Origin: Terriglobia bacterium | GTDB taxonomy: Bacteria > Acidobacteriota > Terriglobia > Acidiferrales > UBA7541 | Assembly: GCA_023512135.1 (NCBI GenBank) | Contig: JAIMAG010000002.1 | Coordinates: 1 to 64,000, forward strand | Length of the DNA: 64,000 nt | Reading direction: 5' to 3' | Shown: piece after piece, positions 1 to 64,000 of the stretch | Position numbering within the stretch: position 1 is the stretch's first letter | How the letters are laid out: every line of letters begins with the position of its first letter | Notes under the pieces: model-generated | What the model was told of the DNA's origin: nothing | The model's database searches: none | Seen by the model: the letters and a program-made list of their open reading frames with translations, nothing else | Position numbers and translations under genes: made by a program

Positions 1-33
1 ACCAGAAACCACCCCCGCCTGCAGGAGGCCATA

Positions 34-133
<100 letters not shown>

Positions 134-918
134 GAAGACCCGATCGGCAAAGAGATTCGGTTCCATTCGAGAGTCGTCCCTACACGGTTATCGGGGTTAT
201 CGGAGACGTGCAAAAGTTCGGTTTCCGGCGGGAGCCGGAGCCAGAGGTTTATTTCGTGGCCACCGACGGACATCCGGCGGGCATGGTTTTGCTCGTCCGT
301 GCGATGCAGCTGCCCACGGCCGCACTTGTTGCAAGTCTTCAGCACGCCATCCGGTCTGTCGCCGATGGTGTTCTTCTGCTCCGGATCGCAACCTTGGATG
401 CTCTGTGGCTGGAATCCTTCTCGAGTCCGCAAATCCTGCTGTTGCTGGTCGGAGCCTTTGCAGTGCTGGGAGTTCTGGTGGCCATCACCGGTGTCTATGG
501 CGTAATGTCTTTTTTGGTGGCTCAGCGCACCCGTGAGTTTGGCGTTTGCCTCGCTCTGGGAGCAACTCCGCGCCAGATTCTGGGCAGCCTGGTGGCGGAT
601 TCCTTCAAGCTGAGTTTGCTGGGTAGCGGCATCGGGCTCGCGTGCGCTCTGGCCCTGAGCCGGCTGGTCCAGGGAATGTTGTTCGAAGTGGGCCCGCTGG
701 ATCCGATGACCTATCTGGTCGCGCCTTCGGTCATTTCCCTGATCGCAGTGCTTGCTGCTTTCGCTCCTGCTCGCCAGGTGCTTCGTTTGAACCCCGCGGC
801 CATTCTCCGCACGGAAAAAAACCGTCTCTGTCCTGCCCTGCACGGAACGCTCCGAAGCACTCGCCTCGTTCGTTGGAAGAGCACGCGCGCCAGTTTTTTG
901 CTGGAACCGAGTTCTGCT
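134..918 (+). CDS. C-terminal fragment of an ADOP/MacB (FtsX)-type ABC permease, truncated and frame-disrupted
   Basis: The FtsX-like permease tail is recognisable. An EDPIGKEIRF stretch starts at 134 in one frame, and PYTVIGVIGDV follows from 181 in the next frame, so one indel lies between about 164 and 181. From there the frame is open: a short periplasmic part, then a TM helix with LLLLVGAFAVLGVLVAITGVYG, the family-typical VAQRTREFGVCLALGATPRQI loop, two more TM helices, and the usual family ending NPAAILRTE at about 790-816. No stop codon follows. The same frame runs on into the TonB receptor at 919. ADOP permeases are about 800 residues, so most of the gene lies left of the window. Members are thought to export peptides or other compounds. 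Either the stop was lost by a base error, or the two genes really are fused in frame. Confidence 0.75.
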
Positions 919-3636
919 ATGCTGCGTCTTTTTTGGAAGATGTTCGCTCCTAGGTTCAGCCTGGTCGGTTGTTGGCTGCTCAGTTTCTTGGTGGCCACAC
1001 CTCTGTTGGCGCAGTCGGCCGTGCACCTCATCTCCGGAACGGTCTTTGACCCGCAAGGGTTCGCCGTACCCGGAGCTACGGTGCGGCTGCTCGGTGCCAA
1101 CCGCGTACTGCTGCGGGAAGTTCTGACCGACGAATCGGGTCGCTTTTCGCTGGAAGGCGTCACGGCGGGTCGGTACGAGCTGCGCATCGAAGCCAGCGGC
1201 TTCTCCGTGTTCCAGCGCGTGCTGGATGTGCCGCGCGACACGGAGCGTGAGCTGGCCGTTCCGCTGCAGCTCACGCCGGTGGAGCTGGAAGTGACCGTCA
1301 CCGGTCGCCACGGCGCTCCGGAAGAAGTGCTGGTGGAGCCGGCGACCGTGCGCATCCGGGATCTTCGGCAGCTGGCCATCCGCGAGCCCGCTCATCTGCC
1401 TCGCATGTTTTCCGAAGAAGCGGGTATCCTGCAGCAGGAAACCACGCCGGGGCAGGGTTCGCCGATTCTGCGTGGACAGGGCGCGCAGACGGTGCTCTAT
1501 CTGATCGATGGGCTTCGCTACAACAACTCTATCTATCGTTCGGGCAACACGCAGTATCTCGGCTGGGTGCCTGCTTCCAGCACCGATGCGGTCGAAGTCT
1601 TCCTGGGACCGGCCAGCGCGCAGTACGGCAGCGATGCTCTGGGCGGTGCCATCAACGTGATGACAGCGGCCCTGCCGCCCTGGACCGCCCGGGGCGTGCG
1701 CTGGTCGACGGAACTAGAAACCCTGTTCACCTCAGCCGATCTGGCCGGTGGCACCTCCCTGCGTGCAGGGGGCGCCGGCACACGCTGGAGCGCTTCGCTG
1801 ATCGGCTCATTCCGCCGCCATCAGGGGCTGCGTGCCGGCGGCGGGGAAGATTCGCACAATGTGCTGCGCCGTTTCTTCGAGCTTTCACCGGTGCAGGTGC
1901 GCCAGATTCTGGGCAGCCGGATGATCGACACCGATTTCGCGCAGTCTTCCTGGAGCAGCAAGTTCGGGGTGCAGTTGGATGCGCAGCAGTTCCTCACCTT
2001 CGCCTGGATCCAGTCGGAGCAGTTCGGCATCCGGCGCTACGACCGGCTGCTGGGTGGCGAAGGACGGCTGTTGCACAACTTCGGTCCCCAGCGCCTAGGC
2101 TTCGGCTACGTGCGCTACCAGCGGCTGGACGCCGGTGCGCTGCGCAGCCTGGAGGCGACCTTCTCCATCAACCGGCAGACCGACGGCCAGACCACGCAGA
2201 CGCGGCCCACCTCGCCACGCGAAAACGAAATCAGCCGCGTGACCGCTTTGGGTTACCGGCTCGCCACCGCCTGGGCACCGGTCGCGCGCCACGCGCTCAC
2301 AGCCGGCGGCGAGTTCTACGACGAATTTGTCTTCGGCCGTGCGTTCGCTCTGGAGCCGGGCGGCGTGCCGGAGCCAATTCGTCCCCGTTTCCCCAACGGT
2401 ACGCGCTATCAGTCGCTCGGCCTCTATGTGTCCGACGACTGGGAAGCGCTGCCGCAGAAGCTGTTCTTCGAAGCGGGTACGCGCTTCAGTTATTTCCGGT
2501 ATCGCAGCTTTGCCGGGAAAAATGTGTTTGTCGATGGCCGCCCCACCGTGCCTGATGCCACCGAAACATTCACCGATCTCACGTTCAACGCCGGCGCGAG
2601 CTATTTCTTGCGGCCGGAGCTGGTGCTGTTTGGACGCACCGCCCGAGGTTTTCGTGCCCCCACGGTGTTTGACCTCGGTGAGCAGGGCATTACCGGCGGC
2701 GGCTTCGAGGTCTCGCCGAGCGAAGCGGTGCGCCTGGGCGCCGAAGTCGGCGATTCGGCCAGCCGAGATGCGCGCAGCACCGGCCTTCCCTGGCAGCCGC
2801 TCGAGCCGGAAGTGCTGTGGAGTTTTGAAGGCGGCTTGCGCTGGCGCTGGGAGCGCGTCAGCGGCGACGTCACCTGGTTCGACTCGGAATTCTTCGATGC
2901 CATTCAGCGACGCGTGTTGATCGTACCGGTCAACGTAGTTGGACAGACAGTGGGCGACGAACCGATCATCGCGCAGGATGACGTCGGACGCATCTTCGTG
3001 GCCGCGGATTTCCGTCCCGTAGTCAGCCGCGCGAACATCGGTCGCGTGCGCATCTGGGGTGTGGAGTCCACGCTGCGCCTGAACTGGACGCGGCAGTGGA
3101 GCTCGACGTTGCGCCACTCGGCCCACCGCGGCCGCGAGCTGGACACCGGCAATTTTGCCCGTCGCATCGCCCCGGACTTTTTCTTTGCCAGTCTGCGCTG
3201 GACTGACGCGCGGGGCCGGCTGTGGCTGGAAACCTTCACGGAAGTTTCCGGGCCGCAGACACGCCTGAATCCGGCAGAGCTGGATGACCCGCGCATCGGG
3301 GCCCGCCGCACCGCAGCGCAGATCACCGATTTCTTCAACAACGGCGCGCAGCGGCTGGGTCTGATCCGCAACGGCCTGCTGACGGTGACCGGAGAAACTC
3401 TCGCGCAGGTGCTCGATCGCGTCCTGGGTCCGGCCCGCGAGCCCGCACCGCTGTTCACGCGCACGGAAGGCTTTGCCACGCTGAACTTCCGCGGCGGTGT
3501 ACGCCTGGGAGAATCCAACGAGCTGTCCTTTGCGCTGCTGAATCTCACCGATGCGAACTATCGCCGACACGGCTCCGGCGTCGATGCCCCGGGTATCAAC
3601 GTGACGTTTTCCTACCGGATTCGTTTCCTTCCCTGA
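919..3636 (+). CDS. TonB-dependent outer-membrane receptor with N-terminal carboxypeptidase-regulatory domain
   Basis: The predicted product has 905 residues. A signal peptide (MLRLFWKMFAPRF then a hydrophobic core ending LLAQS) supports a start at 919, or at the inner ATG at 940, which has GGAAG just before it. Residues about 37-115 form a CarboxypepD_reg-like beta-sandwich (SGTVFDPQGFAVPGATVRL). A plug domain follows, with LRGQGAQTVLYLIDGLR and the VEVFLGPASAQYGSDALGGAINV signature. The rest is a long beta-barrel ending in ALLNLTDANYRRHGSG and SYRIRFLP. Such receptors import large substrates (siderophores, cobalamin, glycans, metals) across the outer membrane using TonB energy. The substrate is not inferable. 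The frame upstream is open into a permease fragment with no stop, but the clear signal peptide argues for a separate protein. Confidence 0.9.
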   Translation: MLRLFWKMFAPRFSLVGCWLLSFLVATPLLAQSAVHLISGTVFDPQGFAVPGATVRLLGANRVLLREVLTDESGRFSLEGVTAGRYELRIEASGFSVFQRVLDVPRDTERELAVPLQLTPVELEVTVTGRHGAPEEVLVEPATVRIRDLRQLAIREPAHLPRMFSEEAGILQQETTPGQGSPILRGQGAQTVLYLIDGLRYNNSIYRSGNTQYLGWVPASSTDAVEVFLGPASAQYGSDALGGAINVMTAALPPWTARGVRWSTELETLFTSADLAGGTSLRAGGAGTRWSASLIGSFRRHQGLRAGGGEDSHNVLRRFFELSPVQVRQILGSRMIDTDFAQSSWSSKFGVQLDAQQFLTFAWIQSEQFGIRRYDRLLGGEGRLLHNFGPQRLGFGYVRYQRLDAGALRSLEATFSINRQTDGQTTQTRPTSPRENEISRVTALGYRLATAWAPVARHALTAGGEFYDEFVFGRAFALEPGGVPEPIRPRFPNGTRYQSLGLYVSDDWEALPQKLFFEAGTRFSYFRYRSFAGKNVFVDGRPTVPDATETFTDLTFNAGASYFLRPELVLFGRTARGFRAPTVFDLGEQGITGGGFEVSPSEAVRLGAEVGDSASRDARSTGLPWQPLEPEVLWSFEGGLRWRWERVSGDVTWFDSEFFDAIQRRVLIVPVNVVGQTVGDEPIIAQDDVGRIFVAADFRPVVSRANIGRVRIWGVESTLRLNWTRQWSSTLRHSAHRGRELDTGNFARRIAPDFFFASLRWTDARGRLWLETFTEVSGPQTRLNPAELDDPRIGARRTAAQITDFFNNGAQRLGLIRNGLLTVTGETLAQVLDRVLGPAREPAPLFTRTEGFATLNFRGGVRLGESNELSFALLNLTDANYRRHGSGVDAPGINVTFSYRIRFLP

Positions 3637-3674
3637 GCCAGGGATACTTCTCGCACATCGCACCGCCCGGTGCA

Positions 3675-3703
3675 TTGACAACCTTTGCGGCGGGCAGTAG
3701 TTT
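3675..3703 (+). promoter_or_regulatory. Candidate sigma-70 promoter for the transporter-HEAT gene
   Basis: A perfect -35 TTGACA (3675-3680) is followed after 17 bases by TAGTTT (3698-3703), a weak -10. It sits just after a small GCACC/GGTGC hairpin (3660-3673) that follows the receptor gene. Confidence 0.4.
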
Positions 3704-3809
3704 TTCCCTGGCTCGCGCTTCCATGTCCATCTGACCGACGTTGCTGATGCCCCGGGCTGGTGGCGTGCTACAGGGCACCAGCCGGCAGATACACAGCGGC
3801 GCCGCGCCC

Positions 3810-6800
3810 ATGGCCGGATTCCTGGAACGCCAACTCGGTTTGCCGCAGGAAAGACTCCGCCGCCTTTCCCACTTTGTGTTTCTCGCCGCTACGCTGCTTT
3901 GCGCGGACGTGCTGGCGATGACGCTGGCCGAGTCCTTGTTTCTGGCCAACGTCGGTGCCAACCGTCTGCCGTTGTTCTATCTGTTGCTGGCTGCTGTTTC
4001 GATTCCCGTGGCCAGCGGCTTTTCCCACCTGGTGGACCGGGTCCCGCGTCTCCGTCTGTTCCATGGGCTGCTGCTTGGTTCACTCGGCCTGGCGGTACTG
4101 CTGCGGGGAATGGCAGTGCGATCGACGTTGACCGGCTATTTCGCCCTGTACACCGGTTTCAGCGTCCTCGAACTGCTGCTGGAGATTCAGTTTTGGGTGT
4201 TAGTCTCGGACTATTTCACCTCCCTCGAGCTGAAGCGCGCAGCGACGCTGCTGGTGGCCGCGATGTCGGGCGGCGGGCTGCTCGGCGGTGCAGCGGCCAG
4301 CCTGCTGGTGGAAACGTTCACCCCGGCGACCCTGCTGTGGCTGGTCCCGCCATTCTACCTGCTGGCGATGGCACAGCTCGCTCTGCTCGGCCGTGCGCAG
4401 CGACCGCCGGAAGCTGCTGACACCGAAGAGGAACAAACAGGCATGCTGGAAAGCCTGAAAAGCTTTCCGCTGCTCGTCCGCCGCCACCCGATCGTCTGGA
4501 TGCTGGCGCTCAGCGCATTGCTGGCCCCTTTTCTGCGCTGCGTAGCCGAGTTCCAGGTGTTTTCCATCTACGAGCGGCGCTTTCCGGACGAACAGGAACT
4601 GGCTGGCTTCCTGGGGCTGTTGAGCGGAACGCTCAGTGTGCTCGAGTTTGCGGTGCTGCTGTTTTTCACCCGCCCGCTCATCCAGAAGCTGGGCGTCCAT
4701 CGCATGAACCTGATCTATCCCGTCACGACCCTGGGCAGCTTCGCCGGACTGGCCGTCAGCCATCAGCTCCCCGCTGCCATCGCAGCGAACATCAACTACG
4801 AGACCCTGGGCAACAGCATCGCCGCTCCAGTCGACACACTGAACTACAACGCCGTCCCGCGGCGGTTCCTCGGCCGCGTGCGTGGCATCACCGACGGGCT
4901 TTGCTATCCGCTGGGGATCGCCCTTGCGGGTGCATTGCTTTGGGTTGGCCAGACCGTGCTGGATTCGCTGGAAATCACGCTCGGCGCGTTGGTGTTGACT
5001 GTCGGGCTGCTGGCGCTCGGCCACGGAGTGGGCCGCCACTATCTGACCTCGCTGGTGGAAATGCTCCGTTCGCGCTCGGTGAATCTGGATGAGGTGGGCG
5101 AGGGGCTGGCGAAACTTCCACCGCAATATGCCGAGGAAGTGCGGCGCCTGTTGAAAAGTGACGACCGCAATGCACAGATTCTGGGCGTGGAGCTGGCCGC
5201 GCGCCTGAATCCCGCAGAGTTTTTGAGCGAGTTGCAGGCGCTGCTTCCTTCCGCGGATGTGCGCCTGCGCCGCGCGCTGGTCAAGCTCTATGCCGCCTTT
5301 CGCCCCGAAGGCCTCGCCGGGCAGTGGCACAGCTTGCTGGATAGCCACGAGGACGCCTCGCGCGAGCTGGCGCTCGAGCTCGCCGTGGCGGTGCCCGCGT
5401 TGCGCCAGCAATGGCTCGACCGCGAGCGGCTGGCTGCGTTGCTCCACGACCCCAGTCCGGTGGTGCGCGGATTGAGCTGCGTGGCCGCGCATCTGACTGG
5501 AGTGCGGGACGAGGAACTCGAAGCAGCCTGTGCGGCGGTGCTCGAGCAGCCGCTCGGCCCGGCGGCGCACCTGGCCATGATCCAGGCCGTGCGGAGTGCC
5601 GCGGATCCGACGCTGCTCCCGCTGCTGCGCCGCATTCTCGAGCATGCCGAACCCACTGTGCAGGACGATGCGCTGGATGCTCTGGCCAGTCTGCTGGATC
5701 GTGGCGCGCCTACCGAAGGACTGGAAGCCATCGCCGCGGACTTCCTGGACCATCCCGAAGCGCCCGTGCGTGCGGCCGCAGCCAAGCTGCTCGGTCGGAT
5801 CCGCACCGCAACGGCTGCCGAACGGCTGGGGCCGCGGCTCGAAGATACCAGCCAGAGTGTGCGCGAGCAGGCCGCTATGGCTCTGGCGGCCTGCGGAGAG
5901 GTGGCTCTGACGGTGGCCGAACCGTACCTGGCCTCACAGCGCGCGGAAGTTGTCGAAGCCGCCATCACTGCCATCGGAGCCGTACGCAGCCCTCGGGCCG
6001 AAGAGATGCTGTTCCGTTTTCTGCAGGCCGACTTCCGCCAGGTGCGCAACAACCTGTCCTGGTTGCCGCGACTCCCTGCCGATGGAGCCTGGCTACCGCT
6101 GCGCACGGCGCTCGAAGATTCCAATTTGCGAATTACGCAGCGAGTGTTGCACGTACTGGGCGCACTGGGCCATCGGCGCACACTGAACTGCGTCCGACGC
6201 ATTCTCTTCTCGACCGACGAGCGGGTGCGCGCCGATGCAGTGGAAGCGGTGGCCTCGCTCAGCCATCGTCGCTTCGTCGAGCCCATTCTGCCGCTGCTCG
6301 AAGCCCAGGCCATGGCACAGCCCCAGCGAAACGACCACCAGCACACGCCGGTGCTGCAGCAACCAGTTGCGGCGTCGGAGCTGCGCCAGATCGCTGAACA
6401 GGCGGCGACATCGGCGGATCGCTGGGTGCGTGTGGGAGGCATCCTGGCGCTGGCGGCCCTGCCAGAGCCGATGCCCGGTGCGCTGCTTCGCGAACCCGCC
6501 GACCCGCTCGTGCGCGACGCACTGCTGCACACCCTGATGCGCAAAGGTGCTCTGCGCTCCGGCCCAGGCACGGAAGCCAGTACCGAGCCTCATGTCAAGG
6601 GTGCTACCTTTTGGGATCGGAGTCTTTTCATGAACCGCGTGCTCTTCCTGAAAAATGTTCCCCTGTTCAAATTCCTTTCGCTGGACGACCTGCTCATTGT
6701 GGATCAGGCCCTCGTCCAGAAAGAATACCTGGCCGGCGAACTGATCTTCCGGGAAGGCCAGCCCGGCAGCGACCTGTGCATCATCACTGCGGGCCGCGTG

Positions 6801-7079
6801 GCGATCCGCAAGCGCGTGCAGCAGCATGAGCGCGTACTGGCCGAGCTGGGCCCGGGGGAGTGCTTTGGCGAGATGGCCCTGTTCGACGATGCGCCGCGTT
6901 CAGCCACTGCGGTAGCGGTTTCCGAGGTGACGCTATTGACCCTGGAGCGAAGCCGCTTCTTGAGCTTGACGGCCCAGCGACCCGAAATCGCTCTGGAGAT
7001 ATGCAAGGTCCTCAGCCTGCGACTGCGCGAGGCGAACGAGCAGCTCGGCCGGCTGGCCGCGGAAGCTGGCCTGACCTGA
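3810..7079 (+). CDS. MFS/nucleotide-transporter-like membrane protein with HEAT repeats and cyclic-nucleotide-binding domain
   Basis: The product is 1089 residues from the ATG at 3810. Earlier in-frame starts at 3741 (TTG) and 3747 (ATG) would add a non-hydrophobic tail. Residues 1 to about 420 hold around 12 hydrophobic segments resembling the ATP:ADP antiporter/MFS fold (LCADVLAMTLAESLFLANVGA). About 440-900 are helical HEAT-like repeats (for example PLLRRILEHAEPTVQDDALDALASLL). Residues about 945-1075 form a CRP-type cyclic-nucleotide-binding domain with a recognisable phosphate cassette, FGEMALFDDAPRSATA. No DNA-binding domain follows, so the domain should gate or tether the transporter rather than regulate transcription. 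The gene stands alone between two outer-membrane genes. Substrate and ligand are unknown. Related three-part proteins occur in several phyla, but I know of no assigned function. Confidence 0.8.
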   Translation: MAGFLERQLGLPQERLRRLSHFVFLAATLLCADVLAMTLAESLFLANVGANRLPLFYLLLAAVSIPVASGFSHLVDRVPRLRLFHGLLLGSLGLAVLLRGMAVRSTLTGYFALYTGFSVLELLLEIQFWVLVSDYFTSLELKRAATLLVAAMSGGGLLGGAAASLLVETFTPATLLWLVPPFYLLAMAQLALLGRAQRPPEAADTEEEQTGMLESLKSFPLLVRRHPIVWMLALSALLAPFLRCVAEFQVFSIYERRFPDEQELAGFLGLLSGTLSVLEFAVLLFFTRPLIQKLGVHRMNLIYPVTTLGSFAGLAVSHQLPAAIAANINYETLGNSIAAPVDTLNYNAVPRRFLGRVRGITDGLCYPLGIALAGALLWVGQTVLDSLEITLGALVLTVGLLALGHGVGRHYLTSLVEMLRSRSVNLDEVGEGLAKLPPQYAEEVRRLLKSDDRNAQILGVELAARLNPAEFLSELQALLPSADVRLRRALVKLYAAFRPEGLAGQWHSLLDSHEDASRELALELAVAVPALRQQWLDRERLAALLHDPSPVVRGLSCVAAHLTGVRDEELEAACAAVLEQPLGPAAHLAMIQAVRSAADPTLLPLLRRILEHAEPTVQDDALDALASLLDRGAPTEGLEAIAADFLDHPEAPVRAAAAKLLGRIRTATAAERLGPRLEDTSQSVREQAAMALAACGEVALTVAEPYLASQRAEVVEAAITAIGAVRSPRAEEMLFRFLQADFRQVRNNLSWLPRLPADGAWLPLRTALEDSNLRITQRVLHVLGALGHRRTLNCVRRILFSTDERVRADAVEAVASLSHRRFVEPILPLLEAQAMAQPQRNDHQHTPVLQQPVAASELRQIAEQAATSADRWVRVGGILALAALPEPMPGALLREPADPLVRDALLHTLMRKGALRSGPGTEASTEPHVKGATFWDRSLFMNRVLFLKNVPLFKFLSLDDLLIVDQALVQKEYLAGELIFREGQPGSDLCIITAGRVAIRKRVQQHERVLAELGPGECFGEMALFDDAPRSATAVAVSEVTLLTLERSRFLSLTAQRPEIALEICKVLSLRLREANEQLGRLAAEAGLT

Positions 7080-7113
7080 GCAGTTACTTCTTCTTGACAA
7101 ATGCGCAAGCTGT

Positions 7114-7126
7114 GGCAGACTCTGCC
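7114..7126. promoter_or_regulatory. Perfect 13-base palindrome upstream of the barrel-cytochrome operon
   Basis: GGCAGA-C-TCTGCC lies 20 bases after a TTGACA (7094-7099), in the 232-base gap before the barrel gene. It could be an operator overlapping a weak promoter, but it is a single copy. Confidence 0.3.
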
Positions 7127-7225
7127 GCAGGTTGCCCGGGTGCGTAGCTGATGCCGCGAGGGTTGTCTGCCAAAGCAGCCATCTTCGATCTGTTTCTTTT
7201 TGCGAAAAATCATTCCTCATGCCTG

Positions 7226-7254
7226 TTGACGCGACTTTCCAGCACCGTTAGCCT
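7226..7254 (+). promoter_or_regulatory. Candidate promoter for the barrel-cytochrome-flavoprotein operon
   Basis: TTGACG (7226-7231), a 17-base spacer, then TAGCCT (7249-7254), about 58 bases before the ATG at 7312. The -10 is poor (3 of 6). Confidence 0.3.
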
Positions 7255-7311
7255 ACGCGCGAAACGCGGGCGTTTTAATAAAGGGATTGAAGGTAAGGTG
7301 AGATAGCCTGC

Positions 7312-9060
7312 ATGAATCAGTTCGCGCTCCTGCTGCTGACCCTGTCCACGTTCGCCGGAACTGACCACCGCGTGACTTCCATTCCCCAACCTCCACAGCA
7401 GCAGAGCCAGACAGCTTCTCCCGGCCGGGTCCCCGTGGCACGGGCGGATCAGTCCACCTCAGCCGCAGAAGAGCAAAACCCGGGGCAGGCTCCGCGTCCG
7501 TCGGAGGAGACGGCTGTCGAGCAGACGGCCAGTGCGCCCCCGGCCGCACCGACGCAAAATGAAATCCGCACCGTTCCCAGCCGCTGGCGTTCGTTCGATC
7601 CCTCCGGACAACAGCCGGAGTACACCTTCCGCATCTACGACCCGTACCATCAAAATATTTTGAAAGCGGATTTCCCTCTGGTCGGGAACTGGTTTCTGGA
7701 ACTGAACGCCCTGAACACCTTTGTCTACAAATCGCGCCGCAATCTGGACTTCAGCAACGTTTTTGCCGATCAGATCAACCTCGGCAACCTGGAGTTTCAT
7801 CCCCACAATCACTTTCGCAATGAAAACCTGATTTTTGGCCTAGAGTTGCGTCGCTTCGACGACACCTTCTTCCCCTCCGACTTCCGCATCCGGTTGAACG
7901 GTGTGTTCGACTACCGCGCCGACCTGAATGCATTCCTGCGCAACTCGAATACGGAACCATTTCTGTTCGATGCCTTCGTGGATGTGAAACTGCATGATTT
8001 CGGCGGCGACGAAGATGGCCGCGACAATTTCGATCTGCTGTTCCTGCGCGGCGGCGTTCAGGGCTTTCGATCCGATTTCCACGGCCTCATTTTCAACGAC
8101 GTGGGTTTGGGCGGCCGACTGTTCGGCGAGCTGCAACGCAACCGGCTGCGGTACGATTTCCTCTGGCTGAAGCTGTTTCAGAAAGACCCCGCCACGGGCT
8201 TCATCTCATTTTCGCGACCGAGTGCACACAATGTCGCGATCGGCCGACTCACCTGGGAGGATTTCCTGGTGCTCGGCTGGAACAGCGAATGGTCGTTCCA
8301 CTACAACCGCGAGCGGAGAAAAATCGGGGGCGGGCCGCTCGAGCAACAGCACGACACGTTCTACTGGGGCGCTACGTTCAACGGTCGGCTCGGGCGGGTG
8401 GAATTCAATCCCGCGCTCTATGCGGTGCACGGCAGTGCGGACCAGGTCGTCGGCGGCGCGCCCGTGGAGCACTCCGTCGCCGCGCTTCTGTTTCTGCTCG
8501 ATGTGCGGTACCCGCTGGACTACTGGAAATTCCGCGCGGGCTATCTGTTCGCATCGGGCGACGGCGATCCCGCGGATCTGCGCGACACCGGCTTCGATGC
8601 CATCAGCGACGGCGTGGTGCTGTTCGGCGGGCCGCTCAGTTACTGGACGGGCGAAAACATCCGTTTCGGCCGCGGTGACTTCGTGCGCGCCAACAGCGTG
8701 TTCCCCTCGCTGCGCGGTGCGAACGATCCGGCCAATTACATCAACCCGGGTATCCAGATTCTGAACGTGGGCGCTGACGTTGTCCTCTCGCCGCGGCTGG
8801 AGTTCAGCGGCAATTTCAACTACCTGCGGTTTGTCAAACTCGGGGCTTACACAAACCGCGTCGTCATCAGCAATCGTTCTGCTGGATTTGAAGAAAATTT
8901 CTTTTTGCGCATCAAGCCCTTTCTGCGTGAGGCGAACCAGAATGTGCTGTTGGACGTCGGCTTCAGCGTGCTGCACGCGCAGCAGGGCTTGCAGAGTGCG
9001 TTCCAGACCACCCAGGGTACGGTCTATTCCAGTTTCCTGGCCCTGCGGCTGGTGTACTGA
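7312..9060 (+). CDS. Outer-membrane beta-barrel (porin-like) protein encoded with a decahaem cytochrome
   Basis: The product has 582 residues. It has a short signal peptide (MNQFALLLLTLSTFAGT) and a Pro/Gln/Ala-rich spacer to about residue 90. A long domain follows with alternating aromatic and charged residues typical of beta-strands (NWFLELNALNTFVYKSRRNL; FRAGYLFASGDGDPADLRDTG). The C-terminus LRLVY ends in an aromatic residue, as expected for BAM-inserted barrels. The middle and end resemble alginate-export/porin-family barrels. The cytochrome gene starts 17 bases downstream, so co-transcription is very likely. A barrel paired with a secreted multihaem cytochrome is the core arrangement of porin-cytochrome electron conduits, so it may be the sheath of such a conduit. 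A plain porin is the alternative. Confidence 0.75.
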   Translation: MNQFALLLLTLSTFAGTDHRVTSIPQPPQQQSQTASPGRVPVARADQSTSAAEEQNPGQAPRPSEETAVEQTASAPPAAPTQNEIRTVPSRWRSFDPSGQQPEYTFRIYDPYHQNILKADFPLVGNWFLELNALNTFVYKSRRNLDFSNVFADQINLGNLEFHPHNHFRNENLIFGLELRRFDDTFFPSDFRIRLNGVFDYRADLNAFLRNSNTEPFLFDAFVDVKLHDFGGDEDGRDNFDLLFLRGGVQGFRSDFHGLIFNDVGLGGRLFGELQRNRLRYDFLWLKLFQKDPATGFISFSRPSAHNVAIGRLTWEDFLVLGWNSEWSFHYNRERRKIGGGPLEQQHDTFYWGATFNGRLGRVEFNPALYAVHGSADQVVGGAPVEHSVAALLFLLDVRYPLDYWKFRAGYLFASGDGDPADLRDTGFDAISDGVVLFGGPLSYWTGENIRFGRGDFVRANSVFPSLRGANDPANYINPGIQILNVGADVVLSPRLEFSGNFNYLRFVKLGAYTNRVVISNRSAGFEENFFLRIKPFLREANQNVLLDVGFSVLHAQQGLQSAFQTTQGTVYSSFLALRLVY

Positions 9061-9077
9061 GGCAACGGGAAAAGATC

Positions 9078-12000
9078 ATGCGGCGACCACTGCAGATTCT
9101 AACAACGCTGCTCACGGGTATGCTGCTGTGGCCGGCTGCCCGCCCGGGGCTCGCAGGGCCGCAGCAGCAGCTGACCACGGGCGCCGATTCGCGCGCCTGT
9201 CTGGACTGCCATATCGGCATCGAGCGGATGCACGCCTTTCCGGAAAAAATGTCTGCGGAAGACCGGGCGAAATACGACCGGGGCATGGATCGCGTCGGGC
9301 TAACCTGCGTGGATTGTCATGGCGGCAACGGTACCGCCACGGGCAGTCAGGCAGGCGAGCGAGAATACCGCGCTTATCTAGAAGCCGCGCACGTGCTTCC
9401 GCGCAACCGGAAGCTGTTTCGGAATTCCGCCAATCCACCGGATAGCTACGCCGCGCTGAACCGGGAATCGCCGGAATTCGTCCGTTTTCTGAATCCTTCC
9501 GACTTCCGCATCGCCGACCGCACCTGTGGCCAGTGCCATCGGGAAATCCTCTCGGCCATGCGGATGTCGGTGATGTCGCACAACGCCATGGCCCACGGCG
9601 CCGTGTTCTACAACAACGGAGCGTTCGAGCGGAAGCAGGCACTCTACGGCGAAGCGTACGATGAGCAGGGCAATCCGGCAGAACTCGTGGACAGCGAAAT
9701 CAGCGAAGGGGCCCGTCGCCACGGCGCCATCGAGCGGTTGGTGCCGCATCCCAGCTTCCCCATCACGCGCGTCAAGGACCCGCTGCGCGTTGCCGAGGTG
9801 AACAACCCGGCGCTCGGGGTTCGCGGGCCGGGCACCGACGGCCGGATCGCCGGCGTCTTCCTGAACGTGCTGAAGACGCGGCTGAACGACCCGACGCTGT
9901 GGCTTCTCGGCTCCAATCGCATTGCCGGCGACTACCGCAGTTCGGGCTGTGCTGCCTGCCACGTCATCTACGCGAACGATGGCGAACCCGACAGCTCCGC
10001 GATGTTTGCCGTCTACGGCAACCGCGGCACCTCGCAGTCCAACGACGCTGCGCTCCGCCGCGTGCTGGTCGGGGATCGTGCCGACGAACCCGGTCATCCC
10101 ATCCGACACACCCTCGAGCTGCGCATCCCGGCCTCGCAGTGCCTGACCTGCCATTACCATCAAGGGGACGGAGCCATCGGCAGCTATCTCGGCCGGATCT
10201 GGTGGGACCGGGAAAGCGACGCTGAAAAAGTCAAGCAGATCGGCGCGGAGCCCGAATACGGTCGGATCGACCCGGCCACCCGGCGCTACGTGCAGGAGCG
10301 CCTGGCGGAATTCAACAAGGAATTTCAACTTGTCCAGTTCAGCGATTTCCATGCGCACGGCTGGAACTTCACGCGAGTCTATCTGCAGGATGAGCGCGGC
10401 CGCATGCTGGACGCCGCCGGCCAGCCAATCGCTCCCGACGACCCGCTGAAGTGGCTCAAGGGCGTGCACCTGCGCGACATCCATCTGGAAAAAGGCATGT
10501 CCTGCATCGACTGCCACACCACGCAGGACACCCACGGCGACGGCAACATCTACCCGCAGATGACCGACTACATCGAAATTCGCTGCGTGGATTGTCACGG
10601 GACCGTCAATCGCCGCTCGGACCTGAAAACCAGCGGCCATCCCTGGCGCCGCAACGACCTGACCCAGTACAACACACCCTGGCGCGACCCCAGAACGGGT
10701 GAGAAGCTGAAACAGTTCTATGTGGACCCGGCCACTGGCCGCATCTACCAGCGCTCGCGGCTCCATCCGGGGCTGGAGTGGGAAGTGACCCAACTGGTGG
10801 ACGTGGTCAATCCGTCCTCGCGCGACTACTCCCCGAAGGCTGCGTATGCCAAGCTGGTCCAGCGCGACGGCAGCGTGCACCTGGGGGCCGCCGGAGAAAA
10901 TCTGGCGCACAGCTACGAGCGGATGGAATGTACCACCTGTCATTCTTCCTGGCAGACCACCTGCTCCGGCTGTCATCTGCCGCTTGATCTGAACGTGAAG
11001 TCGAAGGACAAACATTACGAAGATCGCTTTTCGCGTGGCTATGCGCCGTATTACCGGCAGGTCATTCGCACCGACCTGCATTTCTTCGGTATCGGCACGA
11101 CGAACCACGGCAACAAGATCACCCCATTCCGTCCGGCCAGTGCCGTGATCGTCTCCGCCTGGGACCGCAACCGGAACAACATCGTGCATCAGCAGCCGCT
11201 GGTCAGCTCGCCGGGCTTCGCCAACGAAGCGATGACGCCGCACCCGCCGCACACGGTACGCAAGACCGAAACGCGCACCTGCTCCGACTGCCACCTGAAC
11301 GAGGCGGGCAGCAACAACGCGCGCATCGCGGCCGCGCTCGGCTACGGTGTGAACGCGCTCACCTTCATGGGCACCTACGTCTATGTGGCCGAGCAGGGCC
11401 GGGGCGTGACGGCGGTCGAGGTCACCGAAGGCCGCGAGCCCATGCCAGTCATCGGCTCGAATTTCCACCGCGTTCTGCATCCGCAGAGCTACGACCAATT
11501 CGTGCGTGGCGGACGAAAGCTCCGCACCGCCTACACGCGCCGCGCACCCCGGGTGGTTTCGGTGGCTACCCGCGGCGAATACCTGCTCGCCGCGGAAGGT
11601 TCCGACGGGCTGAAGCTCTACGACGTGGCGAACATCAACAACAAATCGGTCGCGCAGCGTATCGTGCAGGCCGTGAATTCACCGCTGGGGGAGGCTACCC
11701 GTGTTCCGTTGCCGGATGCGACCTTCGTCCATCTGCCGGTTTCATTGCCCGTGCACGTCGGGCGCGAAGACCGCCGCGCGTTGAACCGGCAGCTCTCCGT
11801 GCCCGAAATCCGCCGCCTGAACGGCGAGCAGGAATTCCATGAGCTGTACCGCTACGCGCTGGTCGCCGACCGCCAGCTTGGACTGGTGCTGGTGGATATC
11901 GACACGCTGACCGATGCCGACCCCGAAAATAACAGGCTCCGTGCGGATGTGGTGTTCGACGGCGGAGGCGCACTGCGGGGCGCCCGGATGGTGAAAAACT

Positions 12001-12878
12001 GGGGCCACTACGCACTCGTCGCCAGCGAACAGACCGGATTGCAGGTGGTGGATTTGCGCATCCCCACGGCGCCCCGGCTGGTGCGCCAGCCGCCCGAGGT
12101 GGCTGCCGCACTGAAGGGCGCACGCGGACTGGAACTGCAACTGTTCTACGCGTTCGTGATCGATTCCGAAGGCCTGAAGGTGTTCCGCCTGCGCGAATTC
12201 CAGCAGGATTTGCTGCTCGAGCCGGTGCCGGGCGCAATGATTCCGCTGGCGGATGCCCGGGGACTGACGATTTCGCGCACTTATCTTTACATCGCCGGCG
12301 GACGCGACGGACTGGTCATCGTGGACATCGAGCGGCCCGAAGCCCCGCGCCTGTTCGAGTACGACAAATCGCAGGTGCCGCTCAGCGATGCCTACGACGT
12401 CGCTGTCGCGACGACGAACGTGAGCTACTTCGCCTATGTCGCCGACGGCCGCAACGGCCTGGCCGTGGTGCGCTTGCTCGAGCCGCCCGATACGCCGGGC
12501 TATGCCGGCTTCGCCCCTGCCCCAATGCCGAAACTGATTGCGACGCGGCCCATGAAGGGTGTTGCTGTTGGTGTTTCGCGCGGACAGATTCGCGACCGCT
12601 ATGTGGACGAATCGGGCCATCAGATTGCCGTCACCAACCGGATCGGTTCGCGTCCGCTGAACCGCGACGAGATGCGTCGCATGCTCTACTACCCGGACGG
12701 CAGCCCGCTGCGCGTGCGCGACGAGTTCCCGGTCGAACTGCGCCACGAACATGTCTCCACCGGCAAGCGCCTTGCGCTGCCCGGCAGCCCCGCTCAGCAG
12801 TCGCGTTCGGTCGCCACGCACGGCGGCGCTGCAACACCTTCCCGGCCGACTGAACCGGGAATCACTCCGCGCCGATGA
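9078..12878 (+). CDS. Secreted decahaem c-type cytochrome with C-terminal LVIVD beta-propeller
   Basis: The product is 1266 residues with a signal peptide (MRRPLQILTTLLTGMLLWPA... GLAG). Ten CXXCH motifs are visible between residues 41 and 739: CLDCH, CVDCH, CGQCH, CAACH, CLTCH, CIDCH, CVDCH, CTTCH, CSGCH and CSDCH. After the last, residues about 745-1170 carry repeats of the LVIVD type (YVAEQGRGVTAVEV, YALVADRQLGLVLVDI, YALVASEQTGLQVVDL, YIAGGRDGLVIVDI, YVADGRNGLAVVRL), which should fold as a beta-propeller. A charged low-complexity tail ends the protein. It should act in the periplasm or on the cell surface as a multi-electron carrier, with the propeller as a docking or binding module. It lies between an outer-membrane barrel and a Tat-exported flavoprotein, all in one direction. 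Confidence 0.92.
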   Translation: MRRPLQILTTLLTGMLLWPAARPGLAGPQQQLTTGADSRACLDCHIGIERMHAFPEKMSAEDRAKYDRGMDRVGLTCVDCHGGNGTATGSQAGEREYRAYLEAAHVLPRNRKLFRNSANPPDSYAALNRESPEFVRFLNPSDFRIADRTCGQCHREILSAMRMSVMSHNAMAHGAVFYNNGAFERKQALYGEAYDEQGNPAELVDSEISEGARRHGAIERLVPHPSFPITRVKDPLRVAEVNNPALGVRGPGTDGRIAGVFLNVLKTRLNDPTLWLLGSNRIAGDYRSSGCAACHVIYANDGEPDSSAMFAVYGNRGTSQSNDAALRRVLVGDRADEPGHPIRHTLELRIPASQCLTCHYHQGDGAIGSYLGRIWWDRESDAEKVKQIGAEPEYGRIDPATRRYVQERLAEFNKEFQLVQFSDFHAHGWNFTRVYLQDERGRMLDAAGQPIAPDDPLKWLKGVHLRDIHLEKGMSCIDCHTTQDTHGDGNIYPQMTDYIEIRCVDCHGTVNRRSDLKTSGHPWRRNDLTQYNTPWRDPRTGEKLKQFYVDPATGRIYQRSRLHPGLEWEVTQLVDVVNPSSRDYSPKAAYAKLVQRDGSVHLGAAGENLAHSYERMECTTCHSSWQTTCSGCHLPLDLNVKSKDKHYEDRFSRGYAPYYRQVIRTDLHFFGIGTTNHGNKITPFRPASAVIVSAWDRNRNNIVHQQPLVSSPGFANEAMTPHPPHTVRKTETRTCSDCHLNEAGSNNARIAAALGYGVNALTFMGTYVYVAEQGRGVTAVEVTEGREPMPVIGSNFHRVLHPQSYDQFVRGGRKLRTAYTRRAPRVVSVATRGEYLLAAEGSDGLKLYDVANINNKSVAQRIVQAVNSPLGEATRVPLPDATFVHLPVSLPVHVGREDRRALNRQLSVPEIRRLNGEQEFHELYRYALVADRQLGLVLVDIDTLTDADPENNRLRADVVFDGGGALRGARMVKNWGHYALVASEQTGLQVVDLRIPTAPRLVRQPPEVAAALKGARGLELQLFYAFVIDSEGLKVFRLREFQQDLLLEPVPGAMIPLADARGLTISRTYLYIAGGRDGLVIVDIERPEAPRLFEYDKSQVPLSDAYDVAVATTNVSYFAYVADGRNGLAVVRLLEPPDTPGYAGFAPAPMPKLIATRPMKGVAVGVSRGQIRDRYVDESGHQIAVTNRIGSRPLNRDEMRRMLYYPDGSPLRVRDEFPVELRHEHVSTGKRLALPGSPAQQSRSVATHGGAATPSRPTEPGITPRR

Positions 12879-12913
12879 AGAGAGCCGAGGTCCGGAAAAG
12901 ATGAGGAGTCTGC

Positions 12914-14710
12914 ATGGTTGACCGTACCCACAATCCCTCGCGCCGGCGGTTCCTGGGCGGGCTGGCCGTGCTGGGCGCTGCGCCGCTGGCCGGCCGGCTG
13001 GAGGCTCTGCCCCAGGTGCACCACAACCGCTGGTCGGGCGATCATTTCGATGAAGGCCACGACCGGCTGCGCAATCCGCGCGCCTGGTGGGAGCAGCTCG
13101 CCGCACAGGGACGCACGCAGAATGTCGAAGGTCTTTTCGATGTCATCATCATCGGTGGCGGGATCAGCGGCCTGACCGTTGCCTACCGGCTCGCCCGGCG
13201 GAATCCCCATCTGCGCCTGCTGCTGCTCGAGCGCGAAAAAGAAACCGGCGGCGTCTCGAAAAGCGAAAACTGGAACGGTATCGAATACTCGATTGGCGCC
13301 GCCTACATGGTCAACCCGGAGCCACCCGAAGACGACGACCCCGAGCATCCCTCGCAGGAGCGGCTCAACCTCGACCTGCTGATCGAGCTCGGCCTGCGCG
13401 AAGAAGAGGAAGAACTGGAAGCGTGCAACGACAAGCAGCGCCGCTGGGCCACCCACCACAACCATGTGGTTTTCACGCGCCAGCGGGTACTCAACGACGA
13501 AGAAGTGCTGACCGCCGAGAATGTTCGTTTTTTTGAAACCGTCGCAGAAAGCGACCGCTTTCCTTCGATCCCGCCCGAAGACCCGTGGCTCGTGCAGAAG
13601 CTGGACACCATCAGCTTCCAGGAATTCCTCCGCAACTCTGACCTCCAGCGGGAACTCTACGGCCTCGCCGTGGGCGAGATTCCTCCTGCGGGCTGGGAGT
13701 CCATCGAATACTATTTCTGGGGCGCGTTCGGTACGAACACCTGGGAAACTTCCGCCTATCATGGCTTGAACTTCTACGCGGCAGAGTTCACCCGCCTGCT
13801 GGTGTTTCCGGGAGGCAATGCCTTCATTGCCAAGCGGCTCACCGAACGCATCCGCAGTATAGACGAGCGGCTGATTTCGACGGGCAGCTACGTGCTGCTG
13901 GCCGAGCCCGCCGCCGGCGAGCAGGGGCAACGCTACTGGCAGGTCAAGGTGGAGCGCCGTCAGGGCGGCAGTCGCGGCTATCTGTACCGCACGCGCGCGG
14001 TCGTGTTCGCCTCACCGATATTTCTGGCCAAGCGCATGCTGCCTTCGCTCCCGCTGGAGCAGATGCAAGCACTGGAGCAGCTCGATTACCGCAGCTTCGT
14101 CGTCGCCAATGTGCTGCTGACGCCTCCGATGCGGGAGATCTTCGGCGAAAGCACGATCCTGCACAGCTACGAAATGCAGCGAGCCCAGGGCACCGACCCG
14201 CGCCACCATCCTCCGGATGTGCTTTCGCAGCGAAATGTTTTTTCTGATGTCGTCAACGCGACCTTTGCCGTCTGCAGCGAACGCCAGCCGCATACCATCC
14301 TGACCGTCTACCGCCCCTATCCCTACGCCGCGGGCCGCGAGTTGCTGCGCTATCTGACCTATGAGTACGTCGAAGCCGAAATTCGCAAAGCGGTGCTGGA
14401 AGCCTACGGCGCACACGGACTGAAACCCGAACACATCCACGAAATTCGCCTGGCGCGCTGGGGACATCCGATGATCATCCCCCGTCCCGGACAACTCGCC
14501 GGTGGCCTGATGGAGCTGTGCCGCCGCGGCCAGCCCGGGCTGTTTTTTTCCCACACGGACATCTTCGGTGCACCGGCGATTGAAAATGCGCTGGCCGCTG
14601 CACATGCGGCGGTGCGCGACGTGGAAACCTACCTCGGTCGCAGCGAAGCTGCCCGCAGGGATGCAGTGTCGCTCTCGCGCACCTGTCCCACGGGTCAGTC
14701 CAGCACCTGA
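12914..14710 (+). CDS. Tat-exported FAD-dependent oxidoreductase (amine-oxidase/NAD(P)-binding Rossmann fold)
   Basis: The product has 598 residues from an ATG with GAGGAG about 8 bases upstream. A twin-arginine signal (SRRRFLGGLAV, residues 9-19) directs the folded flavoprotein to the periplasm. The FAD-binding Rossmann motif is DVIIIGGGISGLTVAYRLA (about 76-94), followed by the acidic ribose-binding strand LLLLEREKETGG. The C-terminal part (GLFFSHTDIFGAPAIENALAAAHAAV) is the usual closing FAD-contact segment of this superfamily. Relatives include amine oxidases, phytoene desaturases and protoporphyrinogen oxidases; the substrate cannot be assigned. Its position right after the decahaem cytochrome suggests it passes electrons to that cytochrome. 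Confidence 0.85.
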   Translation: MVDRTHNPSRRRFLGGLAVLGAAPLAGRLEALPQVHHNRWSGDHFDEGHDRLRNPRAWWEQLAAQGRTQNVEGLFDVIIIGGGISGLTVAYRLARRNPHLRLLLLEREKETGGVSKSENWNGIEYSIGAAYMVNPEPPEDDDPEHPSQERLNLDLLIELGLREEEEELEACNDKQRRWATHHNHVVFTRQRVLNDEEVLTAENVRFFETVAESDRFPSIPPEDPWLVQKLDTISFQEFLRNSDLQRELYGLAVGEIPPAGWESIEYYFWGAFGTNTWETSAYHGLNFYAAEFTRLLVFPGGNAFIAKRLTERIRSIDERLISTGSYVLLAEPAAGEQGQRYWQVKVERRQGGSRGYLYRTRAVVFASPIFLAKRMLPSLPLEQMQALEQLDYRSFVVANVLLTPPMREIFGESTILHSYEMQRAQGTDPRHHPPDVLSQRNVFSDVVNATFAVCSERQPHTILTVYRPYPYAAGRELLRYLTYEYVEAEIRKAVLEAYGAHGLKPEHIHEIRLARWGHPMIIPRPGQLAGGLMELCRRGQPGLFFSHTDIFGAPAIENALAAAHAAVRDVETYLGRSEAARRDAVSLSRTCPTGQSST

Positions 14711-14727
14711 ACAAAAAATGCACTCTT

Positions 14728-14748
14728 CGGCAGTCGTCCGCGCTGCCG
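14728..14748 (+). terminator. Weak stem-loop after the flavoprotein gene
   Basis: CGGCAG and CTGCCG form a 6-bp stem with a 9-base loop, followed by the T-rich ATTCCTTCT. The stem is short, so termination would be partial. Confidence 0.35.
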
Positions 14749-14874
14749 ATTCCTTCTATGCTGGCCTCGAACACGCCAGGGCGCGCTGGGGAGGGACACA
14801 CTCCATCCGGGTCGCGTCAGGCAACTGGCAACGGACGTGGCGGGCAAGACGCCGCGCCCTGGCCTGTTGACCCC

Positions 14875-15336
14875 ATGGAACATACAGTCGCATTCGAAGA
14901 ATTCAAACTCGGACTCACGCGGCTCCGCGACGGCTTCCCAGCACAGGCGTTGCAGCACATCCAGCGAGCCGCACAACTCGAGCAGCAAAATCCGTTCTAC
15001 CTCTCGTATCTGGGTCTGCTGCTGGCCCTGACCCGGAAACGCTGGGCGGACGCCGAGCGCCTGTGCACCACCGCGCTCCGGATCAAGCGCACCCATCCGC
15101 AACTGTACCTGAACCTGGCGGACGTTTATCTGGCCGCCGGCCGGCGCCAGGAGGCCATCGAAGCCCTCGTGCTCGGTCTGCAGTATACGAACCGGCACCC
15201 GAGTCTGCTGCGGACGTTGGAGCGCGTCAGCACGCGGCGCCCGCCGATCCTGCCGTTTCTTCCGCGAGCCAACGTGGTGAACCGGATGCTCGGGCGGCTG
15301 CGACACCGGCTGCTGCAGTGGCTGGATTGGGCATGA
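14875..15336 (+). CDS. Small TPR-repeat protein
   Basis: The product is 153 residues starting MEHTVAFEEF. A longer in-frame start at 14758 would add a Gly/Pro/Arg-rich, unconserved-looking head. Residues about 8-105 contain three helix-turn-helix TPR-like units (ALQHIQRAAQLEQQNPFYLSYLG; AERLCTTALRIKRTHPQLYLNLADVYLAAGRRQEAIEALVLGL). The tail is basic. It has no signal peptide, so it is probably a cytoplasmic scaffold. Its partner is unknown, and it lies between the cytochrome operon and a small exported protein. Confidence 0.7.
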   Translation: MEHTVAFEEFKLGLTRLRDGFPAQALQHIQRAAQLEQQNPFYLSYLGLLLALTRKRWADAERLCTTALRIKRTHPQLYLNLADVYLAAGRRQEAIEALVLGLQYTNRHPSLLRTLERVSTRRPPILPFLPRANVVNRMLGRLRHRLLQWLDWA

Positions 15337-15370
15337 GTTTCCTCCACCCCACCACGGTACGCCGGAGCCT

Positions 15371-15424
15371 CAGGGGGCACGGAGCCCTCACTCTGCTCCC
15401 ACTGCCTCACCTCCGTGCTCCCTG
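15371..15424. repeat. Long inverted repeat (14-bp stem with one G-U pair)
   Basis: CAGGG-G-GCACGGAG (15371-15384) pairs with CTCCGTGC-T-CCCTG (15411-15424), leaving a 26-base pyrimidine-rich loop. It lies in the 240-base gap between the TPR gene and the LPPGL gene. No T-run follows, so it is not a classic intrinsic terminator. It could be a Rho-associated end, an mRNA 3' stabiliser or a structured leader. Confidence 0.6.
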
Positions 15425-15576
15425 TGGCCCGGTGTTCAAAGCCGACTTCGACTGGACGGAACGCCGATGGGGTCAACACGCACCGGCACTGTTGCAACGG
15501 ACGAACAGTACTATTGTCCCGAACAAAACTCCGTTGGATGCTGGGCTTCAGCACGGCAAGCAGGGAGGTAAGAACG

Positions 15577-16047
15577 ATGTCGATTCACTGGATGAAAGTC
15601 GTGGCCTTGGCGGCCGGCCTGGCTGCAGGTGGAGTGATGATTGCCCAGAAGTCCAAGCCGCAGACCAGCACAACAACAACACAGCAGACCGAAGAGAAGG
15701 GAATCGGGGGTCGCATCAAAGAGGCATTGCCGAAATCCGAGCCGGTATTCACCGAACACGAGCGCGTGCTGATCAAAGACTGGTTCCGGGTGCACGGTCG
15801 TAAGGGTTTGCCGCCCGGTTTGGCCAAGCGCGACCGGTTGCCGCCCGGGCTGGAAAAGCAGCTCCGCGAACGCGGCACGCTGCCGCCCGGGTTGCAAAAG
15901 AAACTGCATCCGCTGCCGATCGAGCTCGAACGCCAACTGCACCGACTGCCCACCGGCTACAAGCGGGTCATCCTCGGCGGCAACATTATCCTGATGGAAG
16001 AGAAGACCGCGGTCATCTACGACATCATCCGCGATGTGATTCTCTGA
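15577..16047 (+). CDS. Exported or membrane-anchored LPPGL-repeat protein (RcnB/CigR-like)
   Basis: The product has 156 residues. The ATG at 15577 has GGGAGG (15563-15568) at good spacing. An N-terminal hydrophobic segment (KVVALAAGLAAGGVMIA) is followed by a Thr/Gln-rich stretch. Three LPPGL motifs come next (GLPPGLAKR, RLPPGLEKQ, TLPPGLQKK), then two degenerate copies (HPLPIELERQ, HRLPTGYKR). The protein ends VILGGNIILMEEKTAVIYDIIRDVIL, the small beta-hairpin seen in RcnB/CigR-like periplasmic proteins. Members have been linked to metal or antimicrobial stress, but the mechanism is unclear. A strong terminator follows. Confidence 0.7.
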   Translation: MSIHWMKVVALAAGLAAGGVMIAQKSKPQTSTTTTQQTEEKGIGGRIKEALPKSEPVFTEHERVLIKDWFRVHGRKGLPPGLAKRDRLPPGLEKQLRERGTLPPGLQKKLHPLPIELERQLHRLPTGYKRVILGGNIILMEEKTAVIYDIIRDVIL

Positions 16048-16076
16048 ACCAGTTTGCCCGCAACCACCGAGGCAGA

Positions 16077-16117
16077 CGCGGGACGCTCGTTGCCGCGGCG
16101 TCCCGCGTTCTGTTTTT
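16077..16117 (+). terminator. Strong rho-independent terminator
   Basis: A perfect 10-bp GC-rich stem (CGCGGGACGC at 16077-16086 with GCGTCCCGCG at 16098-16107) has an 11-base loop and is followed by TTCTGTTTTT. It separates the LPPGL gene from the respiratory operon promoter that begins 21 bases later. Confidence 0.92.
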
Positions 16118-16137
16118 GCCTGCCTCCTGCGCAAAAG

Positions 16138-16166
16138 TTGAGCTGTGCCCGTGTTTCTGCTACACT
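16138..16166 (+). promoter_or_regulatory. Sigma-70-type promoter of the cbb3-ACIII operon
   Basis: TTGAGC (16138-16143), an exact 17-base spacer, and TACACT (16161-16166). Transcription should start near 16173, giving a leader of about 23 bases that contains the Shine-Dalgarno AGGGAAGGGA before the GTG of ccoN. Confidence 0.8.
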
Positions 16167-16195
16167 GACCGGCCGCGCTGAGGGAAGGGACACCG

Positions 16196-17611
16196 GTGGG
16201 TTCTGCCTCGATCCTGCCCAAGGTGCGTCTGCAGGAATTCCTCGAAGAAGATCCTGCGCTCACGCGCCTGATTTACGAATATCTCGTCTGGGCCACCGTG
16301 TGGCTGATTTTCGGCACACTGGTCGGCCTGCTGGTCTCCATCAAACTGAGCGTCCCCGATTTTCTCCCCTACGAGTGGCTTTCCTTCGGCCGGTTGCGCC
16401 AGATTCACACGAACACGGTCTTCTGGGGATTCCTCTCGCCGGCGATGGTGGCGCTGGCGCTCTATGTGGTGCCGCGCACCTCGCGGGCCCGCCTGCACAG
16501 TTTTACCCTGGCGCGAATCGCGCTCTGGCTGTGGAACTTTGTTGTGGCTGCCGGCGCGGTGACACTGGCGCTCGGATATTCGAACGGCAATCAGGAGTTC
16601 CGTGAATACATCTGGCCGCTGGCCATCCCCTTTGCCAGCGGTCTGCTGCTGCACGTCTACAATTTCTATCAGACCATCGCGGCGCGGCGGATTCGCGAGA
16701 TCTACATCTCGAACTGGTACATTCTGGCCGCAGCACTCTGGACCGCGGTGCTCTACACCATCGGTTACCTGCCCTGGTGGCAGTACAACCTGGGCCAGAC
16801 GGTCATCCAGGGCTACTTCATGCACATGGGCGTAGGGATGTGGTTTACGCCTTTCGTGGTCGGCCTGACCTACTACTTCCTGCCGAAATTTCTCAACCGG
16901 CCGATCTATTCCTATGCCCTGGGCGTGCTCGGCTTCTGGACACAGATGATTTTCTATTCGCTGATCGGCACGCACCACTACATCTACAGCCCGGTGGCCT
17001 GGTGGCTGCAGACCACCGCGATTGTGTTCAGCGTGGGCATGCTGGTGCCGGTGTGGGCCGGCACGGGGAATTTTCTGCTGACCATGTCCGGCAAGTGGGA
17101 CACCATCCGCCGCAGCTACTCCTTGCCCTTTATTGTGGTGGGCGTGATTTTCTATGGCCTGGCGTCCACGCAGGGCACCATCGAATCGTTTCGTTCAGCC
17201 AATGTGCTCTGGCATTTCACGAATTTCACCGTAGGTCATGCCCACGCGGCCATGTATGGTTTTGTAGCCTTTCTCGTGTGGGGTGGCATCTACGGACTGC
17301 TCCCGCGGCTGACCCATCGCGAGCCTTCCATCTGGGCCGTTGGCGTGCACTTCTGGTTTGCGCTGCTCGGCCTGCTCATCATGCTGTTCGCGCTCAGTGT
17401 GGGTGGTACGGTGCAGGGCCTCAGCTGGATTGCCAAACAGCCGTTCATTGACTCGGTGGTGAAGATGGCACCCTACTGGCTGTGGCGCAGTGTTGGCGGG
17501 TTGCTCATGGTGGCCAGCCACTTCGTTTTTGCCTACAACGTATGGCGGATGCGGCCGGTGGGCGTTCCGCGAGACGCCGCCGCACGCGTGACCGCGGAGG
17601 TGGCGGCGTGA
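16196..17611 (+). CDS. ccoN: cbb3-type cytochrome c oxidase subunit I (CcoN)
   Basis: This is the catalytic haem-copper subunit, reducing O2 to water and pumping protons. The product is 471 residues with about 12 TM helices. The GTG start is preceded by AGGGAAGGGA. Ligands can be placed: H71 (RQIHTNTVFWGF) and H350 for low-spin haem b, H210 (FMHMG) and H260/H261 (GTHHY) for CuB, and H348 (TVGHAHAAMYG) for haem b3. Y254, six residues before the HH pair, matches the cross-linked tyrosine position of cbb3 oxidases. This layout separates it from NorB. It opens the operon, and its stop overlaps the ccoO start (GTGA). Confidence 0.95.
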   Translation: MGSASILPKVRLQEFLEEDPALTRLIYEYLVWATVWLIFGTLVGLLVSIKLSVPDFLPYEWLSFGRLRQIHTNTVFWGFLSPAMVALALYVVPRTSRARLHSFTLARIALWLWNFVVAAGAVTLALGYSNGNQEFREYIWPLAIPFASGLLLHVYNFYQTIAARRIREIYISNWYILAAALWTAVLYTIGYLPWWQYNLGQTVIQGYFMHMGVGMWFTPFVVGLTYYFLPKFLNRPIYSYALGVLGFWTQMIFYSLIGTHHYIYSPVAWWLQTTAIVFSVGMLVPVWAGTGNFLLTMSGKWDTIRRSYSLPFIVVGVIFYGLASTQGTIESFRSANVLWHFTNFTVGHAHAAMYGFVAFLVWGGIYGLLPRLTHREPSIWAVGVHFWFALLGLLIMLFALSVGGTVQGLSWIAKQPFIDSVVKMAPYWLWRSVGGLLMVASHFVFAYNVWRMRPVGVPRDAAARVTAEVAA

Positions 17612-18579
17612 AGTTCGACTTCCACCGCAATCACTTCCTGCTCTACAACACCGCCTTCTGGGGTTTTCTGGTGTTGTCGCTCATCATCGCGGTGGGTCCG
17701 GCGTTTCGCGCCATGCAGACTCCGCCCACGCCGGGCCTGGTGGAGCTCACGCCGGAGGAGCAGCGCGGTCGCGATGTGTACGTGCGCGAAGGCTGCAGCT
17801 ACTGCCACAGCCAGCAGGTGCGCCCGCTCGAAATGGACCTGCCCTACGGGCGGCCTTCAGCGGCCGGGGACTTCGTCTATGCCACACCGCAACTGCTCGG
17901 CACCCAGCGCACCGGCCCCGACCTGGCCAATATCGGCAACCGCCAGCCCGATGAAACCTGGCACCTGCTCCATTTCTATAACCCGCGCATCGTGGTGCCC
18001 GAATCGGTTATGCCGGCCTTTCCCTGGCTGTTCCACGTCAAGGACCGCGAAGAACCCGGCGACATCGTTGTGCCTGTACCGGAACCGTATAAACCGGCCG
18101 GTAAAGTCGTGGTCGCCACGCGTGATGTGCTCAGTCTGGTGGCTTACATGCAAGCGCTGCGCCAGCCGAAGCTGGACCTGAAGGCTTTGGGTATGGCCGA
18201 AGCGACTCCGTCCGGCTCGCCGGCAGCGGAAGCCGCTTCGAGTGCTACCGATGAAGCCGCGCTCGGTGCACAGGTCTATGCGAACAACTGTGCGCGCTGC
18301 CATCAGGCCAACGGACAGGGCCTTGCCGGTATTGCCCCCTCGCTGGTCGGTGATCCGGTCGTCACCGCTGCCGATCCCACCGAGCACATCCGCATCGTGC
18401 TGGAGGGTCTGTCCGGCCGGCGCATCGGGGGACAGGAGTATCCAGGCCGCATGCCCGCCTTTGCCGATGTGCTCACCGATGCCGAAATCGCCGCGGTGAT
18501 CAACCATGAGCGTTCCTCGTGGGGCAACAACGCCCCGAAGGTAACGGTCGAAGATGTGCGCCGCGTTCGGGGGCAATGA
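17608..18579 (+). CDS. ccoO: cbb3 oxidase subunit II (CcoO) fused to a second cytochrome c domain
   Basis: The product is 323 residues, translated from a GTG overlapping the ccoN stop by 4 bases. A TM anchor (about 12-32) leads into the CcoO haem domain: GRDVYVREGCSYCHSQQVRP (C63, C66, H67), then RTGPDLANIGNR and NPRIVVPESVMPAFPWLF with the axial Met. A linker rich in Ala/Ser follows, then a second monohaem domain (NNCARCHQANGQG, cysteines near 228 and 231, and GRMPAF for the Met). Canonical CcoO has one haem, so the second domain appears to have been acquired from a CcoP-like subunit. It should carry electrons from soluble cytochrome c or ACIII to CcoN. Confidence 0.93.
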   Translation: MKFDFHRNHFLLYNTAFWGFLVLSLIIAVGPAFRAMQTPPTPGLVELTPEEQRGRDVYVREGCSYCHSQQVRPLEMDLPYGRPSAAGDFVYATPQLLGTQRTGPDLANIGNRQPDETWHLLHFYNPRIVVPESVMPAFPWLFHVKDREEPGDIVVPVPEPYKPAGKVVVATRDVLSLVAYMQALRQPKLDLKALGMAEATPSGSPAAEAASSATDEAALGAQVYANNCARCHQANGQGLAGIAPSLVGDPVVTAADPTEHIRIVLEGLSGRRIGGQEYPGRMPAFADVLTDAEIAAVINHERSSWGNNAPKVTVEDVRRVRGQ

Positions 18580-18830
18580 TGACTGAGGTAACCGTTTTGC
18601 TGAGCCTGCTCTGGCAGCATGCGCACAGCCCGGCCGAGAAACCGCTGCTGATTGAGTATGTGGTGGTCGCCTTCGCCTGTGTGGTCTGTGCCTATGCTCT
18701 GGTGCGTGCCGTGCAGTGGACAGTGCGTCCGGGGGAGCAAAACCCCGACCACATCAAACGCACGATTCTCGAAGATGCGCCGCCGGCCAAGCTCAACGAT
18801 GGCTCCGGCCGCAGCACAAATCTCCCATAG
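18576..18830 (+). CDS. Small single-TM protein in the CcoQ position
   Basis: The product is 84 residues, with ATGs at 18576 and 18579, the first overlapping the ccoO stop (ATGA). There is one TM helix (about 27-47, IEYVVVAFACVVCAYALVRAV) and a charged, proline-containing tail. I see no cofactor motif. Its place between CcoO and the CcoP-like subunit, and its size, suggest a small assembly or stabilising subunit like CcoQ or CcoS, without sequence proof. Confidence 0.65.
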   Translation: MMTEVTVLLSLLWQHAHSPAEKPLLIEYVVVAFACVVCAYALVRAVQWTVRPGEQNPDHIKRTILEDAPPAKLNDGSGRSTNLP

Positions 18831-18844
18831 AGGCGGGGTCGCCT

Positions 18845-19693
18845 ATGGCGGAAGACCCGGTCAAAGTAGCCATCTGGCTCGACGACAACCCGGAGCCGAT
18901 TGGCGTATATTCGCCGCCGGCCAGCTTTGAGCTGGATACCACAAAGCTGCCCGACGGGCCGCACAAACTCATCGTGCGCGCCACCGACCGCGCCGGTGTG
19001 ACCAGTGTGCGCGTGATTGATTTCGAGGTGCACAACGGCCCCGGCATCGCTGTCGTCGGCCTGAACCCGGGTGACGTGGTTGAAGGCCGCGTGCCGATTC
19101 TGGTGAACGCGTATGCCGGCACCACCGAAGAACAGTGGGAGCCCAAGCGAGCCGAAACACCGGCGCCGGTACCCACCTGGGCCTGGGTGCTGTTTCTGGC
19201 CGTGGCCGCCTGGGCGATGTTCTACTGGGCCGACAACCTGCGTCCGGAAGCAGAACTGGCCGCCACGCCCACGTTCGCTCCGCCGGAGCGAATCGCCGAA
19301 GCAGCCGGGGTGCGACCCATATCGCCCACACCGCCGGCGGAGACTGCCAGCATGGCCTGGCGCGAGCTCGGTGCAGAGACCTATCAGCGCAATTGTCTTG
19401 CCTGCCACGGCGAAAACGGCGAGGGCGTGCCCGGTTTCGTGGCCTCGCTGCGGGAGAGTCCGCGAGTTCGTGCGCCGGATGCGGAAGACGTCATCTACGC
19501 CGTGCTGACCGGTGCGCCGCGTGGCGTGGATTTGCGCTCCCAGATGCCCGCGTTCGCCGACCTGCTCAGCGACGACCAGGTGGCCGCGGTGGTGAACTAC
19601 GTTCGCAACAGTTGGGGCAACACGGCGCCGGCAGTGAACCCGGAGCGAGTCCGCGCCGTGCGTCAGCAGCTTCGCGCGCAGACGCAGGATTGA
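18845..19693 (+). CDS. CcoP-like subunit: Ig-like domain, one TM helix, monohaem cytochrome c
   Basis: The product is 282 residues. Residues about 5-95 look like a small beta-sandwich of the Ig/cadherin type (DGPHKLIVRATDRAGVTSVRV; VNAYAGTT) with no signal peptide. A TM helix follows at 111-128 (TWAWVLFLAVAAWAMFYW), then a cytochrome c domain (C184, C187, H188 in NCLACHGENGEG) with a SQMPAFADLL axial-Met loop. Standard CcoP has two TM helices and two haems, so this is a variant. With the haem domain periplasmic, the N-terminal domain would lie in the cytoplasm, which is odd; otherwise the helix may serve as an internal signal-anchor. The gene precedes actA. Confidence 0.75.
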   Translation: MAEDPVKVAIWLDDNPEPIGVYSPPASFELDTTKLPDGPHKLIVRATDRAGVTSVRVIDFEVHNGPGIAVVGLNPGDVVEGRVPILVNAYAGTTEEQWEPKRAETPAPVPTWAWVLFLAVAAWAMFYWADNLRPEAELAATPTFAPPERIAEAAGVRPISPTPPAETASMAWRELGAETYQRNCLACHGENGEGVPGFVASLRESPRVRAPDAEDVIYAVLTGAPRGVDLRSQMPAFADLLSDDQVAAVVNYVRNSWGNTAPAVNPERVRAVRQQLRAQTQD

Positions 19694-19742
19694 ATTCCTT
19701 CCGGCTCTACAGCCGGCAAAATCTGGTGTGCAGACAGTCCCG

Positions 19743-20354
19743 ATGACGCAGCCCGTCCCACGCCGCCGCCGCAAACTCACGCTCCGCGCCAAACTGTTCC
19801 TGGGAGCAGTGGCGCTGGCACTGGCCGCCACCACCACGATCGGCCTGTTGACGGAATTTGCGCCTCCCCCCGGCCCGGAGCAACCGATCGCCTTCAGCCA
19901 TCGCGTGCATGCGGGCGTGAATCAGATCGATTGCCTGTTCTGCCACACCGCTGCGGAGCGGAGCACGTCCGCCGGACTGCCTTCGGTCGAGCGCTGCATG
20001 GCCTGTCACCAGTACATCGCGGTGCGCCGGCCCGAAATCCGCAAGTTGGCGGACTTCTGGGAAAAGCAGCAGCCGATTCCCTGGGTGCGCGTGCACCGGC
20101 TGCCCGACTACGTCTACTTCTCGCACAAGCGCCACGTTCGGGCCGGCGTAGAATGCCAGACCTGCCACGGCCCGGTGCAGCAGATGGAGGTGGTCTATCA
20201 GTACGCTCCGTTGACGATGGGCTGGTGTCTGCAATGCCATCAGCAGCCGGCCGCCACACCGGTCAATGTACTTACCAGCCGGACGGCCAGCCCGGCCGAA
20301 ATGGCGCGCGGCGCTTCGCGCGCCCCGCTGGATTGCGTGACGTGCCACAAATGA
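19743..20354 (+). CDS. actA: Alternative complex III pentahaem cytochrome ActA
   Basis: The product is 203 residues from the ATG at 19743; a GTG at 19728 is possible. It has an N-terminal TM anchor (LRAKLFLGAVALALAATTTIGLL) and five haem motifs: CLFCH, CMACH, CQTCH, CLQCH and CVTCH. The inter-haem segments FSHRVHAGVNQIDCLFCH and YFSHKRHVRAGVECQTCHG are typical of this class III-like family. It receives electrons from the Fe-S clusters of ActB and passes them on to ActE or the oxidase, on the periplasmic face. Its stop overlaps the actB start (ATGA). Confidence 0.93.
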   Translation: MTQPVPRRRRKLTLRAKLFLGAVALALAATTTIGLLTEFAPPPGPEQPIAFSHRVHAGVNQIDCLFCHTAAERSTSAGLPSVERCMACHQYIAVRRPEIRKLADFWEKQQPIPWVRVHRLPDYVYFSHKRHVRAGVECQTCHGPVQQMEVVYQYAPLTMGWCLQCHQQPAATPVNVLTSRTASPAEMARGASRAPLDCVTCHK

Positions 20355-23347
20355 GTGACGCATTCAACCGCCGCGAATTTCTCAAGCTGGTCACCATCGC
20401 TTCGACCGGCACACTGGCCGCCTGTTCTCCGGCACCACCCCAGAAGGTGATTCCGTACGTGATTCCGCCCGAAGAGGTCGTGCCGGGCCTCTCCTACTGG
20501 TTCAAGACCACCTGTCGGGAATGTCCGGCGGGTTGTGGAATGATGGCGCGCACCCGCGAAGGGCGGGTGGTCAAGCTCGAAGGAAATCCCGAACATCCCA
20601 TCAACCGGGGAGCGCTCTGTGTGCGCGGCCAGGCCGCTCTGCAGGGCCTCTACAACCCGGATCGCCTCGCTGGACCGCTGCGCCGCACTCCGGAAGGTCG
20701 GCTCGAGCCGATCACGTGGGAACAGGCCGAGGAGGCACTGGTGGCGCTGTTCCGCTTCCTGCGCGAGCAGCGGCGCACCGCAACCGTTGCACTGCTCACC
20801 GAACGGATCAGCGGCGCGACCGAAAAGTTCTTCCGCGATCTGTTCGCGGTGTTTCCTGCCGGGCAGGTGATTCAATACGAGCCGTTCGCCTACGAAGCTC
20901 TCCGCGCAGGGAATCGCGTGGCGTTCGGCACTTCGGAAATTCCGCATTACGACATCGCGGCAGCACGCATGCTGGTGAGTTTCGGCGCCGATTTTCTGGA
21001 GACCTGGCTGTCGAACGTCGAATGCGCCCGTGCGTTCGCTGCCGCGCGCCGGCGCCATGAACGGGACGCCATGCGGTTTGTGGCCGTGGAGCCGCGCCTG
21101 TCCCTGACCGCCGCGAATGCCGACGTCTGGCTGCCGGCCCGCCCGGGCAGTGAAGCCGCGCTGGCACTGGCACTCGTGCACGAAATTCTCCGCAGTGGCC
21201 GCGCGCGAATTTCTTCCACAGAGGCCGCACGAATCGGCCAGCTCGTTGCAACCTTAGACGCGGAAACGGCCGAACGGCTCACCGACGTTCCCGCCCCTCG
21301 CATCCGCGCGCTGGCCCGGGAATTCGCCGCTGCCGACCCGGGTCTGGCGCTCGGCCCGGGCGTAGCTGCGAGCGGCCCGGCAGCCACCGCTCTGCAGGTA
21401 GCGGTCAATCTGCTGAACTACGTCTGCGGGAATGTGAACCGCACGGTGCAGTTCGGGCGGGGCAGCAGTTGGGACCGCGTCGCAACTCACGCTGAAATGC
21501 TCGAGTTCATCGAGCGCATGCGCACGGGCCGCGTGGACGTCCTTTTCTTCCATCACACCAATCCCGTCTACACGCTGCCACCGGCGACGGGTTTTGCCCG
21601 GGCGCTGCAGCGTGTGCGCCTGAAAGTCAGCTTCTCTCCGTTCCTGGACGAGACGACGGCCCAGTGCGACCTGATCCTGCCCGATCACACCCCGCTCGAA
21701 CGCTGGGAGGAATACCAGCCTCGGGCCGGCATCCGAGCGCTCGTGCAACCCGCCATGGCGGGCGGGTTTCACTTCCAGTCGCGCCAGGCTGCCGACATGC
21801 TGCTGTATGTTGTCAGCCGTGCCGATGCCACGCTGTCGCGTCAGTTTCCTTTTGCGGACTTTCGCGCCTATCTGGAAAACGAATGGCGTGCCGTGCATCG
21901 TGCAGTCGCGCCCGAGCAGCCGTTCGCTGAGTTCTGGCGCAGCGCTGTCGAAGCCGGCGGCATCTGGCGCGAGGTGCCGCTGCGGCCCGTCCGGCTGAGC
22001 GAGGCCGTCTTCCGGTTCGACTTTTCCCCGGCCCTGACCGTGCACACAGAACGCGATGAATCGCTCGCCCTGCTCGTTTTCCCCACCGCCGAGCGGTTCG
22101 ATGGCCGTGGCGCGAACCGTCCCTGGTTGCAGGAAACTCCGGACGCAATGACCAAAATCGTCTGGTCGGCGTGGGCCGAGCTGCACCCGGAGACCGCGCG
22201 CCGCTACGGCGTCCGCGAGGGAGATCTTCTGAAAGTGAGCTCGCCCCACGGCACGATCCAGCTTCCGGCTCACCTCACGCCCACCGTGCGGCCCGATACC
22301 GTGGCCATCCCGCTCGGGCAAGGACACACCAGCTTCGGACGTTGGGCCGCCGACTGCGGCCCCACGCCGCTGGCGTTGTTGTCGGCGGAAGTGGAGGTGA
22401 CTTCCGGCGGGCTGCTCTACGGCGGCACGCGAGTGCGCATCGAACGGTTGCCCGTCCGACGATTGTTGGCGCGTACGCAACAGGAAACTTCCCAGCACGA
22501 CCGCGAGATCGCGCGGGTGGTCCCGCTGGCGGAACTGGTGGCGGGCAGCGTCCGTCGTGACCCGGAGCCCCGGCTGAGCATCTACCCCGAACACACCCAC
22601 GATGGCCACCGCTGGGGCATGGCGATCGATTTGGACGCCTGCATCGGCTGCAACGCCTGCGTGGTGGCTTGCTCGATCGAAAACAACGTTCCCTGGGTAG
22701 GCGCACTGCAAGTGGACCGCGGCCGCCACATGGCCTGGATGCGCATTGATCGCTACTGGGAACCAGTGCCCGAGGCGCAGCCGGTCGGCGGTGTCGCCCC
22801 GCTCGAGACGCATTTCCTGCCCATGCTCTGCCAGCACTGCGACCACGCACCCTGCGAATCGGTCTGTCCGGTCTATGCCACCTACCACAATCACGAAGGG
22901 TTGAACGTGCAGGTGTACAACCGCTGCGTCGGCACGCGCTACTGCTCGAACAACTGCCCGTACAAGGTGCGCCGCTTCCACTGGTTCGACGACCAGTGGC
23001 CCTGGCCACTCGCGCTCGGTCTGAATCCCGACGTTACCGCGCGCACCAAGGGAGTGATGGGCAAGTGCACCTTCTGCGTGCAGCGCATCCGCACCGCCAA
23101 AGACCAGGCCAAAGACGAAAACCGCACGGTCCGCGATGGCGAGATTATCCCGGCGTGCGCGCAGACCTGCCCGGCCGAGGCCATCGTCTTCGGCGATCTG
23201 AACGATCCAAACAGCCGCGTTCGACAGTTGGCCGATTCAGCGCGCGGTTATCACGTGCTCGGCGAGCTGAACACCCGGCCAGCGATCACCTACCTGAAGA
23301 AGGTTCGCCGGTCCGGTCTCGACCGACCCACAGGGGAGGATGGCTAG
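20351..23347 (+). CDS. actB: Alternative complex III iron-sulfur subunit ActB (molybdopterin-oxidoreductase-like plus ferredoxin domain)
   Basis: The product is 998 residues. The N-terminus combines a Tat motif (NRREFLKL) with a lipobox (TLAAC, Cys25), suggesting a Tat-exported lipoprotein. Residues about 50-720 have the molybdopterin-oxidoreductase fold. A CX2CX3CX27C motif (C55, C58, C62, C90) is retained, although in characterised ACIII this half carries no Mo cofactor. The C-terminal domain, from about residue 755, binds Fe-S clusters: CIGCNACVVAC, CQHCDHAPCESVCP, CVGTRYCSNNCPYKVRRF, CTFC and CAQTCPAEAI. It takes electrons from quinol at ActC. It overlaps actC by 8 bases. Confidence 0.95.
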   Translation: MSDAFNRREFLKLVTIASTGTLAACSPAPPQKVIPYVIPPEEVVPGLSYWFKTTCRECPAGCGMMARTREGRVVKLEGNPEHPINRGALCVRGQAALQGLYNPDRLAGPLRRTPEGRLEPITWEQAEEALVALFRFLREQRRTATVALLTERISGATEKFFRDLFAVFPAGQVIQYEPFAYEALRAGNRVAFGTSEIPHYDIAAARMLVSFGADFLETWLSNVECARAFAAARRRHERDAMRFVAVEPRLSLTAANADVWLPARPGSEAALALALVHEILRSGRARISSTEAARIGQLVATLDAETAERLTDVPAPRIRALAREFAAADPGLALGPGVAASGPAATALQVAVNLLNYVCGNVNRTVQFGRGSSWDRVATHAEMLEFIERMRTGRVDVLFFHHTNPVYTLPPATGFARALQRVRLKVSFSPFLDETTAQCDLILPDHTPLERWEEYQPRAGIRALVQPAMAGGFHFQSRQAADMLLYVVSRADATLSRQFPFADFRAYLENEWRAVHRAVAPEQPFAEFWRSAVEAGGIWREVPLRPVRLSEAVFRFDFSPALTVHTERDESLALLVFPTAERFDGRGANRPWLQETPDAMTKIVWSAWAELHPETARRYGVREGDLLKVSSPHGTIQLPAHLTPTVRPDTVAIPLGQGHTSFGRWAADCGPTPLALLSAEVEVTSGGLLYGGTRVRIERLPVRRLLARTQQETSQHDREIARVVPLAELVAGSVRRDPEPRLSIYPEHTHDGHRWGMAIDLDACIGCNACVVACSIENNVPWVGALQVDRGRHMAWMRIDRYWEPVPEAQPVGGVAPLETHFLPMLCQHCDHAPCESVCPVYATYHNHEGLNVQVYNRCVGTRYCSNNCPYKVRRFHWFDDQWPWPLALGLNPDVTARTKGVMGKCTFCVQRIRTAKDQAKDENRTVRDGEIIPACAQTCPAEAIVFGDLNDPNSRVRQLADSARGYHVLGELNTRPAITYLKKVRRSGLDRPTGEDG

Positions 23348-24683
23348 CGTGCCCGAGCTGACCTACAGCCGCGTGAACCGCGACATTCTGCGCACGCTGG
23401 AGACCCCCGGGCGCGCCTACTGGATCGCTGTGGCCCTGCTCGCCGCTGGCGTCGTCCTGGGTGGTTACTGCTGGTGGACGCAGATTCAGACGGGCATGGG
23501 CGTCTCGGGCAAGTTCATCCCCACGGCCTGGTTCGCCTACATCACGACCTTTGTCTTCTGGGTAGGCATCGCGCATTCCGGCACGCTGATTTCAGCGATT
23601 CTGTTTCTGTTTCGAGCCCGCTGGCGCACGCCCGTCTATCGTTCGGCGGAAGCGATGACGGTTTTTGCGGTGATGACGGCGGGGCTGTTTCCGCTGATTC
23701 ATCTTGGCCGCGCCTGGCAGTTCTACTGGCTGCTTCCGTATCCCAACGAACGCCAGCTCTGGCCGAATTTTCGTTCGCCTCTGCTATGGGACGTTTTTGC
23801 GGTGACTACCTATTTCACCGTCAGCGCCATGTTTCTCTACCTGGGCCTGATTCCGGATATCGCCGCCGCCCGCGACCGAGCCACTGGCTGGCGCCGGCGC
23901 CTCTACCGGCTGGCCTCGCTCGGCTGGCGCGGCACCGACACAGAGTGGACACATTATTCCTCGGCCTACATGTTTTTTGCGGCGTTTGCCACGCCGTTGG
24001 TGGTCTCTGTGCACAGCGTGGTCTCCTGGGACTTCACCATGTCCATCGTGCCCGGCTGGCACAGCACGATTTTTGCGCCGTATTTCGTAGCCGGCGCAAT
24101 TCACTCTGGCCTGGCCATGGTGATCACGCTGCTGATCCCGCTGCGGCGGCTGTTCCGTCTCGAACAGTTCCTGGACACGCTGCACTTCGAGCAACTGGCC
24201 CGGCTGATGATCGTCACCGGACTGATCGTCGGCTACGCGTACGGCGTGGAATTCTTTGTGGCCTGGTACAGCGGTAATCCATTCGAGCTTTCCACGTTTC
24301 TCGACCGCGCCTTTGGTCCGCACGGTGATCTGTTCTGGGCGATGGTGGTGTTCAACTGCGGTCTGCCGCTGCTGTTTTTCGCGCCCCGGCTGCGCCGGAA
24401 CTATGCAGTTTTGCTCGCGGTCTCGGTGCTGGTGAACGTGGGCATGTGGCTGGAGCGTTTCGTGATCATCGCCGTTTCGCTGACGAACGACTACCTGCCC
24501 GCCATCTGGCGCAAGACTTTCCATTTTACCTGGGTCGAAGCGGGCATCCTGTTCGGCAGTTTGTGCTGGTTCCTGTTGTTGTTCTTCCTGTTTGCGAAAA
24601 TTTTCCCGACGGTCTCGATCACGGAAGTAAAAGAAGCGCTGCCGGAGCCCCGGCGCACCGCCGCCGCGGAGGGACACGCATGA
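23340..24683 (+). CDS. actC: Alternative complex III quinol-binding membrane subunit ActC (NrfD-like)
   Basis: The product is 447 residues with around 10 TM helices and typical ActC segments: VGIAHSGTLISAILFLFRARWR, HLGRAWQFYWLLPYPN, PLVVSVHSVVSWDF and EFFVAWYSGNPFE. The family oxidises menaquinol near the periplasmic face and hands electrons to the ActB clusters. The gene starts inside the last codons of actB, and its stop overlaps the actD start (ATGA), so translation is coupled. Confidence 0.95.
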   Translation: MASVPELTYSRVNRDILRTLETPGRAYWIAVALLAAGVVLGGYCWWTQIQTGMGVSGKFIPTAWFAYITTFVFWVGIAHSGTLISAILFLFRARWRTPVYRSAEAMTVFAVMTAGLFPLIHLGRAWQFYWLLPYPNERQLWPNFRSPLLWDVFAVTTYFTVSAMFLYLGLIPDIAAARDRATGWRRRLYRLASLGWRGTDTEWTHYSSAYMFFAAFATPLVVSVHSVVSWDFTMSIVPGWHSTIFAPYFVAGAIHSGLAMVITLLIPLRRLFRLEQFLDTLHFEQLARLMIVTGLIVGYAYGVEFFVAWYSGNPFELSTFLDRAFGPHGDLFWAMVVFNCGLPLLFFAPRLRRNYAVLLAVSVLVNVGMWLERFVIIAVSLTNDYLPAIWRKTFHFTWVEAGILFGSLCWFLLLFFLFAKIFPTVSITEVKEALPEPRRTAAAEGHA

Positions 24684-25240
24684 GCCGCACGGCCTACAAG
24701 ACGGTAGAAGAAGCCGGCGTCGTCGGTGTCTTCCGGTATGTGGACGCCGTGGTCGAAGCCGTTCGCCGCGCGCGCGAGCAGGGTTGGACGGCCCTGCGCG
24801 TCTATCAGCCGGTACCCAGTCACACGATCCTGGCCGAAGTCGCTCCTCCGGAAAAAAGTCCGGTGCGGTTCTTCGCCCTGTGGGGAGGGGTGGCGGGTAC
24901 GGTGCTGGGCTTTGCACTGGCTTCGTTTGTCGGCATCAAGATGCACACCTACCAGGGGCTGCTGGTCGGGGGCAAACCGCCGGTGTCGGTGCCCGCCTAC
25001 ATCATCATTGCGTTCGAGCTGACGGTGCTGCTCGGCGCGCTGGCCACGCTGGCGGGCTTCATTCTCTTCTCGAAGCTGCCCCGGGGCGAAAACGTGGCTG
25101 GCTACGGGCCCGAGTTTTCGGAAGATCGCTTTGGTGTGTTTATCCCCTGCGAGGCCAGCCAGGCAGAACCGGTCATGGCCCTGCTGCGTGAGGCTGGCGC
25201 CGAGCAGGTGCGCTTCGAGGAAGTCTATGAGGAGGACTAG
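24680..25240 (+). CDS. actD: Alternative complex III membrane subunit ActD (DUF3341)
   Basis: The product is 186 residues. A cytoplasmic N-terminal alpha/beta part (YVDAVVEAVRRAREQGWTALRVYQPVPSH) is followed by two TM helices (about 58-80 and 102-130) and a short C-terminal domain. Length and order match the DUF3341 family. It has a structural role in the complex and no cofactors. Translation is coupled to actC. Confidence 0.93.
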   Translation: MSRTAYKTVEEAGVVGVFRYVDAVVEAVRRAREQGWTALRVYQPVPSHTILAEVAPPEKSPVRFFALWGGVAGTVLGFALASFVGIKMHTYQGLLVGGKPPVSVPAYIIIAFELTVLLGALATLAGFILFSKLPRGENVAGYGPEFSEDRFGVFIPCEASQAEPVMALLREAGAEQVRFEEVYEED

Positions 25241-25247
25241 CGAGGCG

Positions 25248-25787
25248 ATGCGCAGGTTCGTTGGCTCGTCAATGGTATGGGGGCTCGCGGTCTGGCTCGG
25301 CACTGCGGCGGCGCTGGCGGCCTGGCCGTGGTCGCGCGACATGGTCGAGCAGGCGTTCCTTCGTCCGCTGACGCTGATGCTTCGACCCGCCGAAAGCAGC
25401 GTTCCTTTGGGCGCGCCGCCGCCCGTCAGCCATGAAGCGGCTGAACGCATCCTGCGCAACCCGTATCCGGCCACCGCCGAACACCGCGCCGAGGGAGCGC
25501 GGCTCTATCGCCGCTACTGCTTCGTCTGTCACGGAGCTACCGGGCGGGGCGATGGCCCGGTAGCGGGGGGCGCGCTGGCACCTGCTGACCTGACCAGTGC
25601 CGTGCTCCAGCGACGCGGCGATGGGTATTTCTACGCCGTGATGCGCAACGGCGTGCGTGCCATGGCTCAGTATCATGAAATGACCGACGCTCGCGAACGC
25701 TGGCTGATTGTGCTGCATCTGCGCGAACTCGCTGCACAGGCCCGCGCCGCAGAACGGCAACGCGAAGCGCCCGCACCGGTCCCATGA
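25248..25787 (+). CDS. actE: Alternative complex III monohaem cytochrome c subunit ActE
   Basis: The product is 179 residues from the ATG at 25248. An ATG at 25227 is in frame but would overlap actD. It has an N-terminal hydrophobic anchor and one haem site (GARLYRRYCFVCHGATGRGDGP), with a downstream Met in the ALAPADLTS... YHEM region as likely sixth ligand. It is the periplasmic electron exit of ACIII, probably toward the cbb3 haem-c subunits encoded just upstream. Its stop overlaps the actF start. Confidence 0.9.
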   Translation: MRRFVGSSMVWGLAVWLGTAAALAAWPWSRDMVEQAFLRPLTLMLRPAESSVPLGAPPPVSHEAAERILRNPYPATAEHRAEGARLYRRYCFVCHGATGRGDGPVAGGALAPADLTSAVLQRRGDGYFYAVMRNGVRAMAQYHEMTDARERWLIVLHLRELAAQARAAERQREAPAPVP

Positions 25788-27151
25788 GCCATCCGCACAC
25801 CAACTCGGCAACGGTTGCGACCGTGACCCCACTGCTGCGTCCGCGAGCACGGATGGTTTGCTGGGCGCTGGTCGCTCTGGGCGTGCTGTCGGTGGCGCTC
25901 GCGCTGGCACGCGGTGAGTCGCAGCGTGTCTGGCAGGTCTACCTGGTCAACTGGCTGTTCTGGTCAGGCCTGGCAGTGACCGGAGTCGTGCTGGCCGCCA
26001 TCTGGCGTGCGACAAACTCCCAGTGGGGAGCGCGGCTGCTCGATGTGGCTCTGGCTACCTTCGGATTTGCCCCCGTAGCCCTGTTGACCTTTCTCCCGCT
26101 GGCTGCTGCGGGCGTGCACATCTTCCCGTGGATGGAGCATCCCGTGCCGCACCGCGCGGGTTGGCTGGAGCCCGGCTTTGTGCTCGCTCGCAACGGATTG
26201 GCATACGCCGCGCTGCTGGTGTTGAGCGGTGTCTATGTGTACTTTCTGCTGCGGCCTGCAGCCGGCGAAGCGGGAGCCGGCCGCTCCCGCTTGCGCGCCT
26301 GGCTGGTGCGTGATTTCGCCGGCCGCGAAGCTGAACACGCCCGCGCTGAGTACATTTTGCGGCGACTGACGCCGCTGTTGCTGGTTGCCTTCTGTCTGGT
26401 TTTCTCGCTGGTGGCGTTTGATCTGGTGATGCCGCTGGACCCGCATTTCTATTCGACTCTGTTCGGTGGATACTTTTTCGTGACCGCGCTTTATGCAGGC
26501 ATCGCCCTGTTGAGCGTGCTGCTGGCGTGGTGGCTAGCCTGCGTGCCCGCACTGCAGGATCGGTTCACCGCCGAAGTGCGGCATTCGCTCGGCAAGCTGA
26601 CCTTCGGCTTCGCCATGCTCTACGGGTTGGTGTTCTGGTCGCAGTATCTGGTTTTCTGGTACGGCAATCTGCCCGAAGAAATTCCGTATGTCATCCTGCG
26701 GCAGAATGCTTTTCCCTGGAAGCCGCTGTCTTATGCCATGTTGTTTCTGGTGCTGCTGGTGCCGTTTGCCGTGCTGATCAGCGCGGAGGTGAAGAAAAAA
26801 CCAAGAGCGATGGCGTTTCTCGGAGTTCTGATTTTGCTAGGCATGTGGCTGGAACGCTATTTGCTGGTGGTGCCTTCGCTGTGGGGCGGCGGCACGCACA
26901 TGCTGGACGCCGCCGGTGGGGCAGGGAATTCTGTTGCCACATCTGCTTCTGAGGCCGTTCCGGCGTTCCATCTGGCCGATGCTGCTCGCGAGGCAGTCGT
27001 GTCCCATCCTCTGCCGCTGCCGCTCGGCTGGGTCGAGATCGGCATCACACTGGCATTTGCCGCGGCATACCTGCTGAGCTACGCCGGCTTCGCTCATCGC
27101 TTCTCAGGCGTGTTCTCCACTTCATCCTCGGTTTCCGAGCTCCGTCCGTGA
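25784..27151 (+). CDS. actF: Alternative complex III membrane subunit ActF
   Basis: The product is 455 residues with about 10 hydrophobic helices, including the family-like segments FDLVMPLDPHFYSTLFGGYFF, GLVFWSQYLVFWYGNLPEE and LGMWLERYLLVVPSLW. ActF is paralogous in shape to ActC but not known to bind quinol in solved structures. It stabilises the complex and may form a proton path. It closes the operon; tRNA-fMet follows 67 bases later with its own promoter. Confidence 0.92.
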   Translation: MSHPHTNSATVATVTPLLRPRARMVCWALVALGVLSVALALARGESQRVWQVYLVNWLFWSGLAVTGVVLAAIWRATNSQWGARLLDVALATFGFAPVALLTFLPLAAAGVHIFPWMEHPVPHRAGWLEPGFVLARNGLAYAALLVLSGVYVYFLLRPAAGEAGAGRSRLRAWLVRDFAGREAEHARAEYILRRLTPLLLVAFCLVFSLVAFDLVMPLDPHFYSTLFGGYFFVTALYAGIALLSVLLAWWLACVPALQDRFTAEVRHSLGKLTFGFAMLYGLVFWSQYLVFWYGNLPEEIPYVILRQNAFPWKPLSYAMLFLVLLVPFAVLISAEVKKKPRAMAFLGVLILLGMWLERYLLVVPSLWGGGTHMLDAAGGAGNSVATSASEAVPAFHLADAAREAVVSHPLPLPLGWVEIGITLAFAAAYLLSYAGFAHRFSGVFSTSSSVSELRP

Positions 27152-27184
27152 GCTTTTGCCGTGTCCCGCTTCGGTTTCTCCAGT

Positions 27185-27213
27185 TTGACGATTCCGGCGC
27201 CATCCGTTACTAT
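27185..27213 (+). promoter_or_regulatory. Promoter of the initiator tRNA gene
   Basis: TTGACG (27185-27190), a 17-base spacer, and TACTAT (27208-27213). The -10 ends only 5 bases before the mature tRNA 5' end at 27219, so the primary transcript must have almost no leader, or the real start lies elsewhere. Confidence 0.75.
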
Positions 27214-27218
27214 GAATT

Positions 27219-27295
<77 letters not shown>

Positions 27296-27296
27296 T

Positions 27297-27332
27297 GGGC
27301 GTTCCATCGTGAAGCGTTGGAACGCCCTTTCC
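27297..27332 (+). terminator. Rho-independent terminator of tRNA-fMet
   Basis: GGGCGTTCCA (27297-27306) pairs perfectly with TGGAACGCCC (27318-27327) around an 11-base loop, followed by TTTCCATTT. It starts one base after the CCA end. Confidence 0.85.
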
Positions 27333-27467
27333 ATTTGTACTGTTCCGGGCATGTGCACCGTGCAGTGATGGCGTCGCCGGGGCTTATGCTTCCAGCCTTC
27401 CACTGAATCCATCGGTCTCATACCGAAGGCAACACGACACCAAGATGCCTGCACGCCGGCTGCGGGC

Positions 27468-29345
27468 TCAATAGGGCGTGCGGATGTGGTCTTTGCCGTG
27501 GCAGCGCAACGAACACGTGCCCTGGCGAAAGCCGGTGCGTCGGTATTCGAGTGCGCCCAGGCTGTTCGGCCCCACGACGCTGAGGTCGAAGTTGATGAGC
27601 ATGGGTGTGCTCGAAGCGTGCGGATCGTGGCAGGTAGAACAAGCCGCATTCTGGTCGCGAATGTGTTTTCGGTGTTCGGGAAAACTCTGGTCTCGGAGCA
27701 CACTGCCTTCGACGTCGTGGCATTTGTTGCATAGAGCATATTCTTCCAGTGCGTAGCTGACCCCTGGTGTGAACTCACCCGGGTACGCGGGGGGAGGTTC
27801 GAGAGCGTTGGCCCGTTCGAGCAGGTGGGGCTGGTTCGAGCCGTGCGGGCCGGTGGGGCCGCTCAGCGTGCCCAGGTTTCGTCCGGTGTCGTTGTTGTGA
27901 CAATCCGTGCAGTAGATGTAGCTGGTGGGCGAAAGCGTGCGACGGGGCAAGGGTGCACCGGCGGGCGTGACCGGTGCGCTGCGCAGGCTCGGGACCTCGC
28001 CGCCCGGGCCGATGGACAGGTTCCGGGGCCGCGTCACCGGATGATAGGAAAGCAACATGTGGAATTCGATCCGTGTGTTGAACGCTTCGGGATTGCCGAG
28101 GTCGTGTTGCCGCAGCGGGTTGCGTCCGTATCCGATACCGCTGCCGGTCGCATCGTTTCGCTGGGGTTTGTTGACGCTGTCCGCATGACATTTGAAGCAG
28201 ATTTCGAACTCGTTCGCGCTCCGGGACAGATGATCTCCGGAGGAAGAATAGCCGCGTACGCCGGTGAGCGAACCGGAGACATTGGGCGGTTGGGCTTCTG
28301 TGGCGGTGGCAGCGTGGGGATTGTGACAATCGGCGCATTCGACGTGCCGCGGTGTGGCGAGGCTGGTCTCGGGCAACGGGTGCCGCGCCGAAGCGGGAGC
28401 TTCCGCAGCGTCGTGCACGGAAGGAGTCACGCTGACGGGATGGGTGTACAGCTTGCTCTGAAATTCTGCGCGTATGTTGCGTGCGGTTGTGGCGACCGAA
28501 CCGTCATGGCAGGTGTAACAGACCTGCTCTTCTGGGAATTTCAACAGTCTTTGCCCGACCTGCGGGGCGTGGGGCCGATGACAACTTTCGCAGCCGTTGT
28601 TGCTGACGCCCAAATAGCCGGTGTGCGCGCCCTGCGCCTCGGTGTAGCGCAGGTTGGCGACCGGATCGGGTGGCGTCCGGTGCGAGGAGTGCAGCCAGCC
28701 CGCCGTCCTGTGGCAGCTCAGGCAAAGCGCAGAAGCCGGATTCGGCTTGACCAAAAATTTGCCCACCGCCGGGTCGCGCCACTCCTCGTGCGGTTCGTGG
28801 CAGGAGGTGCATTGCAATCGACCGCGTGCATCCAGCCGCACTGCGTCACCGGGCGGCGGCATCTGGATTTCCGGGCCGGGCACAGGCACAAACGCATACG
28901 GATGATCGTCAGAAAATCCCTGTCCGGCAGCCAGATTGGCCGCCGATTCGGGCGGCAGGGTGTACCCGCGACCTTGGACAAACTCCAGCATACCGCTGCT
29001 GATCGTTTCGCCGAGCGCAATCGTCCCGTCGTGGCAGCTCAGGCAAAGTTTTGAGGCGTCCTCCGCGGTCATCGGTCCGATGGACGCCGCCAGCGTGCTA
29101 CTCGAATAAACGGGGAACGGCTGCGCGGGGAGCGGGCGATTCCAGAGCCTTTCGGCTGGATTGGCATTGTGCGGCGTATGGCAGAACACACAGGCATCCG
29201 CAGTGTCCACTGCGCGAGTGGGTGCCCGGGACGTGGCGCGAAAATCATGCCGGGAGTTCAGCAGTTGCGACTTTCGATCCGCTGGCTGGGCAGTCGCGAC
29301 CGGTGCCACGAGCAGGAGGAAGACGAAAAGGAAGCGGGCGCGCAT
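27468..29345 (-). CDS. Dodecahaem c-type cytochrome, exported
   Basis: The product is 625 residues from MRARFLFV, one base after the stop of the upstream NHL gene. A signal peptide ends near VATAQ (residue 20). Eleven CXXCH motifs (CVFCH, CLSCH, CTSCH, CLSCH, CESCH, CYTCH, CADCH, CFKCH, CTDCH, CNKCH, CSTCH) and one CX3CH near the C-terminus (CSLRCH, about 611-616) give up to 12 haems. Repeated doublets CxxCHxPH resemble Geobacter-type Doubled_CXXCH cytochromes. It is the last gene of an operon with a barrel and two smaller cytochromes, so it is a candidate surface or barrel-embedded electron carrier. Confidence 0.93.
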   Translation of the reverse strand: MRARFLFVFLLLVAPVATAQPADRKSQLLNSRHDFRATSRAPTRAVDTADACVFCHTPHNANPAERLWNRPLPAQPFPVYSSSTLAASIGPMTAEDASKLCLSCHDGTIALGETISSGMLEFVQGRGYTLPPESAANLAAGQGFSDDHPYAFVPVPGPEIQMPPPGDAVRLDARGRLQCTSCHEPHEEWRDPAVGKFLVKPNPASALCLSCHRTAGWLHSSHRTPPDPVANLRYTEAQGAHTGYLGVSNNGCESCHRPHAPQVGQRLLKFPEEQVCYTCHDGSVATTARNIRAEFQSKLYTHPVSVTPSVHDAAEAPASARHPLPETSLATPRHVECADCHNPHAATATEAQPPNVSGSLTGVRGYSSSGDHLSRSANEFEICFKCHADSVNKPQRNDATGSGIGYGRNPLRQHDLGNPEAFNTRIEFHMLLSYHPVTRPRNLSIGPGGEVPSLRSAPVTPAGAPLPRRTLSPTSYIYCTDCHNNDTGRNLGTLSGPTGPHGSNQPHLLERANALEPPPAYPGEFTPGVSYALEEYALCNKCHDVEGSVLRDQSFPEHRKHIRDQNAACSTCHDPHASSTPMLINFDLSVVGPNSLGALEYRRTGFRQGTCSLRCHGKDHIRTPY

Positions 29346-29346
29346 C

Positions 29347-30414
29347 TCATTCCACTCCACCGACCGACGGCGCGCGTATGCGGAATATTTGCACGCGACG
29401 ATTGAAGCTGTCGGCGACCAGCACCCGTTCATCGTTGGTCGTCGCGATGCCTGCCGGCAGGAAGAATTCTCCCGGGCCGGTACCCGTGTTTCCGAACACA
29501 AGCTGCGGCTCGCCGCGGGCCGAAAAGACGAGCACGCGGTCGTGGCGCGCTTCGACCACATAGACGCGGCCAGCGCGATCGACCGCGACACCTTTCACTT
29601 TGTCCAGGTCGGTCCGGCCGGTGCCGAGCTGGCCGAACGCGCCCAGGAAACGGCCCTGACTATCCAGGTGTTGCACGCGGAAATTCAGCGAATCAGCAAT
29701 CCAGAGAGTTCCATCGCGATCCACGGCGATATGCGTGGGATAGTTGAATTCGGCCGGACCCGTGCCGCGTCGGCCGAAGCGGGCGAGCGGCTCGCCGTGC
29801 AGACTCAGCACGACGATGCGCATGGCCTGCGTGTCCACGACGTAAAGGCGACGGCGCTCGGCATCGATGGCCAGGCCGGTCGGGCGGTGAAACACACTTT
29901 CTTGCCGGTTCAGACCGCCCAGGGTGCGTAGGAATTTCCCTTCGCTGGTGAACACGAAGATTCGCGCCCGGAGCGCATCGGAGACGTAGACGCGGCCTTC
30001 GGCATCGCAGGCTATGGCAATCGGAGCCAGCATGGGTTCGCGGTCGGGCGCATGGAACAGGCTGTAGGACTTGCGCACCGGATCGAACCGATGGACGGCG
30101 CGGAGCCTCGTGTCGGCTACCCAGATGCGGCCCCGGGAGTCCACACAAACGCCGTGCGGCTGGAGCATCGCGGGTCGCTGAGACTCAGCGCCCACCAGCG
30201 TGCGCAGCAGGCGCTTCCACCACGGCGCCTCTCCCATCACATCGCGCGGGGTGCGCAGTTCGGCGACCCATTCGACGGAAACACTCGCGGGACCCGTTGC
30301 CGAATCGGTCTGGGCCAGGAGGGCTGCCGGCAACAGAAACACCAGTGCCATTCGGCAACCGAGCCTCTGGCGCCGGCGATGCTTCGATGTCCGTTGTTTG
30401 CTGTCAGGGCGCAT
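29347..30414 (-). CDS. Exported NHL-repeat beta-propeller protein
   Basis: The product is 355 residues. The ATG overlaps the stop of the barrel gene (TGATG arrangement). The basic N-terminus and hydrophobic stretch MALVFLLPAALLAQ form a signal peptide. Six or so NHL-type blades follow, for example LQPHGVCVDSRGRIWVADT, FHRPTGLAIDAERRRLYVVDT, FNYPTHIAVDRDGTLWIADS, VKGVAVDRAGRVYVVEA and FLPAGIATTNDERVLVADSFNRRV. It has no haem motif. NHL proteins frequently accompany multihaem cytochromes and barrels in metal-reducing bacteria; a docking or assembly role is inferred. It is paralogous to the NHL gene at 33131-34198. Confidence 0.85.
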   Translation of the reverse strand: MRPDSKQRTSKHRRRQRLGCRMALVFLLPAALLAQTDSATGPASVSVEWVAELRTPRDVMGEAPWWKRLLRTLVGAESQRPAMLQPHGVCVDSRGRIWVADTRLRAVHRFDPVRKSYSLFHAPDREPMLAPIAIACDAEGRVYVSDALRARIFVFTSEGKFLRTLGGLNRQESVFHRPTGLAIDAERRRLYVVDTQAMRIVVLSLHGEPLARFGRRGTGPAEFNYPTHIAVDRDGTLWIADSLNFRVQHLDSQGRFLGAFGQLGTGRTDLDKVKGVAVDRAGRVYVVEARHDRVLVFSARGEPQLVFGNTGTGPGEFFLPAGIATTNDERVLVADSFNRRVQIFRIRAPSVGGVE

Positions 30415-32264
30415 CAGAACACTGTGAACTCGCGCATCAGGCGCAGGTGGAAACGACGAATCCGCAGCCCGCTGCTTGCATTCGGCAGAGTGATGGTGGT
30501 TCGATACTGTGCCCAGCCACTTTCCAGGGTGACTTTTGCCAATCGGTAGCGTGCCCACAGTTCGAGAATTTGGAACCGTTGGTCTGAATGCGCAAACAGG
30601 TTGTGCTCGGTACGCCATTGTGCGTTGAAATCGAGCTGTTGCCGCGGGCGCAGCACCCACTGCAGGACGGTGCTGCGGGTGGTGCGCTCGAGCAGCGGTG
30701 AAGCAAGCAGTTGCTCGACAGGCAGCGGCTGCGTCAGGCGCAGTCGCGGCACCACACCGGCAGGAAACAGTGCTCCCGCTCCTTCGCCGAAGGTTCGACC
30801 GGCAGAAAAGGAGAGTCGGCGATGGTGCACCTGGAGACCCAGATGGGTCTGCTCGGTTTCTGTGCGTCCGCTCAGGTTCAGCAGTACAATCTTGGTGTTC
30901 TCGGCCCAGGCTTGCAGGCGAAATGGCTGCAGCCAGTCGCTCTGCGCTTCCAGGCGTAGTCGCCGGTCTTCCGAAAACCCATTCAACTGTTCGACGAGAT
31001 TCAGTTTCCCGTATCGAACCGACCCGGACAGCCGTACCGAACGCAACTGCCCCCAGTTGATCCGGCCTTCGATGTCATTGGAGAACGTGTGGGCCCGGGC
31101 GCCGCGCGTGGTGCGAATCGCTTGCAGCCGTCCGATGTAGCTGGCAGAAAGCTCGATGCCGCGCCAGTGGGTGCGATAGTTCACTCCGCTGAGCGATTCG
31201 GTCAGCGTCTTGCGTACCTCGAGTTCCGTTTCCGGCGGACGGGTGTAAAAGTAGCGCAGGTCCTGGAACAGAGTGAACTGCCGGGTCCACCGGTACTCGA
31301 GCCGGGCACTGACCAGATGGGCTGTGAACGTCGGCGTCCGAAGTAACCCGAACGGCACTTCGACGCGAAAGCGTTCCTGGAGCTCGGTGCGCACGATGTT
31401 GTAGCCCGCGCTTGCACGGAACTGCTCCGTCGGCTGCAAAACCAGGATGACACTGGTGTAGGTTTCGCTGGCAGTCGACACCGCACCGTTCAGAAACCGG
31501 TTCCGGCGCCACTGCGAGCGATGATCGGCGCGGAAGTCGGCTTTCGTATCCCAGAACAACCGGCGCACGCCGCCGCTGAGCACGCGCAGGGTTTCGTGAA
31601 AGTTTGCGGGAAGATCAATGCCGGCAAAGAAGTCGGAGCGAGTTTCATAGTCGTCGAACCCGAATTCCCATTGCCAGCCGCGCCTGTCGTCCCGCAGACT
31701 CACAAAGCGGTGCTCCTGCAGATAATCGCTGTCGGTCAGGCTGGTGGCCAGCCGCACATGATTGCTGGAGCGAAGATAACCCGCCTGGAGATAGGGAAGG
31801 CTGGACTGGCGAACCGTCCATTCCACTCCCAGAATGCTGGAATCGCTATTCTGTCCGAAGACAGTTCCGCTGCTGTCGTAGCTGGTACGATTGTAGAAAA
31901 AACGCAGCGGGAAGGGACGGGACGGAAGCAACGTAGTCGAAATTCCCCAGTTGAACAGTGTGCGTAGATAGCCATTCGCATCCACTTCGTGGGCGCCGTA
32001 GCTGTTGCTGAAATGGGCTGTGAACGGCAGAAACGCGGGGTCGCTGAGAAAGCCGGAGAGGTGGAGGCGATAATCGCCCGCGAGCGCGTGGTAGGAGGAT
32101 CGCGAGGCCGGCGCCGCGCGGGGCGTATTGCGACTCTGCACCAGTTGCAATCCAAGCGCCCCATGCATGCGCCAGCGTTCAGCCGCTGGCTGTTGCGCCG
32201 ACGCGGTCAGAGCACCCGCGCAGAGAATCGCCACTCCACCCACGATGGCTTTTGCAGCGCACAT
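30414..32264 (-). CDS. Outer-membrane beta-barrel protein in multihaem cytochrome operon (porin-cytochrome type)
   Basis: The product is 616 residues from MCAAKAIV; an ATG at 32309 would add 15. The signal peptide ends about TASAQQ. The rest alternates hydrophobic and polar residues with many aromatic and arginine residues (FPLRFFYNRTSYDSSGT; FRASAGYNIVRTELQERFRVEV; FTLFQDLRYFYTRP), as in large barrels. The C-terminus RLMREFTVF ends in Phe, the BAM recognition signature. I count roughly 20 or more possible strands by eye. Gene order resembles porin-cytochrome conduits (MtrB, PioB or OmbB analogues), although no MtrB-specific CXXC is seen near the N-terminus. It probably sheathes one of the neighbouring cytochromes. 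Confidence 0.8.
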   Translation of the reverse strand: MCAAKAIVGGVAILCAGALTASAQQPAAERWRMHGALGLQLVQSRNTPRAAPASRSSYHALAGDYRLHLSGFLSDPAFLPFTAHFSNSYGAHEVDANGYLRTLFNWGISTTLLPSRPFPLRFFYNRTSYDSSGTVFGQNSDSSILGVEWTVRQSSLPYLQAGYLRSSNHVRLATSLTDSDYLQEHRFVSLRDDRRGWQWEFGFDDYETRSDFFAGIDLPANFHETLRVLSGGVRRLFWDTKADFRADHRSQWRRNRFLNGAVSTASETYTSVILVLQPTEQFRASAGYNIVRTELQERFRVEVPFGLLRTPTFTAHLVSARLEYRWTRQFTLFQDLRYFYTRPPETELEVRKTLTESLSGVNYRTHWRGIELSASYIGRLQAIRTTRGARAHTFSNDIEGRINWGQLRSVRLSGSVRYGKLNLVEQLNGFSEDRRLRLEAQSDWLQPFRLQAWAENTKIVLLNLSGRTETEQTHLGLQVHHRRLSFSAGRTFGEGAGALFPAGVVPRLRLTQPLPVEQLLASPLLERTTRSTVLQWVLRPRQQLDFNAQWRTEHNLFAHSDQRFQILELWARYRLAKVTLESGWAQYRTTITLPNASSGLRIRRFHLRLMREFTVF

Positions 32265-32320
32265 CCGTTTTGCTACTCGACTCAACCCGCTCTCCAGCTC
32301 TGGCCCCATGCGCCGTGTGG

Positions 32321-32354
32321 AACGGGGGCACGGCCGGTGGGCCGCGCCCCCGTT
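32321..32354 (-). other. Intercistronic inverted repeat between 4-haem cytochrome and barrel genes
   Basis: AACGGGGGC (32321-32329) and GCCCCCGTT (32346-32354) form a perfect 9-bp stem with a 16-base GC-rich loop. No T-run follows on the minus strand, so it is more likely an mRNA stabiliser, or a partial attenuator setting cytochrome-to-barrel ratio, than a full terminator. Confidence 0.6.
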
Positions 32355-32358
32355 GCCG

Positions 32359-33042
32359 TCAGATATGGCAATAGGTGCAGAACGTGCCCGACGTCTGCGT
32401 CGGGAATGGACGGGCGAAGATGCCCGAGTTCCCGTTGTGTGGGTCGTGGCACGTCGCGCACTGCATCTTGCCGTTGAACAGCGGCACCAGACCGTTGCCG
32501 TCCACCGAGCTGGTACTGGCGGGTACGCGCAGGGCTGCGGCGTTGGCCAGGTTGCTGTCGTAGGTGAAGTTGACCGGATGGGATTTGCTGAGGTCCCGAA
32601 TCCGGGCTGAGCTGGGCATGAAGGTGGTCCCTTCCGGGATGGGCTGGAAGTTCGCTCCGAGGACCGGCTCATAGAACGAATTCACGGCCACCGTACCATC
32701 ATGGCAGCTCAGGCAAAGGTTGCTGACAGTGGTCTGCCCGCCGAGGTCGGTGATGTCGGTGTTCAGGGCATCAAACGAGTCGCTGCTGTAGATTCCATAG
32801 CTGGCGACGCTCGACAGCGTGTGGTTCCACAGCAACGGCCCGGGCCCTTCCGGAGCATCGCCGGGCTTGTGGGCAACGTGGCAGAAGGTGCAGAGCGTGA
32901 AGCTGGCAGCGTTGAACGTGCTGCGCAGGTCGTGACTGGAGTTCACGATGGCAGTTTTCGGGACACGCTGCTGCGCCTGCACTCCGCTGGCTGCCAGACT
33001 CACCGCCAGCACGATGTACAGGAACAAGGTCCACTTGCGCAT
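32359..33042 (-). CDS. Tetrahaem c-type cytochrome, exported
   Basis: The product is 227 residues, starting MRKWTLFLYIVLAVSLAASG with GGAGG 6 bases upstream. Four haem motifs are seen: CTFCHVAHKPG (from residue 51), CLSCHDG, CATCHDPH and CTYCH one residue before the C-terminus. The layout (CxxCHxAH, CLSCHDGTVA, CHDPHNG) closely matches the first segment of the 12-haem protein in the same operon, so the two share an origin. It is likely a periplasmic carrier feeding the barrel complex. Confidence 0.92.
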   Translation of the reverse strand: MRKWTLFLYIVLAVSLAASGVQAQQRVPKTAIVNSSHDLRSTFNAASFTLCTFCHVAHKPGDAPEGPGPLLWNHTLSSVASYGIYSSDSFDALNTDITDLGGQTTVSNLCLSCHDGTVAVNSFYEPVLGANFQPIPEGTTFMPSSARIRDLSKSHPVNFTYDSNLANAAALRVPASTSSVDGNGLVPLFNGKMQCATCHDPHNGNSGIFARPFPTQTSGTFCTYCHI

Positions 33043-33112
33043 CAGAACCTCCGAACGTGAAATGGGAATGCATCGTGTGGGTTGGCTCGGTTTGTGAAGA
33101 CGCACCTCCTTC

Positions 33113-33129
33113 TCTGCTGGGACAGCAGA
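33113..33129 (-). other. Small hairpin downstream of the second NHL gene
   Basis: TCTGCTG and CAGCAGA form a 7-bp stem with a 3-base loop directly after the NHL stop. It lacks a T-run and is probably an intercistronic structure. Confidence 0.4.
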
Positions 33130-33130
33130 T

Positions 33131-34198
33131 TCAATTTCCTCCGAGAAACTGGAAGACCTGCACGCGATGGTTTAACTGGTCGCTGACGTAGATGCGGTCG
33201 CGGCGGTCAATGTAGATGCCCAGGGGCAGGTTGAACATACCGGGTTGCTGTCCGTAACTGCCGACGAACAGCAGCACCTGCCCCTGCTGATTGAAAATCT
33301 GAAAGTTGTTGAAAGCGGCATCCACAACGTAGATGTGTCCTTCGCTGTCAAACGCCACACCTTTCGGCCGCACAAAATCTCCCGGGCGCGTGCCCTGTTT
33401 GCCGAAGCGACGCAACAGAACGAACGTCGGCGAAAAAACCTGCACCGAGCAACTGCCGGTATCGCTGACGGCAAAGGTGCCATCCCGCGCCACCCCGATG
33501 CCCACCGGGTAGTTGAACTCTCCCTCGCCTTCGCCGCGTCGGCCCACGCGGCGCACCAGATTCAGCGTATCCAGATCGAACACGAGCACCTGGTGCAGGT
33601 GGGAGTCCACGACGAAAAGCCGGCGGCGCGGCTCATCCAGCGCCAGGAAAGTCGGGTTGCGCAGCCCGGCCTGCGGTCCGACGGTTGCGAGCAATTGACC
33701 CTCCGGAGAGAACTTCAGCACCATCCGCAACACCGGGTCTGCCACGTAAAAGTTGTCCTGGGCATCCACCGCGATGCCCAGCGGGTTTTTGAAGAACAGG
33801 CCACGATCCCCGCGCAGCCGGAGCACGGTCTGGCGCTGCCGGTCGAGGATAAAGACCGTGGCCACCTGAGCCGCGGCGATCAACACGCGTTCGCGGGAAT
33901 CAGCGGCCACACCGCTCGGACGGAGGAAATATTCCGGCACATTCGGATCCGGTTTGCCCACCAGCCGATCCACCCAGGAGAGTTTCTTGCGCGGTTCGAT
34001 ATCGAAATTGTTGGAAAAGCTCTCCAAGAAGCGGATACGCGGCTTATCGGGCGGCAGCGGCCAGACCAGCGGGGCAGATGCGGTCGGGGTGGCAGATCGT
34101 TTGCTCTGTGCCCAAAGCACCGAAGACAGTCCGAAGCAGGTCATCCATCCCAATCCGAGGACGGTTGCGGCCGCCAGCCCGTGCCGGTACCAACTCAT
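33131..34198 (-). CDS. Exported NHL-repeat beta-propeller protein (second paralogue)
   Basis: The product is 355 residues from MSWYRHGLAAATVLG, with GGAGGG 7 bases upstream and the start overlapping the upstream cytochrome stop (ATGA). The hydrophobic leader ends about VLWAQS. NHL blades include LRPSGVAADSRERVLIAA, FKNPLGIAVDAQDNFYVADP, FNYPVGIGVARDGTFAVSDTG, VRPKGVAFDSEGHIYVVDAAFNNF and FNLPLGIYIDRRDRIYVSDQLNHRVQVF. The insert before the first blade (PPDKPRIRFLESFSNNFDIE) is a frequent header in cytochrome-linked NHL proteins. Same length and organisation as the NHL gene at 29347-30414. Confidence 0.85.
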   Translation of the reverse strand: MSWYRHGLAAATVLGLGWMTCFGLSSVLWAQSKRSATPTASAPLVWPLPPDKPRIRFLESFSNNFDIEPRKKLSWVDRLVGKPDPNVPEYFLRPSGVAADSRERVLIAAAQVATVFILDRQRQTVLRLRGDRGLFFKNPLGIAVDAQDNFYVADPVLRMVLKFSPEGQLLATVGPQAGLRNPTFLALDEPRRRLFVVDSHLHQVLVFDLDTLNLVRRVGRRGEGEGEFNYPVGIGVARDGTFAVSDTGSCSVQVFSPTFVLLRRFGKQGTRPGDFVRPKGVAFDSEGHIYVVDAAFNNFQIFNQQGQVLLFVGSYGQQPGMFNLPLGIYIDRRDRIYVSDQLNHRVQVFQFLGGN

Positions 34199-34878
34199 GG
34201 TTGTGCCCTCCGGTTGCGCATCTCTGTATGGCAGCGGTCGCAAACGTCGAGGCTTTTCCATTCTTCCCGAAGCAGCTTTGCCACCGGTGCAGCATGCGGC
34301 GCATGGCAGCTCAGGCAGGAGTACGGCTGGCCCTTGCGAAAAGGATCCTCTCCGTTGCTGACCGGATGACCGAGATAGGGATGACCGGTGCGCTGCGCGC
34401 GGTCGAGTGCAATTTTCGGGAACTTGCGGAAGGTCTCCACCGGGATTTCTCGACCACCGAACAACGGCACGGTGGCGCCTTCCGTCCGCCGGGCGAGGTG
34501 ACATGCAGTGCAGAGCGCTTGTGGGCTTGTGCGCACGAGCGCGGGGTGCTCGCTCGCGTGCGGGTCGTGGCAGAGAATACAGTCACCCTGACGGTAGGGT
34601 TCGTGCACCACTTCGTCCGTCTGCGGCGCATGGCATGTGCCGCACATCTCGGCAGGCGGAGCCTGCAGGGCAACAAACGTCGCCGTATCGTCGCTGCGAA
34701 CCGTGTGGCAGCTCGTGCACCCGGTCTCTACGGCAGCGTGCACCTGCTTGCCTTCTTTTTTTGCCGCATGGCAGTCAACGCAGCCTGCCGGATCGAAGTC
34801 CGCGGGCAGCGGAACCGGGTGCTGCACCTCGGAAACCTGCAACACCAGGAGAAAGGCGAGGGAAGCCAAACTCATCAT
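34195..34878 (-). CDS. Heptahaem c-type cytochrome, exported
   Basis: The product is 227 residues from MMSLASLAFLLVLQV (two adjacent ATGs, 34878 and 34875). Seven CXXCH motifs are present: CVDCH (from residue 33), CTSCH, CGTCH, CILCH, CTACH, CLSCH and CDRCH. This is dense, about one haem per 30 residues, as in NrfB/DmsE-like periplasmic electron wires. First gene of the minus-strand cytochrome operon; 217 bases separate it from the pseudopilin genes upstream, and I see no convincing promoter or terminator in that gap. Confidence 0.93.
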   Translation of the reverse strand: MMSLASLAFLLVLQVSEVQHPVPLPADFDPAGCVDCHAAKKEGKQVHAAVETGCTSCHTVRSDDTATFVALQAPPAEMCGTCHAPQTDEVVHEPYRQGDCILCHDPHASEHPALVRTSPQALCTACHLARRTEGATVPLFGGREIPVETFRKFPKIALDRAQRTGHPYLGHPVSNGEDPFRKGQPYSCLSCHAPHAAPVAKLLREEWKSLDVCDRCHTEMRNRRAQP

Positions 34879-35095
34879 GCACGTGCCCCGCTTGTCCCTG
34901 TTGCACGCGCTGTGCCGCATTTCGATACAGCCCGTGCCTGTAACTGGTTATTTCCACGGAAGATTGCATCAGGGAGGTACAGGGGGTTGGCTTGCGAGGC
35001 TGCGTTTTGCGAGATTTTGCTCAATGCTCCCCGCAGCACAACTTGCAAATCTGATTTCGTGCTCCAGATTTTTGCCGGAAGCAGTGAAGGCTCCT

Positions 35096-35536
35096 CTACC
35101 AGGAGCTGTACGGAGTGCCTTCGAAGGGGGATATCTTGTCGGAGTTCGAGTGCACGTCGCTGATCCCCGTCGCCAGTTGATCCGGGCTGAGGAAGGCGTC
35201 GTCGTATTCCACGCGCCAGTCTCGCTGGCCGGTGATCGGGTCTTTCGGGATTTCCCGCAAATAGCCCGCCGCGACCAGATCTTCGAGCGATTGCGGCGCC
35301 TGCAACTTGTCGAGCGTGTACTGCTGGATGGCCTGCCGCATCGTGAACAGATTTTGCTTCAGCGCGGCTTCCTTGGAACGCAGAATCGATCGCTGATAAT
35401 TGCCCGCGGCCAGTCCGAGCAGAACCAGAATCACGCTGATGACCACCATCAGCTCGAGCAGGGTGAATCCTCGGTGGCCGGCAGGCCGGATGTTCGCCCC
35501 GCTTGCGGAGACTCGCCATGGAGCAGGGAAGCACAT
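35096..35536 (-). CDS. Type II secretion-like pseudopilin (GspG-type)
   Basis: The product is 146 residues. It has a class III signal with cleavage expected at HRG|FTLLELMVVISVILVLLG, including the Glu5 needed for pilin assembly. The C-terminal part ends with the GspG-like pattern PKDPITGQRDWRVEYDD and a DxxSNSDKISPFEGTPYSSW tail. It belongs to the group with secretin and a second pilin. No prepilin peptidase, GspE or GspF is in the window, so these must be encoded elsewhere. Confidence 0.85.
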   Translation of the reverse strand: MCFPAPWRVSASGANIRPAGHRGFTLLELMVVISVILVLLGLAAGNYQRSILRSKEAALKQNLFTMRQAIQQYTLDKLQAPQSLEDLVAAGYLREIPKDPITGQRDWRVEYDDAFLSPDQLATGISDVHSNSDKISPFEGTPYSSW

Positions 35537-35543
35537 GACGAGT

Positions 35544-36029
35544 TCACCAGTCCGAGTAGCGCGTCCCGTCCAGCGCGGTGCCCATCGAACGGGAATAAAC
35601 GTCGAAAACATTTTCCCCGCACCAGCTCGTCGCATCCGGCCGATCCTGCACACAACGCAGGCCCCAGTCGTCGTTGCCGGTCATGGGATCGATCGGAATG
35701 CGCCGCAAGAAGCGTACGCGACGGTCGGGTGCGCCGGCCAGTTGCACGCCTTCCACCAACGTGCGCAGATCGGGCGGATAGCCTTCTGTGCCCACTTCGA
35801 CCTGAATCAGGTTGCGGTCGGCGGCGTCTTTGTAACGGTCGATCGCGTCGCGGATTTCGCGCAGGGCCCGGCGCAGTTCACGCTCCTGCTGTCGCTTTAC
35901 GGTCACCCGGGCCAGCGGCAGCGCGGCCGTAGCCAGCACGATCAGAATCGCCGAGGCCACGACCAGCTCGATTAGCGTGAGCCCGGCTTGGGTGGTGTTT
36001 CGAATTCGCGTGGTGCGAATCCAACGCAT
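35544..36029 (-). CDS. Type II secretion-like pseudopilin (second copy)
   Basis: The product is 161 residues, with signal TTQAG|LTLIELVVASAILIVLATAALPL. The rest is a helical spine (RQQERELRRALREIRDAIDRYK) followed by a small globular domain with PIDPMTGNDDWGLRC and DVYSRSMGTALDGTRYSDW. It shares the DPxTGxxDW and GTxYSxW signatures with the adjacent pilin, so the two are paralogues. It has two cysteines that could form a disulfide. It lies 3 bases from the secretin stop. Confidence 0.85.
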   Translation of the reverse strand: MRWIRTTRIRNTTQAGLTLIELVVASAILIVLATAALPLARVTVKRQQERELRRALREIRDAIDRYKDAADRNLIQVEVGTEGYPPDLRTLVEGVQLAGAPDRRVRFLRRIPIDPMTGNDDWGLRCVQDRPDATSWCGENVFDVYSRSMGTALDGTRYSDW

Positions 36030-36032
36030 GGC

Positions 36033-38291
36033 TTACTGCACCTGCACGCTGGCCTCGCCGGTCACCAGCGGCAACGTGATGCCCTGCGAGTTTCGCGCAT
36101 TCACCTGGACGATGCGAATCGCGGAGCTGCCTGCCGCCACCCCGCGCACCACAATTCCGACCAGCGTGCCCGAACCGCTCACCCCGCTCGTGTTCGGCTG
36201 ACGGGTGGCGGAGATAATCGCCTGGCCGCGCTCGGCGTCCACGCGCTGCACAATGGCGATTTCCTGCGTCCCGCCGCTGAGAAAGCCTCCGTGGCGGACT
36301 TCTTCGATCGCGATCACCTTCGGGTCGTACTGCAGCAACATCGGAATCGAGAACAGGTCGCGGGCATTTTCCACCACAAGGCCCACGATGCCGGTCTGCC
36401 CCGGCTGCAGGGTCAGGGTGGCGGGCTCGAACCGCAGCCGCGCTGCCGCAACGGTTGGAGCCACGGCTGCTCCCGTTGCGGCCTCGGCTGGGACAGGCGG
36501 TGTCGGTGCTGAAGGGGCTGTCGCGGAGGGCGCTGGCGTCTGGGCGGGTCCGCTGTAGGCGTCCGCCGGCAGCACCTTGAACACCTGATCGGTTCCGGTA
36601 GCCAGGCTCCGCAGATTTTCAGCCGTGATCTCCGGCGCGCGCACAATGTGCGGCGTCAGCACGATCAGCACTTCGCTTTCCGCGGCTTCCACTTTTTCGT
36701 CCGAGAAGAAGTAGCGGAGGAAGGGAATCCTGGAAAGGCCGGGCCAACCGGAAAGGGATCTGGTTTCTGTGCGGTCGATCAATCCGCCCAGGATGCTCAC
36801 TTCGCCCTCGCGCAGCCGGATGTCCTGCGTGATTTTCCGCTGACTGATCACCGGCTGATTGATCCCGCCGATGTTCACCTGACCCGTGACGGAGGAAACC
36901 TCGATCGTGACCTTCAGGCTGACTTCGCGGTTTTCGTGCACGCGGGGAGTGATATCAATATTTACGCCGACGTCCTGATACTGGAACTGCGTGTTCACCA
37001 GCGGGCTGACGATGCTGCCCTGTGTTCCTCCCACACCGACGCCGGCCTGGAAACTGCCCGTGGCGATCGGTACCCGGTCGCCAATGTTCAGCTTTGCCGC
37101 CTGCCCGTCCACGATGCGAATTTCCGGGTTCTGCAGCACTTTGGTCGTACTGTCGGTGATCAACGCGGTGGCAACGGCGCCCGGCAGCGTCAGGCTGTAA
37201 TCGGCGGAGGAGAGCCGCCGCAACTCATCGAGCCGCACCTGGCCCTGTTGATTGGCGATGTCGGGCCGCGGGGTAGGGGAAAGCACCGTGCTGGAACCGG
37301 GCAGAATGCCCAGCTCGCGCGCGCGATCGCGCCGAGCCTGCAACACGGCAACCTGGACAACGACTTCCGGCTTAGCCTTGTCCACATCCGCCAGGATTTT
37401 CTCGACCACCGCCATCTTGTCCGGCGTCTCGCGCACGACCAGCGCATTCAGAGCGTTCACCTGCTGGATGCGGCGCATCTCCAGCACCTGCCGGAGCATG
37501 GTGGCGATTTCCGTCAGGTCCTGCGGGGTCACCGTGTTGGACAGATAGAAGGTGCGCACCACGTATTCTTCGTAATCTTTCCGCTTCTGCGGAGTATCCG
37601 GCGCGACAAAGATGATGTTCGGCGCTACGGGCTTCCAGAAGGTCTTGCTCTGCAGTGCCACCACGTCGAGCGCCTGCTCCAGCGTCACATTGGTTAGCTC
37701 AGTGGCGATCCGCTGCGGGCGGTACTCGGAGTCGAAAATGACGGTAATGCCGGCCAGCTTGCCGATGGCTTCGTACACCTGGCGGGCATCCTGCGTGAGC
37801 TTGATGTGAATCGGTTCGCGCGAGATGGGCTTCAGTTGTGGCGGCCGGTCGAGCAATTCGGTTTTTGGCGGTGCCGACGGCCCGGCGGGTTGCGCCGAAG
37901 GCACGGCTTCCTTTTCCGCAAGCAGTTCCAGAGTGCGAGCCACCTCCTGCCGCGCGATGGCGCTCGAAGGATCGATCGCCAGTGCCTTTTGATACTCGGC
38001 CAGTGCCAGGCGCAGATCGCCCCGCTCGCGTGCCTGGTGGCCCAGGCGTACGTGATATTGCCCGGCTTCGAAACGCATCCGCGTGGCCTTCAGACGATAT
38101 TCGATGTTTTTGGGGTCCGCCTGCAGAGCCCGTTCGTAGTGCACCAGCGCCGTGTCGTAGTCCTGAATCAGTTCGGCGCGTTTGCCCGCCTTGAACTCGC
38201 TGGCACCGCGACCGCAGCCGGCTGCAACCAGCGCCAGCAGCGCCAGTGTCGCAGACGCGAACATGCGTTGGCACGGCATTTTCGGATGCAT
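36033..38291 (-). CDS. Secretin lipoprotein (GspD-like) with N-terminal TPRs and C-terminal cohesin-like domain
   Basis: The product is 752 residues from MHPKMPCQRMF, or 748 from the next ATG. A lipobox LVAAGC puts the anchoring Cys near residue 26. Two TPR-like units follow (YDTALVHYERALQADPKN; LRLALAEYQKALAIDPSS). Next are the secretin N0-like domain (IHIKLTQDARQVYEAIGKLAGITVIFD) and N1 (VRTFYLSNTVTPQDLTEIATMLRQ), then the secretin core ending in the pore signature WPGLSRIPFLRYFFS and VLIVLTPHIV. A Pro/Ala linker leads to a cohesin-like domain (LRFEPATLTLQPGQTGIVGLVVENARDLFSIPMLLQYDP). This architecture recurs in Acidobacteriota. It forms the outer-membrane pore for the pseudopilin system. 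Confidence 0.88.
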   Translation of the reverse strand: MHPKMPCQRMFASATLALLALVAAGCGRGASEFKAGKRAELIQDYDTALVHYERALQADPKNIEYRLKATRMRFEAGQYHVRLGHQARERGDLRLALAEYQKALAIDPSSAIARQEVARTLELLAEKEAVPSAQPAGPSAPPKTELLDRPPQLKPISREPIHIKLTQDARQVYEAIGKLAGITVIFDSEYRPQRIATELTNVTLEQALDVVALQSKTFWKPVAPNIIFVAPDTPQKRKDYEEYVVRTFYLSNTVTPQDLTEIATMLRQVLEMRRIQQVNALNALVVRETPDKMAVVEKILADVDKAKPEVVVQVAVLQARRDRARELGILPGSSTVLSPTPRPDIANQQGQVRLDELRRLSSADYSLTLPGAVATALITDSTTKVLQNPEIRIVDGQAAKLNIGDRVPIATGSFQAGVGVGGTQGSIVSPLVNTQFQYQDVGVNIDITPRVHENREVSLKVTIEVSSVTGQVNIGGINQPVISQRKITQDIRLREGEVSILGGLIDRTETRSLSGWPGLSRIPFLRYFFSDEKVEAAESEVLIVLTPHIVRAPEITAENLRSLATGTDQVFKVLPADAYSGPAQTPAPSATAPSAPTPPVPAEAATGAAVAPTVAAARLRFEPATLTLQPGQTGIVGLVVENARDLFSIPMLLQYDPKVIAIEEVRHGGFLSGGTQEIAIVQRVDAERGQAIISATRQPNTSGVSGSGTLVGIVVRGVAAGSSAIRIVQVNARNSQGITLPLVTGEASVQVQ

Positions 38292-38428
38292 CGCCGGCAG
38301 TGTAGCACTGCATCGGCCAGCCAGCAAGCCGCCACCGGAACGCTTCCGGGACAGCTGTGCTCCCTGTTCGAGGGACTGCCCGTACGAACGGGAGAAAATT
38401 TTCGAGTTCCGAAAGCATGTGCAGTAAA

Positions 38429-38455
38429 TTGCAGCAAGATAGAAAATTGCGGCAA
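38429..38455. promoter_or_regulatory. Twin palindromic operator candidates TTGCNGCAA
   Basis: TTGCAGCAA (38429-38437) and TTGCGGCAA (38447-38455) are both perfect 9-base palindromes spaced 18 bases apart, each in an AATTGC(A/G)GCAA context. They lie between the divergent secretin and LuxR-type genes, upstream of the LuxR promoter (about -71 and -53). They may bind a dimeric regulator controlling both directions. Confidence 0.5.
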
Positions 38456-38469
38456 AAACGAGTCTGGTC

Positions 38470-38497
38470 TTGACAATTCAGCTCCGAGAGTTAAGAT
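38470..38497 (+). promoter_or_regulatory. Sigma-70-type promoter of the LuxR-family gene
   Basis: A perfect TTGACA (38470-38475), a 16-base spacer, and TAAGAT (38492-38497). Start near 38504 gives a leader of about 80 bases. Confidence 0.6.
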
Positions 38498-38583
38498 TGC
38501 GCTGTCGCGCATGGGCCTTGTTTGTTTAAAAGGAAACTGCACAGGAAATAATAGGTACGCGCCAGGTTTTTTGGAGTTCTACG

Positions 38584-39378
38584 GTGACAACCAGGTCGCC
38601 CCGCAGACCGCGGTTCACACCGTTATCGGGTGAACAATCTCCCTCGTCGGCTACACTGGCCGGGGAACCGATTGCCTCGCCAGTAACCGATTGGCACCCA
38701 AGCGGAAACCGGCACCAGCGAGCCGAAGCGGTCTCGCCTTATTTTTCCCCTTCGACTCCCCACAAAGAACAGAGTAACGAGGCAACGGAGAGTCCGGCTC
38801 GAGCTGCTGCGAATTCTGCCAGCCGCGCCCTCAGGTCCGATGCAGTGGCTGTACAGCCCAGCTCGGACATAGGATTCGTCTTGTTGAAGCCTCCGAGCAC
38901 GGTGCTGTATGCGAACGCCGAAGCCATGCGGATCTTGGCGTATCCGCACGATCCGACCGTGGTGACTTCGTTCGACAAACTGGTGGAGGACAAACTGGGA
39001 TTTGTTGTCGAGGAGCTCGCCGGTGAGGCGAATTTTCTCGCCGAGATGCTTTCGGGCCGCCGACGGTATCTGTGCCGGGGGTATCGCCTGGAATCGAGCC
39101 GCGGGCGCAGCGGACCGCTTCCGGTGGCTTTGCAATTCGAGCGCGCTTGCCGTCCGGTTCTGGATGTGCGCGCGGCTGCCGAACGCTACCGGTTGAGCCC
39201 CCGTGAGCGCCAGACGCTGGCGCTGGCCGTGCAGGGCCTGAGCAACAAAGAAATCGCTGCGCATATGGGTGTCAGTCCCAACACCGTAAAAACCTTCCTG
39301 CGGCTGATCATGGGCAAGATGGGGGTCAGTTCTCGCGTCGGTCTGATTCGCAAGACGATCCAGATTCTCGTCGGCTAG
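38584..39378 (+). CDS. LuxR-family transcriptional regulator with PAS-like sensor region
   Basis: The product is 264 residues from a GTG at 38584 (weak GGAG upstream); the first 80 residues look disordered, so a later start is possible. Residues about 93-185 resemble a degenerate PAS fold (DIGFVLLKPPSTVLYANAEAMRILAYP). Residues about 199-257 are a clear GerE/LuxR helix-turn-helix (LSPRERQTLALAVQGLSNKEIAAHMGVSPNTVKTFLRLIMGKMGV). There is no receiver domain with a phosphorylatable Asp. It lies between the secretion/cytochrome operons and the copper-oxidase cluster, so it could control either. Confidence 0.85.
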   Translation: MTTRSPRRPRFTPLSGEQSPSSATLAGEPIASPVTDWHPSGNRHQRAEAVSPYFSPSTPHKEQSNEATESPARAAANSASRALRSDAVAVQPSSDIGFVLLKPPSTVLYANAEAMRILAYPHDPTVVTSFDKLVEDKLGFVVEELAGEANFLAEMLSGRRRYLCRGYRLESSRGRSGPLPVALQFERACRPVLDVRAAAERYRLSPRERQTLALAVQGLSNKEIAAHMGVSPNTVKTFLRLIMGKMGVSSRVGLIRKTIQILVG

Positions 39379-39617
39379 CCCTCGCGCCCGACATCTTCTT
39401 CACACTGTGCTGACTTCGCCACCGCTGTCATCGCTTTCCCCGCATTTCTGCAGCGATCGCGCCAGGGGAATGCCTTCACCCTTTCGGAGTAGCCCTTCGG
39501 ACTAACTCCACCGTTGAATTGACATCAGGAATACTGCGCAGCACAGTGCCCAGGACAGCGTTCCGGACTCTGGCGTTTGCCGGTTCGCAAAAATTAATTT
39601 ACGACACGGGAGGATCC

Positions 39618-42600
39618 ATGCCCAGCCCCCGCGGCCGATACCGTGTAGCCTACTGGCTGTTTGTAATTTTCCTGGGTGCGCTGTGCAGCGCACTGCTTCC
39701 GACTCCGACGGCAGCGCAGTGCGCGCGCACCATCACCGCTCGCGTGGTTGCCATCGACCAGCCGTTCTTCTGGAACCGGCTGGGCGCCACGAATCCTGCT
39801 GGCATGATCTTTGCGCTCGAGCGCGACGTCGTGCCCGAGCAGGGGACCACGATCGGGCCCGGCAATGTGCGCCTGCGCGACGGCAAGCGCCCACGCCCGC
39901 TGGTCTTGCGCATGAACGTGGGAGATTGCCTGCAGATTTATTTTACGAACCTGCTCGACCCTGTTCCCGCCAATGATCAGCCGGCCACGCGCAATGCGGG
40001 CATCCATGTGGAAGGTTTGCAACTGGTCGGCAGCATCGCCTCGGACGGCTCGTTTGTAGGCAAGAACGCGAGCAGTCTGGTAGGACCGGGGCAATCCGCA
40101 ACGTACACCTTCTATGCGGAGCGTGAAGGCGCACACCTGCTCTACAGCACGGCGGCCAATACCGGCGGTGAGGGCAACGGCGGTCAGTTGAACACCGGCC
40201 TGTTCGGCGCGGTCAACGTGGAGCCAAAAGGTGCCGAATGGTATCGCAGCCAGGTGACGCGGGCCGACCTGGAGCTGGCCACCGTGGGTACGACACCGGC
40301 AGGCCAGCCCATCATCAATTACCAGGCAGTGTATCCACCCGGACATCCGTTCGCAGGCCTGCCCATCCTGAACATGCTGAAGGGCAATGAAATTGTGCAC
40401 TCGGATCTGAGAGCCATCATTACCGGACCGAATGCAGGCCGTTTCCCGCCGGGAACGTTTCCGCCGGTCACACCGGCTGTGGATCGGGAACAGCCCTTCC
40501 GAGAGTTCACCATCATCTACCACGACGAAATCATTGCGGAACAGGCGTTCCCGGAGTTTTTCGAAGATCCCGTGCTGAGTCACACGCTGCACAGCGTGCG
40601 GGATGCGTTTGCGTTCAACTACGGCACCGGAGGCATCGGCGCCGAAATCCTGGCCAATCGTTTGCTCGTCGGCCCGATGCACAACTGCGCCGAGTGCAAA
40701 TACGAGGAGTTCTTCCTGACCTCCTGGGCAGTCGGCGACCCGGCAATGGTTGTGGATATCCCCGCCAATGCTCGGGATTCACAGGGAAATCTGATCATTG
40801 GACCCAAGGCCACCAAAGCGCTGTATCCGGACGATCCCTCGAACGTGTATCACAGCTATCTGCGCGATCACGTGAAGTTCCGGATTGTCCATGCAGGTTC
40901 AAAAGAACACCACATCCACCACCAACACACGCACCAGTGGCTGCACACGCCCGACAGTGACAACTCCAACTACCTCGACAGTCAGGCCATTGGCCCGGGC
41001 AGTGCATTCACGTTGGAGATGCTCTACAACGGCGGCGGCAACCGGAATCAGGCTGTCGGCGATTCAATCTTCCACTGTCACTTCTATCCGCACTTCGCCC
41101 AGGGGATGTGGGCGCTTTGGCGTGTCCACGATGTGCTGGAGACTGGCAGCGTGCTAGATGCCGAAGGCCGTCCCGTGCCGGGTACCCGGGCGCTCCCGGA
41201 TGGAGAAATCGCCGCCGGCACGCCTATTCCTGCTGTCGTCCCGCTTCCGACCATTGCCATGCCACCCCTGCCCGGTGCGCAGGTGGCGATTGTCCACGGA
41301 CAGGCGGTGATTACCGGCGACGGCAACCCGGGGTTCCCGTTCTTCGTGCCGGGCGTGGCCGGCCACCGACCCCCGCATCCGCCGCTCGACACGGTGGACG
41401 ATGGTGGCCTGCCGCGCCACGTCATCGTCAATGGCACCTTCGAGGAAGCGCACACGCGGCTGGATTTTCACAAGACGCTGCTCACCGCGGACGCCATCGA
41501 ACTGCCGGAGACAGGTACACCGATTGAAATTGCTGCTATGAACTTCCACGCACAACGGGAGCACCCGAGCTACAAACCCGACGGCACGCCGGCGAACTTT
41601 ATTGTCAACGGCCTGCCCCCGGCGCCCGGTGCCCCGTTCGCCGATCCTTGCATCGATGACTTCGGCAATCCTGCGGGTGTCCCCCGAATCTACAAGGCTG
41701 CCAACATTCAAATCGATGCCAAGTTGAACAAGGCGGGCTGGCATTTCCCGCAGCAGCGCATCCTGGCGCTGTGGGGCGATGTGGAAGCGACGCGCACCGG
41801 ACAGCGGCCGCCGGAGCCGCTGTTCTTCCGTGCGCATTCCGGCGATTGCATCACCTATTACCACACCAACCTCGTGCCGCACGAATATCAGCTCGACGAC
41901 TTCCAAGTGCGCACGCCGACCGACATCATGGGTCAGCACATCCACCTGGTGAAGTTCGACGTGCTGGCTTCCGATGGCGCCGCCAATGGCTTCAACTACG
42001 AAGACGGCACCTTCAGCCCGGGTGAAGTGCTCGAACGCATCGAGGCGATCAATGCATTCGGGGGGCTGCTGCCGTTTGAAGGCGGAACGCGCGTGCAACT
42101 GCATCCCGAAGCCCATCCCTTTTTTGGCGAGCTGGGTGCGCAGACAACCATTCAACGGTGGTACGCCGATCCCCTGTTGAATGCTCAGGGGGTGGACCGC
42201 ACGCTGACCACCGTGTTCACCCACGACCACTATGGCCCGTCCACGCATCAGCAGGTGGGCATGTATGCGGGTCTGGTGATTGAACCTGTCGGATCCACCT
42301 GGCGGCATCCGGAAACCGGAGAAATCTTTGGCGGGCGCTTCGACGGTGGCCCGACTTCCTGGCGGGCCGACATCCTGACCGTCAATCCGGCCGACAGCTT
42401 CCGCGAGTTCATGATCGAGTTTGCTGACTTCCAGCTTGCCTACGAGGCGGGCAACGTCGGTATCCCTGATCCGGACAAAGCGATCAATCCGCCGGGGCGC
42501 GTCGAGGTGGGCCTGCCGTTCCTGCTGGCGCCGCCTGATGTTTGCCCGGGCGGAGTGCCGCCACCGTGTCCGGAAGCCATTTCTGCCGATGATCCCGGTA

Positions 42601-44669
42601 CGTTCGTGGTGAACTACCGCAACGAACCGATCCCGTTGCGCGTGCGCGACCCGCAAACGAACACGCAGGCCGCGGGCATTGCCGGCGACCTCTCGCACGT
42701 GTTCCGCTCGAACGTGCTGCGTGCGGATCCGGCGTTCAACCAGCAGCCGAACTTCTATCCGCCGCTCACCGCCGATGTGCGGCCCGGCGATCCTTTCACA
42801 CCGCTGCTCCGCGCCTACGCGCAGGATAAGATCCAGATTCGCATCCTGGTAGGCGCGCACGAAGAAGGACACAACTTCACCGTCGTCGGTTTGAAGTGGC
42901 CGTTCGAAGCCGCCGACCCGAACTCGGGCTGGCGGAACAGCCAGATGATGGGCATCAGCGAGCACTTCGAATTCGTCACGCCGTTGCCCTTCCAGAACCC
43001 GTTCGTGCCCTTCGTGGACTATCTCTACATGCCCGGCGCGGCCACCGATGACCTCTGGAACGGTTTGTGGGGCCTGCTCCGGGTCTATAACAACCTTCGG
43101 CCAGACCTCTACCCGCTGCCCGGTTGGCAGGGCGATCTGAAAGTGACCAAGCTGCGCGAGTTGGTGACCGCCACCACCAGCAGCTCCGGCACCACGACGA
43201 TGTCCACGACCGAGTCGACGACGGACTCCAGCATGACTTCCGGCGACACCACGACGCTTTCCACCACCGAGCAAACGCTGAGCACCCAGGAGCTCAACGC
43301 CCAGAGCACGATTCTGGCCACCTCGGGGGAGAGCTCGCTGACCACAACCGAAACCACTTCGCTGACGAACTTCGGTGGCTGGGGCCTGCTGAACTGCACG
43401 GTGCGCGTGCTGGACGTCACGGCAGTCACCGCGCAGCAGGCATTGCCCGGAGGCAAACTGATCTACAATCCGCGGACCGTAAACGGTGGTCCGTTGAACG
43501 ACCCGACAGCCATCCTGTATGTCCGCACGAGCGATCTGGACAGCACCGGCAAGCTGAAGGCCGGTGTGCCCATCGAACCGCTGATCGTGCGCGCCAACGC
43601 GGGCGAATGTGTCAAGCTCCGTCTGCGCAACCGACTGCCCACGACGCTGCCCGATCTGGATGGCTTCAACACCCTGCCCATGATCGTGCGCAAGTTCAAC
43701 GCAAATCAGGTGAAACCTTCGCCCTTCGTCGGCCTGCGCACGCAACTGGTCTTCACCGACGTCGCGCTGAGCGCCGGCGTGAACGCGGGCTTCAACCCCG
43801 TGCAGACGGTTCGGCCTGGGTACAGCCGCCCCTACGTGTTCTACACGGGCGATATCCAGGTGAATCTTGATGGCAGCATCCAGGCCACCCCGATCGAGTT
43901 CGGAGCCACCAACCTGATCTCCTCCGACCCGATCAAACACTCGAACAAAGGCGCCATCGGTGGTCTGATCATCGAGCCGCCCGGATCCACCTGGTCGGAG
44001 TCCAGCAAGTCTCGCGCCACCGCGCTGGTCACCAAGGCAGACCGGACGCGGTTCCGCGAATTCGTCCTTCTGTTCCAGGACGACATCAACATGCGCTTCG
44101 GCGACGGACGACCGATTCCCAATACGGCCGAAGCCGAAGACCCGGAGGACTCCGGGCAGAAGGCGGTCAACTACCGAACCGAGCCGATGTGGTTCCGGAT
44201 GGGCTTCGCGCCCGACACGCCGCTCGAAACCACACGTACTTTTGATTTCACCAACGTGCTCTCGAACGGCAAAGTCGGTGGCGATCCGGTCACCCCGGTG
44301 TTCACCGCACAAGTCGGCGAGAGTGTGCGTTTCCGCGTGTTGAAGCCGGCCGGACACGCGCGGAACCACGTCTTCATGCTCCATGGCCACATCTGGGAGG
44401 AGCTGCCGTACATCAACGGTTCGCTCCTGCTCGGCAGCAATCCGCTGTCGGAATGGAAAGGTGCCCAGATGGGCCATGGCCCCACGAACCACTTCGACGT
44501 CCTGTTGAAGAACGGCGCCGGAGGCCGTTTCGGTATCGTGGGCGACTACCTCTGGCGGGATTTCGCCTCCTTCACCTTTGACGGCGGCATCTGGGGTCTG
44601 TTCCGGGTGACCCGTAGCAATGTGAAGACGACGTCAGAGACGACCTCGGACCCGACAGTAATTGAGTAA
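39618..44669 (+). CDS. Giant secreted multicopper oxidase, MnxG-like
   Basis: The product is 1683 residues. The ATG at 39618 has GGGAGG just upstream. The signal peptide ends near TPTAAQ. Cupredoxin-type domains open with CARTITARVVAIDQPFFWNRLGATNPAGMI. Copper-ligand motifs include HHIHHQHTHQW (from residue 431), FHCHFYPHFAQGMW (H486, C487, H488: type 1/type 3 site), QHIHLVKFD, THDHYGPSTHQQVGMY (H869, H871), HEEGHNFTVVGLKW and HARNHVFMLHGHIW (H1580 to H1591). A Ser/Thr-rich linker (about 1181-1250) separates the last two cupredoxin-like domains. Most laccases are about 500 residues; this size and motif set resemble bacterial Mn(II) oxidases of the MnxG type. Substrate is inferred only. Confidence 0.85.
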   Translation: MPSPRGRYRVAYWLFVIFLGALCSALLPTPTAAQCARTITARVVAIDQPFFWNRLGATNPAGMIFALERDVVPEQGTTIGPGNVRLRDGKRPRPLVLRMNVGDCLQIYFTNLLDPVPANDQPATRNAGIHVEGLQLVGSIASDGSFVGKNASSLVGPGQSATYTFYAEREGAHLLYSTAANTGGEGNGGQLNTGLFGAVNVEPKGAEWYRSQVTRADLELATVGTTPAGQPIINYQAVYPPGHPFAGLPILNMLKGNEIVHSDLRAIITGPNAGRFPPGTFPPVTPAVDREQPFREFTIIYHDEIIAEQAFPEFFEDPVLSHTLHSVRDAFAFNYGTGGIGAEILANRLLVGPMHNCAECKYEEFFLTSWAVGDPAMVVDIPANARDSQGNLIIGPKATKALYPDDPSNVYHSYLRDHVKFRIVHAGSKEHHIHHQHTHQWLHTPDSDNSNYLDSQAIGPGSAFTLEMLYNGGGNRNQAVGDSIFHCHFYPHFAQGMWALWRVHDVLETGSVLDAEGRPVPGTRALPDGEIAAGTPIPAVVPLPTIAMPPLPGAQVAIVHGQAVITGDGNPGFPFFVPGVAGHRPPHPPLDTVDDGGLPRHVIVNGTFEEAHTRLDFHKTLLTADAIELPETGTPIEIAAMNFHAQREHPSYKPDGTPANFIVNGLPPAPGAPFADPCIDDFGNPAGVPRIYKAANIQIDAKLNKAGWHFPQQRILALWGDVEATRTGQRPPEPLFFRAHSGDCITYYHTNLVPHEYQLDDFQVRTPTDIMGQHIHLVKFDVLASDGAANGFNYEDGTFSPGEVLERIEAINAFGGLLPFEGGTRVQLHPEAHPFFGELGAQTTIQRWYADPLLNAQGVDRTLTTVFTHDHYGPSTHQQVGMYAGLVIEPVGSTWRHPETGEIFGGRFDGGPTSWRADILTVNPADSFREFMIEFADFQLAYEAGNVGIPDPDKAINPPGRVEVGLPFLLAPPDVCPGGVPPPCPEAISADDPGTFVVNYRNEPIPLRVRDPQTNTQAAGIAGDLSHVFRSNVLRADPAFNQQPNFYPPLTADVRPGDPFTPLLRAYAQDKIQIRILVGAHEEGHNFTVVGLKWPFEAADPNSGWRNSQMMGISEHFEFVTPLPFQNPFVPFVDYLYMPGAATDDLWNGLWGLLRVYNNLRPDLYPLPGWQGDLKVTKLRELVTATTSSSGTTTMSTTESTTDSSMTSGDTTTLSTTEQTLSTQELNAQSTILATSGESSLTTTETTSLTNFGGWGLLNCTVRVLDVTAVTAQQALPGGKLIYNPRTVNGGPLNDPTAILYVRTSDLDSTGKLKAGVPIEPLIVRANAGECVKLRLRNRLPTTLPDLDGFNTLPMIVRKFNANQVKPSPFVGLRTQLVFTDVALSAGVNAGFNPVQTVRPGYSRPYVFYTGDIQVNLDGSIQATPIEFGATNLISSDPIKHSNKGAIGGLIIEPPGSTWSESSKSRATALVTKADRTRFREFVLLFQDDINMRFGDGRPIPNTAEAEDPEDSGQKAVNYRTEPMWFRMGFAPDTPLETTRTFDFTNVLSNGKVGGDPVTPVFTAQVGESVRFRVLKPAGHARNHVFMLHGHIWEELPYINGSLLLGSNPLSEWKGAQMGHGPTNHFDVLLKNGAGGRFGIVGDYLWRDFASFTFDGGIWGLFRVTRSNVKTTSETTSDPTVIE

Positions 44670-44685
44670 TGGTGACTGTGGCTCT

Positions 44686-44713
44686 TGGGGTGGGTGCGCT
44701 TGCATCCACCCCA
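44686..44713 (+). other. Strong intercistronic hairpin after the multicopper oxidase gene
   Basis: TGGGGTGG-GTGC, loop GCTT, GCAT-CCACCCCA give a 12-bp stem with one G-U pair, 17 bases after the stop. There is no T-run, so it probably protects the upstream mRNA or lowers expression of the downstream genes. Confidence 0.6.
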
Positions 44714-44852
44714 GGGCCAGCTCCGGTTATCTGCGGACGGAGCAAAGGGGCAGGCAACCGCTGAGCGTGTGTTCGCAAGCAACGAAGGAAAGTTTTCTGG
44801 CAGCGGCGCGACCCGCTGCATTTCTTTCTCACCTCAGGGAGAGGGAATGGTG

Positions 44853-46916
44853 ATGACCATGCGATGGTTCGCCGCAGGCGCCCTGGCCGCAGCATTGTTC
44901 GCTGGCCTGGCGCATCCGCAGAATCCCCCGGAACCGCAGGCGCCGACCCAGCCACTACAGACGACACCGGGCAGCACCGGCGACGCCTCCAAACCGGCCG
45001 AATCTTCCTCGCCGGCCACGGCGGCTGCCGCTCGCGTGCCGCCAAAAATCTATCGGCAGCATTTCGAGCAGGAGGGCATCGCCGTGGAACTGGTCGTGGA
45101 ACCCACCGGTGCCGGCACCCGAGTCGACGACCCTCCCGATCCGCTGATCGAAGAGCGCGAGGCCGTTATCCGTTTCAAGATCGCAGACAGCAGCGGCGCT
45201 CCGCTCCCCGGGCTGTTTCCGGTGGCCTGGATCGACCCGCGCACGGCACCGGATACACCCAGTTCTGACGATTGCCGCCGCAAGGTGCAGGCTTTCTTCC
45301 AGGGTAATTTGCGCACGCGGCCGGCGGTGGACCTGAATTCCTATTTCGTGATGTCGTTGAACGACGACGGCACCATCCTCGTCATCGATCCGCAGATCGG
45401 TTTTTCCGACAGCAAGCTGTTCACGATGATCAGCCTGAAAGGGCCGGGCGCGGACTGGGTGATCGACAACGATCACAAGCGGCTGTACGTGAGTGTACCC
45501 CAGGCCAACGAGGTAGCCGTGATCGACACCCAGCGTTGGCGCACGCTGGCCTACGTGCCCTCCGGCCCGAATCCAACCCGGGTGGTGCTCCAGCCGGATC
45601 GCAAGTACCTCTGGGTGGCCAACGACGCTCCGGCAGATCAGCCGAGCGGTGTCACCGTGATCGACGCTGCCGAGATGAAAAAGGTCGCCGAACTCAGGAC
45701 CGGTCGCGGCCATCACCAGATTGCAGTCACGGCCGACGATCGTTTTGCGTTCGTCACGAACAGCGCCGACGGAACCGTTGCCGTCATTGACGTCCGGCAA
45801 CTCGCCGTGCGCCAGACGATCCAGACGGGCAAACAGCCGGTCGCGCTGGCCTACACACCACTGGCGGGCGCGGTCTACGTTGCCGATGCGAACACGGGCA
45901 GCGTCGCCGTGATCGATGCCGAGCGACACACGCTGCTCCGCCGCCTGCAGCTTGATCCCGGACTGAATTTCGTGCGTTTCGAGCCGCGCGGCCGGTTTGC
46001 TTTTCTCACCAACGGCGCTCGAAATCTGCTTTACATTCTGGATGCTTCCACGCACCAGTTGCGTTTCAAGCTCGGGGTGGGCCGCTGGCCGGATCAGGTG
46101 GCGTTCACCGATTCGTTTGCCTACGTCCGGCTGCGCGATGCCCAGCAGGTGCAGATTATCGAGCTGGCCGACTTGACCGAGTCCAAGTTGCCCGAGGTCC
46201 TGGATTTTCCTGCGGGCCAGACTCCTCCTTCGCGCGCCGGTGCGCCCATCGTGGCCGATGCCATTGTCGCGGCCCCGGAAGGGAACGCAGCCATGATCGC
46301 CAATCCGGCCGACCGTCGCATCTACTACTACCACGAAGGCATGGCCGCGCCGAACGTCAGCTTTTCCAACTACAGCCGTCGCGCACGCGCCGTGCTGGTT
46401 GCCGAGCAAAACCTGCGCGAGACCGAGCCGGGTGTCTATTCCACCTCGTTCCGGCTGACCGGGGCAGGCGTCTACGACGTGGTCTTCTATTTGAACTCGC
46501 CCCGCGTGCTGCACTGTTTCGATCTGCGCGTGGTAGTGGACCCGCACATCCAGCGCGAGCGCGTAGCCATTCAGATCGAGCCTTTGCTGGAAAATGTCCG
46601 GCTGCCGGTGAATCAGGAATTCCGCTTCCAAGTGCGTGTGCGCGATTCGCTGACGTCGGCTCCGCGCAGTGACCTGGCGGACCTGGGCGCAATGGTCTAC
46701 AACAGCTCCGGCTGGCGCAAGCGTTTCTACGCGCGCGCGCTGGGCGGTGGAATGTACGAACTCACTGTGCGAGTACCGCAGGCCGGTTTCTACTACCTGT
46801 TTTTTGAGGTGCCGTCGCTCGGACTTCGACTGGGCAAATTGCCGCATGCCGTGTTGCAGGCCAGCACCGAGACTTCGCCCGTTGCGGCATCAGCCGCTCC
46901 GTCCCCGGGACCCTGA
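44853..46916 (+). CDS. Exported YncE/cytochrome-cd1-like beta-propeller protein with C-terminal Ig-like region
   Basis: The product is 687 residues from the ATG at 44853, with AGGGAGAGGG upstream; ATGs at 44847 and 44859 are alternatives. A signal peptide and Pro/Gln-rich spacer are followed by an N-terminal beta-domain (about 60-140). A YncE-like propeller follows: DPQIGFSDSKLFTMI, KRLYVSVPQANEVAVIDT, KYLWVANDAPADQPSGVTVID, DRFAFVTNSADGTVAVIDV and GAVYVADANTGSVAVIDA. About 490-660 look like Ig-type modules (AGVYDVVFYLNSPRVLHCFDLRVVVD). No haem motif is present. As a neighbour of a copper oxidase and two SCO proteins, it is probably a periplasmic partner or metal-binding accessory. Confidence 0.82.
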   Translation: MTMRWFAAGALAAALFAGLAHPQNPPEPQAPTQPLQTTPGSTGDASKPAESSSPATAAAARVPPKIYRQHFEQEGIAVELVVEPTGAGTRVDDPPDPLIEEREAVIRFKIADSSGAPLPGLFPVAWIDPRTAPDTPSSDDCRRKVQAFFQGNLRTRPAVDLNSYFVMSLNDDGTILVIDPQIGFSDSKLFTMISLKGPGADWVIDNDHKRLYVSVPQANEVAVIDTQRWRTLAYVPSGPNPTRVVLQPDRKYLWVANDAPADQPSGVTVIDAAEMKKVAELRTGRGHHQIAVTADDRFAFVTNSADGTVAVIDVRQLAVRQTIQTGKQPVALAYTPLAGAVYVADANTGSVAVIDAERHTLLRRLQLDPGLNFVRFEPRGRFAFLTNGARNLLYILDASTHQLRFKLGVGRWPDQVAFTDSFAYVRLRDAQQVQIIELADLTESKLPEVLDFPAGQTPPSRAGAPIVADAIVAAPEGNAAMIANPADRRIYYYHEGMAAPNVSFSNYSRRARAVLVAEQNLRETEPGVYSTSFRLTGAGVYDVVFYLNSPRVLHCFDLRVVVDPHIQRERVAIQIEPLLENVRLPVNQEFRFQVRVRDSLTSAPRSDLADLGAMVYNSSGWRKRFYARALGGGMYELTVRVPQAGFYYLFFEVPSLGLRLGKLPHAVLQASTETSPVAASAAPSPGP

Positions 46917-46947
46917 ACCAGCCACCACTCGCACGAGGAGGAACACG

Positions 46948-47607
46948 ATGCTTGCTCGCAGCTTCTGGCCGTTTGCGTGGACGGTTTTCCTGCTGACCCT
47001 TGCTCACACGACTTCCGCCCAGCAGCCTGCCGACCCCCACGCCCACCATCGCCAAGCGATAAGGCCATCGGCCGAAGGCGGTGTCGAATCCATGTCCGAA
47101 ATGAAAATTCCTGATCTGGTCGTGATCGATCAAGATGGTCGCGAGCGTCGGTTCTACTCCGAGCTGGTCCAAGGACGCGTGGTGGCAGTGAATTTCATCT
47201 TCACCACCTGCACCACGATTTGCCCGCCGCTGGGCGCAACGTTTGCGCGACTGCAACAGTTGCTGGGGGATCGAGTCGGTCGCGACGTCCATCTGCTCTC
47301 GATCAGCGTGGATCCGGTCGTGGACACGCCACCGCGCCTGAAAGCCTGGGGGGCCCGGTTCGGTGCCGGAGACGGGTGGACGTTCGTCACCGGAACAAAG
47401 GCGAACATCGATCAATTGCTCCGCGCGCTCGGCCTGCCCGTGGGGCCGAAGGAAGAGCATCCGCCGCTCGTGCTGATCGGCAACGAAGCGGCCGGCCACT
47501 GGACTCGCGCCTTCGGTTTCAGTTCTGCCAACCGACTGCTGGAGCTGATCGATACGGCGGCCGCTGCACCGCACCGTTCGGCCATGCTCCACAGCAACCA
47601 CCACTGA
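46948..47607 (+). CDS. SCO1/SenC-family copper chaperone (first of two)
   Basis: The product is 219 residues; AGGAGG precedes the ATG at 46948. A signal peptide ends near TTSAQQ, followed by a His-rich segment (DPHAHHRQ, 29-36) that may bind metal. The thioredoxin-like fold carries the copper motif CTTIC (C88, C92) in FIFTTCTTICPPLG and the distal His at 171 (KEEHPPLVLIG). SCO proteins deliver copper to cytochrome oxidase CuA or to other cuproenzymes, or reduce their cysteines. cbb3 oxidase has no CuA site, so the clustered multicopper oxidase is the natural client. Confidence 0.92.
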   Translation: MLARSFWPFAWTVFLLTLAHTTSAQQPADPHAHHRQAIRPSAEGGVESMSEMKIPDLVVIDQDGRERRFYSELVQGRVVAVNFIFTTCTTICPPLGATFARLQQLLGDRVGRDVHLLSISVDPVVDTPPRLKAWGARFGAGDGWTFVTGTKANIDQLLRALGLPVGPKEEHPPLVLIGNEAAGHWTRAFGFSSANRLLELIDTAAAAPHRSAMLHSNHH

Positions 47608-47649
47608 GTGCCCGAAACTTTCTGCGTTTTGTGCGGACGGAGGAAGAAA

Positions 47650-48300
47650 ATGGTCTGGAGACAAATTCCGCTCGCCGTGCAGTTACGTCAGATCGCGGTC
47701 CGCTGCAGGATTGGGCTCGCGCTGGCGTTGCTGGCGTGGGTCGCACCGGCGGCGGCGCAGTCAGCCAGCCCCGCAACACAGGAACTTTCGCCAGCCCACA
47801 AGTACTTCACCGACGTCATTCTCGTGAATCAGTTCGGCGAACCGCTTCGACTCTACAGTGATCTCCTGAAGGGGAAGATTGTCGTCATCAATTCCTTCTT
47901 TGCCACCTGTACCGGAGTCTGTCCGGTGATGAACCGCAAGATGGCGCAGATTCAGGAAACACTCGGTGACCGCGTCGGCCGTGACGTTTTTCTTCTCTCC
48001 ATCACCGTGGATCCAGAAAACGATACCCCAGCGCGACTGCGCGACTATGCGGCCTCCTACGGTGCGCGGCCCGGCTGGCATTTCCTGACCGGCAAACGCG
48101 AAAACGTCGAACTGGCGCTGCGCAAGCTGGGCCAATATGTGGCTGCGCGCGAAGACCACCTGACGCTTATGATTGTCGGCAACGAACCCACCGGCCTGTG
48201 GAAAAAGGTTCTGGCACTGGCGGACATCGGTCAAATCCTGGATACCGTGCTTTCCGTCGTCAACGACAAAGGCCCGGCTGCTCCGACGGAAAAAGAGTAA
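47650..48300 (+). CDS. SCO1/SenC-family copper chaperone (second of two)
   Basis: The product is 216 residues from the ATG at 47650 with GGAGGAAG upstream; a longer start at 47608 is less likely. The leader has a hydrophobic core (IGLALALLAWVAPAAAQ). Copper site: C87 and C91 (FFATCTGVCPVMN), with H170 (REDHLTLMIVGN). The DPENDTPARL segment is typical of SCO. It follows its paralogue by 42 bases. Two SCO copies in one operon suggest separate tasks, such as copper insertion and thiol reduction, or two copper sites. Confidence 0.93.
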   Translation: MVWRQIPLAVQLRQIAVRCRIGLALALLAWVAPAAAQSASPATQELSPAHKYFTDVILVNQFGEPLRLYSDLLKGKIVVINSFFATCTGVCPVMNRKMAQIQETLGDRVGRDVFLLSITVDPENDTPARLRDYAASYGARPGWHFLTGKRENVELALRKLGQYVAAREDHLTLMIVGNEPTGLWKKVLALADIGQILDTVLSVVNDKGPAAPTEKE

Positions 48301-48330
48301 ACGGTGCCACCTCGTTTGTGGGAGGGGTGG

Positions 48331-49953
48331 ATGCAGCATTCCGGGCATGCAGGGTTGGCAGACGTTGTTCTTGCCCGCTCGAGCAGAGCGCCGTGGCTCT
48401 GCGTTCTGCTGGTGTTGCTGGCAGTTGCGATGAGCCTCGGCGCGCAGGTGGAGCTCACGCCACAGGAGAAACGAGGCAAGCAGATTTTCCTGACCGGTAC
48501 CAGCCCCTCCGGCAAACCCATCGTTGCGCGGCTCGGCGAAGAATCGGTCGAGGTGCCGGCTTCCACGCTCCCTTGTGCGGGCTGTCATGGTTACGACGGC
48601 CGAGGCAGGGCCGAGGGTGGCGTGGTGCCTTCGGCCATCACCTGGGAGGCTTTGACCAAACCTTACCAGGTCGCCTTACCCGGCGGTCGGCGGCGTCCTC
48701 CGTATGACGAAGTCAGCTTGCGCGCTGCCATCGCCCTCGGGCTGGACCCTGCGGGGAACGCTTTGAATCCGGCCATGCCCCGCTACGGTTTTTCGCGGGA
48801 AGACATGGCCGATCTGATCGCCTACCTGAAGCGTCTCAGCGCCGATCTCGATCCCGGACTCAGTGACCACACGATTCGCATCGGTACCGTTCTGCCCGAC
48901 GCCGGCCCGCTCGGCGAACTGGGTGCGGAGGTGCGCGGCATCCTGCAGGCTTATTTCGATGAGCTGAATGCCGCAGGCGGGCTGTACGAACGCAAACTGG
49001 AGCTGCGCACCCTGCCGCTTCTTCCGGGACCGGGAGCCGAGCAGGCCGTACGGGATTTTCTGACACGCGAGCAGGTCTTCGCTCTGATTGCGCCGTTTAC
49101 AGCCGGCATGGATCGAGCAATCATGGCTGTTCTCGAAGAGCGGCAGGTACCCACCATCGGCGCGCTGACTCTGTATCCGCAGGTGAAGATTCCCGTCGCG
49201 CGCTATTCGTTCTACTTGATGGCTGGCCTGCCAGATCAGGCCCGCGCGCTGCTCGACTATGCAGCCACTCATCTGGCGGGTGCCGGTCTTGAAGTCGTGC
49301 TCATCGCGCCAGAAGGCGAAGCGCTCGAGACCATCGGCGCCGCGCTGGAGCAGCAGTGTCAGAAGCGGAACTGCCGCATGCTTCATCGCCTCGGCTACCG
49401 CGCCGGTGCCCTGAGTCCACGACAGGTGCTGGCACGCTTCCCGAACACCGAGGGCCAGCTCTGCTTCTTCTTCGGCACGGGCCCGGAGACGGCCGCTCTG
49501 CTGGCTGAAGCCGACCGCATCGGCTGGCTTCCCTATCTGTTTTTCTCCGGTTCGCTGCTCGGCAAGGAGCTCTGGGAAGCACCCGCACGCTTCCACGACC
49601 GAATCTTTCTGTCCTATCCGATGGCCCCGCAGGAACAAACGCAGGCCGCACTCCAGCAGTTCCGCGAACTCGTGCAGCGTCACCAGCTGACCAGCAAACA
49701 CCTGGCTTTTCAGCTTTCTGCGCTGGCCGCGGCGAAAATCTTCGTCGAGGCCGTGCGCCGCGCCGGTCGCGAACTGAGCCGGGAAAAGCTGGTGGACACC
49801 CTGGAGAGTTTCTACAAGTACGAAACCGGCCTGCTCCCGCCGGTTAGTTTCGGCCCCAATCAGCGCATCGGCGCCGGCGACGTCTATGTTGTGCGCGCCG
49901 ACCTGGAAAAACGCCAGCTCATCGTCGCCTCGCGCTGGTCGGCTCCGTACTGA
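48331..49953 (+). CDS. Fusion of monohaem cytochrome c and periplasmic amino-acid-type binding domain
   Basis: The product is 540 residues from the ATG at 48331, which has GGGAGGGG just upstream; a GTG at 48304 lies in frame. After a signal-anchor (about 22-38), a cytochrome c domain spans about 40-155 (haem at C82, C85, H86 in LPCAGCHGYDGRG, and MPRYGFSREDM for the sixth ligand). Residues about 165-540 form a type I periplasmic binding fold like LivJ (IRIGTVLPDAGPLGELG; AYFDELNAAGGLYERKLELRTLP; ALIAPFTAGMDRAIMAVLEE). No ABC-transporter genes are nearby, so the binding domain is probably a sensor or docking module tied to electron transfer. Confidence 0.88.
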   Translation: MQHSGHAGLADVVLARSSRAPWLCVLLVLLAVAMSLGAQVELTPQEKRGKQIFLTGTSPSGKPIVARLGEESVEVPASTLPCAGCHGYDGRGRAEGGVVPSAITWEALTKPYQVALPGGRRRPPYDEVSLRAAIALGLDPAGNALNPAMPRYGFSREDMADLIAYLKRLSADLDPGLSDHTIRIGTVLPDAGPLGELGAEVRGILQAYFDELNAAGGLYERKLELRTLPLLPGPGAEQAVRDFLTREQVFALIAPFTAGMDRAIMAVLEERQVPTIGALTLYPQVKIPVARYSFYLMAGLPDQARALLDYAATHLAGAGLEVVLIAPEGEALETIGAALEQQCQKRNCRMLHRLGYRAGALSPRQVLARFPNTEGQLCFFFGTGPETAALLAEADRIGWLPYLFFSGSLLGKELWEAPARFHDRIFLSYPMAPQEQTQAALQQFRELVQRHQLTSKHLAFQLSALAAAKIFVEAVRRAGRELSREKLVDTLESFYKYETGLLPPVSFGPNQRIGAGDVYVVRADLEKRQLIVASRWSAPY

Positions 49954-49966
49954 CGCCGCGGCCGGC

Positions 49967-49995
49967 TTGCTGGAGTCTTTGCGCGCAGCTATAGT
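49967..49995 (+). promoter_or_regulatory. Promoter of smpB giving a (nearly) leaderless mRNA
   Basis: TTGCTG (49967-49972), exactly 17 bases, then TATAGT (49990-49995). The predicted start is about 50002, and the GTG start codon is at 50004. The first in-frame start after an upstream stop (TAG, 49992) is this same GTG, and no Shine-Dalgarno is present. Confidence 0.75.
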
Positions 49996-50003
49996 ATCCG
50001 TTT

Positions 50004-50495
50004 GTGGCCAGGCGTGGGAAATCCGCGGGGAAACAGGCCGAACAGGTCGTCGCGACCAACCGGCCCGCGTCGTTCTACTACGACCTGCTCGAAACGCTGG
50101 AAGCCGGCCTGGTGTTGACCGGCACGGAAGTGAAATCCCTCCGTGAAGGCAAGGCCAGTCTCAGAGAATCCTACGCGACGGTGCGCAACGGCGAAGTGTG
50201 GTTACTGAACTGCCATATTCCAGAGTACCGGCCTGGCGGCGTCTTCAATCACGACCCGCTGCGTCCGCGCAAGCTGTTGCTGCACCGCAGCGAGATCGAC
50301 CGGCTCGCCGGACGCATCCAGCAAAAGGGCCTCACCCTGGTACCGCTGCGCATCTATTTCCGCAACGGATTGGCCAAGGTCGAACTTGCCCTGGCGCGGG
50401 GCAAAAAGGTCTGGGACCGCCGCCAGGCCGAACGGGAACGGCAGGCGCGGCGCGAAGCCGAAGAAGCCATCTACCATCACCGGAGGCGTGGATAA
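50004..50495 (+). CDS. smpB: SsrA-binding protein SmpB
   Basis: The product is 163 residues; GTG start. SmpB binds tmRNA and brings it to stalled ribosomes for trans-translation. The core motifs are present: YYDLLETLEAGLVLTGTEVKSLREGKASLRESYATVRNGEVWLLNCHI, then KLLLHRSEIDRLAGRI and GLTLVPLRIYF with GLAKVELALARGKK. A basic C-terminal helix (RRQAERERQARREAEEAIYHHRRRG) inserts in the mRNA channel. No tmRNA gene was recognised in this window. It is followed 6 bases later by pepA. Confidence 0.97.
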   Translation: MARRGKSAGKQAEQVVATNRPASFYYDLLETLEAGLVLTGTEVKSLREGKASLRESYATVRNGEVWLLNCHIPEYRPGGVFNHDPLRPRKLLLHRSEIDRLAGRIQQKGLTLVPLRIYFRNGLAKVELALARGKKVWDRRQAERERQARREAEEAIYHHRRRG

Positions 50496-50501
50496 TCGTC
50501 C

Positions 50502-51983
50502 ATGGACATCGTACTGCGTTCGGAACCCTTTGCGACTGTCGAAGCCGAAGCCCTGATTACCTATGTGTTCGAGCAGGACCAGCCTATTCGCGGGGTTCTG
50601 GCCGAACTGGACAGCCTGCTCGGCGGACGCCTGCAGCGCATGGTCGAAGTCGGGGAGTTGCGCGGCAAGCTCTACGAAATGACCCTGCTGCATGAACCGC
50701 CCGGGCTGGCCGCCCGACGGCTGCTGGTAGTCGGGGCCGGGAAAACTGAAAAGTTTACGGGCGCAGAGCTGCGACGGCTGGCAGCCGCCGCCGTGCGCTA
50801 TCTGAAGGGCCGCGCGCTGTCCCGACTCGCTTTTCTGGCGCGGGAAGAACAGCGCGATGCGGCGGCGGCTCAGGCAGTCACGGAGGGTCTGCTGCTCGGC
50901 GATTTCGAAATGGACAAGTACAAAACCGAGAAGAAAGACGGCAGCAAAGCCGTCGAATCGGTAGCGCTGGTCGGCTGGCCCGAAGCCGTGCACGCCGCGG
51001 TGGTGCGCGGCCGCGTCATCGCGGAATCGCAGAATTTCGCGCGGGAGCTGATCAACGAGCCGTCGAATCGGTTGACGCCGCGCATCCTCGCCGAGCGCGC
51101 CGCCGCACTGGCTGCCGAAGAAGGCCTAGAATGCGACATCCTGGATGAGAAGAAAATTGCCTCGCTGCGCATGGGAGGGCTGCTCGCCGTTTCGCAGGGT
51201 AGCGCGGAGCCACCTCGCCTGATCGTGCTGCGGTACCGACCGGCCAACCCGCGTCCGGGCGCACCGGTACTCGGACTGGTCGGCAAAGCAGTGACGTTCG
51301 ACACCGGCGGCATTTCCATCAAGCCCAGCGAGGGCATGGAGAAGATGAAATACGACATGGCCGGCGGGGCCACCGTCATTGCCGTGATGCGCGCCGTGGC
51401 GCGGCTGAAACCGCCCATCGAAGTGCTCTGCGTCGTGCCGGCCACGGAAAACATGCCCGGCGGTCGCGCTCAGAAGCCCGGAGACGTCTACATCGCCATG
51501 TCCGGAAAATCGGTCGAGGTGATCAATACCGACGCCGAGGGCCGGCTGATTCTGGCCGACGGGCTGACCTATGCACGCCAGCTCGGCGCAACGCACCTGG
51601 TGGATGCCGCCACGCTGACGGGCGCCATCGTCGTGGCCCTGGCCAATGTCAACGTGGGAGTGTTTGGCACCGACGACGCCTTCACGCAACAGTTGCTGGA
51701 CTGTGCCAAAGTGGCTGGCGAGAAAATGTGGCGCATGCCGCTGGGTGACGAATACGCGGAAATGATTCGCTCGACCATCGCCGATATCCAGAACGTCGGC
51801 AGCGGCAAGGGCGGCGGAGCCATCACGGCAGCCATGTTCCTGCGCGAATTCGTCGAATCGGAGCCGTGGATTCACCTCGACATCGCCGGCACGGCCTGGC
51901 TCGACGAAGCCAAGCCCTGGTCGGCCAAAGGCGCCACCGGAGTCGGCTTGCGCACGCTGGTCGAGCTGACCCACCGGCTCTAG
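50502..51983 (+). CDS. pepA: Leucyl aminopeptidase PepA (M17 family)
   Basis: The product is 493 residues, the family's usual length. The catalytic C-terminal domain shows the two-metal site: GKAVTFDTGGISIKPSEGMEKMKYDMAGGA (Lys and Asp ligands), and the M17 signature NTDAEGRL for Asp/Glu ligands. The N-terminal domain (about 1-165) has the macro-like fold. It is a hexameric cytosolic exopeptidase removing N-terminal Leu and other residues. It may also bind DNA, as the E. coli protein does. Probably co-transcribed with smpB. Confidence 0.96.
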   Translation: MDIVLRSEPFATVEAEALITYVFEQDQPIRGVLAELDSLLGGRLQRMVEVGELRGKLYEMTLLHEPPGLAARRLLVVGAGKTEKFTGAELRRLAAAAVRYLKGRALSRLAFLAREEQRDAAAAQAVTEGLLLGDFEMDKYKTEKKDGSKAVESVALVGWPEAVHAAVVRGRVIAESQNFARELINEPSNRLTPRILAERAAALAAEEGLECDILDEKKIASLRMGGLLAVSQGSAEPPRLIVLRYRPANPRPGAPVLGLVGKAVTFDTGGISIKPSEGMEKMKYDMAGGATVIAVMRAVARLKPPIEVLCVVPATENMPGGRAQKPGDVYIAMSGKSVEVINTDAEGRLILADGLTYARQLGATHLVDAATLTGAIVVALANVNVGVFGTDDAFTQQLLDCAKVAGEKMWRMPLGDEYAEMIRSTIADIQNVGSGKGGGAITAAMFLREFVESEPWIHLDIAGTAWLDEAKPWSAKGATGVGLRTLVELTHRL

Positions 51984-52013
51984 GCACCTGTTCGCAGTGC
52001 AGGAGAGATTCCG

Positions 52014-53174
52014 ATGCGAATCATCATTGTGGGCTACGGACGGCTCGGCACGCAGGTCGTACGCAAGCTGGACACCCACCAGCACGAAGTGATCGTCATC
52101 GATAAGCAGCGCGATCTGTTCGAGCGGTCCGACCACGACCCGAATGTCCGCCTGGTGGCCGGCAATGCCATCGATCCCGACCTGCTGCGGGAAGCCGGCG
52201 CCGAAGGGGCCGACGCACTATTTGCTCTGACACGCGATGAAAACACCAACCTGATGGTGGCGCAGGTGGCCAAGCTCGTCTTCCGGATTCCGAAGATCAT
52301 GGCCGTGGTCTACGATCCTGCCCGCGAGCCCAGCTACCGCGCCGCCGGCATCGAAACGATGGCGCTGACCGTAGCGGGTGCGGAATTCCTGGTCGGGCAA
52401 CTTTCCAAAGCGCCGCCACGCGATTTTTCCGAAGTCTGGGAGCGCACCCACGGGCATGCGGCGGAAGCACCTCTGCCGGCCCCGCCCGTGCGTGCGGAAT
52501 CCCCGGGCCAGATGTACGTGATCGTCATGGGCGGTGGCCGCGTCGGCTACTACCTGACGCGTGCACTGCTGGAAAACAACATCGAAGTGACCATCATCGA
52601 GCGGAACCGGGAAATCTTCGAGCTGGTCTCCACGCAGGTGGATTGTCCTGTGATTTACGGCGACGGCAGCTCGACCGCGGTGTTGGAAAAAGCCGGCGCG
52701 GCCCGGGCCAGTGTGTTTGTCGCCGTGACGAATCACGATCACGACAATCTGATCGGCTGTCAGCTCGCCAAGCAGCAGTTCGGTGTGCCGAAGACGATTG
52801 CCCGCGTGAAGAATCCGAAAAACGAGCCTATCATGCAGCAGCTCGGCGTGGATGTAACGGTCAGCTCCACGGCGATCATCACGAGCACGATTCAGTCCGA
52901 AGTTCCCGCCATCCGCATCCGCCAGCTTCTGGACCTTCGCGCCGGCCAGCTCGAGTTGATGGAGTACCGCCTGGATGCGGCTTCGCCGGTGGTCGGCCAG
53001 GCGCTGCGCGATGTCGTGTTTCCCGCAGCCTGCAACATCGTCACGATTTTCCGCGACAGTGACGCGCTCGTTCCGCGTGGCGAGACCCGCTTCGAGGCCG
53101 GCGACAAGGTGCTCGTGCTCGTCAAGCTGCAGGACGAAGCCCTCATCCGTCGCCTGCTGCTGGGGGAGAGCTGA
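52014..53174 (+). CDS. trkA: TrkA-type potassium-uptake regulator (two RCK domains)
   Basis: The product is 386 residues; AGGAGAG precedes the ATG. The first RCK N-domain opens with a Rossmann motif (MRIIIVGYGRLGTQVVRKL) and the acidic IVID for NAD(H). A second begins MYVIVMGGGRVGYYLTRALL, near residue 168. A TrkA-C domain (EYRLDAASPVVGQALRDV... GDKVLVLVKLQDEALIRRLL) ends the protein. It gates a TrkH/TrkG-type channel in response to nucleotides. E. coli TrkA has 458 residues; the first half here lacks a full TrkA-C. The channel gene is not in the window. Confidence 0.93.
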   Translation: MRIIIVGYGRLGTQVVRKLDTHQHEVIVIDKQRDLFERSDHDPNVRLVAGNAIDPDLLREAGAEGADALFALTRDENTNLMVAQVAKLVFRIPKIMAVVYDPAREPSYRAAGIETMALTVAGAEFLVGQLSKAPPRDFSEVWERTHGHAAEAPLPAPPVRAESPGQMYVIVMGGGRVGYYLTRALLENNIEVTIIERNREIFELVSTQVDCPVIYGDGSSTAVLEKAGAARASVFVAVTNHDHDNLIGCQLAKQQFGVPKTIARVKNPKNEPIMQQLGVDVTVSSTAIITSTIQSEVPAIRIRQLLDLRAGQLELMEYRLDAASPVVGQALRDVVFPAACNIVTIFRDSDALVPRGETRFEAGDKVLVLVKLQDEALIRRLLLGES

Positions 53175-53253
53175 ACCGGTCCGGCAGGAAGTTTCTCCGC
53201 GCCTTTGCCGCGCGGGCGGAACGCTGTCCGGCAGGTGGTGCCGATCAGGCAGA

Positions 53254-54195
53254 CTAAAGCCCCAACACCTGGACCAGTTCGCGCACCGAAGCAGCGGATT
53301 TTTCCAGCGCCGCTTTTTCTTCCGGGGTCAACCGGATTTCCAGGATCTGTTCGACTCCGCGTGCGCCGAGCTTCACCGGCACACCCACGAACAGTCCCTT
53401 GATCCCGTATTCCCCGTCCAGATAGACCGAGCAGGGAAGGATTTTCTTCTTGTCTTTCAGAATTGCCTCGACCATCTCCACCACGGCTGCCGAAGGCGCG
53501 TAGTAGGCCGAGCCGGTCTTCAGCAGGTTGACGATTTCCGCGCCGCCTTTGCGGGTGCGCTCGACAATCGCGGCGATCTTTTCCGGAGGGAGCAGATCGG
53601 GCAGCGGGATGCCGGCCACGGTGGAGTAGCGCGGCAGCGGCACCATATCGTCGCCGTGGCCGCCGAGCACGAACGAATGCACATTTTCGACCGAGACGCC
53701 AAGCTCCATCGCCACAAATGTACTCATCCGCGCCGAATCGAGCACGCCGGCCATCCCCAGCACGCGGTTCCGGGAGAACCCGCTCAGCTTCAGCGCCGCC
53801 TGCGCCATCGCGTCCAGCGGATTCGTCACCATGATCAGAATGGCGTTCGGGGAATATTTCACCACCGCTTCGACCACTGCGCGGATGACGTCGTAGTTGG
53901 TCCGGAGCAGGTCATCGCGGCTCATGCCGGGTTTGCGCGGGAAGCCGGCTGTGATCACGATGATGTCGCTGTTGGCGGTGGCGCGGTAGTCGTCTGCGCT
54001 CGCTGTGGTGATGCCCACTGCCCGGACGTCCGAGCCACTGATCGGTGTCGATTCCAGCATGTCGAGGGCTTTGCCGGCCGGTACCCCCTCGAGGATATCG
54101 GTCAGCACCACGTCGGCCAGTTCCGCATCCACAATGCGCTGTGCGGTGGTGGAGCCGACGAATCCACCCCCCACGACGGTCACTTTTTTCCGCAT
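53254..54195 (-). CDS. mdh: Malate dehydrogenase (LDH-like)
   Basis: The product is 313 residues. It oxidises malate to oxaloacetate with NAD in the TCA cycle. The Rossmann motif is [14 protein letters not shown], with D in VVLTDILEG marking NAD preference. The substrate-binding Arg residues lie in [14 protein letters not shown], and the catalytic His in [21 protein letters not shown] and [10 protein letters not shown] are typical of the LDH-like MDH subfamily of many anaerobes and Acidobacteriota. The gene converges with trkA and follows icd. Confidence 0.96.
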
Positions 54196-54249
54196 GCGTT
54201 CACTCCTCGGGTGCGGCGCTGCGACACGGGTCTTCCCGCATCGCCTGCC

Positions 54250-55668
54250 TTACGCGGCAACGGCTTCGGTCATATTCTCGATGATGGCGCTGGCAAATTC
54301 GCTGGTGCGCAGCTTGGTGGCGCCTTCCATCAGCCGTTCCAGATCGTACGTTACCCGTTTCTGCTGAATCGTGCGCGCGATGCCTTCTTCGATGAGCGCG
54401 GCGGCTTCCTTCCAGCCCAGATGCTCGAACATCATCGCACCGCTCAGCATGACCGAGCTCGGGTTGACCATGTCCTTATCGGCATATTTCGGTGCTGTGC
54501 CATGCGTGGCTTCAAACACGCCATAGCCATCGCCGATGTTGGCCCCGGGGGCCATTCCCAACCCGCCGACCTGCGCGGCGCAGGCATCGGAGAGGTAGTC
54601 GCCGTTCAGGTTGGGCGTGGCCAGGATGGAATACTCGTCGGCGCGGGTGAGCACCTGCTGGAAGATCGAATCAGCAATGCGGTCGTTGATCAGCACCTTG
54701 GTTTTCCATTGTCCGCGGCCGTGGGTTGTGTAGAGCGATTCCAGCACGGTTTTGACCTCGTTGCAGACCTCGTCGCGAAACGCTTTCGGAGCATGCTCCA
54801 GACCGGGCTCGATCATCGCCGCGTTGGCTTCGATGGAAAGATCCGGGTTGCGGTCTTTGTTGTCCAGAATCCAGCTTTCCCGTTCGGTGACGATCTGATC
54901 CCGGAATTCCTCGCGCGCCAGTTCGTAGCCCCAGTCGCGGAAGGCCCCTTCGGTGAATTTCTGGATGTTGCCTTTGTGCACCAGCGTGACCACGCGCCGG
55001 TTCTGCTCGAGTGCGTAGCGGATCGCCCGCCGCACCAGCCGCTTCGTGCCGGTGGGAGAGATCGGTTTGATGCCCACGCCGGAGTCCCAGCGGATCTGTT
55101 TTCCCGTGCCCTGCAGCATCTCGTGATTCAGAAATTCCAGCAGCTTCCGGGCTTCCGCCGTGCCGGATTTCCACTCGATGCCGGCATAGACGTCCTCGGT
55201 GTTCTCCCGGAAGATGACCACGTTCATTTTTTCTGGATGGCGCACCGGAGAGGGCACTCCCGGAAAATAGCGAACTGGGCGGACGCAAGCATACAGATCG
55301 AGTACCTGACGGAGGGTCACGTTCAGCGAGCGGATGCCGCCGCCGATCGGCGTGGTCAGCGGCCCTTTGATGGCGATGCGGAAGTCGCGAATCGCTTCTA
55401 CGGTGTCCTGGGGCAGCCATTCCTGAAAGGTGTTGTAGGCCTTTTCGCCGGCAAATACCTCGTACCAGACCACTCGCCGGCGGCCGCCATAGGCGCGTTC
55501 GACGGCGGCGTCGAAGACGCGCCGCGATGCTTTCCAGATATCCCGCCCGGTGCCATCACCTTCGATGAACGGGATGATGGGACGGTCGGGAACCTGCAGT
55601 GCGCCGTCGCGGTACACAATCGGTTCGCCATCGGTCGGCACAGGAATACCGTTATAGGAGGATTTCAT
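54250..55668 (-). CDS. icd: NADP-dependent isocitrate dehydrogenase
   Basis: The product is 472 residues from [11 protein letters not shown], with GAGGAG about 9 bases before the ATG. It converts isocitrate to 2-oxoglutarate and CO2. Key segments: [11 protein letters not shown], the phosphorylatable serine in [12 protein letters not shown], substrate arginines in [24 protein letters not shown], and the metal site around [14 protein letters not shown] keeps the Lys-Tyr pair, and [10 protein letters not shown] keeps the Tyr and Arg, that select NADP over NAD in E. coli Icd. It is 54 bases upstream of mdh, an operon of adjacent carbon-cycle enzymes. Confidence 0.96.
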
Positions 55669-55853
55669 AGTGCTCTGCTCCTCAGCCGGGAGTTGCCGCG
55701 GCCGCCGCAGGCGGACGGGCCCCGGCTGCTTGAATTTCGGACGCAGCGAACTTGCTTCGGGGCGGCAGGAGCCCTTTAAACTACTACAATACCACAACTG
55801 GCAGCGGCGGGTAGTATGAAGTATGTCGTGATACTGTTCTGCCGGCGCGCTTG

Positions 55854-58826
55854 TCAGCTCGCTGCGGCGAGAACGATTCGCGCATAGAGCGCGCGAACCT
55901 GCTGTCGCGCCCTCTCCACATTGTTCTCTAGCATCTCCGCGGCCGAGGGCGCTTCGACCGACTCGACCGGTGCCAGCGGCAAGCCCCAGGAATCCAGCAA
56001 GCGCATGACCCGTGCGGCCTGAGCGGGCTCCGGCAGCCGGGACGCTGCATGACCGGTCAATAGACGGACGGCGTGGTCTATGCTCCGGTACAGAAGCGCC
56101 GCACTGCGCAGGGTCTGCGCCGGTTCGGCTGAGAGCAGCCCGGCCGCCTCGAGCGTGGCCAGTTGCCGCAGTACGTTTCCTCCCACGGGCTCTGCTCGCT
56201 CGGTGAGGAACAGAAAGGCCAGCAAATAGTCGATGTCGTAGAATCCGCCGCTGAGTTTCTTGAACTCGCCCTTTGCGTGCAGGCCGGTGCCCTCCCGCTC
56301 CAGGCGCTCCCGGGTGTGGTGGAGTTCTGCGGCCAGTCGGGCGCGGTTTCTGAACCGCTCGCGCACCCGCTCCAGAATCTGTTGGACAACCGTGGCACCC
56401 AGCTCGGGGTTGCCCGCCACAGGACGCGCTTTGAGGTACGTGGCTGCTTCCCAGCCCTGCGCCTGGTGGGCGAAGTACTCGCGCACGTACGCCAGCGACT
56501 GCACCAGGTCGCCTTCGGTGCCCCGCGGACGCAATCGCGTGTCCACGGGGAAGAGCAACCCTTCGCGGGTGTGGCTGCTGACCACATGGACAAATCGTTC
56601 CGCCAGTCGTCGCCACGGTTCCCGCTGCTGGGCGGTCAGCGTTTCCTCGGCGACGAACACCAGATCGGCATCGCTGGCGACATCGAATTCGCCGCTGCCC
56701 AGCCGGCCCAGCGCGAGCACGACAAAGGGCGCCTGCTCGAGCTTCCCACCTTCCAATTCCCGACCCATCTCAGCAGCAGCCAGCGCTAGCGAAGCATGCA
56801 AGGCCTGCTCGGCCAATCCGGTCAACACAGCAAAGGTCTCAAATGGCCCTGTGCGACCGCTCACGGCCCGGGCCACGACGCGGAGCCAGCGCCGGCGGTA
56901 CTCCACGCGCAGACGGTGCATGCCTTCTTCGAGTGGAGCCGTGGCAGGGACGTCGAAGGGCGAGTCTGCCGGCGCAGCTTCGGAGTCAGCCAGCAGGGCA
57001 ATCTCCCCGGCATGGCGCGAAAACATTTCGGCCAGCAGGTCGCTTCGCGCGAACAGCTCTGCCGCGCGGGCCAGCCAGTCAGGGTGCACCGCGAGCTGTT
57101 GCATCAGCTCCGGATTCAGCACGGCGGCACTCAGGAAGCGATCGAGCCCGCGGCGCAGATGAGGGTCCGCGCCCGATTCGCCCAGCCGCTGGACAGATTC
57201 GGCCACGACCGGATATTCCCGGCGCAGCCGTCGGAGAAGCGCGCTGCCCGGGGTAGTTGCGCGCACCGCTTCCGGCTCGGATTCGGCCATCAACGAATCG
57301 GCCGGTTTGGCCAGCAGCCGCTGGTAGATTTCGCGGACTTCGGTGAAGTGCTGCTGGAGCCGATGCAGCAACTGTTGGGCTGCGCTGCGCCCTTCGGCCG
57401 GCTCGAGTCCGCACCGCCGCGCCAGCTTTTCCAGTTCGACAGCGTCTTCGGGCAGGGTGTGCTGTTGCAGGCCGTCGAGCAGTTGCAGCCGGTGCTCGAC
57501 CTTGCGCAAGAATTCGTAGGCGGTGTTGAGTCGGAAAAAGTCGCGACCGGACAGGTATCCTTTGTCGTGCAGCCGACCGAGCGCGCGCAGGGTCGAAGCG
57601 GCCGCCGGGCCGACCAGCCACGGGTCGCGCCCTCCGTAGAGCCGCTGCAAACACTGGGTCAGGAACTCGATGTCGCGGATGCCCCCGGGCGAGAGTTTGA
57701 CGTTCCACGGCAGAGCCGTCCGGCCGGATTTGCGCCGCAGCGCGCGTGTCATTTCTTCGCGCGCGTTCAGCACGGCTTCCACGGCCGCCAGGTGAAACTC
57801 GTGCCGGAAGATGAGCGGTTGCACCTCGCGCAGAAACGTCCGCGCTGGGGCGGGGTCGCCGGCCGAGCAGCGCGCTTTGATCAGCATCTGCAGTTCCCAC
57901 TCCCGTGCGCGGTTGCGGTAGTAGTGAAGGGCGGCGGGCAGGCTGATCGCCAGGTCGCCTTCTCCGCCCTGGGGCCGCAGCCGCAAATCCACGCGGAAGA
58001 CCGCGCCTTCCGCCGTCATCTCGGTCACCAGGCGCAGGATCGCTTGGGCCAGCCGCACAAAAAACTCGCTGTTGCTCACCACACCCGCCGGGCCGCCCGA
58101 GGTTTCGCCGTCGTGGCTGTAGAGGAACATCAGATCCACATCGGAGGCATAATTCAACTCTTGCCCGCCCAGCTTGCCCAGCGAAAGCACGCTCAAGCTG
58201 GCCGTTTGCCGGTGACCTTCCGTGTCGGTGTACTGCGGAGTGCCATAGGCGTTCTGCAGCTTCTGGGTGCAGATGCGCAAGGCGCGCTCGAGCAGCACAT
58301 CGGCCAGATGAGAAAGTTCCAGCGTCGTCTCCGCCAGCGTGGCCAGGCCGAGCACGTCGCGCAGCATGATGCGGAGATACTCGCGACGCTTGAAACGGGC
58401 CAGCACGACCGGCGTGGGCAGGTCGAAAGCGGTGGCGGAGAAGCGGGCGAATTCTTCGTGCAGGTCGTCCGGGGATTTCAGCCGTTCGAGTGCGCTGCGG
58501 CCCGTCGGAGTGGGCGGACGGTACAGCCAGCCAATCAGTTCCGGCTGCTGAATCAACGTTTCCGACAGGTACCGGCTGTAGCTGAAAATCACCAGGAGAT
58601 AATGCAGCGCCGCCGGCGCACGTTCGAGCTCGCGCAGGATGTGCGGCGACGCCGCGCGCAGATAGCGTTCCAGATAGTTCAGCGCGCCGTCTGGGTCGGG
58701 CACCTGCGCGAGCAGCGACGGCAGCGCGGCCCACAGCCGGGCCGGCAGCCTCTGCTCGATGCGCTCGAGATTGGCCTCAGCGGCAGTCGGCTCGGCAAAC
58801 GCAATGCTGGTGAATGCCGCATCCAT
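55854..58826 (-). CDS. glnE: Glutamine synthetase adenylyltransferase/adenylyl-removing enzyme
   Basis: The product is 990 residues, close to the E. coli length of 946. It controls glutamine synthetase by adding or removing AMP on its tyrosine. Two nucleotidyltransferase cores are present. The N-terminal deadenylylase half has [20 protein letters not shown], and the C-terminal adenylylase half has [20 protein letters not shown], each with the G-S/G and DxD pattern. Helical GlnD_UR_UTase-like regions follow each core ([37 protein letters not shown]). Its target glnA is the next gene upstream, both on the minus strand. Confidence 0.96.
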
Positions 58827-59186
58827 TCTGGACTGTTTATATCACGTGAATGCGGATTGGGAACGGAGCGAGTCGCTCGGAGCCGTCCAGACAACCCTAC
58901 GGGCAATGGAACCGATTCTTTGGCGCGTCGCGTCGTGCCAACGCAATGCAAGCAGGTTTACGCAGGACCGCGGAAGACGGAATCACTGCCGCAGAGAAGA
59001 AGCCGGTAGCAGGCGATGTCGCTGCGCCGATCAGGGTGCCGGGCGGGCCTGCGCGGTGCCTGCATCCGGCTGCTGGTCGCATGGACAGCTTTTTCGCCTT
59101 CGGGGCAACGCCTGAGGTTGGATTCGACGGGCTCGAGGCGCACCGGCACGCTTGCGCTCAAAACTGCTCTCGCTTCGGACACCTCA
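58827..59186. other. 360-base gap between glnA and glnE
   Basis: No convincing gene, RNA or intrinsic terminator was seen. Short ORFs on both strands lack recognisable content. The part nearest glnE is AT-richer than its surroundings and holds a TATAAA on the minus strand. Confidence 0.6.
58836..58863 (-). promoter_or_regulatory. Candidate promoter of glnE very close to its start codon
   Basis: On the minus strand, TTCCCA (58863-58858), 16 bases, then TATAAA (58841-58836), ending 9 bases before the ATG at 58826. No Shine-Dalgarno is visible, so a leader of only a few bases is predicted. The -35 is 4 of 6. Confidence 0.4.
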
Positions 59187-60596
59187 TCAGATGTCGTAGT
59201 ACAACTGGAATTCGTAGGGGTGCGGGCGCTGGCGGACAGCCTGCACTTCGTTTTTCATCTTGTAGTCGATCCAGAGCTGGATGACCTCTTCGGTGAACAC
59301 ATCCCCCTTGAGCAGAAACTCGTGGTCGGCTTCGAGTGCACGCAACGCCTCTTCGAGCGAAGCGGGCAGCGAAGGCACGCCCTTCAGCTCTTCCGGCGAC
59401 AGATCGTAGATGTCCTTGTCGAGCGGCGGCCCCGGGTCAATTTTGTTGGCGATTCCGTCCAGACCGGCCATCAGCATCGCCGCAAAGGCCAGGTACGGGT
59501 TGCAGGAGGGATCCGGCGGGCGGAATTCGATTCGTTTGGCCTTTGGGCTGGCCGAGTACATGGGAATCCGGATGGCGGCCGAGCGGTTCCTCCGCGAATA
59601 GGCCAGATTGACCGGCGCTTCGAAGCCCGGAACCAGCCGCTTGTAGGAGTTCGTTGTCGGCGCGGCGAACGCCACCACTGCCGGCGCATGCTTCAGCAGC
59701 CCTCCGATGTACCACATCGCCGTCTGCGACAGGCCGGCGTAGCCATCGCCGGCAAACAGCGGCTTGCCCTGGCTCCACAGCGACTGGTGGGTGTGCATGC
59801 CCGAGCCGTTGTCCCCGAAGATTGGTTTGGGCATGAAAGTGACCGTCTTGCCGTATTGATAGGCCACGTTGCGCACGATGTACTTGAACAGCATCATGTT
59901 GTCGGCCGAACGCAGCAACTGGTCAAACTGGATGTCGATTTCCGTCTGTCCGCCGGTCGCGACCTCGTGGTGGTGGCATTCCACTTTCAGCCCGCACTCT
60001 TCCATGCGCAAAGCCATCTCGGTGCGCAGGTCGAGATAGTGGTCGGTGGGCGGCACCGGGAAGTAGCCTTCTTTGTACCGTGGCCGGTAACCCAGGTTGT
60101 GCGTCTCCCGCCCGGAATTCCAGCGGCCCTCCTCGGCATCAATGAAGTAGAATCCGTGCTGCTCGCGCTGGTCGAAGCGAACGTTATCGAAGATGAAAAA
60201 TTCCGCTTCCGCGCCGAAAAAGGCCTGGTCGGCCAGCTTGCTGTATCCGAGATAAGCTTCCGCTTTGCGCGCGATATGGCGCGGGTCGCGCGGGTAGGCC
60301 TGCTTGGTGATGGGATCGATGATGTCGCCGATCATGCACAGCGTCGGCACGTCGCGAAACGGATCCATGAACGCCGTGTTCGGGTCGGGCACCAGCAGCA
60401 TATCCGACTCATGAATCGCGGCCCAGCCGCGGATCGAGCTGCCGTCGATCCCAAAGCCGTCCTCGAAAGAAGACTCCTTGAGCTGATGAATCGGGAAACT
60501 GACGTGGTGCCACAGGCCGGGCAGGTCGGTGAACCGAATATCTACGATTTTGGCGTTGTTCTGTTTGGCGAACTCCAGTACACCTTTTGCGTCCAT
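59187..60596 (-). CDS. glnA: Glutamine synthetase type I (adenylylatable)
   Basis: The product is 469 residues, exactly the E. coli GlnA length, with a strong GGAGGAGG before the ATG. It joins ammonia and glutamate using ATP. The beta-grasp N-terminus contains [17 protein letters not shown]; the catalytic domain has [12 protein letters not shown], the ammonia/metal site in [16 protein letters not shown], the HTHQSLW ATP site and [21 protein letters not shown] matches the E. coli adenylylation site (Tyr397), so it is the GlnE target. The GS-I beta subtype fits. Confidence 0.97.
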
Positions 60597-60640
60597 TCCT
60601 CCTCCGGTCTGACGATTCGGTGGGAATCTGGTAACGCCGG

Positions 60641-60669
60641 ACAATAGTGCGCCGGTCAAAACCTGTCAA
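60641..60669 (-). promoter_or_regulatory. Sigma-70-type promoter of glnA
   Basis: On the minus strand, TTGACA (60669-60664), exactly 17 bases, TATTGT (60646-60641). The start would fall near 60634, leaving a leader of about 38 bases with the Shine-Dalgarno. I found no sigma-54 type site here. Confidence 0.8.
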
Positions 60670-60791
60670 GCGCCACATCGAGAGCCAATCCGCTCTTGTA
60701 GACGCCCGCAATCGGCTCTATCTGTTTTGCTGATTCTCTGCTATGCTGGTAATTTCCCGCCTGAGGACTTCCGGAATCGGAACGCCGGCCC

Positions 60792-61567
60792 ATGTCAAAG
60801 ACTGTCTCGTTAGTCTGGTTTCGCGCCGACCTGCGCCTTTCGGACAATCCAGTACTGGCCGCCGCAGCCCGTGCCGGCGCCGTCGTGTCGGTGTTTGTCT
60901 GGTCGCCGGAGGAGGAAGGGAAGTGGGCGCCGGGAGCGACTTCCCGCTGGTGGCAGCGGCAGTCGCTGCGCGCCCTGGATGCGGCGCTGCGGCATCTCGG
61001 CTCGCGGCTGATTCTCACCAGAGGGCCCACCGTGCCAGCGTTGCTCCGCCTGACCAAACAATGCAGTGCGGGCGCCCTGTTCTTCAACCACCGCTACGAG
61101 CCTGCTGCACGCGCCCTAGAGGTTCGGCTCGCTGCCGCGATGGAAGCCGCGGGCATTCGCGTGTCCGCCTTCCACTCTGCGCTGTTGTTCAAGCCCGACC
61201 AACTGGCCACCGCAGCCGGGCGGCCCTACCTCAGGTTTACGCCGTTCTGGCGCGCGCTGAGCGCGGCGCCGACGCGGCCCCGTATTTCCGCATCTTCAAC
61301 CCGGTGCTCCAGGGGCGTCGGTTTGATCCCGAAGGAAGCTATATCCGGCGCAGGGTGCCGGAACTTGCCCGGCTGCCCGCGCGCTGGATTCACCAGCCGT
61401 GGGCGGCCCCGGCAGAAGAGCTGCGGCGTGCCGGCATCGCGCTGGGCAGGACGTATCCTTATCCCCTCGTGGAGCACGAAGCAGCGCGTGCGCGGGCACT
61501 GGCCGCCTTCGTCGCTTTGCGCGCTGAAACGCAGGGTTCGCGGCACCGCCGCCGCAGAACGAGGTAA
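60792..61567 (+). pseudogene. Deoxyribodipyrimidine photolyase remnant with internal deletion and frameshift
   Basis: Residues 1 to about 157 are a good photolyase antenna domain (VSLVWFRADLRLSDNPVLAAAARAG; FFNHRYEP; RPYLRFTPFWRAL), in the frame starting 60792. At about 61262-61270 the sequence jumps into another frame and directly to the conserved C-terminal end GADAAPYFRIFNPVLQGRRFDPEG, then YIRRRVPEL, IHQPW and YPYPLVEHEAARARALAAF, ending at 61567. About 215-230 residues of the FAD-binding, DNA-repair domain are missing, so the product cannot be a working photolyase. The remainder of both ends is well conserved, which points to a recent deletion or an assembly collapse. Confidence 0.85.
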
Positions 61568-61569
61568 CC

Positions 61570-62051
61570 ATGCCCGTAGACTCTCGCCAGAGCTGGGGTC
61601 TGGCCGGTTTTCTGGCCGCTTCCTGGATCGTACAGGGAGTTGCCTTCTGGCTCACGTTTGCTTCCGTGCGGACTGGTATCCCACGCTCACCAAACCTGCC
61701 TGGACCCCGCCGGACTGGGTTTTCGGCCCGGTGTGGACCCTGCTCTACATTCTGATGGCTGTCGCCGCCTGGCTGGTCTGGCGCAAGGCGGGTTTTGCTG
61801 GCGCTCGGCTCGCACTGGTTCTTTACTTCGTGCAGCTTGCGCTGAACGCCGCCTGGTCCGGGTTGTTCTTCGGGCTGCGCAGCCCGGCTGCTGGCCTGGT
61901 GGACATCCTGTTGCTGTGGATGGTCATTGCTGCCACGCTGGTGGCCTTTGCCCGGCATTCCGCGGTGGCGGCCGGACTGCTTGTGCCCTATTTTGTTTGG
62001 GTCAGCTATGCGGCCGCGCTGAATTTTGCCATCTGGCGGATGAACCCGTGA
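61570..62051 (+). pseudogene. tspO: TspO/MBR-family membrane protein, apparent frameshift
   Basis: Starts at 61570 with GAGGT overlapping the photolyase stop. The N-terminal TM helix (WGLAGFLAASWIVQGVAFWLTFASVR) is in one frame. From about 61670 the conserved rest is in another: WYPTLTKPAWTPPDWVFGPVWTLLYILMAVAAWLVW, then LALNAAWSGLFFGLRSPAAGLVDILLLW and a final LNFAIW. Together they would make a normal 5-TM TspO of about 160 residues. One base error between about 61655 and 61675 explains the break. TspO binds tetrapyrroles and responds to light and oxygen; it is often encoded with photolyase. Confidence 0.8.
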
Positions 62052-62545
62052 GGCTGCGTACCTTTCTGAAACGCACGCGGATTCCTGCCTCGGCGGAAGC
62101 GGTCTTTGCCTGGCACGCCGCACCCGATGCGCTGCAACGGCTCACGCCTCCCTGGACGCGTGTCCGCGTGGTGACACGCAGCGGCGGCATCGAGCCGGGC
62201 GCGCGCGTGCTGCTGGAGATCTCCTTCGGCCCACTGCGGCTTCGCTGGCTGGCCGAACATCGCGACTGGATACCCGGTCGCGAATTCACCGACGTGCAGC
62301 TCGCCGGCCCGTTTGCCTGCTGGCACCACACCCACCGCTTCCTCCCTTACGGGCGCGACGAGTGCATCCTGGAAGACGAAGTTCGCTACGCGTTGCCGCT
62401 GGGACGGTTGGGGGACTGGCTGGCGGGCTGGTACGTTCGCCGTCAGCTCGAGCGCCTGTTCGCCTTCCGCCACCGCGTCACCTTGTCCGCGTTCGACGGC
62501 AGCGGAACCGGCTCACCGGACGCCGCCCCGGCGGTTCAGTCGTAA
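62048..62545 (+). CDS. SRPBCC-family (START-like) protein, light-response cluster type
   Basis: The product is 165 residues from a GTG overlapping the tspO stop (GTGA). It opens RTFLKRTRIPASAEAVFAWHAAPDALQRLTPPW, and continues GARVLLEISFGPLRLRWLAEHRDW, FACWHHTHRFLP and LEDEVRYALPLG, the hallmark segments of SRPBCC proteins that are often fused to TIGR01777 epimerases or clustered with photolyases. It forms a hydrophobic ligand pocket; the ligand is unknown. Its last 10 bases overlap the convergent inositol-phosphate synthase gene. Confidence 0.88.
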   Translation: MRLRTFLKRTRIPASAEAVFAWHAAPDALQRLTPPWTRVRVVTRSGGIEPGARVLLEISFGPLRLRWLAEHRDWIPGREFTDVQLAGPFACWHHTHRFLPYGRDECILEDEVRYALPLGRLGDWLAGWYVRRQLERLFAFRHRVTLSAFDGSGTGSPDAAPAVQS

Positions 62546-63849
62546 TACTCGGTCCCGAGGTGGGTAATCAGCTCTTCGCCCATCATCCAGCGCAGGGTGT
62601 TCTTCAGTTTCATCAACTGAATGAACAGGTCATGCTCGGGATAAATTTCCGGGGCGCACATCGGTGACTTGAAATAGAAGCTCAACCATTCCTGAATCCC
62701 GCGCAGGCCGGCGCGCTGCGCCAGATCGAGAAACAGCACCAGGTCGAGCACGATCGGCGCGGCCAGAATCGAATCGCGGCACAGAAAGTCCACCTTGATC
62801 TGCATCGGGTAGCCGAGCCAGCCGAAGATGTCGATGTTGTCCCAGCCTTCCTTGTTGTCGCCGCGCGGCGGATAGTAGTTGATGCGCACCTTGTGGTAGA
62901 TGTTTCCGTACAGGTCCGGATAGAGCTTCGGCTGGAGAATGTATTCCAGCACGCCGAGCTTGGATTCCTCTTTCGTCTTGAACGATTCCGGGTCGTCCAG
63001 CACTTCGCCGTCGCGGTTGCCCAGGATGTTGGTCGAATACCAGCCGGCCAGCCCGAGCATGCGCGCCTTGAATCCGGGGGCGAGCACGGTCTTCAGCAGC
63101 GTCTGTCCGGTCTTGAAGTCCTTGCCGGCGATGGGCACGTTGTGTTTGCGCGCCAGCTCGATCATCGCCGGAATGTCCACGGTCAGGTTCGGTGCGCCGT
63201 TGGCAAAGGGCACTCCGCTCGTGATTGCCGCCCAGGCGTAGAGCATCGAAGGCGCAATCGCTTCGTGATTTTCCTTCATGGCGCGCTCGAACGCGGCGAC
63301 GCTTTCGTGTACCTTCTGGGGCTTCAGAAACACCTCGGTCGAGCCGCACCAGACCATCACCAGCCGGCTGGCGCCGGTCGCCTTGCGGAACCGTTCGATG
63401 TCCTCGCGAATCTGCAGCGCCAGCTCGTATTTCGTCTTGCCCCGCTTGACGTTCGGCCCGTCCAGCTTGCGCACGTAGTTGCGGTCGAACGCGGCCGGCA
63501 TCGGCCGGATGGTTTCCAGAAAGCCGCGCACTTTTTCCAGATGTTCCCGTTCGAGCACGCCGGCCTTCCGCGCCGCCTCGTAGGCGTTGTCCGGGAAGAT
63601 GTCCCAGCCGCCGAACACCAGATTCTCCAGCCGGTCGAGCGGCACAAACTCGCGAATCCGCGGCGAACGGGGCCGCGTGCGCGGCCCCAGCCGAATCGTG
63701 GCCATCTGGGTGAGCGAGCCGATCGGCTGCGCCTCGCCACGCCGCACCAGCTCCGTGCCCGCCACGAACGTCGTGGCCACCGCGCCCATACCCGGCAACA
63801 GCACCCCGAGTTTGCCCTTCGGCGGTGCAATCTTCTTTGGCCTGCGCAT
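62536..63849 (-). CDS. Myo-inositol-1-phosphate synthase
   Basis: The product is 437 residues; GGGAGG precedes the ATG. It turns glucose-6-phosphate into inositol-1-phosphate with NAD. The NAD motif is LGVLLPGMGAVATTFVAG, and the substrate side shows NLTVDIPAMIELARKHNVPIAGKDFKTGQT, GWYSTNILGNRDGEVL and the catalytic lysines in SKLGVLEYILQP and HKVRINYYPPRGDNKEGWDNIDIFGW. A bacterial-type enzyme, shorter than the yeast form (about 530). Inositol phosphates serve membrane lipids or compatible solutes. The last 151 bases of the window hold no further gene I can support. Confidence 0.95.
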   Translation of the reverse strand: MRRPKKIAPPKGKLGVLLPGMGAVATTFVAGTELVRRGEAQPIGSLTQMATIRLGPRTRPRSPRIREFVPLDRLENLVFGGWDIFPDNAYEAARKAGVLEREHLEKVRGFLETIRPMPAAFDRNYVRKLDGPNVKRGKTKYELALQIREDIERFRKATGASRLVMVWCGSTEVFLKPQKVHESVAAFERAMKENHEAIAPSMLYAWAAITSGVPFANGAPNLTVDIPAMIELARKHNVPIAGKDFKTGQTLLKTVLAPGFKARMLGLAGWYSTNILGNRDGEVLDDPESFKTKEESKLGVLEYILQPKLYPDLYGNIYHKVRINYYPPRGDNKEGWDNIDIFGWLGYPMQIKVDFLCRDSILAAPIVLDLVLFLDLAQRAGLRGIQEWLSFYFKSPMCAPEIYPEHDLFIQLMKLKNTLRWMMGEELITHLGTEYYD

Positions 63850-64000
63850 TGGCGCCTCCCTCTGCGAGCCGCAGTATCATGCGCAAACCCGCCCCTGTTT
63901 GCAACCGGCCCTTCTGCCCCGAGCTTTCCTCTTGCTTCCGGCAGACCGGCTTCGCGCCTTTCCGCTAAGTCCGTTCACCGCCGGAACCTGCGCCGCAGTG

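Follow-up and report, generated by a model that had tools for sequence, protein, structure and literature searches.

Do three adjoining genes, encoding an outer-membrane barrel, a multihaem cytochrome and an exported flavoprotein, form a path for electrons across the outer membrane? The question is raised by one locus in the window, the whole 64,000-nucleotide stretch of Terriglobia bacterium DNA that was analysed, where three tandem genes on the + strand are separated by 17 bases (barrel gene, B, to cytochrome gene, A) and 35 bases (A to the FAD gene). A preliminary description, made from the letters alone, had read them as barrel, decahaem-LVIVD and Tat-type FAD genes lying in one direction, and this is borne out by coordinates, motif count, Pfam matches and structure models. 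A promoter scan of the region found none. The features are:

7312 to 9060, +: B, the barrel gene; 582 aa without cysteine, predicted to fold as an AlgE-like outer-membrane barrel of 18 strands
7663 to 9057, +: barrel domain proper, residues 118-582 (from the model; most of the preceding part is disordered)
9078 to 12878, +: A, the gene of the decahaem-LVIVD cytochrome; 1266 aa with a Sec-type start and no lipobox
9156 to 11357, +: decahaem domain of A, about residues 27-760 (motifs, conservation, model)
9198 to 9212, +: haem motif 1, CLDCH (this and the following nine by motif scan)
9306 to 9320, +: haem motif 2, CVDCH
9525 to 9539, +: haem motif 3, CGQCH (CX3-4CH in many relatives)
9948 to 9962, +: haem motif 4, CAACH
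10140 to 10154, +: haem motif 5, CLTCH
10503 to 10517, +: haem motif 6, CIDCH
10584 to 10598, +: haem motif 7, CVDCH
10929 to 10943, +: haem motif 8, CTTCH
10962 to 10976, +: haem motif 9, CSGCH
11280 to 11294, +: haem motif 10, CSDCH
11370 to 12593, +: C-terminal LVIVD beta-propeller, residues about 765-1172 (PF08309; seven blades in the model)
12914 to 14710, +: Tat-type FAD oxidoreductase gene, 598 aa, on the same likely transcript as A
14727 to 14749, +: terminator-like hairpin 3' of the FAD gene (weak, as the region has fewer such sites than shuffles)

Haem domain and propeller of the cytochrome

All 20 cysteines of A lie within its ten CXXCH motifs, and shuffles of A hold a mean of 0.008 and a maximum of 1 such motif. 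The ten haem sites are present in 120/124 A proteins, and 12 histidines outside the motifs recur in 90% or more of 35 diverse members, nine being invariant. With at least ten conserved additional histidines, distal ligands would be sufficient for ten haems, which suggests that all haems of A are six-coordinate. A was rejected as a lipoprotein, as a lipobox-like cysteine precedes the first haem in just 11/124 A proteins. The LVIVD repeat (PF08309) scores 51.3 bits in A against a cut-off of 20.2 and is matched in 35/35 family members at E 0.001. In the AlphaFold2 model (pLDDT 82.3, pTM 0.87), the corresponding residues align to seven-bladed propellers with a top Z of 30.2, and the LVIVD assignment made at the outset therefore holds, with seven predicted blades; the matches listed for a PDB fold search with the whole model cover the propeller only. 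In total, A is a non-lipidated decahaem cytochrome whose haems are probably all bis-His, and its propeller is predicted to have seven blades.

The fusion of haem domain and propeller had been thought unusual, and it proves to be common, being present in 42/396 sampled phylum genomes and in 80/80 of the best named-genome loci. This occurrence, together with a 91% identical copy in a second genome of the same genus (split there over two contigs), rules out a rarity or an assembly artefact.

A protein of this kind could also be a periplasmic multihaem redox enzyme, with B as its substrate or product channel and no electrons crossing the outer membrane. We regard this as unlikely, though not negligible. 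Fold comparison places the propeller near those of the lactonase and YVTN types, which could bind a ligand, and the A profile has a short match to an eight-haem nitrite reductase (E 0.00083), but the conserved histidines, by pointing to six-coordinate haems throughout, speak against an enzyme.

A barrel predicted to be narrow

By sequence, B matches no porin family: a Pfam search of the 582-aa protein returned no family up to E 1, porin-family Pfam profiles gave 0 families on it at E 0.01, and a profile search of the PDB found nothing at E 1. PF13372 matches 5/66 barrel members, with a best E of 0.00087. Kinship with the other possible barrel of the window (30414-32672) was rejected, with no match and an hhalign probability of 0.7%. 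In the model of B, a disordered N-terminus is followed by 18 long strands, and the best fold match is the polysaccharide exporter AlgE (Foldseek E 5e-17, Z 27, rmsd about 3 A over 363-372 residues), followed by solute porins of the OprD/Occ type. The concern that the barrel might be a well-characterised solute porin thus has a mixed answer, the predicted fold being that of such channels and the sequence matching no porin family. MtrB is not among the best 50 fold matches listed for B, a listing that excludes nothing.

With inside and outside set by hydrophilicity parity, inward-facing barrel positions are more conserved than outward-facing ones (2.96 vs 2.34), and conserved charges are frequent among them. 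A channel-like predicted fold with such a lumen favours the enzyme-and-channel reading, and the order of the fold matches counts against a conduit. So do the dimensions of the models, as 18 strands leave little room for the decahaem domain, with its roughly 730 residues, and should be impassable for a propeller once folded. On the other side, in 4/108 loci the barrel itself bears a tetrahaem N-terminal domain with four haem motifs, which in the scanned barrel of locus L067 is c3-like. Such haem-bearing barrels indicate electron carriers built onto the barrel, and they weigh against B as a mere substrate channel.

Conservation of the barrel-cytochrome pair

A barrel homologue lies just upstream of A, on the same strand, in 111/118 related loci from many phyla (109/116 once two duplicates are removed), where B was counted if within 1500 bases of A. 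The pairing is seen in 37/38 phylum loci, which come from 38 of the 41 further phylum genomes that had long matches, and in 74/80 of the best named-genome loci. For L045, the sole miss among the phylum loci, the barrel is present in L008, a shorter extract of that place, and five of the six named loci without B have at most 611 bases upstream. In the planctomycete locus L072, with 6.4 kb of upstream sequence, A is present and B was not found.

Distances among A proteins correlate with those among their B proteins (r 0.896, 102 loci), and the highest value among 1000 permutations was 0.10. This comparison left out the duplicates L078 and L080, L045 and L049, and loci with A at or below 1400 bits or a B ORF at or below 500 aa. 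A separate analysis, by a quick method without mixture model, used 44/45 rows, L069 having fallen under the 1400-bit limit. Judged by sequence, the pair is an old and stable unit.

Pairing this strict would also be expected if B served in the secretion or assembly of A, bringing it to the cell surface, and not as an electron channel, and AlgE is itself an exporter. We nevertheless hold this to be very improbable, since an 18-strand pore should be too small for the folded propeller, A should fold and gain its haems in the periplasm, as c-type cytochromes do in general, and the haem-bearing barrels point to redox use.

The flavoprotein, probably a companion of one lineage

The 598-aa protein has FAD/NAD-binding and amine-oxidase Pfam matches, and it aligns with the spermidine dehydrogenase-like 7d9j over residues 9-121 only (E 7.4e-06). 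SRRRFLGG lies near its N-terminus, where PF10518 (TAT_signal) scores 19.1 bits, below the cut-off of 22.7. The preliminary description had proposed that this protein feeds the cytochrome. It would then oxidise a periplasmic substrate and pass electrons through A and B to the outside, the three genes making one path, and the 35-base spacing with a hairpin 3' of the FAD gene, the neighbouring position in each of the genus's two genomes and the export of both flavoprotein and A fit such a path. We consider it improbable all the same. A homologue occurs in 3/392 phylum genomes and in 0/118 loci holding A, the gene adjoins A only in the window's genus (2/2 genomes), and the two other phylum genomes with a homologue both lack A. 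These counts rule out the flavoprotein as a member of the conserved system and leave the feeding role unsupported; we infer that it is a lineage-specific companion of the pair. One homologue outside the genus adjoins fructose-bisphosphatase- and FeoB-like genes, as read from sequence.

Two grounds for refutation had been named beforehand. The first, a failure of the three genes to be conserved together, applies, as barrel and cytochrome are conserved together and the flavoprotein is not; the second, a barrel of a well-characterised solute porin family, has the mixed answer given above. The complete electron path first envisaged is thus supported in part: the barrel-cytochrome link is supported by synteny, by the correlated distances and by electron-chain operons elsewhere, and the flavoprotein feeder is not supported.

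Partner genes in relatives

Many relatives add, beside A and B, a diheme-b-type membrane protein, a ferredoxin/NAD(P)H protein, an FHA-decahaem protein and a tetrahaem cytochrome. Among the best 80 named loci, electron-chain partners C, F, G and D were counted in 50, 47, 47 and 52, respectively, with score limits for partner counts of 80 (C), 200 (D), 200 (E), 150 (F), 200 (G) and 150 bits (K). In membrane protein C2, two or more HX13H were found in 57/57 of the C ORFs examined (240-480 aa, >80 bits, three or more hydrophobic stretches), and the consensus holds two WX3HX13H and SGXXG. Partner D was rejected as a general lipoprotein (25/73). Taken together, the partner genes form a putative envelope-spanning electron chain from inner membrane to periplasm, which argues against A as an enzyme, although such a chain could feed a periplasmic reductase too.

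Searches of the window genome did not recover most of the inner-membrane and periplasmic partners that are usual in relatives. The C2 profile had no match there and in G396, and the same profile gave E 1.9e-53 to 3.2e-91 on G071, G029 and G042. No ferredoxin-NADP reductase lies in the window operon and no outer-surface cytochrome was seen beside the pair; the nearest other c-type motifs in the window belong to an oxidase cluster from 17794 on. Lacking most partners, the pair in this genome appears to be a pared-down version.

Proposed route of electrons

On balance, we lean towards a widespread porin-cytochrome system in which B and A make up the outer-membrane part and move electrons between periplasm and cell surface. 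A would be exported unfolded via Sec, have its haems attached in the periplasm and dock on the periplasmic face of B, with the propeller as a possible docking or partner-binding domain. Part of the haem chain would reach up to or into the lumen of B, and electrons would cross between periplasm and cell surface through the pair. In relatives, the NAD(P)H/ferredoxin protein, the two-b-haem membrane protein, the FHA-decahaem protein and the tetrahaem cytochrome would complete the chain, and electron export is the direction that this partner set suggests. The window's genus may have kept or acquired the pair alone, with electrons passing from or to other periplasmic carriers.

A wider proposal is possible, though we lean somewhat against it. 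A narrow AlgE-type barrel and a decahaem-propeller protein would form the outer-membrane terminus of a separate kind of electron chain, shared across phyla and spanning the envelope, which draws on cytoplasmic NAD(P)H. A ferredoxin protein that senses cyclic nucleotides, a membrane protein with two b haems and a decahaem cytochrome under FHA control would feed the pair. Regulated extracellular electron transfer would then be ordinary in many heterotrophs, in carriers not known for metal respiration, and the window would hold the smallest version, the pair alone.

If the pair does act as a conduit, genes for extracellular electron transfer are present in Proteobacteria, Acidobacteriota, Planctomycetota, Verrucomicrobiota, Ignavibacteriota and others, an 18-strand barrel can serve so that an MtrB-sized sheath is not required, and the pared-down form implies that the pair alone is worth keeping. 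Carriers include the cultured Steroidobacter agaridevorans, Parahaliea maris and Tsuneonella rigui, and the conduit idea is therefore testable by gene deletion.

Comparison with known systems

In open-licence literature, nothing was found on LVIVD with a multiheme cytochrome or joining alginate export, multiheme cytochrome and porin, and no LVIVD-repeat paper concerned such a protein by its title and the start of its abstract; these absences are weak. The locus resembles MtrAB, MtoAB and PioAB in pairing a decahaem cytochrome with an outer-membrane barrel, but A ends in a propeller, and MtrA is several times smaller than A. The barrel of those systems is described as having 26 strands (PMC10654088), against 18 in the model of B. 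In a Geobacter conduit cluster with a metal-reduction role, ExtB is described with 18 predicted transmembrane segments (PMC6148476). Geobacter ExtM (NF040943) shows local similarity to the second half of the haem domain, with a match in 35/35 A members, but A scores 84.1 bits against a cut-off of 800 and the 599 positions of the ExtM model are too short for haem domain and propeller. The 18-strand fold of AlgE superposes on the model of B, but at 12-13% identity; window B lacks PF13372 and is paired with a cytochrome, not with alginate genes.

Two described sets of gene clusters come closer. In iron-oxidiser genomes, PCC3 and PCC4 are reported with inner-membrane proteins holding two WX3HX13H and SGXXG (PMC5566968, 2017). 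Compared by description, PCC4 shares this signature with the inner-membrane protein of the window's relatives, and also has a tetrahaem cytochrome and an Fe-S protein of pfam13247 in common with them, but its three periplasmic cytochromes have 4, 5 and 10 haems and those of the relatives 4, 10 and 10, whereas the window operon holds one cytochrome, only the B-A pair, without the two-WX3HX13H membrane protein.

The 'group 1' clusters of karst MAGs (PMC13264449, June 2026) are described as a decahaem gene of 4-5 kb adjoined by a porin with about 20 strands, with another c-type cytochrome in the vicinity and a ferredoxin-NADP reductase near 7/11 of them; carriers of the clusters overall are mostly Gammaproteobacteria or Acidobacteriota. 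The window offers ten CXXCH in a 3.8 kb gene, shorter than 4-5 kb, 17 bases from a predicted 18-strand barrel, and has an FAD gene in place of the adjoining reductase. By description, the core pair fits these group 1 porin-cytochrome clusters, and the propeller, the predicted fold, the ligand set and the reduced form appear to be additions to the group 1 description given there.

Gene order and conservation of the barrel–cytochrome pair

The preliminary description placed a barrel, a decahaem-LVIVD cytochrome and an FAD oxidoreductase in one direction at 7312-14710. These coordinates proved exact on checking, and the region holds three tandem + strand genes separated by gaps of 17 and 35 bases.

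7312-9060 (+), barrel (B), 582 aa
9078-12878 (+), decahaem-LVIVD cytochrome (A), 1266 aa
12914-14710 (+), Tat-type FAD oxidoreductase, 598 aa

With pairing defined as the same strand and at most 1.5 kb upstream of A, B accompanies A in 37 of 38 phylum loci and in 74 of the best 80 of at least 556 candidates from named genomes, so that the neighbourhood conservation left to be checked in the preliminary description holds for B and A. The only phylum locus without B (L045) does show the barrel in a shorter fetch of the same place (L008). Five of the six misses among the best 80 named loci have at most 611 bases upstream, and no B was found in the 6405 bases upstream of A in a planctomycete (L072). 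The two genes mostly lie no more than about 40 bases apart, and they often overlap. Pairwise distances of A and B correlate at 0.896 across 102 loci, which is support rather than proof because shared descent alone contributes.

Co-conservation was not borne out for the third gene. No FAD homologue was detected at E 0.01 in 118 loci with A (38 phylum and the best 80 of at least 556 named), and relatives at E 1e-20 occur in 3 of 392 phylum genomes, the window's included; the other two (G116 and G356) are not among the A-bearing phylum genomes. As none of the 118 loci has this gene, yet G396, the second genome in this genus, carries the end of A and the FAD gene on one contig in the window's order, the flavoprotein is regarded as a genus-level companion. 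It contains SRRRFLGG near the N-terminus (Tat signal profile 19.1 bits, below the cut-off of 22.7), and its family hits are of the FAD-binding and amine-oxidase types; against PDB, its resemblance to spermidine dehydrogenase is confined to the first 121 residues.

Cytochrome oxidase genes lie downstream of the operon (COX1 at 16196), and motif and family scans of the window revealed more cytochrome genes beyond the operon, besides the oxidase. A CigR-family-like protein (15415-16047; 46.7 bits, cut-off 78) sits between the operon and the oxidase genes. A single protein at 3741-7079 combines an MFS-type membrane part, HEAT repeats and a cyclic-nucleotide-binding domain, and at 48304-49953 a cytochrome c domain is joined to a periplasmic-binding-protein domain. 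A further multihaem gene set at 27468-34920 (-), probably the first conduit of the preliminary description, includes the following.

Within 27468-34920 (-), 707-aa protein with doubled-CXXCH domains (motif and family scans)
Within 27468-34920 (-), 752-aa ORF with no family match (family scan)
Within 27468-34920 (-), ScyF-like NHL-propeller protein, 189.8 bits against a cut-off of 350 (profile scan)
Within 27468-34920 (-), 241-aa cytochrome with seven motifs (motif scan)

The cytochrome

All 20 cysteines of A fall in its ten CXXCH motifs, compared with a mean of 0.008 motifs in shuffled A sequences. The proposed LVIVD C-terminus was confirmed by domain search (51.3 bits; cut-off 20.2). In a structure model of residues 27-1226 (63 sequences; pLDDT 82.3, pTM 0.87), the best structural matches to the predicted propeller, which fills the fold-match lists, are seven-bladed (Z 30.2 and 29.6), giving seven blades in the model.

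Relatives of A at E 1e-10 are present in 50 of 396 phylum genomes; divided by E-value and coverage, the match spans most of the length in 42 (own genome included) and only a part of it in 8. Scanning of named genomes yielded at least 556 candidates, and the A family is present in all of the best 80, which were kept as loci (L078 repeats L056, and L080 repeats L055). The title of record L069, 'Bacillota bacterium HOT.MB2.40', looks wrong, because by position this is the same contig as G396:C170 from the window's genus. The cluster also occurs in MAG records titled Bordetella parapertussis (L098) and Klebsiella pneumoniae (L136), probably mislabelled environmental MAGs with no bearing on those pathogens.

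Ten haem sites, counting CX3-4CH, occur in 120 of 124 A proteins (nine CXXCH plus one CX3-4CH in 28, eight plus two in 3). All ten are retained in two sets of family members, A1 (n=39) and A9 (n=35), with the third site being CX3-4CH in some. Outside the motifs, A9 has twelve histidines with at least 90% conservation, of which nine are invariant (35/35); ten distal ligands are therefore available, and, judging by sequence, all haems would be bis-His. Every A9 member also has LVIVD repeats and partial ExtM similarity (35/35 each).

The barrel and the proposed function

B lacks cysteine. Its model (66 sequences; mean pLDDT 75.8, 238 residues at ≥90) predicts 18 long strands beginning at residue 127, with residues 1-74 disordered. 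No PDB chain fits the B sequence and no Pfam family fits the window's B; weak alginate-export matches occur in 5 of 66 members. Foldseek placed AlgE first (E 5e-17), and VIA-align gave Z 27 and an rmsd near 3 A for AlgE, followed by OprD/Occ channels (Z 23-26). This predicted AlgE/Occ fold sustains the chief rival explanation, in which A would be a periplasmic multihaem enzyme and B a solute channel serving it. The best reading of B and A is an outer-membrane electron-transfer pair: from the observed genes, motifs, pairing and partner sets, together with the predicted folds, we infer that A would dock with B and that an electron path, direction included, would run through the pair.

With facing assigned by hydrophilic parity, conservation in B is higher at inward than at outward positions (2.96 vs 2.34), and 31 of the conserved inward residues are charged or histidines. 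In 4 of 108 barrels (L031, L066, L067 and L068), four CXXCH motifs lie in an N-terminal domain, which is c3-like in L067, the sole one scanned; these domains should be electron carriers fused on the presumed periplasmic side. Other members carry CarboxypepD_reg (9/66) or SH3 (4/66) domains.

Partner genes and the pared-down window version

Partner genes near A-B in the loci of relatives are as follows.

C1, two cyclic-nucleotide domains plus 4Fe-4S clusters; fused to a pyridine-nucleotide oxidoreductase in Steroidobacter
C2, membrane protein
D, HbpS-like domains
F, FHA domain plus ten haems
G, four haems, c554-like

Among the best 80 of at least 556 named loci, many of them short, C was found in 50, F in 47, D in 52 and G in 47. 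The cyclic-nucleotide and FHA domains of C1 and F (e.g. L119) suggest signal control of the electron chain.

In the window genome (97.4% complete), profile searches found no D (control genomes G029, G042 and G389 detected), no C2 (control genomes detected) and no full-length F (best E 6.8e-05; controls G029, G042 and G254, outside the profile, E 4.5e-99 to 1.2e-105), and searches for C1 and G, run with no separate controls, gave partial matches only. The same searches found no D, full-length F or C2 in G396 (90% complete). In a quick unrooted tree built from 44 cytochromes, those of the window and G396 cluster first with that of G071, which belongs to another family, and next with Planctomycetota, all starred, and other members of the window's own family fall elsewhere among the remaining acidobacteria. 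On this sequence-based placement, transfer between lineages is likely.

Comparison with described porin-cytochrome systems

At least two HX13H motifs were present in all 57 C2 ORFs examined, and the consensus is WX3HX13H twice plus SGXXG. In the relevant part of the paper by He and others (PMC5566968), two WX3HX13H plus SGXXG is the signature of PCC3/PCC4 inner-membrane proteins, which the C2 of relatives thus shares; PCC4 cytochromes are given there with 4, 5 and 10 haems, compared with 4, 10 and 10 in the relatives of A-B. The June 2026 paper (PMC13264449), in its passages on a first group of 11 clusters, describes a decahaem gene of 4-5 kb and, next to it, a porin with about 20 strands; a ferredoxin-NADP reductase lies near 7 of the 11. 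By description, these clusters and A-B very likely represent one and the same system. Because the core pair is thereby in print in brief, novelty is confined to variant features. Relative to those passages, the additions are the propeller, the fold, the ligand set, the haem-bearing barrels, the breadth and the pared-down form with a flavoprotein.

Follow-up and report, generated by a model that had tools for sequence, protein, structure and literature searches.

We conclude from profile, alignment, tree and gene-order comparisons that a five-gene operon in the window, the 64,000-nucleotide stretch of acidobacterial DNA analysed here, is probably a Pseudomonas putida-type mnxG operon in acidobacterial form. 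This assignment is based on family membership and gene order, on a complete complement of copper ligands and on purifying selection in the genes. Kinship and gene set together make the oxidation of Mn(II) to Mn oxide the likely activity of the multicopper oxidase (MCO) encoded by its first gene. The full mnxG-type operon would thereby be extended to the Acidobacteriota, where it was not reported in the literature searched. The operon is ordinary as a system, and its importance lies in being a specific, assayable candidate for Mn oxidation; we know of no assayed member of the acidobacterial MCO clade. The components described at 39618–49953 in the first-pass annotation, namely a secreted 1683-aa MCO, a propeller, two SCO proteins and a cytochrome-binding-protein fusion, were all recovered as open reading frames with Pfam and NCBIfam matches (Table 1).

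Table 1. Features of the mnxG-type operon and its upstream neighbour (window positions; copper ligands as MCO residues)
Feature	Position	Strand	Basis
LuxR-type (GerE) regulator, candidate only, just upstream of the operon	38584..39378	+	
MnxG-like multicopper oxidase (MCO), 1683 aa, secretion signal	39618..44669	+	Profile, PDB, ligand alignment
Type 1 Cu ligands in MCO	H432, C487, H492, M497		
Type 2/3 Cu ligands in MCO	H435, H437, H486, H488, H774, H776, H869, H871		
YVTN/YncE-like beta-propeller, signal peptide	44847..46916	+	Cytochrom_D1/YNCE/Lactonase and YVTN repeat matches
SCO-family protein 1 (CTTIC, His171)	46948..47607	+	SCO1/SenC match
SCO-family protein 2 (CTGVC, His170)	47650..48300	+	SCO1/SenC match
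Cytochrome c (CAGCH) and Peripla_BP_6 fusion, LivK-like binding domain	48304..49953	+	Pfam/NCBIfam

The MCO gene starts with an ATG at 39618, preceded by GGGAGG, and its stop lies at 44669. The protein matched the NCBIfam model for the manganese-oxidizing multicopper oxidase MnxG (NF041487) with E=0 over nearly the full length of the model (positions 1–588, 692–787 and 819–1894), at a score of 1554 bits, half the equivalog cut-off of 3100 bits; six Pseudomonas MnxG proteins scored 3825–3922 bits. The only relevant match in the PDB was Bacillus MnxG (9bxa, E=3e-108). All 12 ligands of the type 1, 2 and 3 coppers were conserved in the alignment, and the copper motifs follow the order C-D-A-B, as in 9bxa and the Pseudomonas relatives. 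Generic Cu-oxidase models of Pfam scored just under or under their cut-offs, which indicates that the MnxG-like family is much diverged from laccases. A Ser/Thr-rich linker precedes the last quarter of the protein (window positions about 43190–43400). An AlphaFold model of residues 36–1194 had a mean pLDDT of 32 and was set aside.

In trees built on 60 and 27 sequences, the window MCO and a 94%-identical homologue (L011) grouped among Acidobacteriota homologues. The Pseudomonas MnxG proteins formed a clade close by, and the Bacillus-type protein fell outside; the deep branching order in the broader MCO clade is unsure. The kinship with MnxG proposed in the first-pass annotation is thus borne out by the profile match, ligands, trees and operon content: the MCO was not placed with laccases or nitrite reductases, and no type 2/3 ligand was missing after alignment. 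A second Pseudomonas MCO (L173), considered as a candidate McoA, proved in the tree to be another MnxG-like copy. Based on rpoB, the window host adjoins the Blastocatellia. The genome of L011 is a metagenome-assembled genome (MAG) labelled Bacillota (HOT.MB2.40), which is acidobacterial by rpoB and about 99% identical to the window genome in that gene. All five operon genes are kept there, and dN/dS values of 0.05–0.21 between the two genomes indicate that they are under purifying selection.

The five genes lie on one strand in the order MCO, propeller, SCO, SCO and fusion, separated by gaps of 177, 31, 42 and 3 bp, and are followed by smpB. The best starts of the SCO genes, 46948 and 47650, each have GGAGGA upstream, and both proteins carry a CxxxC motif and a distal His. 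The binding domain of the fusion is predicted to be LivK-like (model mean pLDDT 79; best Foldseek E=2.7e-20), a predicted fold which does not give a ligand. The LuxR-type gene also precedes the operon in L011, the closest relative. An Rfam scan of 36–51 kb of the window gave no match, for instance to an Mn riboswitch, and promoter and terminator scans returned signals at chance level.

The same arrangement recurs among relatives. A scan of GTDB genomes gave 582 confirmed candidates, of which 80 loci were listed, so the following are counts over loci and not frequencies. Among 75 loci, the window and retrieved loci whose sequence runs on for 5.5 kb or more after the MCO gene, 46 have exactly the propeller, SCO, SCO and cytochrome fusion after it, including most of the Pseudomonas ones. 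Of 58 fusion ORFs, 57 have the haem motif, and the one that lacks it is half of a split gene; CxxxC occurs in all SCO homologues of the retrieved loci (124/124). Several Acidobacteriota loci have a single SCO gene after the MCO gene, and in three loci (L024, L035 and L043) some or all accessory genes lie upstream of it.

This co-conserved gene order supports a tie between the SCO proteins and the MCO. The first-pass annotation had reached the same link by exclusion, reasoning that the cbb3 oxidase lacks CuA and leaves the two SCO proteins without another client. The terminal oxidase in the window is indeed cbb3-like (CcoN 278 bits, below the cut-off of 583, with an adjoining CcoO-like gene), but the argument fails because a CuA oxidase is encoded elsewhere in the genome: contig 48 carries a COX2 with the CuA motif CTELCGMGHQRM, and a third SCO protein is encoded on contig 10, bringing the genome's total to three. 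The region upstream of the operon (9078–34504) encodes multihaem cytochromes, a QrcB/QrcC-like molybdopterin/Fe-S fusion, NrfD and the divergent cbb3 oxidase.

The distribution of the family would fit transfer and loss. MnxG-like proteins are rare in Acidobacteriota (9/396 genomes), and among 41 genomes of near relatives, including the window's own, three match, one of which aligns only with the final part of the model. MnxG-like genes also occur in assemblies of presumed anaerobes (L014, L031, L038, L039 and L041), namely Ca. Methanoperedens (on a 721-kb contig), Jettenia, a Desulfobacterales chromosome and Syntrophobacteraceae, in some cases alongside propeller, SCO and cytochrome fusion genes. 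Multicopper oxidase domains have been mentioned for ANME-2d (PMC5244752). Given these relatives, different members of the family may use different substrates or acceptors. Multiple copies were seen in Methylobacter luteus (L033), with two neighbouring MnxG-like genes, and in a gammaproteobacterial MAG (the genome of L054), with three above the NF041487 cut-off. Further removed is a group on alphaproteobacterial plasmids (L005, L009, L010 and L171), in which SCO accompanies MnxG-like proteins of great length; three of its four loci also have a hypothetical gene of propeller size and a gene for cytochrome c or something similar.

Mn(II) or Fe(II) had been suggested as the substrate; family, ligands, tree and operon point to Mn(II), and Fe(II) gained no specific support. 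In the mechanism that we propose, the MCO would be exported and would receive copper from the two SCO proteins. Mn(II) would be oxidized at its type 1 copper, first to Mn(III) and then to Mn(IV) oxide, and the type 2/3 cluster would hand the electrons to O2, with the propeller and the cytochrome c fusion as conserved accessories. In P. putida GB-1, Mn oxidation was lost in an mnxG/mcoA double knockout, according to the title of Geszvain 2013, a paper cited in PMC10732223. Cytochrome c maturation genes have been implicated in Mn oxidation by Pseudomonas (PMC11409713), so that the cytochrome c fusion may plausibly act in electron transfer or assembly. The fusion itself is already known, being listed in the GB-1 operon, and offers a testable route to why Mn oxidation in Pseudomonas needs cytochrome c maturation.

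Several other readings of the operon were weighed. In the first, family and operon are the same, but the physiological substrate in this clade would be something other than Mn(II), such as Fe(II), Cu(I) or an organic reductant, and Mn would be oxidized as a side reaction or not at all. The 42% identity to the Pseudomonas proteins, the score under the equivalog cut-off and the broad spread of the family, presumed anaerobes included, agree with such a substrate; however, the accessory gene set is that of known Mn oxidizers, all copper ligands match, and no copper-resistance family was matched among the subset of window ORFs scanned with Pfam, so that we consider a different substrate rather unlikely. 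That the MCO is simply a laccase, a copper-nitrite reductase or an oxidase for copper resistance is very improbable. Generic models for Cu oxidases and nitrite reductases did give weak matches below threshold, but none with an E value better than 0.0004, whereas MnxG gave E=0, and the MCO also differs in length, motif order and operon. A laccase or nitrite reductase identity was rejected on the MnxG profile, the 9bxa match, the ligands and the tree.

Alternatively, the operon may be an electron-transfer system in which the MCO and the cytochrome c fusion exchange electrons, so that metal oxidation would be coupled to the respiratory chain, or to a different acceptor in anaerobes. The conserved cytochrome c domain, the maturation genes implicated in Pseudomonas (PMC11409713) and the richness of the window in multihaem cytochromes and Qrc/complex-III-like genes are consistent with this, yet the intact type 2/3 cluster means that O2 can be the acceptor, and the effects of ccm may be indirect; we judge this reading unlikely. 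A further extension sees in the mnxG operon a module spread widely by transfer, whose MCO and cytochrome c exchange electrons and which, in Acidobacteriota and presumed anaerobes, serves respiration or oxygen/metal redox chemistry and not simple mineral deposition; this is speculative and appears quite improbable. Mn(II) oxidation by an mnxG-type operon is the reading that we retain as likely.

The Bacillus mnx system had been taken as the model, but by operon content the P. putida mnxG operon is closer. Bacillus MnxG (9bxa) belongs to the same MCO superfamily branch and shares the order of copper motifs, but it is a far smaller protein (1227 aa) and a more remote relative, and a Bacillus-type plasmid relative (Priestia) has neither propeller nor cytochrome fusion downstream. 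The GB-1 operon consists of mnxG, a YVTN propeller, two SCO genes, a cytochrome c/ABC-binding protein and SurA (PMC11409713, Table 4), and the same operon (PputGB1_2447 and downstream genes) is described in PMC8218464. The window differs from it in the phylum of its host, in an MCO of 1683 versus about 1950 aa with about 42% identity to Pseudomonas homologues, in having smpB where GB-1 has the SurA-like sixth gene, and in the upstream LuxR-type gene, with no MnxS1/S2/R adjoining the operon. Loci from Acidobacteriota MAGs (e.g. L020, L024 and L013) share 60–71% MCO identity in the best segment and have the same accessory genes nearby, sometimes with one SCO or with genes upstream. With GB-1, the window shares the first five genes of the mnxG operon in identical order, and its MCO has the same copper ligands as the Pseudomonas homologues.
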